From the NCBI GenBank assembly GCA_040754375.1, contig JBFMCT010000030.1, positions 1 through 40,991 of the forward strand: a stretch of DNA of 40,991 bases. Reading direction: 5' to 3'. The notes beneath the pieces are model-generated. The model saw nothing but the letters and a program-made list of their open reading frames with translations, made no database searches and was not told the DNA's origin. The position numbers and the translations under genes are program-made. This DNA comes from Actinomycetota bacterium. Its GTDB lineage: Bacteria > Actinomycetota > Acidimicrobiia > Acidimicrobiales > AC-14. Below, piece by piece: positions 1 through 40,991 of this stretch; the stretch's first letter is position 1; each line of letters starts with the position of its first letter.

Positions 1-51
1 GCCCAACTGGAGGCCATGGGCCACAAGGTCACCCTCGAACCTGCCGCCTGA
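1..51 (+). CDS. C-terminal end of an unidentified protein (partial)
   Basis: An open frame runs from the window edge to a TGA at 49-51 and encodes 16 residues ending in GHKVTLEPAA. Only this tail is visible, so the family cannot be assigned. It is convergent with the minus-strand lipoprotein gene that ends at 117, leaving a 65-base spacer in which no clear terminator was seen. Confidence 0.5.
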   Translation, partial: AQLEAMGHKVTLEPAA

Positions 52-116
52 GCCGCAAACCAAGGTCAACCCCCGCCTTGTTGGCGCGCGCCCATGCGGC
101 GGTACCAGCGAGTGAT

Positions 117-1121
117 TCACACCTCAGCCGCCGGGCCACCTCCGCTCGCGATCCAGCCCGAGCCCGATGGCGCCACGGCACGGACGGCGATCCCGAACGT
201 GTCCCACGTTGGCTTGATGGGGAGGTCGAACGCCGATGTCGACGCCAGCCAGTCGCGCCCGTCGGTCGATGACCATATGGTCGGGTGAGCCCGGTCCCCC
301 GTACGCTCGTAGCCGGCGATCAGGAAGCCATCGGGTGTGCGGACGAGGGTTGCCGGATGACCCTCGGCCGGGTTGCCGGCGAAGGTGGCCCGGTGCCACT
401 GGTCGCCTTCGGCATACCAGGCGGCGGCCTCGGCGCCCGATCGGCCGATCACCAGCGGGCCGTCGGTGGTGGAAAGCAAGGCGGCCACCGCCGAGCTTCC
501 CTCGCCGCCGTTGACGGCCTGCTCGGCACCTGCCAACCTCTGCCACTGACGGCCGTCGGGTGACCGCCAGAGGGCCACGTTGCCGTCTACTCGCCCCCTG
601 GCCAAGAAGCCGGCGCCTCCGCCGCCCTCCTCGCCGGTCACGCCCGTCATCGAGCCGTTGGAGCCGCCTTCGACCGCGGGCGTGAGCCGCACACGCACTG
701 GGTCGCCGCCGCCCTCGGCCAGCCATACCGCCGCCCGCCCGGTGTCGGTCCCGCCCCGCTCCTCGCCCACGACCACGAGCCGGTCGCCCTGGCGGGCCGC
801 GCCGTGGGCCACGAACCGCCCAGGCGAGCCCTCGAAACGCGTCGTCCACCGCACGGCGTCCGTCGACTGCCAGATCCCCAGGGTGCTCGCCCGTTGCGGG
901 AGGGTCACCGTCCCGACGGCCAACCACGGGAACGGCCCCGAGGGCGGGAGAAGGCCGACCAGTTGAACGCTTCGCTGGGCCTCGGCCGCGATCGGCAACT
1001 CGACCTTCTGCCAACCCATCGAGTGCCCGACATCGCGCCCCGATCCCGTCTTCACCTCACACCCGCTCGCCACCGCGGCGAGGACCACCACCGTCACCGT
1101 CCACCGCCCAGCCCGCCCCAC
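117..1121 (-). CDS. Secreted lipoprotein with Asp-box/BNR-like repeats
   Basis: The protein has 334 residues and a GTG start preceded by a purine-rich GGAAAGAG. The N-terminus is a lipoprotein signal: Arg-containing n-region, hydrophobic VVVLAAVA stretch and lipobox ASGC, with the acylated Cys near residue 21. The mature part contains several degenerate motifs of the type W-x-S-x-D-G-x-x-W (LWRSPDGRQW, IWSSTDGRDW, IWQSTDAVRW), typical of sialidase/BNR-like beta-propeller repeats. No glycosidase active site is evident, so a substrate-binding or structural role outside the membrane is more likely than catalysis. It is the last of three minus-strand genes for secreted proteins, 9 bases after its neighbour, and is probably cotranscribed with them. 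The exact function is unknown. Confidence 0.7.
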   Translation of the reverse strand: MGRAGRWTVTVVVLAAVASGCEVKTGSGRDVGHSMGWQKVELPIAAEAQRSVQLVGLLPPSGPFPWLAVGTVTLPQRASTLGIWQSTDAVRWTTRFEGSPGRFVAHGAARQGDRLVVVGEERGGTDTGRAAVWLAEGGGDPVRVRLTPAVEGGSNGSMTGVTGEEGGGGAGFLARGRVDGNVALWRSPDGRQWQRLAGAEQAVNGGEGSSAVAALLSTTDGPLVIGRSGAEAAAWYAEGDQWHRATFAGNPAEGHPATLVRTPDGFLIAGYERTGDRAHPTIWSSTDGRDWLASTSAFDLPIKPTWDTFGIAVRAVAPSGSGWIASGGGPAAEV

Positions 1122-1130
1122 GCTCTTTCC

Positions 1131-1811
1131 TTACCTTCCGCCCCCGACAACCGCTTGAATCTCCCGGGCCGGGAACCCATTGATGGTGCCAGTGGTGCGA
1201 AGCTCCCGCAGGGTGCCGCTATGGCCGGCGAGGGACCATGTCGCGGTCCACCGTTGGGTCACGACGATGTCGTAGGTCCCCGACCAGATGTAGTCGTGGG
1301 TGATGTGCCCGTGGGGCCAGGGCCCACCCTCGGCCCCGAACGGCCCGCTGGACTCGCCGTCGCCCCAGTCGACGTAGTAGCGCCCGGTGGCCTGGATCTC
1401 GAGCGGCCCGATCTCGGTGTCGTTGGTGTACACGTGGCTGGTCTGGCCCCGGGTCTCCAGGTAGACCGTCTTGCCCACGATGGCCCAGCCCGGTGCCGCA
1501 TAAGGCTGGGGCTCGGGTAGCGGGATCCTCTCCCAATAGAACGCCGCCAATGCGTAGGGGCTTGTATCCCCCTCCCGTGCCGGGCAAGGGGGGACCAAGC
1601 CGTCCGGGACCCGGGTGCCACCATCGTACACATCGACGAGTTCTGCGAAGATCCCACCATCGCCAGGATCGGCATACCGAGTATGCATGCACGGCTCGCC
1701 ATCATCATCAAACGAAATAGCATTGTACGGTACCCAACCGTCTGGAACCGTGAGAACCTGCGGAGCGCCAGAGTCAGGGATAAACAGGATCAGGCCGCCG
1801 CGGCAGTTCAT
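1131..1811 (-). CDS. Secreted PKD-like domain protein, main reading frame (5' end frameshifted)
   Basis: This frame encodes 226 residues from an ATG at 1811. The C-terminal half contains a PKD-like pattern: YYVDWGDGES, then HDY, then GTYDIVVTQRW, an Ig-like beta-sandwich fold usual in surface proteins. As read from this ATG the protein has no signal peptide. The frame is nevertheless open upstream to 1928, and a very convincing signal peptide lies in the neighbouring frame just upstream (see 1824-1947). The true gene therefore probably began at the GTG at 1947 and now carries a one-base frameshift near 1824-1836. The PKD assignment rests on motif reading only and the role is unknown. Base composition upstream of about 1640 is visibly less GC-rich than in the neighbouring genes. 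Confidence 0.6.
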   Translation of the reverse strand: MNCRGGLILFIPDSGAPQVLTVPDGWVPYNAISFDDDGEPCMHTRYADPGDGGIFAELVDVYDGGTRVPDGLVPPCPAREGDTSPYALAAFYWERIPLPEPQPYAAPGWAIVGKTVYLETRGQTSHVYTNDTEIGPLEIQATGRYYVDWGDGESSGPFGAEGGPWPHGHITHDYIWSGTYDIVVTQRWTATWSLAGHSGTLRELRTTGTINGFPAREIQAVVGGGR

Positions 1812-1823
1812 GTAACGAGGGAT

Positions 1824-1947
1824 CGTGGTCGTCCACGAAGCACCCGTCGATGTCGTAGTCGACCTGTGTCGGCTGCGCAGCGGATGGCCACGCTGGTCCC
1901 AGCTCGACCAGCAGAAGTAGCAGAACCGCTATGAGAACTCTGCGCAC
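1824..1947 (-). pseudogene. Signal-peptide-encoding 5' fragment, out of frame with the PKD-like gene
   Basis: From the GTG at 1947 the frame reads an Arg-Arg n-region, the hydrophobic core VLIAVLLLLLVELG, then WPSAAQ as a probable cleavage site, followed by VDYDIDGCFVDD. It continues only to a stop shortly after 1811, in a frame different from the 226-residue PKD-like protein. Dropping one base near 1827 (GTG-GAC-GAC-C-ACG-ATC on the minus strand) joins VDD to TIPRYMNC and gives one secreted protein of about 271 residues. The GTG overlaps the 3' end of the upstream lipoprotein gene by 19 bases, which suggests translational coupling. Sequencing error, real mutation and programmed shift cannot be separated here. 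Confidence 0.6.
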
Positions 1948-2546
1948 GGGTTGACCGTTGGCGGGCCGCCGCTAGGGGTTACGCCGTTATACTGGTAGCC
2001 CCAGCCAGTCGGATTGACGTGTGATACAGGCATAGGGCGGAGAGCTACCCATACCGGACGCCGGCCGGTAGTGTCCGGACCAAGCATACTGTTGTCCCTC
2101 TCAGCGCTCGCGTATATACATGAGCTAGTGGCTCGGATCAAGTCGACAACGTCGGTGGATCGGTTCCCCGGTGTCTCATAATACCCTGTGAAGTTGCGAC
2201 CCATCTGAATCTGATAGAAGTTGATTAGTACCTCTGCGGTGGCGAGGTTGGTGTGGAAGGCCGTTATCCGGTCAATCGTTTCAAGGGTGAGGTTCTTTGT
2301 CGCGCGTACCTCGCGGAATATGTCGCCTTCGATGGCGTCGAGGCCGGCGAGGACGCGGTTGACGTAGGCGGCGTCGATCTGGTCGGGGACGGCGTAGGGG
2401 TTGGTGGTGGTCGTGGTGGGGGCGGCAGTGGGGACGGTGGCGCCCTGCAGGGGGGCCGTCTGCGGTTGGGCGTTGTTGGAACACGCGGTGACCACCGTCA
2501 CCGCCACGCCGACCGCCAAGGTTTGCCAGACCTTCCGCCTACGCAC
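1929..2546 (-). CDS. Hypothetical lipoprotein with Thr-rich linker
   Basis: The protein has 205 residues. The N-terminus MRRRKVWQ, a hydrophobic AVGVAVTVV segment and the lipobox VTAC predict a lipoprotein. A low-complexity Pro/Thr linker (PTAAPTTTTTNP) follows, then a domain of about 150 residues starting near DQIDAAYVNRVL, probably helical at first, with two Cys (in SSCIYA and NPCAEF) that could form a disulfide outside the cell. I do not recognise a family. It is the first gene of the three-gene minus-strand set, and its stop overlaps the signal-peptide start of the next gene. A hand count gives 58% GC for 1981-2040 and 50% for 2161-2220, far below the rest of the window, which suggests acquisition or relaxed codon use. 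Confidence 0.7.
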   Translation of the reverse strand: MRRRKVWQTLAVGVAVTVVTACSNNAQPQTAPLQGATVPTAAPTTTTTNPYAVPDQIDAAYVNRVLAGLDAIEGDIFREVRATKNLTLETIDRITAFHTNLATAEVLINFYQIQMGRNFTGYYETPGNRSTDVVDLIRATSSCIYASAERDNSMLGPDTTGRRPVWVALRPMPVSHVNPTGWGYQYNGVTPSGGPPTVNPCAEFS

Positions 2547-2591
2547 TACCTACTTGGATATCGTGGTCTTTCGCACGAAGCAATGGGCAAG

Positions 2592-3638
2592 TCAGGAGAA
2601 GTTGTCGCCCCGGCCTACGAGGCTGAGGGCGGGGACCTCGACCCGGCGGTCGGGGCCGTCGACCACGCGGCCGATGACCTGGCCCTCGCCCATGGCCTCG
2701 ATGGCGGCCTGGTCCGCGCCGGCGGGCACGACCACGCACAGGCCCGTCCCCATGTTGAAGGTGGCGTACATCTCGGCTGGGCCGATGCCGCCGGCCCGGG
2801 CCACGGCCGCGAACACCGCCGGTGGCTCGGGCAGGGCGTCGAGCACGTAACCCACGGGGGCAGCCAGCCGCAGCACGTTGAGCAGGCCGCCGCCCGAGAT
2901 GTGGACCATGCCGTGCACCTCGACGCCCGCCGCCCACAGGGCGCGGGCCGCGCCCACGTAGATGCGGGTGGGCTCGAGCAGGGCGTCGGCGTGGGTGGCC
3001 ACGCCCTCCTCGCCCAAGGCCCGGCGGGCCAAGGAGTAGCCGTTGCTGTGCAGGCCCGAGCTGCGCAGACCCACAACCAGGTCGCCGGGGGCCACGGCTG
3101 ACCCGTCGAGCAGAGGACCGGCCTGCACGCCGATGGCCGTGCCTACGAGGTCGAACACGGGTGGGGCCCCGGGCGCCCGGGGCGCCAGCATGGACGCCAC
3201 CTGGGCGATCTCGCCGCCCACGATGGCGATCCCGGCGGCCTGCGCCCCGATCGACATGCCCCGGGCCAGTTCGCCCATCACCGTCTCGTCGACCGAGTCG
3301 AGGGCGACGTAGTCGACCAGGGCGATGGGGTCGGCCCCTACGCAGATCAGGTCGTTGACGTTGTTGGCCACGCAGTCGATCCCGACGGTCTCGAACCGTC
3401 CCACCTGGCGGGCGACCTCGATCTTGGTGCCCACACCGTCGGTCGTGACGGCGATGGCCACCTCGCCGTCACCGCTGGCGACCGCCAGGACGGACGCGAA
3501 GTGGCCCGAGCCGATCCCCGCCAGCACCCGGACGCCGGGCCGGGCCACGGCCGTGCGTTCCAGCCAGGGCCTCATCGAGGACCCGAAGGCGGCCTGCTCG
3601 CGTTCCTCGTCGACCCCGGCGGCCGCGTAGTCACCCAC
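2592..3638 (-). CDS. purM: Phosphoribosylformylglycinamidine cyclo-ligase (AIR synthetase)
   Basis: PurM converts formylglycinamidine ribonucleotide to aminoimidazole ribonucleotide with ATP, the fifth step of cytosolic de novo purine synthesis. At 348 residues it has the usual family length and starts MGDYAAAGVD (GTG). Family signatures are present: GSGHFASVL, the ATP/substrate motif TTDGVGTK, DCVANNVNDLICVGADP, GGEIAQV, SSGLHSNGYSLAR, HISGGGL and FNMGTG. No neighbour belongs to purine synthesis; the gene is divergent from nuoL. A TAGGGT hexamer six bases before the GTG suggests a leaderless transcript. Identification is secure. Confidence 0.96.
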   Translation of the reverse strand: MGDYAAAGVDEEREQAAFGSSMRPWLERTAVARPGVRVLAGIGSGHFASVLAVASGDGEVAIAVTTDGVGTKIEVARQVGRFETVGIDCVANNVNDLICVGADPIALVDYVALDSVDETVMGELARGMSIGAQAAGIAIVGGEIAQVASMLAPRAPGAPPVFDLVGTAIGVQAGPLLDGSAVAPGDLVVGLRSSGLHSNGYSLARRALGEEGVATHADALLEPTRIYVGAARALWAAGVEVHGMVHISGGGLLNVLRLAAPVGYVLDALPEPPAVFAAVARAGGIGPAEMYATFNMGTGLCVVVPAGADQAAIEAMGEGQVIGRVVDGPDRRVEVPALSLVGRGDNFS

Positions 3639-3644
3639 GGCCGC

Positions 3645-3650
3645 ACCCTA
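3645..3650 (-). promoter_or_regulatory. Candidate -10 box for leaderless purM
   Basis: On the minus strand TAGGGT lies six bases upstream of the purM GTG. Transcription about seven bases after such a hexamer would start at or next to the start codon, the usual actinobacterial leaderless arrangement. No clear -35 box is seen. The same TAGGGT-to-GTG layout recurs at 36314. Confidence 0.4.
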
Positions 3651-3801
3651 TCCGGGCCGGCACCCAAGCCCCAGGAACGAGCAAGAACCGGCTCTGTGCC
3701 TGGCCCCCTCAGCGCCCGGCGGGCCCGGTCCACCCCACCCGGCCTGGCCCGGGAGGGAAAGAGTTGTCGGCGAGCCGCGTTCACGAAAGACTACGGCGCC
3801 C

Positions 3802-5778
3802 ATGCTCGACGCCGTCTGGCTCATCCCGGCACTACCCCTGACTGGCTTCCTGGTGCTACTGGTGGCCGGGAAGCGCCTCGGTGACCCGCGCGCCGGCTGG
3901 GTGGCCACGGCCGCCATCGGCGCGTCGTTCGTCGTCACGCTGCTCGTGTTCCTCGACCTGCTGGGCCAGGACGGGGAGGCCCGCTCGTTCACCCAGACCC
4001 TGTTCACGTGGGTGCCGGCCGGTGGGCTGCAGGTGAATGCCGGGCTGCTGGTCGACCAGTTGTCGATCACGATGGCCCTGTTCGTCACCGGGGTGGGCAG
4101 CCTCATCCACCTCTACAGCGTGGGCTACATGCACGGGGACAAGCGCTACCCGACGTTCTTCGTCTACCTCAACCTCTTCGCGTTCTCGATGCTGATGCTC
4201 GTGCTGGGCGACAACTTCCTCATCACGTTCCTGGGATGGGAGGGCGTGGGGGCGTGCTCCTACCTGCTCATCTCGTTCTGGTTCGAGCGCGACTCGGCGG
4301 CCACCGCCGGCCCCAAGGCGTTCATCACCAACCGGGTGGGCGACTTCGGGTTCATGCTGGCCATGTTCCTGATCTTCACGGCCACCGGTTCGTTGACCTA
4401 CACCACCGTGTTCCAGGAGGCCGAGACCCTCACCCGCACCACGGCTACGGCCATCAGCCTGCTGCTGTTCGTGGGGGCCTGCGGCAAGTCGGCCCAGCTG
4501 CCCCTCTACGTGTGGTTGCCCGACGCCATGGAAGGCCCCACGCCCGTGTCGGCCCTGATCCACGCGGCCACCATGGTCACCGCCGGGGTGTTCTTGATGT
4601 GCCGGGTCAACCCCATCCTCGACCTGGCCCCCACGGCCCTGACGGTCATCGCCGTGGTGGGGGCGGTGACGGCGCTGTTCGCGGCCACCGTGGCCTGTGC
4701 CCAGAAGGACATAAAGAAGGTCCTGGCCTACTCGACGGTGTCCCAGCTCGGGTACATGTTCCTGGCCGTCGGGACCGGGGCCTACGTGGCCGCCATCTTC
4801 CACATGGTGACCCACGCCTTCTTCAAGGCCCTGTTGTTCCTGGGGGCGGGCTCGGTCATCCACGGCCTCCACGACGAGCAGGACATGGGGCGCATGGGCG
4901 GCCTGCGCAAGTGGATGCCGATCACCTACGGCACCTTCATCGTGGGCTGGCTGGCGATCGCGGGGGTGCCGCCCTTCTCGGGCTTCTGGTCCAAGGACGA
5001 GATCCTGGCCGCCGCTTGGGACGTCTCGCCCGTTCTGTGGGCCGTCGGGCTGGTCACCGCCCTGCTGACCGCGTATTACATGAGCCGCCAGGTGTTCCTG
5101 GTCTTCTTCGGCGAGGAACGCTGGAAGAAGGCGCCCGCTCCCACCACCCAGGCGGCCGCGGCCACGCCCGAGCACGAGCCGGCGGCCACCGTGGGCCACG
5201 CCGGCGGCGACCACGACGGTCACGGCGTCCACGGCGACGGCGCTCACGGGGATTTCAAGCCTCACGAGTCCCCAGCGACCATGGCCGTGCCCCTGGTGGT
5301 ACTGGCCGTCCTGGCCGCCCTGGGGGGCCTGCTTAACCTGCCCTTCGGGGGATACGTGCTCGAGCACTTCCTCGAGCCGGTGTTCGGCGACCGGCTCCAC
5401 CACCTGGGCCTGACCAGCGGGGCCAAGGTGGTGCTGGCCATGGTCGCCATCGCCGCCTCGCTCACGGGCATCACGATCGCGGCGCTGACCTACCTCAAGG
5501 GAAGGTTGAGCCCGTTCGAGCCCAAGGTGCTGGAGCGGGCGTGGTACGTCGACGACCTCTACTCCGAGGTCGTGGGCGAGGGCGGGCGCAAGGCAGCCAC
5601 GGCCACCGCCCGGTTCGACGCGGCCGTCGTCGACGGGGCCGTCAACGGCGCGGCCGCTGCCGTACGGGCCGCCGGGGGCCGCCTGCGTTCGGTGCAGACG
5701 GGCTATGTCCGCCACTACGCCCTGGCCGTGGCTGCGGGTACGGTCGGCATCCTGGCTTTCGTGGTGTCCCGCAGCTGA
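3802..5778 (+). CDS. nuoL: NADH-quinone oxidoreductase subunit L, copy 1
   Basis: NuoL is the distal Mrp-type antiporter subunit of complex I, in the cytoplasmic membrane. The 658 residues include the core FLGWEGVGACSYLL (TM5 glutamate), GKSAQLPLYVWLPDAMEGP and HAATMVTAG (TM7 lysine and following helix), KKVLAYSTVSQLGY and GFWSKDEIL. A C-terminal part with the lateral helix and final transmembrane segment is also present. A loop at about residues 445-490 is strongly His/Asp/Gly-rich, with seven His in about 30 residues (for example GGDHDGHGVHGDGAHGD). The second NuoL (18764-20731) has only a short HGHPHES there. This copy heads an nuoL-M-N set upstream of nuoA, which is not the usual order. 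It overlaps nuoM by one base. The pumping residues look intact, so it is probably functional. Confidence 0.93.
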   Translation: MLDAVWLIPALPLTGFLVLLVAGKRLGDPRAGWVATAAIGASFVVTLLVFLDLLGQDGEARSFTQTLFTWVPAGGLQVNAGLLVDQLSITMALFVTGVGSLIHLYSVGYMHGDKRYPTFFVYLNLFAFSMLMLVLGDNFLITFLGWEGVGACSYLLISFWFERDSAATAGPKAFITNRVGDFGFMLAMFLIFTATGSLTYTTVFQEAETLTRTTATAISLLLFVGACGKSAQLPLYVWLPDAMEGPTPVSALIHAATMVTAGVFLMCRVNPILDLAPTALTVIAVVGAVTALFAATVACAQKDIKKVLAYSTVSQLGYMFLAVGTGAYVAAIFHMVTHAFFKALLFLGAGSVIHGLHDEQDMGRMGGLRKWMPITYGTFIVGWLAIAGVPPFSGFWSKDEILAAAWDVSPVLWAVGLVTALLTAYYMSRQVFLVFFGEERWKKAPAPTTQAAAATPEHEPAATVGHAGGDHDGHGVHGDGAHGDFKPHESPATMAVPLVVLAVLAALGGLLNLPFGGYVLEHFLEPVFGDRLHHLGLTSGAKVVLAMVAIAASLTGITIAALTYLKGRLSPFEPKVLERAWYVDDLYSEVVGEGGRKAATATARFDAAVVDGAVNGAAAAVRAAGGRLRSVQTGYVRHYALAVAAGTVGILAFVVSRS

Positions 5779-7310
5779 TGTCGGGCCCGGGCTTCCCGCT
5801 ACTCACGCTTCTCGTGGTGCTGCCCGCCCTGGGCGCGGCCGTCGTCGCCCTCGTGCCCCGGGACAGCGAGGGGGCGGTGAAGGGCGTGACCGCCGTGGCC
5901 TCGGGCGTCACCGCCCTGCTCAGCCTCTACCTGCTGGGGGCCTTCGACACCGGGGCGGGTGGCTTCCAGTTCGTCAGCGACCACGAGTGGATCGCCTCGT
6001 TCGGGATCTCCTGGAAGCTAGGGGTCGACGGGATCGCCCTGTTCCTGGTGGTGCTGACCGGCATCATCTTCCCGATCGCCATCTTCGGGCCCCACGTCCA
6101 CCACGACTTCAAGGGCTACGCGGCGTGGATGCTCGTGCTCCAGGCGGGCTGCATGGGAGTGTTCCTCTCCCTCGACCTCTTCTTGTTCTTCGTGTTCTGG
6201 GAGGTCGTGCTCGTACCCATGTACTTCCTGATCGGCGGGTGGGGGTACGAGCGACGGGTCTACGCGGCCCTCAAGTTCTTCCTCTACACGATGCTCGGGT
6301 CGGCGCTGATGCTCGTCGGCATCCTGACGCTCGTCTTCCTGCACGCCCAGGCCACCGACAGCGCCGTCACCTTCGACCTGATCGCGCTGGCCGAGGGCCA
6401 GTCGGTCGTGGGTAACACCGCCCGGTGGCTCTTCTTGGCCTTCGCCGCCTCGTTCGCCATCAAGGTGCCGATCTTCCCGGTCCACACCTGGCTGCCCGAC
6501 GCCCACACCGAGGCGCCCACCGGTGGCAGCGTGATCCTGGCCGCCATCCTGCTCAAGCTCGGCACCTACGGGTTCCTGCGCTTCGGGCTCTACCTGTTCC
6601 CCCAGGCGGCCGTCGACCTGGCGCCGTGGTTCCTCACCCTCGGGGTGATCGGCATCCTCTACGGGGCGATCGTGGCCACCATGCAGAAGGACCTCAAGCG
6701 CCTCGTGGCCTACTCGTCGGTGGCCCACCTGGGTTTCATCGTCGTCGGCATCTTCGGGTTCTCGACCCAGGGCCTGCAGGGCGGCGTGCTCCAGATGGTC
6801 AACCACGGCATCTCCACCGGTGCCCTCTTCCTTCTCGTGGGCATGATCTACGAGCGCCGCCACACACGGCTCATCGCCGAACTGGGCGGCCTGCAGAAGG
6901 TCGCCCCCGTGTTCGCGGCCGTGTTCATGGTGGTCATGCTGTCGTCGATCGGGCTGCCCGGGCTGAACGGGTTCGTCGGCGAGTTCCTGGTGCTCATCGG
7001 CACGTTCGTCACCCGCCGCTGGTGGGCGGTGGCCGCCACCGTCGGGGTGATCCTGGCCGCCGTCTACCTGCTGTGGGCCTACAAGCGGGTCTTCCACGGC
7101 GAGCCCACGGGCGAGAACGCCAAGTTCGCCGAGCTCACCATGAGGGAACGGCTGGTCATGGCCCCCCTGGTGCTGCTCATCGTGGTGATGGGCGTCTACC
7201 CCAAGCCGGTGCTCGACCGCATCGCCCCCTCGGTCGACAACCTGATCACCCACGTCGAGCAGCACTCCGATTACCGCCAGCCGGCCGTGGCCGTGGCCAG
7301 GGGGGACTAG
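5778..7310 (+). CDS. nuoM: NADH-quinone oxidoreductase subunit M, copy 1
   Basis: NuoM is the middle antiporter-like proton-channel subunit of complex I. I chose the ATG at 5778 because it overlaps the nuoL stop (TGATG) and gives a normal 510-residue protein starting MSGPGFPLLTLL. Diagnostic motifs are the quinol-oxidase-like FWEVVLVPMYFLIG (TM5 glutamate), IKVPIFPVHTWLPDAHTEAP (TM7 lysine), LLKLGTYG, KDLKRLVAYSSVAHLGF and LPGLNGFVGEFLVL. About 14 hydrophobic segments are visible. It lies between nuoL and nuoN of the first set, 3 bases before nuoN, and is clearly cotranslated with them. It is paralogous to the NuoM at 20738 but differs in many positions, so this is not a recent duplication. 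Confidence 0.93.
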   Translation: MSGPGFPLLTLLVVLPALGAAVVALVPRDSEGAVKGVTAVASGVTALLSLYLLGAFDTGAGGFQFVSDHEWIASFGISWKLGVDGIALFLVVLTGIIFPIAIFGPHVHHDFKGYAAWMLVLQAGCMGVFLSLDLFLFFVFWEVVLVPMYFLIGGWGYERRVYAALKFFLYTMLGSALMLVGILTLVFLHAQATDSAVTFDLIALAEGQSVVGNTARWLFLAFAASFAIKVPIFPVHTWLPDAHTEAPTGGSVILAAILLKLGTYGFLRFGLYLFPQAAVDLAPWFLTLGVIGILYGAIVATMQKDLKRLVAYSSVAHLGFIVVGIFGFSTQGLQGGVLQMVNHGISTGALFLLVGMIYERRHTRLIAELGGLQKVAPVFAAVFMVVMLSSIGLPGLNGFVGEFLVLIGTFVTRRWWAVAATVGVILAAVYLLWAYKRVFHGEPTGENAKFAELTMRERLVMAPLVLLIVVMGVYPKPVLDRIAPSVDNLITHVEQHSDYRQPAVAVARGD

Positions 7311-7313
7311 GGC

Positions 7314-8813
7314 ATGCCCATAGGACTGCCCGAGATCGTGTGGAGCCACCTTGCTCCCGAACTGATCCTCGTGGGCTCGGCCATGGTCCTGCTGCTGGCC
7401 GGGACGTTCTTTCGTGACCGCCACCTCGGGCCGGGGTACGCGGTGTTCACCCTCGCCGCAGCCGCGGCCGCCCTGGTGGCGACCTGGGCCCTGTGGGGTG
7501 AGGTTACGGGCAGCGAACCGGGCAGCGGCCCCCGCCTGGCCGTGGCCCAAGCCCTGGTCATCGACGGGTTCGGCCTGTTCTTCACGGTGGTCATATGCGC
7601 GGCCGTGGCCCTCGCCGTGCTGCTGTCGGACAGCTACCTCGAACGCGAGCGCCTCGACCGGCCGGACTACTACGTGCTCATGCTGCTGTCGGCCTCGGGC
7701 GGCATCCTCATGGCCAAGGCCAACGACCTCATCGTGGTCTTCCTCGGCCTGGAGATCCTCTCGATCGCCCTGTACGTGATGGCCGGCTACCAGCGCGACC
7801 GTCCCCGGTCGTTGGAGGCCTCGGCCAAGTACTTCCTGCTCGGCGCCTTCTCATCTGCCTTCCTGCTCTACGGGATCGCCCTCGTCTACGGCGCCACCGG
7901 TTCGACGAACCTGGGGTTCATCTCCGCCTTCCTGCGTGAGCAGACGGTCACCTCGGGCGTCTTCTTGGGCGGGATGGGCCTGCTGCTGGTGGGGCTCGGC
8001 TTCAAGGTGGCGGCCGTGCCCTTCCACATGTGGACGCCCGACGTCTACCAGGGCTCGCCCACGCCCGTGACGGGCTTCATGGCGGCGGCCGCCAAGGCCG
8101 CCGGGTTCGCGGCCCTGCTGCGCATCTTCTTCTCCACCTTCAACGACAACCGGCTCGACTGGCAGCCGATCATCTGGGCGCTGGCTGTGCTCAGCCTGCT
8201 CGTGGGCTCGGTCCTGGCCGTGGTGCAGACCGACGTGAAGCGCATGCTCGCCTACTCGTCGATCTCCCATGCCGGCTACGTGCTCGTCGGCCTCCAGGCC
8301 GGCACGGTCGAGGGTGTGGCGGGATCGCTGTTCTACCTGCTGGCCTACACGTTCATGGTGCTGGGCAGCTTCGGGATCGCCACCGTGGTGGGCCGCAAGG
8401 GGGACGACCGCCACAGCCTCGACGACTACAAGGGCCTGGCCGTGGCCCGGCCCGGGCTGGCCTTCACCTTCACCGTCTTCTTGCTGGCCCAGGCGGGGGT
8501 GCCCCTCACCTCCGGCTTCCTGGCCAAGTTCGGCGTGATCTCGGCGGCCGTGGAGTCGGGTTCTTACGCCCTGGCCATCATCGCCATGGTGGCTGCAGTT
8601 ATCGCCGCCTTCTTCTACCTCCGGGTGATCGTGGCCATGTACATGTCGGGGCCGGCGGCCGCCGGGGCCGACGGCCTGGCCCTTCCGCGGCTGACCGTCC
8701 CCCTGGGCACGGGCGCCGCCCTGGGGCTGGCCGTGGTGTTCACCCTGGCGGCCGGCGTGCTGCCCGAGGCCTTCCTCGACTTCGCCCGCCACGCCACTCT
8801 CCTGCGCCTGTAG
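7314..8813 (+). CDS. nuoN: NADH-quinone oxidoreductase subunit N, copy 1
   Basis: NuoN is the proximal antiporter-like subunit of the complex I membrane arm. The 499 residues carry GLEILSIALYVMAGY (TM5 glutamate), FKVAAVPFHMWTPDVYQGSP, VKRMLAYSSISHAGYVL and the GVPLTSGFLAKF segment of the family. It starts at ATG 7314, three bases after nuoM. It closes the first L-M-N set, and the next gene is convergent (stop at 8843, leaving a 29-base spacer rich in GGC). The N-terminus (LPEIVWSHLAPELILV) matches normal NuoN starts. Like its partner genes it differs from the second copy (22299-23786) throughout, which points to an old duplication or independent acquisition. Confidence 0.92.
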   Translation: MPIGLPEIVWSHLAPELILVGSAMVLLLAGTFFRDRHLGPGYAVFTLAAAAAALVATWALWGEVTGSEPGSGPRLAVAQALVIDGFGLFFTVVICAAVALAVLLSDSYLERERLDRPDYYVLMLLSASGGILMAKANDLIVVFLGLEILSIALYVMAGYQRDRPRSLEASAKYFLLGAFSSAFLLYGIALVYGATGSTNLGFISAFLREQTVTSGVFLGGMGLLLVGLGFKVAAVPFHMWTPDVYQGSPTPVTGFMAAAAKAAGFAALLRIFFSTFNDNRLDWQPIIWALAVLSLLVGSVLAVVQTDVKRMLAYSSISHAGYVLVGLQAGTVEGVAGSLFYLLAYTFMVLGSFGIATVVGRKGDDRHSLDDYKGLAVARPGLAFTFTVFLLAQAGVPLTSGFLAKFGVISAAVESGSYALAIIAMVAAVIAAFFYLRVIVAMYMSGPAAAGADGLALPRLTVPLGTGAALGLAVVFTLAAGVLPEAFLDFARHATLLRL

Positions 8814-8842
8814 AGCGGGCGGCGGCGGCGCCCCGCCTCAGC

Positions 8843-9694
8843 TCAAGGCGCCGGGGTGGGCGAGGGCGGCGTGGTTAGACAGCCGGCTTCGCGACCCAGG
8901 GCACGGAGGCCGGCCAGGTCGCCGGAGTGGAACTCGGCCCGCCCCCGTTGCACGCCGAGATCGTCGTACATGACCTCCTGGGGGGAGCCGACGTGGCCCA
9001 GCCCCAGTAGGTGGCCCAGTTCGTGGATCATCACCCGGCCCCAACTGGCCCCCTCCCCGAAGCCGTTGGCCAGCCGGCGGCCGTCGGCGTCCACGGCGTC
9101 GACGTTGAGGATGAGCACGCCGCTCACGTAGACGTTGTCGACGTTGGTCGAACGGCCGCCGCCGGGGTTGTCGGGGTTGAGGCGGTGGGGGCGGCCCCGG
9201 TCCCAGGCGATCAGCACCGGCGCCCAGCGCGGACCGTAGCGGGGCTGGTAGGCGGGCCGTCCCGACAGCGGGGCCTCGTCGGTTGGGCCCTCGTTCACGA
9301 ACGTCATGCCTGTGGCCTGGGCCAACTGGGCGAAAGCCGCCTCCAGGTCGTCGAGCGCGCCCGGAGGCGCCAGGGTCGCGTTGGTCACGTAGTAGACGGG
9401 CTCGCACGGGTTGAACCGCACCGGCTGGCAGCGGTCGTCGGTGCGCTGTTCCAGGAACGACCAGCGGTCGGGGACGGGCACGCCCGGCCGGCGTCGCCCC
9501 CCGAAGTCGGCGGCCAGGTGCCCGGCCATCGGGCAGTCGGGGCGTTCGGGGCCGGTCACGATCGGGTCCTCGGCGGGGCCGCCGGCCAGCGCGTCGTCGA
9601 AGCCGGCCTGCTCGTCCCCACCCCCCAGGACGAGCACGCCCACCCCGAGGGCGGCCACCGCCGCCACCGCGGCCACGACCTGCCACCGCCTCAC
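8843..9694 (-). CDS. Membrane-anchored metzincin-type zinc metalloprotease
   Basis: The protein probably starts at the GTG at 9694 (283 residues), because longer in-frame starts run into nuoA on the other strand. A basic VRRW start and one long hydrophobic segment (residues 6-23) make an uncleaved anchor or signal, so the protease domain would lie outside the membrane. The motif HELGHLLGLGH (His224, His228, His234) is the HExxHxxGxxH zinc site of metzincins, and VMYDDL nine residues later fits the Met-turn. Upstream are NVDNVYVSGVLILNVD and an N-terminal half with four Cys. This resembles matrixin-like proteases, but the substrate is unknown. It lies inverted between the two parts of the nuo locus and has no obvious link to complex I. 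Confidence 0.78.
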   Translation of the reverse strand: MRRWQVVAAVAAVAALGVGVLVLGGGDEQAGFDDALAGGPAEDPIVTGPERPDCPMAGHLAADFGGRRRPGVPVPDRWSFLEQRTDDRCQPVRFNPCEPVYYVTNATLAPPGALDDLEAAFAQLAQATGMTFVNEGPTDEAPLSGRPAYQPRYGPRWAPVLIAWDRGRPHRLNPDNPGGGRSTNVDNVYVSGVLILNVDAVDADGRRLANGFGEGASWGRVMIHELGHLLGLGHVGSPQEVMYDDLGVQRGRAEFHSGDLAGLRALGREAGCLTTPPSPTPAP

Positions 9695-9800
9695 CCGCTC
9701 ACCCCACTGACCCCCGTTTGCGTGGGATCTCGACCGGTCCCATGACCATCTGTGCCCTCGTCTCGCCTCCGGGCGGGCGCCTTCGGTATTGTCGGGCGCG

Positions 9801-10166
9801 ATGTCGGAGTTCCTTCGCCAGTACCTCACGGTAGCCATCTTCGGCCTGACCGCCGTGGTGATGGTCGGGGCCATGCTCGGGCTGGGCCGGCTGCTGCGTC
9901 CCGTCCGCCCCCAGCCCCAGAAGGGGATCAACTACGAGTCGGGTGTCGACCCCGTGGGGACGGGCTGGTCCCAGAGCCAGATCCGCTACTACGTGTTCGC
10001 CCTGCTGTTCGTGATGTTCGACGTCGAGGCGGTGTTCATCTTCCCTTGGGCCACCCGGCTCGAGGTCATGGGCCTGTTCGGCCTCGTCGAGATGGGCATC
10101 TTCATCGTCATCCTCGCCCTGGGTTTGGTCTACGCCTGGCGCAAGGGTGTCCTCCGTTGGGCCTGA
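9801..10166 (+). CDS. nuoA: NADH-quinone oxidoreductase subunit A
   Basis: NuoA is a small three-helix membrane subunit near the quinone chamber and the junction of the two complex I arms. The 121 residues include GINYESGVDPVGTGWSQ, the conserved loop of this subunit with Ser in place of the mitochondrial Cys, and RYYVFALLFVMFDVEAVFIF in helix 2. ATG 9801 is chosen; an in-frame TTG at 9789 would add only four residues. There is no Shine-Dalgarno, but TATTGT at 9787-9792 is a candidate -10 box eight bases upstream, so a leaderless mRNA is possible. It begins the nuoABCD run and is divergent from the protease gene. Confidence 0.93.
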   Translation: MSEFLRQYLTVAIFGLTAVVMVGAMLGLGRLLRPVRPQPQKGINYESGVDPVGTGWSQSQIRYYVFALLFVMFDVEAVFIFPWATRLEVMGLFGLVEMGIFIVILALGLVYAWRKGVLRWA

Positions 10167-10178
10167 GGGGACCATAAC

Positions 10179-10691
10179 TTGGGAATCGTCGAGAAGGGGA
10201 CCCTCAACAAGAAGGTCTTCAAGCCGCTCACCCACCTGCTCAACTACAGCCGGAAGTACTCGCTGTGGGTCTACCAGTGGGGCCTGGCGTGCTGTGCCAT
10301 CGAGATGGGGGCGGCCTTTGCCTCCCCCCGCTACGACGTGATGCGCCTGGGGGTCATCCCCTTCCCGGCCGGTCCTCGCCAGGCTGACCTGGTCGTGATC
10401 TCGGGCACGGTCACCGACAAGATGGCCCCGCCCATCCGCCGGCTGTGGGAGCAGATGCCCGACCCCAAGTACGTCATCTCCATGGGCTCGTGCGCCAACT
10501 GCGGAGGCCCCTACTGGGACTCCTACTCGGTGACCAAGGGGGTCGACCAGATCATCCCCGTCGACGTCTACGTGCCCGGTTGCCCGCCACGGCCCGAGGC
10601 CCTGCTGGAGGGGATCGTGCTGCTCCAGCAGCGCATCCAGAACGAGGACATGGCCGAGCGCTGGAAGGGAGAACCGATTGTCGTCGGTTGA
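10179..10691 (+). CDS. nuoB: NADH-quinone oxidoreductase subunit B
   Basis: NuoB holds iron-sulfur cluster N2, which passes electrons to quinone. The 170-residue protein starts with TTG, preceded by GAGGGGA at suitable spacing. The N2 ligands are present: the tandem Cys38-Cys39 in [12 protein letters not shown], Cys105 in MGSCANCGG and Cys135 in [10 protein letters not shown]. An additional Cys108 replaces the more usual Gly in the GSCAN-G-GG stretch. Length and motif order are those of the family. The gene lies 12 bases after nuoA and overlaps nuoC by 14 bases, so translation is coupled. There are no signs of decay. Confidence 0.96.
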
Positions 10692-11388
10692 GCCTGAGAC
10701 GACCGAGGCCGAAGAGCCCACCCCCGAGGCCCCGCCGCCCGACCCCTACCTCGACGTGCTCGAGGCCCTGCGGGCCGACCTGGGCGGCGCCCTCGTGGGC
10801 TCGCTCACCCAGAGGGGCGACCTGTGGGTGCGGGTCCACCCGGACCGGTGGAAGCGGGCCGCCGAGGTCCTGCGCCACCAACTGGGCTTCGACTACTTCT
10901 GCTTCCTGTCGGCCGTCGACTGGATGCCCCACACCTGGCCCAACCCCAAGGTCGTGGAAGGCGAGGGCGACGGCGACGGCGATGCGGAGCCCGAGCCCGA
11001 ACCGGTGGCCGAGATGCAGACCGGGGTCACGGGCGGGGACAGCCGCTTCCAGGTGCTGGCCCGGGTCTACTCGACTACCCGCCACCTCGGGGTCTTCCTC
11101 AAGGCCGACCTCGACGCCGAGACCCCCCGGGTGGAGACATGGTCGGAGGTCTACGCGGGCGCCGACTGGCACGAGCGCGAGACCTGGGAGATGTACGGCT
11201 TCGACTTCGTCGGCCACCCCAATCTCTCCCACCTGTACCTCCCGGGCGACTTCGAGGGGTTCCCCCTGCGCAAGGACTTCCCCTTGCTGTCCCGTGAGGT
11301 CAAGCCCTGGCCCGGCCTGGTCGACGTCGAGGGGTTCCCGGCCGGCTACGGCGCCGAGGAAGCGGCCGCCGAAGGAGGCGCGAGCTGA
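10678..11388 (+). CDS. nuoC: NADH-quinone oxidoreductase subunit C
   Basis: NuoC is a peripheral-arm subunit that packs against NuoD. The 236 residues begin with a TTG inside the end of nuoB. Family motifs are [38 protein letters not shown] and the signature [10 protein letters not shown] near the C-terminus. A strongly acidic insert ([17 protein letters not shown], about residues 96-112) splits the alpha/beta domain, and an acidic Pro-rich N-terminal tail of about 25 residues is also extra. Both are probably surface loops. It is separate from nuoD, unlike the fused NuoCD of enterobacteria, and overlaps nuoD by one base. Confidence 0.93.
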
Positions 11389-12557
11389 TGTCGGTCACCG
11401 AGACCCAACGCCTGTCCTACATCGCCGCCCAGGCGGCCGAGGCGCGGGTCAACGTCGAGCTCCAGACCGAGCAGATGACCCTCAACCTCGGCCCCCAGCA
11501 CCCGGCCACCCACGGCACGCTGCGCCTGATCGCCAAGCTCGACGGTGAGCAGGTCGTGTCGGCCGACGTGATGTGCGGTTACATGCACCGCGGCTACGAG
11601 AAGCTGGCCGAGGTCCGCACCTACCCCCAGATCACGACGCTGGTCAACCGCATCGACTGGCTCTCGTCGTTCGCCAACGAGGTGCCCTTCATCCTGGCCG
11701 CCGAGCAGTTGATGGAGGTCGAGGCCCCACCGCGGGCGCAGTACATCCGCACCGCCCTGTTCGAGATGAGCCGCATCGCCAACATCACCCTGTTCATCGG
11801 GGAGATGGGCGTGCAGCTCGGGGCCATCACCCCGGTGTTCATGGCCTTTCGCGACCGGGAGTACGTGCTCAACCTCATCGAGGCGGCCACCGGTGGTCGC
11901 TTCCACCCCAACTTCGACCGCATTGGCGGGCTCAAGGACGACCTGCCCCGGGGCTGGGTGGCCGAGACCCGCCAGGTCATGGTCAAGATCCGCGAGTACT
12001 GCGACCAGCTCGAAGACCTGCTGATGGGCAACGAGATCTTCGAGAAGCGCACGAGGGGCGTCGGCGTCATCCCTGCCGAGGTCGGCTTGGCCTACGGGCT
12101 CTCGGGGGCCAACATCCGAGCCAGCGGGGTCGACTGGGACCTGCGCCGTGACGCGCCGTCGCCGCTGGTGTGGAAGGACCTCGACTGGAAGGTGTGGACC
12201 CACCCCGACGGCGACTCGTTCGCCCGGTACTGGGTCCGGCTGCAAGAGACCCGCGAGGCGACCAGGATCGTCGAGCAGTGCCTGGACGGGCTGCCCGCCG
12301 GGCCCATCCAGGCCAAGGTACCCCGCATCATCAAGGTGCCGGCGGGCGAGGCCTGGGTCGGCACCGAGAACCCCCTGGGCGAGATGGGCTACTACATAGT
12401 CAGCCAGGGCGGCCTCGGGCCCTTCCGGGTCAAGATCCGCTCGGCCTCGTTCAACAACGTCTCGATCATCCCGTGGGTCCTCAAGGGCGTGTACGTGCCT
12501 GACATCGTCACGATCCTGGCCAGCCTCTACTTCATCCTCGGCGACATCGACCGCTGA
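11388..12557 (+). CDS. nuoD: NADH-quinone oxidoreductase subunit D with altered quinone-site residues
   Basis: NuoD, the 49-kDa-type subunit, forms the quinone pocket with NuoB and NuoH. The 389-residue protein has normal length and motifs: NLGPQHPATHG, HRGYEKLAEVRTYPQ, NRIDWLSSFANE, QLGAITPVF, GRFHPNFDRIGG, SGANIRASGVDWDLRR and ILGDIDR at the end. Compared by eye with the human 49-kDa subunit, His59 (here His42) and Arg85 (here Arg68) are kept, but the quinone-binding Tyr108 aligns with Trp91, and Asp160 aligns with the Gln of VQLGAITP. Both are normally strongly conserved. The reading frame is intact. The gene ends the ABCD run; nuoE, F and G do not follow. Confidence 0.95.
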   Translation: MSVTETQRLSYIAAQAAEARVNVELQTEQMTLNLGPQHPATHGTLRLIAKLDGEQVVSADVMCGYMHRGYEKLAEVRTYPQITTLVNRIDWLSSFANEVPFILAAEQLMEVEAPPRAQYIRTALFEMSRIANITLFIGEMGVQLGAITPVFMAFRDREYVLNLIEAATGGRFHPNFDRIGGLKDDLPRGWVAETRQVMVKIREYCDQLEDLLMGNEIFEKRTRGVGVIPAEVGLAYGLSGANIRASGVDWDLRRDAPSPLVWKDLDWKVWTHPDGDSFARYWVRLQETREATRIVEQCLDGLPAGPIQAKVPRIIKVPAGEAWVGTENPLGEMGYYIVSQGGLGPFRVKIRSASFNNVSIIPWVLKGVYVPDIVTILASLYFILGDIDR

Positions 12558-12633
12558 CCATCCCCTCGTAGGGGGACGGGCCCGGGCGAGCACGGCTGCA
12601 GGCCCGCGTGCGCTCCGCGAGCATCTCGACGCG

Positions 12634-12804
12634 GTGAGGACCACCATCAACCTTGACGATGCCCTGCTGGAGCAGGCCAAGTCGTCGCCGCCCGCACTCA
12701 CCCGGACCCATCGGGTCTACCGGGAGCCGACCCCGCCGTCCGCCAGTCTTCCGCGGGATCAGCCGAAGAAGGCTTCGATGGCGTACTGGTCCGGGCGGTG
12801 GTAG
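12634..12804 (+). pseudogene. Remnant of a VapB-like antitoxin gene
   Basis: From a GTG at 12634 the frame reads MRTTINLDDALLEQAK (with GTG as Met), which closely follows the ribbon-helix start of VapB/DUF2191 antitoxins (M-R-T-T-I-x-L-D-D-x-L-L). After this the expected helical continuation is lost and the frame reads Pro/Ser-rich sequence to a stop at 12804, inside the antisense of the SnoaL-like gene. There is no PIN-domain toxin gene next to it. It is therefore best read as a decayed or truncated toxin-antitoxin trace. Only the first 16 residues support the call. Confidence 0.5.
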
Positions 12805-13148
12805 GTGCGGATGATCATGCCGTCCACCACTTCGTGGGCCAACACCTCGACACAGTCGAGGACCCGGTCGCCGGCGTGGGCGCGGACGTGCTGCACCTGC
12901 ACCGCGCCCCAGTCGCTGCCCAGAGTGTCGATCAGCTCCAGGGCGAGGGTGCCACCTGACAGCTCGTAGGACCGGGCCAGGAAGCCGAGGATCTCGGCGC
13001 GGCCCTTGTACAGCCCGGCGATGCGGGATCGCCCTGGCAGGTCCCACGTCGCGTCGTCGGCGAAGTGGGCACCGACAGCGGCCAGGTCACCTCGGGTGAA
13101 GCTGTCGACGAGCATGCGAGCCAGCACGGCGTTGGGGTGTTCGTTCAC
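12759..13148 (-). CDS. SnoaL-like / NTF2-fold protein
   Basis: The 129-residue protein starts at a GTG with an AGGAG seven bases upstream. It has the SnoaL-like layout: an N-terminal helix (AVLARMLVDSFTRGDLAAVGAHFADDATWDLPG is split by the usual FADD-x-x-W motif), GLYKGRAEILGFL, then strands ending in YHRPDQYAIEAFF. Members are cone-shaped proteins that isomerise or hydrolyse small molecules, or only bind ligands, and the reaction cannot be told from sequence. It lies downstream of the LuxR/LAL regulator on the same strand, 132 bases away, so it may be controlled by or with that regulator. Both are inverted within the nuo locus. Confidence 0.75.
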   Translation of the reverse strand: MNEHPNAVLARMLVDSFTRGDLAAVGAHFADDATWDLPGRSRIAGLYKGRAEILGFLARSYELSGGTLALELIDTLGSDWGAVQVQHVRAHAGDRVLDCVEVLAHEVVDGMIIRTYHRPDQYAIEAFFG

Positions 13149-13208
13149 GTTGGTCTCCTCTCACGTTGTGTGGATGGGAGAAGCATGCGCCGGGACCGCG
13201 CGCCCCAC

Positions 13209-13226
13209 ACCGGCCGGATGGCCGGT
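13209..13226. terminator. Short perfect hairpin between regulator and SnoaL-like gene
   Basis: ACCGGCC and GGCCGGT form a perfect 7-bp stem around a 4-base loop. It lies after the regulator stop (13281) and before the SnoaL-like start (13148). It could end or attenuate regulator transcription, or serve as an operator. There is no U-run on the minus strand, so the terminator label is tentative. Confidence 0.35.
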
Positions 13227-13280
13227 TTAGGCGATCGGTCGCCGCCCGATTCGCCTCGGGTCCGCAGCCCCCGAGGGAAG

Positions 13281-16082
13281 CTACGCGCGCGGGCGGACGG
13301 CCAGCGTGGCCAGCTGCGTGCGATTGCTGGCGCCGGTCTTGGCCAGGAGGCTCTCGATGTGCCCTTTGACGGTGCGGGGCGAGACGTACAGCCGCTCGGC
13401 AATGACGCGATTGGTGAGTCCCTCGGCAAGCAGTCGGAGAACGTCGACCTCACGGCTTGTGACACCCATGGCGGTGAGGTGGGCGGGGACGGCCGAAGCG
13501 CCCCGGCCGGCCCTCCGTTCGGGTACGCCCGCTCGCCGGGCGAGCGACCGGCATGCTCCCGCCGCTGTTACCAGCCCCCGCTCCCCGAACCAGGCGGCCG
13601 CCTCGACCAGCCACTCCGCCGGCTGTCCCCAGCCCTGATCGAGGGCGGCTTCGGCGGCCAGGCGCCGTCCCAGGTGGACGTAGCCGGCGAACGCAGGCAC
13701 CAGGCGGAAGCAGGCGCCCGCCCGGTCGAGAGCGGCTTGCGCGGCCGGCGCGTCACCCGCTCGGCCGCGCGCCACCGCCTCCGCCATGTGCCACAGCCCG
13801 TCCGGGCCGGTGGCCAGGCGTAGGTCGGCAGTGTCAGTCTCCGCTCGCGCCCGGGCGCCGCCGTCGCCTTCGAGGTCGAGACAAGTGGAGAGCAGCGGCC
13901 AGAGGTACCAGGGGGGAAGGGGAGTCGGGCCGGGAAGCCGTCGCAGCGCTGCGATGGCCTCCCTCCACTCGGCGATCGCCCGGTCGCGGTCTTCGACGAT
14001 GAGCGACGCCAGGCCCCGAGCGGTGCCGACGGCCACCCCGATGACCTCGGGGTCGTCGCCTGCAAGGGTGAGCGCCTCGGCGGCCGCGGCCGTGGCGCGG
14101 ATGCGGTCCCCGGCGACGGCGTGGGCCTGGCCGATGAGGTTCCACGCCCAGGCCTCCTGGCGGCTGGCGCCCAGGCGCCGGGCGGTGTCGAGGCAACGAC
14201 GGGCGGCCGCCAGCGCCGCCTCGGGTTCGAACCGCACGCCGTGGACGGCGGCGAGGTGGAACTCGACCGCCGACAGCAGCCCCGGCGCGCTGGCGGCGAT
14301 CGCGGCCTGGCGTGCGTCTTCGAGCCCGGATATCGACAGCGTGCGCAGCTGGTCGATGGTCGCCAACTCGTGGTGCGCCCGGGCCCGCCAGAGGGCGAGG
14401 TCGTGCAGCTCGGCGGTGGCCGCGGCCCGTGAGAACCAGAATGCGGCCTCGTCGAGGTCGCGCCGGCGCCCTAGCCGGCCCAGCACCTCAGACGCCTCGC
14501 AGACCGCAGACGGCGGTGCGGAGCCGTCGGCCGCTGCACGTCGCGCCGACGCGTCGGCCTCCTCGAACCGCCCTAGCTCGAACGCCACCAAGGCTTCGAG
14601 CGAGCTTGCCGCACCGGGGACCTCGGCCAAGAGGGCGGCCGCCTCCGTCCAGCGCCCCGCATTGGCCGCGGCTCGCGCCATCGCCACGGTGCAGGCCCGG
14701 CGCCGCGCCGCGCTGGCGCCGGCGGTGGCCAGCTGGCGGCGGACGAGCTCTCCCTCGCTCCGGGCTCGCTCGGCGTCGCCGGCTAGGGCCAGGGCCTCGA
14801 GCAGCGCCTCTCGCCGCTCCAGCGAGGTGGCCGTCGGGGGGCTCAGCGCGAACGCCTGGTCGATGCACTCCACCGCGGCCGCCGGGTACCCCCGGTCAAG
14901 GTGGCGCCGTCCCGCCCGGTCGAGGAACGCTGCCGCCCGTTCGTGCTGACCGCCGGACGTGGCGAGCGCGGCGGCCAGCTCGAGGTCGCCGTCGCTGGGC
15001 GGGCGCGCCTCGAGAGCGGCCAGGAGCCGCAGCGCGATGGGTTGCAGCCGCGCCCCGGTCGCCGCCGCCAGCACCGCCTCTCTCACCAGGGCATGGGCGA
15101 ACCGCAGCGGGCCGGTCTCCCCCGGGGCGAGAAGGCCCAGGGGAACGGCGGCGAGGAGCGCGTCGTCCACCGCCTCGGCCCCCCCGGCGATCGCGGCCGC
15201 GAGGAGGGTCGCGTCGAACTCCTGACCGAGCAGGGCCGCCGCCTCGACAACCACCCGGACGTCGCCATCGAGCTCCCGTAGGCGGGCGGCGACGTTCTCG
15301 CCGACGCTGGGAGGGAGGGCCGCGCGCCCCGGGCGGAAGGTCCACCTGCCGTTCTGGCGGCAGAGCTCACCGCGCTGCTCGTAAGCGGTGAGCAACTCCT
15401 CGACGAACAGGGGTACTCCACCGGCTACCGCCACGGCCTCCATGAGCCGACCCGGCGGGTCCGCGCCCAAGCACGCGCTCACCAGGTCTCGAACCTCCGC
15501 GTCCGCGAGGGGGCCCAGCTCGATGAGAGAAGCTACGTGCCGTTGCACGAGGCGGCGCACCGCCGGCCAGACAGGTCCTTCGGGGCGCAATGTGCACAGG
15601 AGCGTGACGGTGCTGCCGTGGAGGGCGTCGGCCAGCGACTCGACCACGGCGGCCGTCTGGTGGTCGGCCCAGTGCAGGTCCTCCAGTACGAGGAGGGAGG
15701 GCGCCTTGCGCCCGATCGAGTCCCGCAGGCGCAGGACTGCGTCGGCGACCTGCAGCGGCGAGACTGGCTCGGCATCGCCGGGCCCGCCCACCATCCCGGG
15801 AAGTAGTACGGACAGGGCGTTGCCGTGAAGCGCCAGGCGCGGGTCGAGGAGGTGCCCGCCAGCCCGGATGAGAGCCAAGGCGAGCTCGGCCAACGGCCGC
15901 AGGGCGGGCGCCGGCGGTGGTGTGGCTCGCCCCCCGGTGGCTTCGGAAGGATCGGACGCGGCCTGGCGGACGAGCGTCGACTTTCCCATTCCTGCCCCGC
16001 CGGCGAGAACGACCGTGCCTGTCGCGTTGGCGAGGAGTTGGAGCTCGCCTTGGCGCCCTACGACCCGAGTGGCGCGCAGCAC
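13281..16082 (-). CDS. Large ATP-binding LuxR-family regulator (LAL type)
   Basis: The 933 residues (GTG start) have the LAL architecture. An N-terminal AAA-like ATPase carries Walker A GGAGMGKST (residues 28-36) and Walker B LLVLEDLHWAD. A long helical TPR-like middle with many Ala-rich repeats follows. The C-terminal LuxR helix-turn-helix spans about the last 62 residues, with TSREVDVLRLLAEGLTN, RVIAERLYVSPRTVKGHI and LLAKTGASNRTQL. Such proteins are ATP-dependent activators that often sense a small molecule; the signal is unknown here. It is inverted between nuoD and nuoH, with the SnoaL-like gene downstream. Control of the divergent nuoHIJKLMN set is possible but not shown. Confidence 0.88.
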   Translation of the reverse strand: MLRATRVVGRQGELQLLANATGTVVLAGGAGMGKSTLVRQAASDPSEATGGRATPPPAPALRPLAELALALIRAGGHLLDPRLALHGNALSVLLPGMVGGPGDAEPVSPLQVADAVLRLRDSIGRKAPSLLVLEDLHWADHQTAAVVESLADALHGSTVTLLCTLRPEGPVWPAVRRLVQRHVASLIELGPLADAEVRDLVSACLGADPPGRLMEAVAVAGGVPLFVEELLTAYEQRGELCRQNGRWTFRPGRAALPPSVGENVAARLRELDGDVRVVVEAAALLGQEFDATLLAAAIAGGAEAVDDALLAAVPLGLLAPGETGPLRFAHALVREAVLAAATGARLQPIALRLLAALEARPPSDGDLELAAALATSGGQHERAAAFLDRAGRRHLDRGYPAAAVECIDQAFALSPPTATSLERREALLEALALAGDAERARSEGELVRRQLATAGASAARRRACTVAMARAAANAGRWTEAAALLAEVPGAASSLEALVAFELGRFEEADASARRAAADGSAPPSAVCEASEVLGRLGRRRDLDEAAFWFSRAAATAELHDLALWRARAHHELATIDQLRTLSISGLEDARQAAIAASAPGLLSAVEFHLAAVHGVRFEPEAALAAARRCLDTARRLGASRQEAWAWNLIGQAHAVAGDRIRATAAAAEALTLAGDDPEVIGVAVGTARGLASLIVEDRDRAIAEWREAIAALRRLPGPTPLPPWYLWPLLSTCLDLEGDGGARARAETDTADLRLATGPDGLWHMAEAVARGRAGDAPAAQAALDRAGACFRLVPAFAGYVHLGRRLAAEAALDQGWGQPAEWLVEAAAWFGERGLVTAAGACRSLARRAGVPERRAGRGASAVPAHLTAMGVTSREVDVLRLLAEGLTNRVIAERLYVSPRTVKGHIESLLAKTGASNRTQLATLAVRPRA

Positions 16083-16332
16083 TGCGCCTACCTGCCCCCG
16101 GGCCGGCCGGCGCGGGCCGGGCGTCCGGCCGGCGGCCGGAATGGCGAAGGCGCCGGAGCTCGGGCCGTCGTCTGCACCTGTTCATCATGGCCCGAGGCGG
16201 GGCCGACCGGCGCGGCGCCGACGACGACCGCCTCGAGCGCGAGCTGGCCTAGCGCGAGGCCCGCACCACCGGCCCGCCTCCGCGGTGATCGCGGCTTGGG
16301 GTACGGGCCGTAGTTCCCGTCGGCCTTCGACC
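16083..16332. other. Intergenic region between divergent regulator and nuoH
   Basis: No credible gene is seen in these 250 bases. The part next to the regulator start is dense in GGCCGG/CCGGCC stretches that can fold into GC-rich hairpins (about 16095-16145). It presumably holds the regulator's promoter and any operator for the divergent nuoH transcript. Confidence 0.4.
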
Positions 16333-16362
16333 TTGTACCCGCCGGGGGCCGTTCTGTAGGCT
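16333..16362 (+). promoter_or_regulatory. Candidate promoter of nuoHIJKLMN
   Basis: TTGTAC (16333-16338) and TAGGCT (16357-16362) are separated by 18 bases and fit the actinobacterial housekeeping pattern TTGNNN / TANNNT. Transcription would start near 16369, leaving a short leader with GGAGGGG before nuoH. This means the H-N genes need not depend on read-through from nuoABCD. Confidence 0.45.
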
Positions 16363-16404
16363 CCGCCGCGTGGCAGGGTGGAGGGGTCTGAGGATGCGCG
16401 GCTG

Positions 16405-17433
16405 ATGCTCGCGCTCGACCTCAGTTACTGGCAGGCGACAGCGCTCAAGACGATCATCGTCTTGGCCATCATCCCTGGCAGCGCCGTTGTGATCGGCTAT
16501 GTCTTCCTGCTGAAGATGATGGCCCACATGCAGAGCCGGCTGGGCCCGATGGAGCCGGGTGGTTACCACGGCTGGTTCCAGCTGATCGGCGACGGCATCA
16601 AGTTCATGCAGAAGGAGGACCTGATACCGGCCCAGGCCGACCGGCGGGTCTTCGCCTGGGCGCCGGTGGTGGTGCTGGCCTCGACGTTCCTGCTCTACGT
16701 CGTGGTCCCCGCCGGGCCGAGGCTGGTCGTCGAGGACCTCGACGTCGGCATCTTCTTCGCCCTGGCGGTGTCGTCGCTGTCGGTCGTCGGGATCCTCATG
16801 GCCGGCTGGGCCTCGGCCAACAAGTACTCGCTGCTAGGTGCCCTGCGGGCCGCCGGCCAGCTCATCGCCTACGAGCTGCCCCTCGTGCTGGCCGTGGTCG
16901 GGGTGGTCATCCAGGCCGAGACCATGAGCCTGCAGGGGATCGTGCGGGCGCAGGCCGACGGGGCCATCTTCGGGATCAGCGCCTTCGGCAACCCGTTCGT
17001 GCTGACCCAGATCGTCGGTTTCCTGCTGTTCGTGGTCGCCGCCCAGGCGGAGCTCTCGCAGTCGCCGTTCGACATGCCGGTGGCCGAGTCGGAGCTGATC
17101 GCCGGCTACATGACCGAGTACTCGGGTTTTCGGTTCCTGTTCTTCTTCATGGCCGAGTTCGGCACGGCCTTCGCCCTGGCGGCCATCGCCTCCACGCTCT
17201 TCCTGGGCGGGTGGTGGGTGCCGGGGATCGACCCCACGAGCGGGCTGGCCGACGTCTTGGGGCCCATCGTGCTGGCCGCCAAGATCATGTTCGTCTCTTT
17301 CCTGATCTTCTGGATGCGCTTCACGTTCCCGCGCTTCCGTGAGGACCAGCTCCAGACGATCGCCTGGAAGTTCCTGATCCCCATCTCGCTCGTCAACATT
17401 GTCGTCACCGGCGTTCTGAAAGTTGCCTTCTGA
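16405..17433 (+). CDS. nuoH: NADH-quinone oxidoreductase subunit H
   Basis: NuoH (ND1 type) forms the membrane part of the quinone tunnel and the start of the E-channel. I prefer ATG 16405 (342 residues, [10 protein letters not shown]); an in-frame GTG at 16378 would add nine residues. Motifs are [39 protein letters not shown] with Glu157, [32 protein letters not shown] and [12 protein letters not shown]. The usual P-F-D-x-P-E-A-E-x-E motif here reads [10 protein letters not shown], so its first Glu is Val226. Eight transmembrane segments are expected. The gene starts the H-N run and overlaps nuoI by one base. Confidence 0.94.
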
Positions 17434-17912
17434 TGCCTGAAATCCCCGGCAAGGGCCTCATCAAGGGCCTAGGCGTGACCTTCAAGACCATGCTCGAGGG
17501 CGCGGTCACCGTTCAGTACCCCCACGAGAAGGAGGCCCCGCCCACCCGGGCACGTGGGGTGATCGCCCTCAAGGAGGAGAACTGCACGGTCTGCATGCTG
17601 TGCGCCCGCGAGTGCCCCGACTGGTGCATCTACATCGAGGGCCACAAGGAGAAGCGCCCTCCCCGCCGGGCGGGCGGCAAGCCCCGCACGGTCAACGCCC
17701 TCGACCGCTTCGACATCGACTACGCCCTGTGCATGTACTGCGGGATCTGCGTCGAGGTCTGCCCCTTCGACGCCCTCTTCTGGAGCCCTGAGTACGAGTA
17801 CTCCGAGCCCCGCATCGCCGACCTCCTCCACGACAAGGAGAAGCTGGGCGAGTGGATGGAGACCGTCCCCGAACCGCTGCCGCTCGAAGCCGGCGCGCAG
17901 AAGAAGAAGTAG
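17433..17912 (+). CDS. nuoI: NADH-quinone oxidoreductase subunit I (2x[4Fe-4S])
   Basis: NuoI carries clusters N6a and N6b in the electron path to N2. The 159 residues contain two ferredoxin motifs: Cys51, 54, 57 and 61 ([12 protein letters not shown]) and Cys100, 103, 106 and 110 ([12 protein letters not shown]). The linker between them ([15 protein letters not shown]) is unusually basic. The N-terminal amphipathic part that touches the membrane arm ([14 protein letters not shown]) is present, and the C-terminus is a short charged tail ending in lysines. The gene overlaps nuoH by one base. With no nuoEFG in the window, NuoI and NuoB are the only cluster-binding complex I subunits seen. Confidence 0.95.
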
Positions 17913-17926
17913 GTTCGCCCCGGCCG

Positions 17927-17971
17927 ATGGTTGCTCAGAGCATGGTGGCGCAGAGCATGGTCGCCCAGAAC
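17927..17971 (+). repeat. Three 15-bp tandem repeats at the nuoJ start
   Basis: Three imperfect 15-base units, each starting with ATGGT and encoding M-V-A-Q-S/N, lie end to end. Every unit offers an in-frame start codon. The units differ at only a few positions, mostly third codon positions. Confidence 0.85.
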
Positions 17972-18448
17972 GTCGTCTTCGGCATCCTGGCCTTCGTCAT
18001 GGTGGCCGCCGCCTTCCGGCTGGTGACGACCAAGAACGTGGTGCGGGCCGCCCTGTTCCTGGCCATCGTGCTGGCCGGCGCGGCCGGCCAGTTCCTGCTG
18101 GTGGCCGCCGAGTTCGTGGCCGTCGTCCAGATCCTGGTCTACATCGGGGCCGTGGTCGTGCTGCTGCTGTTCGGGGTGATGCTCACCCGTGCCCCGATCG
18201 GCCAGGACGCAGACCTCGACAACGATCAACGGTGGCTGGGAGGGCTCGTGGCCCTCTTCCTGTTCGGTGTGCTGGCGGCCGTGCTCACCGACGCCTGGGG
18301 GAGCCAGAAGATCGAGTTCGGCGAGATCCGCCGAGTCGACCAGGTGAGCGACGCCATCTTCGGTCCTTACCTGGTCCCCTTCGAGGTCGTGTCCGTCCTC
18401 ATCCTGGCCGCTCTGGTGGGCGCTGTCGCCATCTCGAGGAGGGACTGA
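17927..18448 (+). CDS. nuoJ: NADH-quinone oxidoreductase subunit J
   Basis: NuoJ (ND6 type) is a membrane-arm subunit whose third helix has the pi-bulge near the E-channel. The 173-residue protein from ATG 17927 has five hydrophobic segments. The conserved region [29 protein letters not shown] is followed by [18 protein letters not shown]. The first 15 residues are a threefold repeat beginning MVAQ, so three in-frame ATGs (17927, 17942, 17957) are possible starts. The last gives a more typical N-terminus. It lies 14 bases after nuoI and 5 before nuoK. Confidence 0.92.
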
Positions 18449-18453
18449 GGGGT

Positions 18454-18753
18454 ATGTTCCTCAACCAGTTCCTACTTCTGGCGGCCGTGCTCTTCTGCCT
18501 GGGCGTCTACGGCGTGCTCTCCCGCAAGAACGCCGTGCTCGTGCTCATGTCGGTCGAGTTGATGCTCAACGCCGTGAACATCAACCTTCTGGCCTTCGGC
18601 GCCTTCCAGGACAACATCACCGGCCAGGTGTTCGCCCTGTTCGTGATCGCCGTGGCGGCCGCCGAGGTCGGCGTGGGCCTGGCCATCGTGCTCGTCATAT
18701 TCCGCAACCGAGCGAGCATCGACCTTGACAAGGCCGATCTCATGAAGGGCTAG
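18454..18753 (+). CDS. nuoK: NADH-quinone oxidoreductase subunit K
   Basis: NuoK (ND4L type) is a three-helix subunit with two membrane-buried glutamates on the proton path. The 99 residues start [14 protein letters not shown] (ATG 18454, preceded by GAGGGG). They contain [17 protein letters not shown], with the first conserved Glu, and [18 protein letters not shown], with the second. Both glutamates are therefore intact. Length is normal. It sits between nuoJ and nuoL in the standard order. Confidence 0.95.
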
Positions 18754-18763
18754 GCGGCCACCG

Positions 18764-20731
18764 ATGCTCGAGAACGCCTGGCTCATCCCGCTCATACCAG
18801 CCATCTCGTTCTTCCTGATCCTGTTCTTCGGCAAGCGGATGCCCAAGAAGGGTTCGGAGATCGGGATCCTGGCCATCGCCTCGTCGGCCGCCATGGCCTT
18901 CGCGGCTGCCTTCGAGTGGATCAGCCAGAGCGATCCCCACGAGGTTCACCGCCATACCACCTGGTTCGAGATCGGGCGGGCCGACATCGGGGTCGGCATC
19001 CATGTCGACGGGCTCACGGTGATGATGCTCGTGGTCGTCACGTTCATCTCGCTGATGGTCCAGATCTACTCCTTGGGCTACATGCACGGCGACCGCCGGT
19101 TCACCTACTTCTACGCCGCCCTGTCGCTGTTCACGGCGTCGATGCTCCTGCTGGTCGTGGCCGACAACACCCTGCAGCTCATGATCGGCTGGGAGCTGGT
19201 GGGCCTGTGCTCGTTCATGCTGATCGGCCACTGGTGGGAGGAGGGCGTCAACTCCGACGCCGCCATCAAGGCGTTCATCACCACCCGCACCGGTGACGTC
19301 GGCCTCCTGCTGGGCGTGACCGTGCTGTTCTTCGCGGCCGGGCAGAACTTCGAGATAGCCAACCTCAACCGCCTGGCCCTGACCGAGGGCATCAGCCACG
19401 GTGTGCTGCTGGCCGGGGCCACCCTGCTGTTCATCGGCGTGATGGGCAAGAGCGCCCAGTTCCCCCTGCACGTCTGGCTGCCCGACGCCATGGCCGGCCC
19501 CACCCCGGTGTCGGCGCTCATCCACGCGGCCACCATGGTCGTGGCCGGCGTCTACCTGGTGGCCCGCCTCTACGGGGTGTTCTGGTCGGCCTTCTCGATC
19601 GACGTGGGGGGCATCAACCTCATCGCCCTCATCGGCGGGATCACGGTGATCATCGCCGCCCTGCTGGCCTTCGTGCAGGACGACGTGAAGAAGGTGCTGG
19701 CCTACTCCACGGTCAGCCAGCTCGGCTACATGGTCATGGCCCTCGGCGTGGGGGCGTGGGTGGCGGCCGTGTTCCACCTGTTCACCCACGCCTTCTTCAA
19801 GGCCAACCTGTTCCTGGGGTCGGGTTCGCTGATCCACGCCGTGCACTCCAACAACATGAGCGATATGGGTGGGCTGCGAAAACACATGCCCACGACCTTC
19901 TGGACGTTCATGGTCGGGTCGATCGCGCTGGCCGGCATCCCCCCCCTGGCCGGGTTCTGGTCAAAGGACGAGATCCTCAATGGTGCCCTGGCCGAGGGCT
20001 ACCCACTGTTCCTGGTGGTCGGGCTCATCGGGGCCTTCATGACAGCCGCCTACATGACCAGGGCCTGCTACAAGATCTTCTGGGGTGAGTACCGGGGCCA
20101 TGGCCACCCCCACGAGTCGCCCCCTTCGATGGCCTGGCCGCTGCGCATCCTGGGCGGGCTGTCGATCGTCGTCGGCCTGCTCAACGCTCCCGGCATCCTG
20201 CTGTTCGGCGACTGGGTCCACTTCCACGTCGAGGGCGCACCCGAGATCCTGCACCACCACGACTTCAACGTGGGGTTGGCCGCCACATCGGTCGTCGTCG
20301 CCCTTCTGGGCATCGCCGCCTCGGCCGCCTACTACATGAAGGGCTCGTTCAACGGGTTGACCCAGCGGGTGGGGGCCCTACGGACAGGGCACAAGGTCCT
20401 CGTCAACAAGTACTACCTCGACGAGCTGTTCATCGAGGGGATCGTCCGCAAGATCCAGTACCCGATCGCCAAGGCGGCCTACTGGGTCAACCAGAAGGTG
20501 CTCGACGGGGCGGTCAACGCCGTGGGCATCGGGGCCAAGCGGACGGCCCGGGTCACTTACGAGTACATCGACCAGATGGTCATCGACGGTGCCGTCAACG
20601 GTGCCGGGTTGTCGGCCGAGGAGGGCGGCGCCGCCCTCCGCAAGACCCAGACCGGGCGGGTCCAGCAGTACGCCGCCTACTTGTTTGGCGCGTCAGCCCT
20701 GCTGGCCCTGGTCCTGGTGTTCCTTACCTAG
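18764..20731 (+). CDS. nuoL: NADH-quinone oxidoreductase subunit L, copy 2
   Basis: This is the NuoL in the standard nuoJ-K-L-M-N order. The 655 residues contain IGWELVGLCSFMLIGHWW (TM5 Glu), GKSAQFPLHVWLPDAMAGP (TM7 Lys), HAATMVVAGVYLVAR, KKVLAYSTVSQLGYMVMAL, HAFFKANLFLGSGSLIHA and GFWSKDEILN. After the antiporter core come YYLDELFIEGIVRK and a long lateral helix region to a final transmembrane segment. It lacks the large His-rich loop of copy 1. Two similar stretches (VLDGAVNAVGI and VIDGAVNGAGL, about 33 residues apart) occur in the C-terminal part. It lies 10 bases after nuoK and 6 before nuoM. Confidence 0.95.
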   Translation: MLENAWLIPLIPAISFFLILFFGKRMPKKGSEIGILAIASSAAMAFAAAFEWISQSDPHEVHRHTTWFEIGRADIGVGIHVDGLTVMMLVVVTFISLMVQIYSLGYMHGDRRFTYFYAALSLFTASMLLLVVADNTLQLMIGWELVGLCSFMLIGHWWEEGVNSDAAIKAFITTRTGDVGLLLGVTVLFFAAGQNFEIANLNRLALTEGISHGVLLAGATLLFIGVMGKSAQFPLHVWLPDAMAGPTPVSALIHAATMVVAGVYLVARLYGVFWSAFSIDVGGINLIALIGGITVIIAALLAFVQDDVKKVLAYSTVSQLGYMVMALGVGAWVAAVFHLFTHAFFKANLFLGSGSLIHAVHSNNMSDMGGLRKHMPTTFWTFMVGSIALAGIPPLAGFWSKDEILNGALAEGYPLFLVVGLIGAFMTAAYMTRACYKIFWGEYRGHGHPHESPPSMAWPLRILGGLSIVVGLLNAPGILLFGDWVHFHVEGAPEILHHHDFNVGLAATSVVVALLGIAASAAYYMKGSFNGLTQRVGALRTGHKVLVNKYYLDELFIEGIVRKIQYPIAKAAYWVNQKVLDGAVNAVGIGAKRTARVTYEYIDQMVIDGAVNGAGLSAEEGGAALRKTQTGRVQQYAAYLFGASALLALVLVFLT

Positions 20732-20737
20732 GAGACG

Positions 20738-22279
20738 GTGTTGAACGGATTCGATAGTTGGGCACTGACCCTGGCCATCTTCCTGCCGGCGGCCGGGGCG
20801 GTGTTCGTCGCCATGGTGCCCCGGTCGGAAGAGACGATCCTCAAGTCGGTGGCCCTGCTGTTCACGCTGGCCACGGCGGCCGTGTGCACCTACATGCTGG
20901 TCAACTTCGACTTCGACCAGACGGCCCGGCTGCAGTTCGTGGTCGACAACCGTTGGATCGAGGTCATCAACAGTCGCTACCACATCGCCCTCGACGGCAT
21001 CTCCCTGCCGCTGATGTTGCTGTCGGCCGGGATCACGGTCCTGTGCGTCATCTACTCGTGGGACCACTTCCCCGAGCCGCACAACCCCAAGGCGTTCCTG
21101 ATGCTGATGCTCATCCTCGAGACGGGCATGATCGGCACCTTCGCAGCCCAGGACCTGATCCTCTTCTTCGTCTTCTTCGAGCTGGTCCTGCTCCCGATGT
21201 ACTTCATGATCGGGGTGTGGGGCGGGCCCAACCGCCAGTACGCGGCCATCAAGTTCTTCCTGTACACGCTGTTCGGCTCGGCCCTGATGATCCTGTCGTT
21301 CCTGGCCCTCTACTTCCAGGGTGGGCAGACGTTCGACATCCCCGAGCTCACGACCACTGGCGCGGCCATCGCCCGGAGCACCCAGATCCTGATCTTCGGC
21401 GGCCTCTTCATGGGCTTTGCCATCAAGGTGCCCATGTTCCCGTTCCACACGTGGCTGCCCGACGCCCACACCGAGGCGCCCACGGTCGGCTCGGTCCTGC
21501 TGGCGGCCGTGCTCCTGAAGCTGGGCACCTACGGCTTCATCCGCATCGCCATCCCCATCCTGCCCGAGGCGGCCCGGGCCTGGGCCCCGTGGATCGGGCT
21601 GCTGGCGGTGATCGGCATCATCTACGGGGCGCTCGGCTGTCTGGCCCAGACCGACATGAAACGGCTGATCGCCTTCAGCTCGGTGGCCCACATGGGCTTT
21701 GTGATGCTGGGCATCTCCACCCTGACCTCGTTCGGCATCAACGCCGCCGTGTTCGGCATGGTGGCCCACGGGCTCATCACCGGGATGCTCTTCTTCGTGG
21801 CCGGCTCGATCCAGGAACGGTTCAAGACCCGTGAGCTGGCCCGCCTGGGAGGGCTGCTGACCCAGGCCCCCAAGCTGGGGTGGATCCTGGGGTTCTCGGC
21901 CTTCGCCTCCCTGGGCCTGCCTGGGCTAGCCGGGTTCTGGGGCGAGTTCCCGGCCATCCTGTCGGCCTATCAACCGGCGGCCGGGCTGAGCGAGCCCATC
22001 TTCCGTACCTACATGGCGGTGGCCGCCATCGGCACGGTGTTTGCCGCCGGCTACCTGCTGTGGATGCTCCAGCGGGTGGCCTTCGGCACGGTCAAGACCG
22101 AGTTCGAGGCCGAGCACATCCACGACGTGCACGGCCCCGAGTGGATCGCGTGGACGCCCATCCTGGTCCTCATCTTGGTCTTCGGCATCTTCCCGGGCCT
22201 CATCTTCGACATCACCGACGGGGCCGTCCAGCTCGTGACCCGGGGCGTCGACGCCATCGGCGTCGCGGCCGGGCGTTGA
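20738..22279 (+). CDS. nuoM: NADH-quinone oxidoreductase subunit M, copy 2
   Basis: This is NuoM of the standard run, with 513 residues. The start is GTG 20738 or the adjacent TTG 20741; the AGGAGA at 20730-20735 slightly favours the TTG. It has FFELVLLPMYFMIGVWGG (TM5 Glu), IKVPMFPFHTWLPDAHTEAP (TM7 Lys), LLKLGTYGFIR, TDMKRLIAFSSVAHMGFVML and LPGLAGFWGEFPAIL. About 14 hydrophobic segments fit the antiporter fold. It shares the core with copy 1 at 5778 but differs through much of the rest, including the N-terminus and the loop after TM5. It lies 6 bases after nuoL. Confidence 0.95.
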   Translation: MLNGFDSWALTLAIFLPAAGAVFVAMVPRSEETILKSVALLFTLATAAVCTYMLVNFDFDQTARLQFVVDNRWIEVINSRYHIALDGISLPLMLLSAGITVLCVIYSWDHFPEPHNPKAFLMLMLILETGMIGTFAAQDLILFFVFFELVLLPMYFMIGVWGGPNRQYAAIKFFLYTLFGSALMILSFLALYFQGGQTFDIPELTTTGAAIARSTQILIFGGLFMGFAIKVPMFPFHTWLPDAHTEAPTVGSVLLAAVLLKLGTYGFIRIAIPILPEAARAWAPWIGLLAVIGIIYGALGCLAQTDMKRLIAFSSVAHMGFVMLGISTLTSFGINAAVFGMVAHGLITGMLFFVAGSIQERFKTRELARLGGLLTQAPKLGWILGFSAFASLGLPGLAGFWGEFPAILSAYQPAAGLSEPIFRTYMAVAAIGTVFAAGYLLWMLQRVAFGTVKTEFEAEHIHDVHGPEWIAWTPILVLILVFGIFPGLIFDITDGAVQLVTRGVDAIGVAAGR

Positions 22280-22298
22280 CGGGGAGCATGTCGCGCTG

Positions 22299-23786
22299 AT
22301 GCTGGCTTTCACCGCCCCGACGCTCGACTACCACGCGCTGGCGCCCGAGATCATCCTGCTCGTCACGCTGTGCACGGTGTTGCTGGCCGACCTGTTCGTG
22401 AGCCGCGAGCGCAAGTGGATCGTCGTCAACCTGGCCAGCTTCGGCCTCCTGGTCGCCTTGGTCCCCGTGGTCACCCTGGCCGTGAGCGATGCCGACGCCC
22501 GGTCGATGTTCGGCGGGGCCTTCGTGGTCGACCAGTTCGCACTGGTGCTCAAGGGCCTGTTCCTGGTGACGGCCTACATCGTGCTGCTGATGTCGGCCCG
22601 TTACATCGAAGAGGGCGACTACTACGAGGGGGAGTACTACTTCCTCGTCCTGTGCTCGGTACTGGGCATGGTCGTCATGTCGTCGTCGCGTGACCTCATC
22701 ACGATCTTCGTCGCCCTCGAGACGCTGTCGATCCCCGGCTACCTGCTGGCCGGCTGGCGCAAGCGCGACCTGAAGAGCAACGAGGCCGCCCTCAAGTACT
22801 ACCTGCTGGGCGTGCTGGCCTCGGCCGTGATGCTCTACGGGATGTCGCTGGTCTACGGGTTCACGGGCTCGACCCTGCTCACCGATATCGGCAGCGCGGT
22901 GGCCGGCTCGGTCGCCGCCCAGCCAGTGGTGAGCGTGGCCATCCTGTTCATCGTCGTGGGCTTCGCCTTCAAGGTGTCGGCTGTGCCCTTCCACTTCTGG
23001 GCGCCCGACACCTACGAGGGCTCTCCCACTCCGGTCACCGCCTTCCTGTCGGTGGCCTCCAAGACGGGCGGGTTCGTCGCCCTCTTCCAACTCATCTACG
23101 TGGGCTTCTTCGGACGCGACGACGTGTGGGCACCGGTGTTCTGGGTGCTGGCCGCCCTGTCGATGACCGTGGGCAACCTCATCGCCCTGCGCCAGACGAA
23201 CATCGTGCGCATGCTGGCCTACTCGTCGGTGGCCCAGGCCGGCTACATCCTGGTGCCCTTCGCAGTGGCCGCCACCAACGAGACGGCCGCCCGCTCGGCG
23301 TTCACCGCATCGGTTGTCTACCTGTTGGTCTACGCGGCCATGAACCTGGGGGCCTTCACCGTCATCATCGCCGTGGCCCGCAAGACCCGCTCGGGAGAGA
23401 TCTCGTCCTATGGCGGGTTGTTCGAGTACGCCCCCGGGCTGGCCGTGCTCATGACGCTGTTCATGTTCTCCCTGGCCGGCATCCCGCCCCTGGCCGGTGC
23501 CTGGGCAAAGATCTTCGTGTTCCGGGCCGTGATCGACGCGGGGACGGCGTGGGCCATCGTCCTGGGTGTGATCGCGGCCGTGAACTCGGTCATCGCGCTG
23601 TTCTATTACGCGGCCGTGGCCAAGGAGATGTGGATGAACCCCGTGCCCGACGGCGACAAGACACCCATCGCCGTGCCGACGTCGCTGACGGCCGCCCTGG
23701 GCCTCACCGCCGCCGTGGTGCTGGTGATCGGGGTCTACCCCCAGCTCTTCGCCCGGCTCGGCGACCTCGCACCCTTCGTGCGCTGA
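22299..23786 (+). CDS. nuoN: NADH-quinone oxidoreductase subunit N, copy 2
   Basis: This NuoN (495 residues) closes the standard run. Motifs are ALETLSIPGYLLAGW (TM5 Glu), FKVSAVPFHFWAPDTYEGSP, TNIVRMLAYSSVAQAGYIL and AGIPPLAGAWAKIFVF. The N-terminus YHALAPEIILLVTL is typical. The lysine-bearing TM12 region is more like other bacterial NuoN than that of copy 1. The MidA-type methyltransferase gene starts seven bases after the stop, so it is probably in the same transcript. Confidence 0.94.
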   Translation: MLAFTAPTLDYHALAPEIILLVTLCTVLLADLFVSRERKWIVVNLASFGLLVALVPVVTLAVSDADARSMFGGAFVVDQFALVLKGLFLVTAYIVLLMSARYIEEGDYYEGEYYFLVLCSVLGMVVMSSSRDLITIFVALETLSIPGYLLAGWRKRDLKSNEAALKYYLLGVLASAVMLYGMSLVYGFTGSTLLTDIGSAVAGSVAAQPVVSVAILFIVVGFAFKVSAVPFHFWAPDTYEGSPTPVTAFLSVASKTGGFVALFQLIYVGFFGRDDVWAPVFWVLAALSMTVGNLIALRQTNIVRMLAYSSVAQAGYILVPFAVAATNETAARSAFTASVVYLLVYAAMNLGAFTVIIAVARKTRSGEISSYGGLFEYAPGLAVLMTLFMFSLAGIPPLAGAWAKIFVFRAVIDAGTAWAIVLGVIAAVNSVIALFYYAAVAKEMWMNPVPDGDKTPIAVPTSLTAALGLTAAVVLVIGVYPQLFARLGDLAPFVR

Positions 23787-23793
23787 CCCTCCC

Positions 23794-24933
23794 ATGGGGG
23801 AGGAGCTGACGGTCGCTCGGGCGGTGGCCGAGCGGGCCCGGCGCTCGGGGCCGTTGCGCTTCGACGAGGTGCTCGACCTGGCGCTCTATGGGCCCGGGGG
23901 CTTCTACTCGGCCGGTTCGGGCGCCGGCCGGGGCGGGGGTGACTTCATCACCAGCCCCGAGGTGGGCCCGCTGTTCGGCCGGGTCGTGGCCCGGGCGCTC
24001 GACTCCTGGTGGGCGGCCCTGGGCCGGCCTGACCCCTACGTGGTCGTCGAGGCCGGTGCCGGTGCCGGCGCGCTGGCGGCCGCTGTCCTGGCCGCAGCAC
24101 CCGAGTGCTCGCCTGCCCTGCGTTACGTGCTGGTCGAGCGCTCGGAGGCATGGCGGCAGGCCCAGTCCCGGCGCCTGGCCCTCGAGCCCGCCGGCCTCGT
24201 CCTCGGCCCGGTGGTGGCGGCCGACCCCGACCTCGGTCCCCGGGCCGTGCCCGGGAGCGGGCCACTGGTCACGGCTTTGGCCGAGCTGCCGGCCGGGCCG
24301 TTCGAGGGCGTGGTCATGGCCAACGAGCTGCTCGACAACCTGCCGTTCCGTCTACTCGAACGTTCGCCCTCGGGGCGCTGGTCCGAGATCAGGGTGGGGG
24401 CCGACCTGGCCGAGGTGGTGGTGTCCGCGCCGCCCGACGTGGCCTCCGAGGCGGGCGAGCTGGCCCCGGACGCGCCCGCCGGGGGGCGCCTACCGCTCCA
24501 GCACCACGCCCGGGCCTGGCTGCGGGAGGCCCTGGCCGCCCTCGAACGGGGCCGGGTGGTGGTGGTCGACTACGCCGACACCACCGCCTCGATGGCCGCC
24601 CGGCCGTGGTCGCAATGGCTGCGGACCTACCGGGGCCACGGCCGGGGTGGCCACCCCCTCGAAGCCCTGGGCGCCCAGGACGTGACGTGCGAGGTGGCCG
24701 CCGACCAGTTGGCGGCCGTGGCCCGTCCCGTGAACGACCGCAGCCAGGCCGAGTTCCTACGGGCCCACGGGCTCGACGAGGTGGTCGACGATGCCCGCCG
24801 GCGGTGGGAGGAGCGGGCCCACGTCGGCGACCTCGAGGCCCTCCGCCACCGCAGCGTCCTGTCGGAGGCGGCCGCCCTCACCGATCCCCGGGGCTTGGGG
24901 GCCTTCCGGGTCTTGGAGTGGGAGGTTGGGTAG
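23794..24933 (+). CDS. MidA/NDUFAF7-family SAM-dependent methyltransferase
   Basis: The 379-residue protein fits the DUF185/MidA family (class I methyltransferase fold). Family motifs are GPGGFYS, GDFITSPEVGPLFG, the SAM-binding EAGAGAG, ANELLDNLPFRLLE (post-I acidic loop) and WLRTYRGH near the C-terminus. In mitochondria, NDUFAF7 of this family symmetrically dimethylates an arginine of the 49-kDa subunit early in complex I assembly. Here the gene lies seven bases after nuoN, and NuoD in the same locus keeps the corresponding arginine (Arg68). A complex I assembly role is therefore a reasonable inference, though bacterial members are mostly untested and protein substrates other than NuoD are possible. 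Confidence 0.87.
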   Translation: MGEELTVARAVAERARRSGPLRFDEVLDLALYGPGGFYSAGSGAGRGGGDFITSPEVGPLFGRVVARALDSWWAALGRPDPYVVVEAGAGAGALAAAVLAAAPECSPALRYVLVERSEAWRQAQSRRLALEPAGLVLGPVVAADPDLGPRAVPGSGPLVTALAELPAGPFEGVVMANELLDNLPFRLLERSPSGRWSEIRVGADLAEVVVSAPPDVASEAGELAPDAPAGGRLPLQHHARAWLREALAALERGRVVVVDYADTTASMAARPWSQWLRTYRGHGRGGHPLEALGAQDVTCEVAADQLAAVARPVNDRSQAEFLRAHGLDEVVDDARRRWEERAHVGDLEALRHRSVLSEAAALTDPRGLGAFRVLEWEVG

Positions 24934-24943
24934 CTTCGGCCCC

Positions 24944-25540
24944 GTGGAACCTCCGTCGCGCGATCCCTCCGACCGACCGCCTCCGCCCTCGGTCCCGCCC
25001 CCCCCGCCGTCCTCGTCGTCCGACGGGCTCCCGGCCCCCGACGCCCGCCAGGCCGCCGACTGGCCGCCACCCCCGCCCGACGCCGCCCCCTCCAAGGTCG
25101 GGCAGCCGGCGGCGTGGTGGCGACGGGTCATCGCCTACTTCGTGGACGGGCTCATCGTGGGCGCGCCCCTCGTGGTACTGGGTATTTCGCTGGGCTTGGC
25201 CGAGTTCGTACGCGACGGGGACATGGTCCGCTTCGAGGCCCAGCCCCTGCTCCTGATGCTGTCGGTGGCCGCTACCGTGGGCTACTCGGCCCTCATGGAC
25301 GGGGGCCCGCGCCAGGCATCGGTGGGCAAGATGGCCATGCGCGTGCTGGTGGCCGACGCCGACACGGGCGGGGCCATCGGCCCACGCCGGGCCGCCCTCC
25401 GCCGCCTCGTGTACCTCGGTCTGTTCTACGCCTTCGTGATCCCGGGAGTGGTCAACGCCCTGTCCCCGCTGTGGGACCGCCGCCGCCAGGCCTTCCACGA
25501 CCGGGCCGTGCGCAGCGTGGTCGTCAACGCCCCGGCCTAG
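24944..25540 (+). CDS. RDD-family integral membrane protein
   Basis: The GTG at 24944 gives 198 residues. The first 55 or so are a Pro/Ser-rich cytoplasmic tail ([11 protein letters not shown]) often seen before RDD domains in Actinobacteria. The RDD domain starts with [20 protein letters not shown], in which the Arg and Asp name the family. It then has [34 protein letters not shown] and [12 protein letters not shown]. Three or four transmembrane helices are predicted by eye. The function of most RDD proteins is unknown; some are linked to ion transport. It starts 10 bases after the methyltransferase gene. Confidence 0.82.
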
Positions 25541-25580
25541 GCTCGGCAGTCCGGACGCGTCGCCCCAGGAGGTTCAGCCA

Positions 25581-27542
25581 GTGGCGGAGGACCAGGTCAC
25601 GATCGAAGACCTCTACGTCGAGGACCGGACGTTCCCGCCGCCCGAGCACTTCAAGGGCCAGGCCCTGGTCGTCGACCAATGGATGTACGACGACGCCAAC
25701 CGAGACTATGAGGGCTTTTGGGCCCGCCAGGCGGCTGACCTGCTCGACTGGTACGACGACTGGCACACGATCTTGGACTGGGCCCCGCCCTTCGCCCAGT
25801 GGTTCGTGGGCGGCCGGCTCAACGTGGCCCACAACTGCCTCGACCGCCACGTCGATGCCGGCCGGGGCGACCGCGTGGCCTACCACTGGGAGGGCGAACC
25901 GGGTGACACCCGCACGATCACCTACGCCGAGCTGCGCGACGAGGTGGCCCGCTTCGCCAACGTGCTCAAGGGCCTGGGGGTCAGCCGGGGTGACCGGGTG
26001 GCCATCTACATGCCGATGATCCCCGAGCTGCCGGTGGCCATGCTGGCGTGTGCCCGCATCGGGGCGGCCCACTCGGTGGTGTTCGGGGGGTTCTCGTCCG
26101 AGGCCCTGCGCGACCGCATCAACGACGCCGACGCGGCCGTCGTGGTGACGGCCGACGGCGGGTGGCGGCGAGGCCGGTCCGTCCCCCTCAAGGCCAACGC
26201 CGACGCCGCCCTGGAGGGCACGCCGTCGGTGCGCCACGCGGTGGTCGTGCGCCGCACCGGTGTGGACGTGACCATGGTCGACGGCCGCGATCTCTGGTAC
26301 CACGACCTGATGGCCGGCGCGTCGGCCGACTGCCCCCCCGAAGCGATGGACAGCGAGGACCTTCTGTACCTGCTGTACACCTCGGGGACGACGGCCAAGC
26401 CCAAGGGCATCATGCACACGACGGGCGGGTACCTGACCCAGGTGGCGTTCACGCACCGCTACGTGTTCGACCTCCACGCCGACACTGACGTCTACTGGTG
26501 CGCGGCCGACATCGGATGGGTCACGGGCCACAGCTACATCGTGTACGGCCCCCTGGCCAACGGCGCCACCTCGGTGATGTACGAGGGCACGCCCGACCAC
26601 CCCGGCCGTGACCGCTGGTGGCAGATCGTGGAGCGCTACGGGGTGACCAAGCTGTACACCGCGCCGACGGCCATCCGCACCTTCATGAAGTGGGGTGTCG
26701 AGCACCCTGCCGCCCACGACCTGTCGTCGCTCCAGCTGCTGGGGACGGTGGGCGAGCCCATCAACCCCGAGGCCTGGGTCTGGTACCACGAGAACATCGG
26801 CGGGGGACGGTGCCCGGTCGTGGACACGTGGTGGCAGACCGAGACGGGCGCCATCATGATCGCCCCCCTGCCGGGGGCCACCACCCTCAAGCCGGGCTCG
26901 GCCACCTTTCCCCTGCCCGGCATCGGCGCCGAGGTCGTGGACGAGGCCGGCCAGCCCGTGAAGGTGGGCGGCGGGTACATGACGCTCACCCACCCGTGGC
27001 CCTCGATGCTCCGCGGCATCTACGGAGACCCCGAGCGCTACCGCCAGACCTACTGGTCGCGTTTTGAGGGTCGCTACTTCGCGGGCGACGGGGCCAAGCT
27101 CGACGACGACGGCTACGTGTGGTTCCTGGGCCGGGTCGACGACGTGATGAACGTGTCGGGCCACCGGGTGTCGACCACCGAGGTCGAGTCGGCCCTCGTC
27201 GACCACCCGTCGGTGGCCGAGGCGGCCGTCGTGGGGGCCAAGGACGACACGACCGGCCAGGCCATCGTCGCCTTCGTGACCCTCAGAGGGGGTGAGCTCG
27301 GCGGCACCGAGCACGGAGAGGCCCTGCGGCGCCACGTAGCCGCCAAGATCGGGCCCATCGCCCGGCCCAGGACCGTCATCTTCACCGACGACCTGCCCAA
27401 GACCCGCAGCGGCAAGATCATGCGCCGCCTGCTGCGAGACGTGGCCGACGGGCGCGACCTGGGCGACACGACGACGCTGGCCGACCCGGCGGTGGTCGAG
27501 GAGATCCGCGAGCGCGCCCACGTGGCCCCCGCCGAGGAATGA
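25581..27542 (+). CDS. acs: Acetyl-CoA synthetase (AMP-forming)
   Basis: Acs makes acetyl-CoA from acetate, ATP and CoA through an acetyl-adenylate. The 653 residues (GTG start, AGGAGG eight bases upstream) match the family length. Motifs are [11 protein letters not shown] (AMP-binding P-loop), [65 protein letters not shown] and the C-terminal [13 protein letters not shown]. That last motif contains the lysine whose acetylation switches off Acs in other bacteria. The acetate-pocket Trp (WWQTETG) suggests a small acyl substrate. The next gene overlaps by four bases (ATGA). Confidence 0.95.
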
Positions 27543-28045
27543 GCCCCGAACCGGTGGCCGTCCCCTCGCACTGGCGGTGGCGTGAGGGTGCCCCGAGGCC
27601 GGCCGGGCCAGCCGTCGTGTTCGACATGGACGGCGTGCTCTCGGACGCCACCGGCCGCCAGCACTTCCTCGCCGGCCCGGGCCGCAAGGACTGGAACGCG
27701 TTCTTCGAAGCCTGTGGCGACGACCCGGTCGTCGAGGAGGTCGCCCGGCTGGTCGAGCTCATCGACCCGGCCGTCACCGTCGTGCTCCTGACCGGCCGCC
27801 CGGTGCGCGTGCGCCGCCCGACCCTCGAGTGGCTCGACCGCCACAAGCTCCCCTGGGACCTGCTGGTCATGCGCCCCTACGGCGACTACGGGGCGTCCCT
27901 CGAGTTCAAGCGGCGAACCGTGACCGACCTGCGCGAGCTGGGGTTCGACCCCCGCCTGGCCATCGAGGACGACGCCCGCAACCAGGCCATGTTCCGCGAC
28001 GAGGGCGTCCCCTGCATCTACCTCCACTCCGGCTACTACCCATAG
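27539..28045 (+). CDS. HAD-superfamily phosphatase, polynucleotide-kinase-phosphatase-like
   Basis: The 168-residue protein has HAD motif I ([11 protein letters not shown], both Asp present), motif II (VVLLTGRP), a conserved Lys (EFKRRTV) and an acidic motif IV (LAIEDDARN). There is almost no cap domain. The arrangement LLTGRPxxxRxxTxxWL followed by FKxxxxxxL resembles phosphatase domains of T4 Pnkp-type proteins that act on nucleotide 3' or 5' phosphates. The substrate is not certain. Its ATG overlaps the acs stop, so it is translated with acs, though the metabolic link is not obvious. Confidence 0.75.
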
Positions 28046-28060
28046 CCCGAGGTCCGAGGT

Positions 28061-28076
28061 CCGTGGCCCGCCACGG
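28061..28076. terminator. Hairpin between convergent genes
   Basis: CCGTGG and CCACGG form a perfect 6-bp stem with a CCCG loop, midway between the stops of the HAD gene (28045) and the methyltransferase gene (28104). Position suggests a bidirectional terminator, but there is no U-run. Confidence 0.4.
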
Positions 28077-28103
28077 TCTGCCGGGAGCCGTCCGGTCCGG
28101 GGC

Positions 28104-28961
28104 TCACCGGCGGGTGCGGGCGGGGGTGGCGGTGGCGATGTGGACGGGGTTGTGGAGCCACGGGTCGTCGCCCGTCGCCCGCTCGCCGAGCATGCCGTCG
28201 AGCACCCGGGTCACCTCGGAGCGCTGTCGGGCGGTGAGGCGGTTGACGAGGTCGGTCCCGATGGGGTTGCTGTTGGCGACGACCTCCACCAGCTCGGCCC
28301 CGGGCACCGGGGGCGAGAGGGGGACCGCGTGGTCCACGGTCTCGATCCTGATCTCGTCGAGCCCGGCGTCGGCCATGTGGCGGTGCAGAGCCTCCCGGTC
28401 GGCCAGGCGGAAGGGGGGCAGCAGGCTGTCGGCCGGCAGCGCCTCGAACGACGGGAGGACGCTGCGCACCGCGGCCACGAAGAACGAGATGAACTCGACC
28501 TGGTGGGGGAGGGCACCGAACACGACGAGCATCACCGTCCCGTCCGGCCTGGTCACCCTGGCCATCTCGCCGATCCCTCGGGCCAGGTCGGGGAACAGCA
28601 TGACGCCGAACTGCGAGGCGGTCACGTCGAACGTCGCATCACCCAGGTCAAGGTCCTGGCCGTCCATCACCAAGGGAGTTAGGCAGGCCAGCCCCTCGGA
28701 CTCGGCGCGACGGACCAGCAAGCGCACCATCTCGGGGGAGAGGTCGACAGCCGTGACATCGGCCCCGGCCCGGGCCGCGGGGAGGGCGAGCGCCCCCGTT
28801 CCCGCGGCCACGTCCAGCAGCCGGGTGCCGGGCCCGACCGGGACGCGGCTCAGGGCCAGCCTCCCGAGCTCGACGTTGCGGTCGGTCACATGGGTGTCGA
28901 ACCCGGTCGCGATGCGGTCCCAGGCTGTGCGGGTCTGTTCGGTGAGCGTCGTAGCAGGCAT
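28104..28961 (-). CDS. Class I SAM-dependent methyltransferase (UbiE/Methyltransf_11-like)
   Basis: The 285-residue protein has the class I Rossmann methyltransferase signatures. Motif I is LLDVAAGTGALALPAA, motif post-I is VTAVDLSPEMV, and a central FDVTASQFGVMLFPDLA is typical of Methyltransf_11. The start is an ATG at 28961, preceded by GGAGTG. The C-terminal third (PFRLADREALHRHMADAGL) is the substrate-specific part and gives no clear target, so a small-molecule methyltransferase is all that can be said. It lies downstream of the TPR-LuxR gene on the same strand, and a perfect inverted repeat covers its promoter region (28982-29011). Confidence 0.82.
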   Translation of the reverse strand: MPATTLTEQTRTAWDRIATGFDTHVTDRNVELGRLALSRVPVGPGTRLLDVAAGTGALALPAARAGADVTAVDLSPEMVRLLVRRAESEGLACLTPLVMDGQDLDLGDATFDVTASQFGVMLFPDLARGIGEMARVTRPDGTVMLVVFGALPHQVEFISFFVAAVRSVLPSFEALPADSLLPPFRLADREALHRHMADAGLDEIRIETVDHAVPLSPPVPGAELVEVVANSNPIGTDLVNRLTARQRSEVTRVLDGMLGERATGDDPWLHNPVHIATATPARTRR

Positions 28962-28981
28962 GTACCGGCACTCCTTCGGTT

Positions 28982-29011
28982 GGTTCCCTTACCCCTGGAC
29001 CGTAGGGAACC
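28982..29011. promoter_or_regulatory. Operator-like inverted repeat in front of the methyltransferase gene
   Basis: GGTTCCCT, 14 bases, then AGGGAACC form a perfect 8-bp inverted repeat 20 bases upstream of the methyltransferase start. On the minus strand a TACGGT hexamer (28999-29004) that could be a -10 box lies in the repeat's spacer and inner arm. Overlap of a palindrome with the promoter suggests a regulator site; the adjacent LuxR-type gene is one candidate. Confidence 0.45.
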
Positions 29012-29095
29012 GCCCACCGGGGCCGCATCGGTGGTGACACCCATTCACCGGCCCAGCCGCCAATGGGTGGTCTCACCCAACCCGGGGCCGGAGGC

Positions 29096-30733
29096 CTACA
29101 CGACGCCGTGCTCGTAGGCCCAGGCGGCCGCCGCGGTGCGCGACGACAGGCCCAGCTTGGTAAGGATGTTGCTGACGTGGCGGTCGACGGTTCGGTCACT
29201 CACGAACAGCTGGGCGGCGATCGCCTTGTTGCTCGTCCCCGCGCACAGGAGGCGCAGCACCTCGGTCTCCCGTGACGTCAGCGGATGGTCGGGCGCCCGG
29301 CTTGCTGGTGGCGGCCCACCCCCACTCGCGAGCTCGTCGAGCGCGGGTCGCGCGCCTAGTCCCTCGTAGACGCGGCGGGCCGCTTCCCGCTCGACCGCGG
29401 CCGTGTCCCCGTCGCCCAGGGCCTGGTAGGCGCGCGCCGTGAGCGCCCGCGCCCGAGCCGCCTCGAACGGGGCGTCGAGGTGCTGCCACGCCCCGCTGGC
29501 GGCGCGCAGGTGCTCGAGCGCGACCTCGGTCTCGCCCGTGGCCAAGCGGACCGAGCCCAGGGCGAAGGCGGCGCGGGCACGTAGGAGGGGCGCGCCGAGC
29601 TGGCCGGCAACCCGGTCGAGCTCCTCGGCTGCCTGCCCGGCGCCGGTCACGTCGCCGCTGGCGAGGAAGGCATCGACGGCCGCAGGGAGTAGGCGGGCGC
29701 GGTCGGCAGGGGTCGTGGCTTCGGCCAGAGCCCGGCGCACAGCCGCGCCCGCGGCTGCCGGGTTGCCTTCGGCCAGGCGCAGCTGGGCCAGCCCGGGCTG
29801 AGGGTCGTGGCCCCAGCCGCTCGCCTCCAGGTAGCCCCGTTCGGCGGCCCCCAGCTCACCGCGCAGGCGGTGGAGCTCGGCCCGCTGGTACCAGGCGGCC
29901 CCGAGGGCGGGGCGAGGCTGGGGACGGGAGAGCTGGTCGCGGGCCGCCTCGGCGTCGTCGATGGCGTCGTGCCAGCGGCCTTGGAGGAGCATCACCTGCG
30001 ACCGGTGCACCAGGCATGCGCCTCGGTAGGCGACCAGTCCCGGCTGGGCTGCGCACCAGCGCGACAGGGCCATCGTCCACTCCCGGGCTCGCCCGTGGTC
30101 GAAGCTCCGGTTGCAGGCCTCGATCACCGCGCAGTAGACGAGTCCCGCGACCAGGGGCGAGACCTCGCCGGCGGTGACTGCCACCATGGCCTCGTCGAGG
30201 AGGGCCAGGCCCGCCGGACCATCGCCCTCGGCGATCCGCGCCTGGCCCATGCCGACCCGTCCCAGCGTGGTCAGGTCGGTGTCGCCGTGGCGCCCTCCTA
30301 TGCCGGCAACCCGCTCGAAGGTCTCGCGTGCCTCGGCCGCGTGGCCGGCGTCGAGCTCGCGCAGGCCCACAGGAACGAGCACGTAGCCGTTCTCGACGCA
30401 GTCCGAGCCGCATTCGTCGAGGACGCGCTGGGCGCGGGCGATCCAACCTCCGGCCTGGGCCAGCTCGCCCCGGGAGGCGAGGCTGAACCCGATCCAGAAT
30501 GCCTGGCGGGCGGCTCGGGGGAGGTCACCCCGTGCGAGGGCCTCGTGGTGCGCAGCGGTCAGGAAGCGGTCGCTGTCGGCCTCGGCCCCTGCGAGATAGG
30601 CGGCCGTGGCCAGCCGCTCGAGGTCGTCGAGGTCGAGGGGGGACTCGCGGTGCGCCTCGGCCAGGAGGTCCGCCGCCTCGGGCCATCGCCGTTGCTCGAA
30701 GGCCTGGCGCCCCGTGAGTACGTTCGCCCGCAC
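29096..30733 (-). CDS. TPR-containing LuxR-family transcriptional regulator
   Basis: The 545 residues (GTG start) are TPR-like helical repeats for about the first 450. Examples are QAFEQRRWPEAADLLAEAH and LGSVRLATGETEVALEHLR. A C-terminal LuxR helix-turn-helix follows: HPLTSRETEVLRLLCAGTSNK, AIAAQLFVSDRTVDRHVSN and ILTKLGLSSRTAAAAWA. No Walker motifs are present, so it resembles LAL regulators that have lost the ATPase domain. The ligand and targets are unknown. It is followed by the methyltransferase gene, whose upstream palindrome might be its site. A TAGACT hexamer 36 bases before the GTG is a possible -10 box. Confidence 0.85.
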   Translation of the reverse strand: MRANVLTGRQAFEQRRWPEAADLLAEAHRESPLDLDDLERLATAAYLAGAEADSDRFLTAAHHEALARGDLPRAARQAFWIGFSLASRGELAQAGGWIARAQRVLDECGSDCVENGYVLVPVGLRELDAGHAAEARETFERVAGIGGRHGDTDLTTLGRVGMGQARIAEGDGPAGLALLDEAMVAVTAGEVSPLVAGLVYCAVIEACNRSFDHGRAREWTMALSRWCAAQPGLVAYRGACLVHRSQVMLLQGRWHDAIDDAEAARDQLSRPQPRPALGAAWYQRAELHRLRGELGAAERGYLEASGWGHDPQPGLAQLRLAEGNPAAAGAAVRRALAEATTPADRARLLPAAVDAFLASGDVTGAGQAAEELDRVAGQLGAPLLRARAAFALGSVRLATGETEVALEHLRAASGAWQHLDAPFEAARARALTARAYQALGDGDTAAVEREAARRVYEGLGARPALDELASGGGPPPASRAPDHPLTSRETEVLRLLCAGTSNKAIAAQLFVSDRTVDRHVSNILTKLGLSSRTAAAAWAYEHGVV

Positions 30734-30784
30734 GCGTCTGCTTTCGTCGCTTCCGCTGGCTTCGGCCTGAGTCTAGGTCCGTGC

Positions 30785-30814
30785 CCCGGCCCAACCCGGC
30801 CCAACCCGGCCCAA
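30785..30814. repeat. Three perfect 10-bp tandem repeats
   Basis: CCCGGCCCAA occurs three times in a row. It lies in the 126-base spacer between the MFS fusion gene (stop at 30860) and the TPR-LuxR gene (start at 30733), both on the minus strand. Confidence 0.85.
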
Positions 30815-30823
30815 CCTGGGCCG
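30807..30823. terminator. Perfect hairpin at the end of the 10-bp repeats
   Basis: CGGCCCA and TGGGCCG form a 7-bp stem with an ACC loop. It lies downstream of the MFS fusion gene on the minus strand and could terminate that transcript. With the repeat it could also be a regulator site. Confidence 0.35.
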
Positions 30824-30859
30824 AAGGGCCGTGGACCAGCGCCGCCTGCCAGATCATGT

Positions 30860-32566
30860 TCACAGCAGGTCCGCAGCCGGGGCGGAGCGGCGGCGGAGGA
30901 AGTCGGCCACCTGGTCGGCCAGCCACTCGGGCGCATCGCGGCCGGGGAGGTGGTCGAGGACGAGGACGGGCTTGTCGTCGAGGTCGGGGACATCGGCGGC
31001 GCTCGCGGCCAGAACCACGGCGTTCACCCTGTCGGGGTGGTCGGCGGCAAAGCGGGCGACGAGCTCGCCGCCGGTGCCGGTGCCCACCAGTGTCACCGAG
31101 GGCAGGACCAGCCCCCGGAGGAGCTCGAGCAGGTCCTCCACGTGCTCTTCCACCCCAGCCGCCTCGCTCCGCATCTGGGGGGCGATGGCCCGCACTCCGT
31201 CGGCCGCTAAGGGCGACAGCGCGCTGTGCCAGGCGTCCTGTGGACCAGCGAGATCGTGGACGAGGACGACCGGCTCGCCCGTGCCCTGCTCCTGATAGGC
31301 CAGCGTCCGGTCCCCGGCGGTCACGGTGCCGTCCACAATCTCGTACAGCTCGTCGCCCGCGCCGTCGGCCATTGTGGCGATGGTCATCGAGCTCCCGACG
31401 GGCACGGGCACGTAGCTGGCCCGCTCCGCTTCAGCGGCGGGTGCCCGCCGGGTGATGCGGTAGAGGGCGTACACAGCCACCACCGAGTAGGCGGAGGCCA
31501 GGACGGCGAACATGGCCACCGGCCCCGACACCTCGATGGTGGCCGCGACGACCAGCGGGCCGGCGATTGCGCCCATCCCGTTCATCAGCACCATGCGGGC
31601 GCCTGCGGCCACCCGGGTGCCGTCGGCCAGGTAGTCGTTCAGGTGGGCGTTGGCCAGGGAATAGAGCGGGAAGGCCATGCCCCCGGCCACGGCCATGAGC
31701 ATGACAAGAGGCACGAGCCGGTCGGGGCCGGCGAAGGCGGCGGCCACCGCCGCGACGGTCCCGGTCGCACCGGCGGCGACGATCACGAGGCGGCGGTCGG
31801 TGCGGTCTGACCAGCGCCCCAGAGGGAACTGGAGAAGCAGGGCGCCGGCCAGGGCCGCGAAGATCAGGGCCGACGTGGCTCCCTGGCGCAGGCCGGCCTC
31901 GGCCGCGAAGATGACCCCGCCGCTGACCACGGCCGCACCGAGGAACCCCGACAGCGCGGCCCCGACCCCGGCCAGGGGGGCCGCTCTCATGAGGTCCCGC
32001 AGCGACAGGGGATGGGGGTCGGGCACGTCGGGGGCGTGCACGTTGGCCAGCGCCACCGGGACGACGGCCAACGAGACCAGTACCGACGCCAGCACGAAGG
32101 CCGCGAACCCGCCGGCGTCGGCCACCGAGAACAGGAGCTGGCCGGCGGCCATGCCACCCGTCACCACCACCATGTACCCGGCCAGCATCCCCCCCCTGGT
32201 GGAATTGGTGGCCACGCCGTTGAGCCACGTCTCGGTGACGACGTAGAGGCCCGAGAGGCACACGCCCGAGACCACCCGCAACACGAGCCAAGGAAGCGGG
32301 TCAGCTCTGACGACGTGGACGAGCACGGCGGCCGAAGCCAGCGAGGCCAGGCCCGCGAAGACACGGACGTGGCCCACCCGGCGGATCGTCGGGGCTGCGG
32401 CCAGCGAACCCACCAGGAACCCGGCGTAATAGCCCGACAGCACCAACCCGGTGGCCGTGGGCCGGAAGCCCTCGATGCCGGCCCGGATCCCCAGGAGGGT
32501 CGACGTGAGCCCATGCCCGGCCATGAGCAGGCCCATGGCCGCGAACAGCGGGAGGGCGTCGACCAT
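30860..32566 (-). CDS. MFS transporter fused to a degenerate alpha/beta-hydrolase domain
   Basis: Residues 1 to about 390 (from ATG 32566, 568 residues in all) form a 12-helix MFS transporter similar to the YcaD type. It has GYYAGFLVGSLAAAP, RVVSGVCLSGLYVVTETWLNG and the loop motif GRWSDRTDRR. The C-terminal 145 or so residues look like a short alpha/beta-hydrolase core: LAYQEQGTGEPVVLVHDLAG, TLVGTGTGGELVARFAADHPDRV and a final helix. The nucleophile elbow, normally G-x-S-x-G, reads GTGTGG with Thr, and the cap region is missing, so it may be a sensing or structural domain. A TTG at 32644 would extend the N-terminus by 26 residues. No substrate can be named. Confidence 0.78.
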   Translation of the reverse strand: MVDALPLFAAMGLLMAGHGLTSTLLGIRAGIEGFRPTATGLVLSGYYAGFLVGSLAAAPTIRRVGHVRVFAGLASLASAAVLVHVVRADPLPWLVLRVVSGVCLSGLYVVTETWLNGVATNSTRGGMLAGYMVVVTGGMAAGQLLFSVADAGGFAAFVLASVLVSLAVVPVALANVHAPDVPDPHPLSLRDLMRAAPLAGVGAALSGFLGAAVVSGGVIFAAEAGLRQGATSALIFAALAGALLLQFPLGRWSDRTDRRLVIVAAGATGTVAAVAAAFAGPDRLVPLVMLMAVAGGMAFPLYSLANAHLNDYLADGTRVAAGARMVLMNGMGAIAGPLVVAATIEVSGPVAMFAVLASAYSVVAVYALYRITRRAPAAEAERASYVPVPVGSSMTIATMADGAGDELYEIVDGTVTAGDRTLAYQEQGTGEPVVLVHDLAGPQDAWHSALSPLAADGVRAIAPQMRSEAAGVEEHVEDLLELLRGLVLPSVTLVGTGTGGELVARFAADHPDRVNAVVLAASAADVPDLDDKPVLVLDHLPGRDAPEWLADQVADFLRRRSAPAADLL

Positions 32567-32795
32567 CGACCGCCGGAACCCGGGATGGACGCCCTCGGTC
32601 CAGGTCAAGGTGGCGACGAGATCACCCCCGCGGGGGCCCGGCAAGACCGCTCCAGGGGACGGCCGGGCGTCGTCGAAGTGGTGTCATGGCTGGTCGGCGG
32701 GTGCGTGGGGCGACGTGTTGGCGCCCGGCCCCGGCGACCCACCCTAACGTCGGGCCCTGCCGGGGTCGGCGCCGGCCCGGTGCGCCCCCCGGTCT

Positions 32796-32823
32796 GGAAC
32801 GAAACCGGGCGTCCGAAGCGTTT
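32796..32823 (+). promoter_or_regulatory. Possible ECF-type promoter of htpX
   Basis: GGAAC (32796-32800) and CGTTT (32819-32823) lie 18 bases apart just before htpX, resembling GGAAC/CGTT promoters read by ECF sigma factors. Short motifs like these occur by chance, so support is weak. A TTTAAC at 32821-32826 is an alternative -10 box. Confidence 0.3.
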
Positions 32824-32828
32824 AACTG

Positions 32829-33689
32829 ATGGCTATGAGCAAGAACACGTTCAAGACCTACACGCTGCTCGCCTTCCTCGGGGGCCTGCTCGTTCTCGGG
32901 GGCTCGTTCTTCGGGCGGGGCGGGATGTTCATCGGGCTGCTGCTGGGCTTGGCCTTCGTCGGCGCCTCTTATTGGTTCTCCGACAAGATCGCCATCAAGT
33001 CGGCCCGGGCCGTACCGGTCACCGAGCAGCAGATGCCGGAGTACTACCGGATCATGCGGGAGCTGACGGCGGCCGCCGGCATGCCCATGCCCAAGCTGTA
33101 CGTGACCCCTGACCGCCAGCCCAACGCCTTCGCCACCGGCCGCAACCCCGACAACGCAGCCGTGGCCGTCACCCAGGGCATCCTCGAGATCTTGGACTGG
33201 AACGAGTTGCGGGGAGTGCTGGCCCACGAGATCAGCCACATCGGCAACCGCGACATCCTCATCGGTTCGGTGGCCGCGGCCGTGGCCATGGGCATCACCT
33301 TCGTGGCCCGTATGGCCATGTGGGGCGCCATGCTGGGCGGCGGCCGGGGTGACGACCGCAACGCCAACCCCATAGCCCTGCTGGCCATGGCCCTGCTGGC
33401 CCCCATGGCGGCCGCCGTCTTGCAGATGGCCCTCAGCCGCAGTCGGGAGTACGAGGCCGACCGCACCGGGGCCCGGCTCCTGGGTGACGGGGAGTCCCTG
33501 GCCCGGGCCCTGTCGAAGCTCGAGCAGGGCGCCCGGGCCGTTCCGATGGATGTCGACCCCGTCCAGGCCGGCAAGTACATCGTGAACCCGCTGACTGGCC
33601 GCCGGGTCCAGTTTGCCAACTGGTTCGCCAGCCACCCGCCCGTCGAGGACCGGGTCGCCCGCCTGCGGGCCGGCGAGTGGAGGCGATAG
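32829..33689 (+). CDS. htpX: Membrane zinc metalloprotease HtpX
   Basis: HtpX degrades damaged membrane proteins. The 286-residue protein has two N-terminal transmembrane segments, [18 protein letters not shown], the zinc site [13 protein letters not shown] (HExxH), further membrane segments and the third-ligand motif [13 protein letters not shown]. These are all features of M48B HtpX. The C-terminus [14 protein letters not shown] is also typical. An ATG six bases downstream (MSKNTF) is an alternative start. It is the first of two plus-strand protease-family genes, with the LytM gene 49 bases later. Confidence 0.95.
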
Positions 33690-33738
33690 AGCGCCGCCAG
33701 GCAGGAATCGGGGTGGCGATGTCGAACAGAATGGGGAC

Positions 33739-34908
33739 GTGCCGAGACGAGCCCGCTCAATGCTCGCCCTCGTCCCCACCCTGGCGGGACTGATCACGGG
33801 AGGGGCGCTGACGGCGCGCGCCGACGTGGGGCCGCCCGCACCGATCGCGGCCCAGCAGTCACCCCCCACCACGGCCGGCCTGCTTGACGACTTGTTGGGC
33901 AGGCTGCTGCCGACCACGACGACCGTGCCCGCACCTCCGTCGACCGAGGCGCCTCCGCCCCCGCCGGAGGACCACGCGCCGTCGCCTCCCACGGCCGGTG
34001 AGCCGTCGTCGGGCAGTGGCACCACGGCGCGCACCGTGCCAGCCGACGCCCAGCGGGTCGTCAATTCGGTGGTCCGCACCGGAAGCAACAACAGCCTCGC
34101 CCTCCTCGAGGCACTGCGGCCCTTGACAGACCAGGGTCTCACCGACGAGGAAGCGGCAATCGTTGGCATGGGCCAGTTCCCGATCGCGGGCGAGGTCTAC
34201 TGGACCGACGACTGGTTGATGCCCCGGTTCACCCCCCAGTTCCACCTCCACATGGGGACCGACCTGTTCGCGGCCCGGGGTACACCCGTGAGGGCGCCGG
34301 TGGCCGGCCGGGTCGAGTTCGCCTCCGAGGGAGCCGGGGGGCTCGCCGCCTACGTCACCACGTCCGACGGCACCTACTACTACCTGGCCCACCTCGACCG
34401 GTTCCCCAAGGACGTGCGGTCGGGCCAGCACGTCGAACAGGGCCAGGTCGTCGGGTTCGTCGGCTCGACGGGTAACGCGGACGACAGTGCTCCCCACGTC
34501 CACATCCAGATCCATCCTCGGGGCGGGGCGGCCGTCAACCCCAAGCCGATCGTCGACCGGTGGCTGGCCGAGGCCATCGCCGGCGCCCCCGCCGTGCTGG
34601 CCTCCTACCGGGTCGGTCTCCCCCGGCCGTTGACGGCCGCGGGCGTGCTCCGGCGTATGGGCTCGGGATCGCTCGGCGGCCCCACCTCCAGCGACGGCCC
34701 CCAGCTGTGGGCCCGCAGCGTACGCCGGGAGAACGGCTCGGTGCGCCTGACCGCCGCGGCCGCCACGCAGTCCTCCCCCCCGATGGCCACGGCCGAGGAC
34801 ATGCGGGCCATCGACCTGGTCCGGGCCCGGCAGGTGACCCACGAGCTGCTCTCGCCCATCACCCCCCGGGTGCTGGCCGCTCCGACGAGGCCCCTGATCA
34901 GTCCCTGA
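33739..34908 (+). CDS. Secreted M23 (LytM/peptidase) family protein
   Basis: The GTG at 33739, with GGGGA upstream, gives 389 residues. An Arg-rich start and the hydrophobic LALVPTLAGLITGG segment ending in TARA form a signal peptide. A Pro-rich, low-complexity linker follows (about residues 50-95, such as PPPPPEDHAPSPP). The LytM domain has all expected zinc and catalytic residues: HMGTD, YYLAHLDRF and APHVHIQIHP. The protein should therefore cleave peptidoglycan cross-links, or activate such enzymes. The last 100 residues form an unassigned tail. Its stop overlaps the convergent yajQ by 11 bases. Confidence 0.87.
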   Translation: MPRRARSMLALVPTLAGLITGGALTARADVGPPAPIAAQQSPPTTAGLLDDLLGRLLPTTTTVPAPPSTEAPPPPPEDHAPSPPTAGEPSSGSGTTARTVPADAQRVVNSVVRTGSNNSLALLEALRPLTDQGLTDEEAAIVGMGQFPIAGEVYWTDDWLMPRFTPQFHLHMGTDLFAARGTPVRAPVAGRVEFASEGAGGLAAYVTTSDGTYYYLAHLDRFPKDVRSGQHVEQGQVVGFVGSTGNADDSAPHVHIQIHPRGGAAVNPKPIVDRWLAEAIAGAPAVLASYRVGLPRPLTAAGVLRRMGSGSLGGPTSSDGPQLWARSVRRENGSVRLTAAAATQSSPPMATAEDMRAIDLVRARQVTHELLSPITPRVLAAPTRPLISP

Positions 34909-35386
34909 AGTTCTTGAACTGCAGGGGGATGCCGAAGTCATGGGCCTTCAGGGCGGCGATCGTCCCCTGAAGGTCGTCCTTCTTCTTGGCCGTGACCCGT
35001 ACCTGTTCGCCTTGGGCCTGTGACGACACGCCCTTGGCCGCCTTGTCCTTGACCAAGCGGTTGATCTCCCGGGCCTTCTCGTCGCTGATACCGGCGGCCA
35101 GCGTGATGGCCTGGCGGACCGTCCCCTTGGAACCTTCCTCGACCTTGCCGTAAGTGAGGGCTTTCAACGAGACCTGGCGGCGGACCAGCTTCTCCTCGAG
35201 GACCTGGGTCAGCGCCCGCAGGCGGTCCTCGCTCGCTGACCGCATCCGGATCTCGCCGTCGGCCAGCTCGACGGCCGACCCGGTGTCCTTGAAGTCGAAC
35301 CGGGTGGACACCTCCCTCTGGGCCTGGTCCACGGCGTTGCGGACTTCCTGCAGGTCGAGCTCGGAGACGACGTCGAAGGACGGCAT
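34898..35386 (-). CDS. yajQ: YajQ-family nucleotide-binding protein
   Basis: YajQ proteins are small, two-domain, RNA- or nucleotide-binding proteins; some bind cyclic-di-GMP. The 162 residues match the family length. Signatures are the start MPSFDVVSELDLQEVRNAVDQ, STRFDFKDT, SLKALTYGKVEEGSKGTVRQ, KVRVTAKKKDDLQ-like VRVTAKKKDDLQ and the end DFGIPLQFKNFR. I chose ATG 35386 because a longer open frame upstream is only antisense to tRNA-Tyr. A TAGCGT hexamer lies five bases before the ATG, consistent with a leaderless mRNA. Convergent with the M23 gene. Confidence 0.95.
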   Translation of the reverse strand: MPSFDVVSELDLQEVRNAVDQAQREVSTRFDFKDTGSAVELADGEIRMRSASEDRLRALTQVLEEKLVRRQVSLKALTYGKVEEGSKGTVRQAITLAAGISDEKAREINRLVKDKAAKGVSSQAQGEQVRVTAKKKDDLQGTIAALKAHDFGIPLQFKNFRD

Positions 35387-35391
35387 GACCA

Positions 35392-35397
35392 ACGCTA
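35392..35397 (-). promoter_or_regulatory. Candidate -10 box for leaderless yajQ
   Basis: TAGCGT on the minus strand is five bases before the yajQ ATG. No Shine-Dalgarno is present, so a leaderless transcript is plausible. Confidence 0.35.
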
Positions 35398-35447
35398 ACC
35401 CGACCACCGGGCCGGAGGCGTAACCCCTCAGTGGTGGTGCCGGCGCA

Positions 35448-35469
35448 GGGTAACCTGACCGGGTTACCC
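35448..35469. other. Perfect inverted repeat directly upstream of tRNA-Tyr
   Basis: GGGTAACC and GGTTACCC make an 8-bp stem around a 6-base loop that ends two bases before the tRNA. It contains TAACCT, which could be a -10 box. It may be a regulatory site or a processing hairpin. Confidence 0.45.
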
Positions 35470-35471
35470 CT

Positions 35472-35553
35472 GGGTCGGTACCCAAGTGGCCAAAGGGAGC
35501 TGACTGTAAATCAGCCGGCAAAGCCTTCGCAGGTTCGAATCCTGCCCGGCCCA
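35472..35553 (+). tRNA. tRNA-Tyr (GTA)
   Basis: An 82-base class II tRNA. The acceptor arms GGGTCGG and CCGGCCC pair with one G-T. The anticodon stem-loop GCTGA-CTGTAAA-TCAGC gives anticodon GTA. The long variable arm (about CGGCAAAGCCTTC) and a T arm with TTCGAAT are as expected for bacterial tRNA-Tyr. CCA is not encoded. The discriminator base is A. Confidence 0.97.
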
Positions 35554-35805
35554 CTCAGGACAAAAGTGCTGGTCAGCATGCCATCCGCCTCGGCGACAGC
35601 GCCCACGGTCGGCTGGTCCAGCACTCGGCGGTGGTCACGGTTTGGTCACGGCCGGCCTCCGTGAACCATCACCGCGCGCTCTCGGCGAACGGACCGGACG
35701 TGGTGCTCGTTGAAGGGCAGTGTGACGGAAGCCGACCCTAACCTTAGAGATGAAACAGAGAGCAAGATACAGGCTGCGTCACATTTGCATCAGGATGCCA
35801 TCTAA

Positions 35806-36306
35806 CTACAGCAGCTTCTGCATCAGGACGACGTCCAGCCAGCGGCCGAACTTGCGCCCGACCTCCTTCTCGACGCCCACGACCCGGAACCCGCAGGCCT
35901 GGTGGAGGGCGATCGAGGCCTCGTGGCCGTCGACGATGCGGCCCATGACGGCGTGGAAGCCGTGGAGCGTGCCCAGGCGGAGGAGATCCTCGAGCAGAGC
36001 CCGGCCCACGCCCTGGCGGTGCTGGTCGGGGTGGACGTAGACCGAGTCCTCGACGGTCGTGGCGTAGGCCGGACGGGGACGGTAGGGGCTCAGCGACGCG
36101 AAGCCCACGACCTGGCCCGATGGGCCGGTGGCCACCACCGCCGGGTGGGCCCCGGAGTGCTCGGCGATCCACTGTTGCTGCTCGGCAAGGGTGCGGGGGA
36201 CCAGGTCGAAGGTGACGGTCGTGGCGGTCACGGCCGGGTTGTAGATAGCCCGGATGGCCTCGGCGTCGTCTTGGCGGGCCAGGCGGACGTCAATGGGCTC
36301 GCGCAC
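35806..36306 (-). CDS. GNAT-family N-acetyltransferase (phosphinothricin acetyltransferase-like)
   Basis: The 166-residue protein (GTG start) is a full GNAT domain. It starts DVRLARQDDAEAIRAIYNP, has the strand ATTVEDSVYVHPDQHRQGVGRALL, in which HRQGVGRALL is the acetyl-CoA-binding Q/RxxGxG/A loop, and ends GHEASIALHQACGFRVVGV. The N-terminal YNPAV and EQQQWI segments recall the Pat/Bar/MddA group, which acetylate phosphinothricin or methionine derivatives. The physiological substrate is unknown. A TAGGGT hexamer lies seven bases before the start. It stands alone between tRNA-Tyr and tRNA-Thr. Confidence 0.87.
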   Translation of the reverse strand: MREPIDVRLARQDDAEAIRAIYNPAVTATTVTFDLVPRTLAEQQQWIAEHSGAHPAVVATGPSGQVVGFASLSPYRPRPAYATTVEDSVYVHPDQHRQGVGRALLEDLLRLGTLHGFHAVMGRIVDGHEASIALHQACGFRVVGVEKEVGRKFGRWLDVVLMQKLL

Positions 36307-36313
36307 GGCGTGA

Positions 36314-36319
36314 ACCCTA
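36314..36319 (-). promoter_or_regulatory. Candidate -10 box for leaderless acetyltransferase gene
   Basis: TAGGGT on the minus strand lies seven bases before the GTG start, the same arrangement as purM. No Shine-Dalgarno is seen between them. Confidence 0.4.
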
Positions 36320-36364
36320 CGAGCACCGCTGGGGGCTCCGATAGCATGGTCGGCGCAGTGAAAC

Positions 36365-36437
36365 GCCCCCTTAGCTCAGTCGGCAGAGCACAGCCATGGT
36401 AAGGCTGGTGTCGTCGGTTCGATTCCGACAGGGGGCT
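36365..36437 (+). tRNA. tRNA-Thr (GGT)
   Basis: A 73-base cloverleaf. GCCCCCT pairs with AGGGGGC. The anticodon arm CAGCC-ATGGTAA-GGCTG gives GGT, and the T arm is GTCGG-TTCGATT-CCGAC. CCA is not encoded. A TAGCAT at 36342-36347 is a possible -10 box for this tRNA, tRNA-Met and rpmG. Confidence 0.97.
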
Positions 36438-36452
36438 CGCCAGAAAGACCCT

Positions 36453-36525
36453 GGCGGCGTAGCTCAGTTGGCAGAGCGCTCGGCTCATAATCGAGTGGTC
36501 GGCGGTTCGAGTCCGCCCGCCGCTA
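36453..36525 (+). tRNA. tRNA-Met (CAT)
   Basis: A 73-base cloverleaf. GGCGGCG pairs with CGCCGCT (one G-T), the anticodon arm is CTCGG-CTCATAA-TCGAG, and the T arm is GGCGG-TTCGAGT-CCGCC. Anticodon CAT and the first G-T pair fit an elongator tRNA-Met; it lacks the initiator's three G-C pairs at the base of the anticodon stem. Its place before rpmG agrees with this. A lysidine-modified tRNA-Ile is less likely. Confidence 0.93.
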
Positions 36526-36575
36526 CCATTGCCCGTCCCGCCGGACGAGAGAAGTGTTGAGAAGGAGCGACGAAG

Positions 36576-36740
36576 ATGGCCAAGGGTGAGAAGCGGGTCA
36601 AGGTCACCTTGGCCTGTGAGCAGTGCAAGCGGCGCAACTACATCACCATGAAGAACAAGCAGAACGACCGTGAACGCATGGAGATCAAGAAGTACTGCCG
36701 CTGGGACCGCTCGCACACGGTCCACCGCGAGACCCGGTAA
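36576..36740 (+). CDS. rpmG: 50S ribosomal protein L33, zinc site incomplete
   Basis: L33 is a small protein of the large ribosomal subunit near the E site. The 54 residues start [17 protein letters not shown], preceded by AAGGAG. The first zinc pair Cys14/Cys17 is intact. The second normally reads C-x-x-C before HT-x-HRE, but here is Cys41-Arg-Trp-Asp44, so the fourth ligand is Asp. The ending SHTVHRETR is typical. It follows tRNA-Met as in other Actinobacteria. Confidence 0.95.
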
Positions 36741-36772
36741 CCAGTAGCTCCCCCGCGGGGTCTGAGCAGGCA

Positions 36773-37351
36773 GTGGGTGCCACCGAGCAGGAGGCTGCGC
36801 TAGTCGCAGCGGCCAAAGAAGGCGACCGCGCCGCCTTCGACGAGCTCGTGCGCGCCACCCACGCCGACATCTACACGCTCGCTTACCGGCTCACCGGGGA
36901 TGAAGAGGACGCACGAGACGTGCTCCAGGATGCTTACCTACGCGCCTTCCGAGGCATCAAGCGGTTCAGGGGCGACGCCCGGTTCTCCACGTGGATGTAC
37001 CGGATAACGGCCAACTGCGCCGCCACCTACCTCTCCAAGCGGACCAAGAACCGCACCGAGGAGCTGTCCGACGACGAGCCCGTGGCCGACACCAGGCCCG
37101 AGATCGACCCTGAGGCGGTGGCCGAGGCAGGCATGCTGCGGGACCGGGTCACCGAGGCCCTGGGCGAGCTACCGCCCCGCCTGCGGGCTGTGGTCGTCCT
37201 GCGGGACGTCTACGACCTGCCCCACGAAGCGATCGCGTCCGAGCTCGGCATCACCGAGGCGGCGGCCAAGGTCCGGCTCCACCGGGCCCGCCGCAAGCTG
37301 CGGGAGCGCTTGTACCCACTGCCCGGAGAGGAGAGGGCCCGTGCCGTCTAG
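36773..37351 (+). CDS. ECF-family RNA polymerase sigma factor
   Basis: The 192 residues (GTG start) contain sigma-2: FDELVRATHADIYTLAYRLTGD, then DARDVLQDAYLRAFRGIKRF and FSTWMYRITANCA, at about residues 19-85. Sigma-4 is at about 123-182: LGELPPRLRAVVVLRDVYDLPHEAIASELG and AAAKVRLHRARRKLRERL. There is no sigma-1 or sigma-3, as in ECF factors. The acidic linker (EELSDDEPVAD) lies between. Overlap with the anti-sigma gene by 11 bases indicates a coupled pair. Targets are unknown; the family often controls envelope or oxidative stress genes. Confidence 0.93.
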   Translation: MGATEQEAALVAAAKEGDRAAFDELVRATHADIYTLAYRLTGDEEDARDVLQDAYLRAFRGIKRFRGDARFSTWMYRITANCAATYLSKRTKNRTEELSDDEPVADTRPEIDPEAVAEAGMLRDRVTEALGELPPRLRAVVVLRDVYDLPHEAIASELGITEAAAKVRLHRARRKLRERLYPLPGEERARAV

Positions 37352-37760
37352 AGGCTCCAACGTCGGGAACCCCACCCGTAACGGGTCGGGCTTGACCTGT
37401 GCCTCGGTGGCCGCGGCCCTGCCCGGCATCGTGGAGGGCGTGGCCGTGGCCGACCTCGAACTGCGCCGCCATGTCGACGCCTGCCTGCGCTGCCAGGCCG
37501 AGCTGGCCCAGTACCGCAAGCTGCTCAAGGCCCTCCACCAGCTGCGGACCGAGGTGCTCGAGCCCGCCCCTGGGGTCCTGGCCGACATCTTCACCACTTT
37601 GGAGGCGGCTAGCGAGCGCCGGGCCATGAGGTTCCTTCTTGGCGGCCGCCGGGCCGCTTATGTGGGGGGCATCGCGGCCGCCACCGCCGCCGGAGCGGCT
37701 GGCGCCTTCGTGCTCGCCACCCGTGCCCGCCACCGCAACAAGCTCCGCCTGGCCAGCTAG
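37341..37760 (+). CDS. Membrane anti-sigma factor with zinc-binding (ZAS) motif
   Basis: The 139-residue protein (GTG start inside the sigma gene end) has Cys20, His44, Cys48 and Cys51. His-x3-Cys-x2-Cys in LRRHVDACLRCQAEL is the ZAS motif, with the upstream Cys as a fourth ligand. A helix (AELAQYRKLLKALHQLR) follows, then a single hydrophobic segment (about residues 108-127) and a short basic tail. It should hold the preceding sigma factor at the membrane, or release it on redox or other signals. The N-terminal 18 residues are Gly/Asn/Arg-rich. Confidence 0.82.
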   Translation: MPSRGSNVGNPTRNGSGLTCASVAAALPGIVEGVAVADLELRRHVDACLRCQAELAQYRKLLKALHQLRTEVLEPAPGVLADIFTTLEAASERRAMRFLLGGRRAAYVGGIAAATAAGAAGAFVLATRARHRNKLRLAS

Positions 37761-37852
37761 TTCCTCTCCTGAACGGGGCCCCACGTCTGCCCGGGGGGCG
37801 GACCCCTGGCCCGCGAGGTATCCTCGACGCAAGCCCAGGGACCGAACCCCGA

Positions 37853-37925
37853 AGGGCAGTAGCTCAACTGGTAGAGCACCGGTCTCCAAAACCGGCGGTT
37901 GGGGGTTCGAGTCCCTCCTGCCCTG
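37853..37925 (+). tRNA. tRNA-Trp (CCA)
   Basis: A 73-base cloverleaf. AGGGCAG pairs with CTGCCCT, the anticodon arm CCGGT-CTCCAAA-ACCGG gives CCA, and the T arm is GGGGG-TTCGAGT-CCCTC with one G-T pair. The discriminator is G, as expected for tRNA-Trp. It precedes secE, the usual actinobacterial order. A TATCCT at 37819-37824 is a possible -10 box. Confidence 0.97.
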
Positions 37926-37950
37926 CTCGAACAGAACTGCTCGAACAGAA
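37923..37950 (+). repeat. Two perfect 14-bp tandem repeats at the tRNA-Trp 3' end
   Basis: CTGCTCGAACAGAA occurs twice without a gap. The first copy includes the last three tRNA bases. The 8-base palindrome GAACGTTC (37948-37955) follows. The repeat lies in the 67-base leader before secE. Confidence 0.8.
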
Positions 37951-37992
37951 CGTTCCAGAAGCTGATCGCACGCTGTCGTGCCAGAGGTCGCC

Positions 37993-38289
37993 GTGAACCG
38001 AGAAATGAAGCGGATGATGCAGCGCCAGGGTCAGGTCGACCGTGAGGGCGCGCCCGTCCGGAAGGAGGGCGCGGGCCGCCCCGCGCCCAAGCCGCCCGAC
38101 CAGCGGGTCAAGGCCCGGGAGTTCCTGCGTCAGGTACGGGCCGAGCTTCGCAAGGTGGCGTGGCCCAACCGCAAAGAGGTCATCCACTACTCGACGATCG
38201 TGCTGATCGCCCTGCTGCTGCTCACCGCCCTCATCTTCCTGCTCGACCTCGCCTTCGGTAAGGGCGTCATCTGGCTGTTCAGGACATGA
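37993..38289 (+). CDS. secE: Preprotein translocase subunit SecE
   Basis: SecE clamps SecY in the Sec translocon. The GTG at 37993, five bases after AGAGG, gives 98 residues; a GTG at 37978 would add five. A basic N-terminal region of about 50 residues precedes the conserved [22 protein letters not shown] amphipathic helix, split by the hallmark KVAWP. One transmembrane helix follows ([20 protein letters not shown]), with a short tail. It overlaps nusG by four bases (ATGA). Confidence 0.94.
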
Positions 38290-39017
38290 GCGACGCCACC
38301 CCGGCCGACGACGACCAGCCCGACGAGAACGCCGAGGTCTCCGCCCCATTCCTCACCGAGGACGAGCTGCTGGGCGTCCCCGACCCCGACGACGCCGTTG
38401 CGGCCGCCTTCGACGGCGACGGCGACGGCGAGGACGAAGCCGACGAGGTGCCGGCCCGGGTCGAGAGCCCCTACGACCGGCCCGGGGCGTGGTACGTCGT
38501 GCACACCTACGCGGGCTACGAGAACAAGGTCAAGTCCAACCTCGAGAGCCGTATCGCCTCCATGAACATGGAGGACCTGATCTACGAGTGCGTCATCCCC
38601 ATGGAGGACGTGATCGAGTTCAAGGGTGGCAAGCGGGTGGTCGTCCAGAAGAAGGTCTTCCCGGGTTACCTGCTCGTTCGGTGCGTGCTCGACGACGACT
38701 CGTGGCGGGTGGTGCGCAACACCCCGGGGGTGACCGGATTCGTGGGCCTCGGCGCCCGCCCCACGCCCCTGTCCCGCAAAGAGGTCGAGAGCATCCTCCA
38801 GGTCCAGCCCGAGGGCGTCGAGACGGGGCGCAAGCCCATGCGCCGGCCCATGTACGAGGCGGGCGAGAGCGTCCGGGTGAAAGAAGGGCCGTTCGCCGAC
38901 TTCTCGGGCCAGATCGCCGAGATCAACGAGGACCAGCTCAAGCTCAAGGTGCTCGTCAACATCTTCGGGCGCGAGACACCCGTCGAGCTCGAGTTCAGCC
39001 AAGTCGCCAAGCTTTAG
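38286..39017 (+). CDS. nusG: Transcription termination/antitermination factor NusG
   Basis: NusG binds RNA polymerase and couples it to Rho or the ribosome. The 243 residues start with an acidic extension of about 65 residues (for example [12 protein letters not shown]), common in Actinobacteria. The NGN domain follows ([38 protein letters not shown]), then the KOW domain ([16 protein letters not shown]). Order secE-nusG-rplK-rplA is standard. Confidence 0.96.
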
Positions 39018-39026
39018 GAGAACAAG

Positions 39027-39452
39027 ATGGCCAAGCGGCGCGTCGCCGCGGTCGTGAAGATCCAGATCCCGGCCGGCGCGGCTACGCCCGCGCCCCCGGT
39101 CGGGACCGCTCTGGGCCCTCACGGCATCAACATCATGGAGTTCTGCAAGCAGTACAACGCGGCCACCGAGTCGCAGCGGGGCACCGTCATCCCGGCCGAG
39201 ATCACCGTCTTCGAAGACCGGTCGTTCACGTTCGTGACCAAGACGCCGCCCACGCCCGTGCTGCTGCGGGCCGCGGCCGGGGTCGACAAGGGCTCCCAGA
39301 GCCCGGGCAAGGAGGCGGCCGGGTCGGTGACCGACGAGCAGGTCGCGGAGATCGCCCGCACCAAGCTGCCCGACCTCAACGCCAACGACCTCGAGGCGGC
39401 CAAGCGCCAGGTGGCGGGCACGGCGCGCTCGATGGGCATCCGGGTCAACTAG
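39027..39452 (+). CDS. rplK: 50S ribosomal protein L11
   Basis: L11 forms the GTPase-associated centre with 23S rRNA and is where RelA-type enzymes and thiopeptides act. The 141 residues have normal length, start [19 protein letters not shown], and contain [29 protein letters not shown]-like [21 protein letters not shown] and the ending ARSMGIRV. An AGGAG lies five bases before the ATG. Confidence 0.97.
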
Positions 39453-39463
39453 GGGAGCGGGGC

Positions 39464-40204
39464 ATGGGCAACAACAACAGGGACAGCAAGCACTACGAGG
39501 ACGCCATCCGCCGCCTCGACCGCAACCGCCACCACTCGCCGGGCGAGGCCGTCGACCTCGTCAAGAGCCTGTCGTTCGCCAAGTTCGACGAGACTGTGGA
39601 GCTGGCCGTGCGCCTCGGGGTCGACCCCCGTAAGGCCGACCAGATCGTGCGGGGCACCGTCGGGCTGCCGGCGGGCACGGGCAAGGCCGTGAGGGTGGCC
39701 GTCTTCGCGGCCGGGGCCCAGGCCCAGGAGGCCCGGGAGGCGGGTGCCGACGTGGTCGGGGCCGACGACCTGGCCGAGCGGGTTCAGGGTGGGTTCCTCG
39801 ACTTCGACGTGGCCATCGCCACCCCCGACCTCATGCGGGCCCAGGTTGCCCGGCTCGGTCGGGTCCTGGGCCCCCGCGGCCTGATGCCCAACCCCAAGAC
39901 GGGCACGGTCACCGACGACGTCGGCCGGGCCGTCCGGGAGTTCAAGGGTGGACGGGTGGAGTACCGCACCGACCGCTACGGCAACATCCACGTGCCGGTG
40001 GGCAAGGTCAGCTTCGACCGGGTGGCCCTGCTGGAGAACGTCCGGGCTGTGATCGAAGAGCTGAACCGGGCCAAGCCGGCCGCAGCCAAGGGCCGTTACA
40101 TGCGGGGCGTCACCCTTTCGTCCACCATGGGCCCGGGCGTCAGGGTCGACCCCAACCCCATGCGGGCCCTCGACGACGAGCTGGCGGCCGCGGCCGCTTC
40201 CTGA
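39464..40204 (+). CDS. rplA: 50S ribosomal protein L1
   Basis: L1 forms the mobile stalk at the tRNA exit site. The ATG at 39464, preceded by GGGGAGCGGGG, gives 246 residues. Motifs are [76 protein letters not shown] and the C-terminal [14 protein letters not shown]. The start [14 protein letters not shown] is a little polar compared with relatives. It lies 11 bases after rplK; the L10 leader follows. Confidence 0.97.
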
Positions 40205-40347
40205 GTTACGCTGTAGTTCACAACCAGTCCTGTTGCCGTAGACATCCGGTGCGCCCAGGCGCATAAGGGGTGGTCCGAAAGGCCACCCGCCTGACGAGGT
40301 GACGCTCTCCTCGACAGAGGCGTCGCGCGTCGCCCACGAGGAGGAAG
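40205..40347 (+). ncRNA. L10 leader RNA (autoregulatory 5' UTR of rplJ)
   Basis: The 143-base region before rplJ holds the expected structured leader, to which L10/L12 binds to shut off rplJL translation. The clearest element is a hairpin at 40268-40288: GGGTGG and CCACCC, an inner CC/GG pair set, one unpaired T and a GAAA tetraloop. Further self-complementary stretches (GCGCC-AGGCGC near 40250; GCGTCGCGCGTCGCC near 40320) surround it. Position and fold support the call; no covariance test was possible. Confidence 0.6.
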
Positions 40348-40991
40348 ATGGCTGCCGAGAAGCCGAGACCCGAGAAGGTCGCAGTGGTCGAGGAGGTGCG
40401 CGAGCGCCTGTCCTCGTCCAGCGCCGCCCTGCTCACCGAGTACCGGGGCCTCAACGTCCGTGACCTGGCCAACCTGCGCAACTCCGTGCGGGCAGCGGGT
40501 GGCGAGTACAAGATCTACAAGAACACCCTGGTGCGCCTGGCCGCGGCCGACCTCGGCCTGTCGGGGCTCGACGACCTGCTCACGGGGCCCACGGCTGTGG
40601 CCTTCGTCGAGGGCGACGCCGTGTTGGTGGCCAAGTCGCTGCGGGACTTCTCCCGTACCAACCCCAACCTGGTCATCAAGGGCGGCCTGCTGGGCGAGTC
40701 CGTCCTGAGCGCGGCCGATGCCGGCGCCTTGGCCGACGTCGCGCCCCGGGAGGTACTGCTGGCCCAGTTCGCAGGCGCGCTGGCCGCACCCCTGCAGAAG
40801 ATGGCTGGCCTCCTGGCCGCCCTGCCCCGCAACTTCGCCTACGGGCTGAAGGCCCTGCTCGACCAGCAGGGCGGCGTCCCCGCCGATGCGGCCCCGGCCA
40901 CCGACGAGGCCCCCCCGGCCACCGACGAGGCCCCCCCGGCCACCGACGAGGCCCCCCCGGCCACCGACGAGGCCCCCCCGGCCACCGACGA
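40348..40991 (+). CDS. rplJ: 50S ribosomal protein L10 (3' end beyond window)
   Basis: L10 anchors L7/L12 dimers to the ribosome stalk. The start (MAAEKPRPEKVAVVEEVRER, preceded by GAGGAGGAAG) and the body (LLTEYRGLNVRDLANLRNSV, YKIYKNTLVRLA, GPTAVAF, IKGGLLG, and the L12-binding helix region FAGALAAPLQKMAGLLAALPR) are normal through about residue 180. It then enters a repeated Pro-Ala-Thr-Asp-Glu-Ala-Pro tail that runs to the window edge without a stop. Such a tail is not a usual part of L10. Confidence 0.95.
   Translation, partial: MAAEKPRPEKVAVVEEVRERLSSSSAALLTEYRGLNVRDLANLRNSVRAAGGEYKIYKNTLVRLAAADLGLSGLDDLLTGPTAVAFVEGDAVLVAKSLRDFSRTNPNLVIKGGLLGESVLSAADAGALADVAPREVLLAQFAGALAAPLQKMAGLLAALPRNFAYGLKALLDQQGGVPADAAPATDEAPPATDEAPPATDEAPPATDEAPPATD
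40894..40991 (+). repeat. 21-bp tandem repeat at the 3' end of rplJ
   Basis: A 21-base unit starting CCGGCCACCGACGAGG begins at 40894, 40915, 40936, 40957 and 40978. The four complete copies appear identical, and a partial copy reaches the window end. In frame it encodes the heptapeptide PATDEAP, so copy number can vary without a frameshift. Confidence 0.9.

Follow-up and report, generated by a model that had tools for sequence, protein, structure and literature searches.

A MidA/NDUFAF7-family methyltransferase gene behind a second complex I operon covaries with arginine-type NuoD in actinobacteria

The window analysed here is a stretch of 40,991 nucleotides from an actinobacterium of the order Acidimicrobiales (contig JBFMCT010000030.1, assembly GCA_040754375.1). 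It carries a complex I gene set made up of nuoA-D (9789-12557) and nuoH-N (16378-23786), and no nuoE, nuoF or nuoG was found for this set in the open reading frame list of the window (Table 1). A first nuoLMN at 3802-8813 precedes this second set, to which nuoN2 and midA belong. The initial annotation had recognised a homologue of NDUFAF7/MidA directly after nuoN, and our analysis confirms it: the spacer between the nuoN2 stop (23786) and the midA start is 7 nt, and the product matches PF02636 (Methyltransf_28) at 7e-33, with 114.5 bits against a Pfam cut-off of 23.3.

Table 1. Features of the second complex I cluster and its surroundings in the window.
Feature	Position	Strand	Basis or remark
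nuoA2	9789..10166	+	position, tblastn against relatives' clusters
nuoB2	10179..10691	+	NF005012, 1e-65
NuoB2 Thr77 codon (ISGTVTDKM)	10407..10409	+	partner site of the intersubunit Arg switch; structural equivalence with Thermus Nqo6 R83 from PMC8042128
nuoC2	10678..11388	+	TIGR01961, 1e-27
nuoD2 (49-kDa subunit, Arg type, proposed substrate)	11388..12557	+	PF00346, 1e-77
NuoD2 Arg68 codon (GYMHRGYEK)	11589..11591	+	corresponds in the alignment to the NDUFS2 Arg that is dimethylated
nuoH2	16378..17433	+	PF00146, 2e-97
nuoI2	17433..17912	+	TIGR01971, 4e-28
nuoJ2 (start approximate)	17930..18448	+	ORF position, comparison with relatives' clusters
nuoK2 (start approximate)	18454..18753	+	ORF position, comparison with relatives' clusters
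nuoL2	18764..20731	+	PF00361/PF00662
nuoM2	20738..22279	+	TIGR01972, 3e-169
nuoN2	22299..23786	+	TIGR01770, 4e-123, 412 bits, over cut-off
midA (MidA/NDUFAF7-family SAM-dependent methyltransferase)	23794..24933	+	379 aa, ATG start
RDD-family protein, between midA and acs	24944..25540	+	PF06271, 2.6e-18

Several features of the surroundings deserve a brief description. About 3.8 kb (12558-16377) lie between nuoD2 and nuoH2 in the window, while in relatives (locus L244) the two genes are nearly adjacent; this gap holds minus-strand ORFs with a LuxR-like (13281-16082) and a SnoaL-like (12759-13148) look. The distance from NuoD2 to MidA is 11.4 kb in the window and mostly 7.5-8.4 kb elsewhere. Between nuoN1 and nuoA2, a minus-strand ORF (8843-9931) contains a zinc-protease motif, HELGHLLGLGH, as read by eye. 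Downstream of midA lies an acetyl-CoA synthetase gene (acs, 25581-27542), which raises the possibility of a tie between acetate activation and the second complex I.

midA is the only gene in the genome that matches PF02636; no NCBIfam name was obtained for its product. The AlphaFold model of the protein has a mean pLDDT of 91, and a Foldseek search with it returned Dictyostelium MidA (5zu0, E 1.2e-22) and the bacterial structure 4f3n as the best matches. The six highest-ranking matches all belong to MidA/COG1565 (E 1e-22 to 1e-18), the strong ones include Burkholderia COG1565 and Rhodopseudomonas DUF185 proteins, and folds other than MidA begin only at 1e-5. A profile built from the MidA alignment also finds the Dictyostelium NDUFAF7 structure 5ztz at 5e-48. 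Across 23 diverse members of the family, G90, NE..D.LP (177-184), D259-Y260 and D296-T298 are invariant, and the stretch ANELLDNLP (176-184) is invariant or nearly so. Within the SAM-binding glycine motif EAGAGAG (88-94) the glycines vary, with G90 invariant and G92 nearly so, and the D-x-T motif is retained in the window protein as DVT. Its placement in the MidA/NDUFAF7 family is secure. Two MidA copies are present in some genomes of families f72 and f68 (G222, G213 and G237), perhaps with different substrates.

The genome encodes two NuoDs, one in the window (nuoD2) and one on contig C56. The C56 cluster (2746-13606) runs from nuoA to nuoK, with ORFs in the places of E, F and G, of which 8145-8420 matches NuoF; no nuoLMN was found on this contig. 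A separate nuoLMN is present in the window, which suggests that this genome has its canonical nuo operon in two pieces; G087 is an example of a relative in which both nuo operons lie together. The NuoF-like domain PF10589 occurs at five sites of the genome, on five contigs, one of them within the canonical C56 cluster. The four loci outside it could encode electron-input partners for the complex without nuoEFG; likewise, the second complex I could borrow EFG from C56.

The two NuoDs differ at the residue that corresponds to the methylated arginine of mitochondria. As the initial annotation had pointed out, NuoD2 keeps this arginine (Arg68 in MHRGYEK), whereas the C56 NuoD has threonine at the same site (LHTGMEK). 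The same difference was seen across the clusters read: arginine was found in 36/36 second-type NuoDs read and threonine in 30/30 canonical ones, and a wider set gave HTG in 97 of 98 canonical NuoDs, the remaining one being unread. In Thermus complex I, NuoD has threonine, and an arginine from NuoB fills the same space (PMC8042128). The matching NuoB position is threonine in window-type clusters and arginine in canonical-type clusters. Among the distinct clusters checked, about 59 combine NuoD-Arg with NuoB-Thr, 28 combine NuoD-Thr with NuoB-Arg, and none is mixed (the raw counts, 64 and 29, are higher because a few clusters were read twice). Therefore, both states of the switch are present in one cell. 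The residue following the target arginine is less constant. It is alanine or serine rather than glycine in several MidA-positive genomes, and a requirement for glycine at this position was rejected because HRA and HRS occur there. HRA, HRS or HRC in place of HRG was seen in NuoD2 at eight loci, with and without MidA.

Among 148 genomes of the class Acidimicrobiia, MidA is present in 125 and Arg-type NuoD2 in 131, where genomes without a direct residue read were typed by the score of their NuoD match to the window NuoD. Both are present in 124 genomes and neither in 16; NuoD2 occurs alone in 7 and MidA alone in 1 (Fisher 4e-15). The co-occurrence of midA with nuo genes, which the initial annotation had suggested as a test, is thus borne out, with eight mismatches, and in a more specific form, as MidA tracks Arg-type NuoD2 and not complex I generally. 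Seven of these eight mismatches trace to contig breaks: in 6/7 NuoD2-only genomes contigs break off within the nuo2 operon and do not reach midA, and in the sole MidA-only genome a small contig carries MidA behind nuoN2. In the 92 cases with MidA and NuoD2 on the same contig, the two are always on the same strand and in 86 of them at most 15 kb apart. The initial annotation had described a complex I assembly role as rarely visible from gene order, but nuoN2-midA adjacency is common, with 53/67 among the cases with a listed same-contig nuoN and 68/76 in named contigs. Nevertheless, because acs is also conserved 3' of midA in most loci of the class, adjacency inside the class is the weaker evidence, being partly inherited synteny, and we downgraded it as sole proof of an enzyme-target link.

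Outside the class, NuoD residues were read for 75 genomes of a phylum set of 298. Arg-type NuoD was found in 38/40 MidA-positive and 22/35 MidA-negative genomes (Fisher 0.0009). For MidA-positive genomes without a strong NuoD2 match, a prediction had been set beforehand, and HR was found in all 7 of f63 and G277. The two exceptions, G213 and G293, carry MidA with only Thr-type NuoD found; one family mate of G213 has an Arg-type NuoD, and G293 stays unexplained. In phylogeny-controlled contrasts on a phylum-wide tree of canonical NuoDs, eight independent pairs differed in Arg-type NuoD, and MidA changed the same way in 5.6 and the opposite way in 0.1 of them on average (median p 0.03, range 0.016-0.22). 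The idea that MidA follows any complex I was rejected, since Thr-only genomes are nearly always without MidA. Conversely, MidA is not obligatory for an Arg-type NuoD, because many such NuoDs occur without it. The same facts bear on the arginine itself, which the initial annotation had taken as support for the enzyme-target link. The proposed link is supported, through covariation with Arg-type NuoD2, but conservation of the arginine was rejected as proof of it: Arg-type NuoD without MidA is common, and the corresponding arginine of E. coli NuoCD is unmethylated (PMC3750175). No PF02636 protein was found in E. coli, one of 14 control genomes outside the phylum.

midA was also found 0.2-7 kb from nuoD2 in 27 genomes belonging to seven further actinobacterial families, where the two genes are arranged in tandem, convergently or divergently. 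In 10 of these genomes nuoB2 is on that contig but at a distance of 125-413 kb, and in the others for which its position was determined it is on a different contig; therefore, nuoD2 has left the rest of the operon. Around five of the nuoD2-midA pairs, no other nuo genes were found within 8.5-18 kb. Such pairing is a more direct link between MidA and nuoD2 itself than a place in the same operon.

Based on these findings, we propose with good confidence that MidA is a protein arginine methyltransferase of the NDUFAF7 type that is dedicated to the second complex I and symmetrically dimethylates Arg68 of NuoD2 early in assembly of the Q module. In this scheme, which transfers the chemistry and the assembly role from the eukaryotic enzyme, MidA would use SAM to dimethylate Arg68, a residue expected to lie at the NuoD/NuoB interface next to the Fe-S cluster N2. 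The methylation may occur early during Q-module assembly, as with NDUFAF7 acting on NDUFS2; human NDUFAF7 methylates the equivalent arginine of that subunit (PMC3829151). The C56 complex I would offer no substrate at this site, because its NuoD has threonine there and the arginine is in NuoB instead. In bacteria, symmetric dimethylation of Paracoccus NuoD was detected by mass spectrometry (PMC3750175), and a review cites structural evidence for alphaproteobacterial MidA (PMC9006661).

Other explanations for the same data have to be weighed. MidA could be an assembly factor whose modification falls elsewhere in the second complex, on a different residue or subunit such as an arginine of NuoB2, with the NuoD-Arg covariation reflecting only which complex is served. 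The Arg/Thr state is indeed fully linked to complex type in the phylum, so that covariation by itself does not distinguish between residue and complex. However, MidA stays beside nuoD2 after nuoD2 left nuoB2 in the seven families, the NuoDs of f63, for all their distance from that of the window, have HR together with MidA, and it is the equivalent arginine that human NDUFAF7 targets; we therefore judge this explanation unlikely. A merely conserved gene order, with an enzyme whose target has nothing to do with complex I, would fit the presence of acs, a gene with no obvious link to complex I, after midA in most loci, as well as the exceptions G213 and G293 and the duplicated MidA of f72 and G213. 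It is hard to reconcile with joint presence and absence on independent branches, and with separate nuoD2-midA pairings in all three orientations elsewhere in the phylum, and we regard it as quite improbable.

MidA might also serve as a chaperone-like binder of NuoD2, with methylation weak or absent in these bacteria. The function of prokaryotic MidA is, according to a 2025 paper (PMC12455994), inferred only in silico, which leaves room for such a role. On the other side stand the residues invariant across the 23 members and the structure of a Burkholderia relative, 4g67, which is labelled a likely methyl transferase in the PDB; a binder of this kind appears very improbable. Returning to methylation of Arg68, we lean slightly toward a broader proposal: where an actinobacterium has two complexes I, methylation at N2 would be confined to the Arg-type one and carried out by a MidA that stays with nuoD2 even outside the operon. 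The two opposite switch states in one cell, one of them tuned by methylation, may then lead to differences in N2 potential or quinone preference between the two enzymes.

The enzyme family, the modified residue and methylation in a bacterium (Paracoccus) are already known. In the literature that we covered, which is incomplete, we found no earlier account of the actinobacterial MidA pairing, of a cell whose two complexes I hold the switch in opposite states or of the covariation, and nothing on actinobacterial MidA or the mycobacterial N2 arginine. The need of complex I for a dimethylated arginine at N2 is hard to explain from mitochondria, where the residue and its modification are not easily separated. 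Actinobacteria in which only one of the two complexes I of a cell could be methylated would provide a natural control, and loss of MidA need not disable the canonical respiratory chain. The covariation also offers a simple genomic rule for finding bacteria that could carry the modification, and the pairing of MidA with Arg-type NuoD brings an otherwise untested modification of a bacterial protein within easy reach of experiment.

Compared with known systems, the proposed pair resembles human and Dictyostelium NDUFAF7 (MidA; 5ztz/5zu0) in fold, in family and in a target arginine within the HRG motif of NuoD/NDUFS2, although the structural alignment with 5zu0 shows 20% sequence identity. Unlike NDUFAF7, midA of the window is part of a nuo operon; this operon encodes a second complex I, has no nuoEFG and stands in a genome whose other complex I carries threonine at the target site. 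Alphaproteobacterial MidA and the dimethylated NuoD of Paracoccus denitrificans are likewise comparable, with a bacterial NuoD that has HRG; the window gene is actinobacterial, and here the link was deduced from covariation between genomes and from the pairing of the genes. The canonical C56 complex is in the same state as complex I of Thermus thermophilus (Thr in NuoD, Arg in NuoB), whereas the window complex is in the opposite, mitochondria-like state. Finally, the 11-subunit complex I-like enzymes without an NADH module, of the Desulfitobacterium type, share clusters without nuoEFG (PMC11238625); compared with these, the window genome differs in having an additional full complex I and midA after the cluster.
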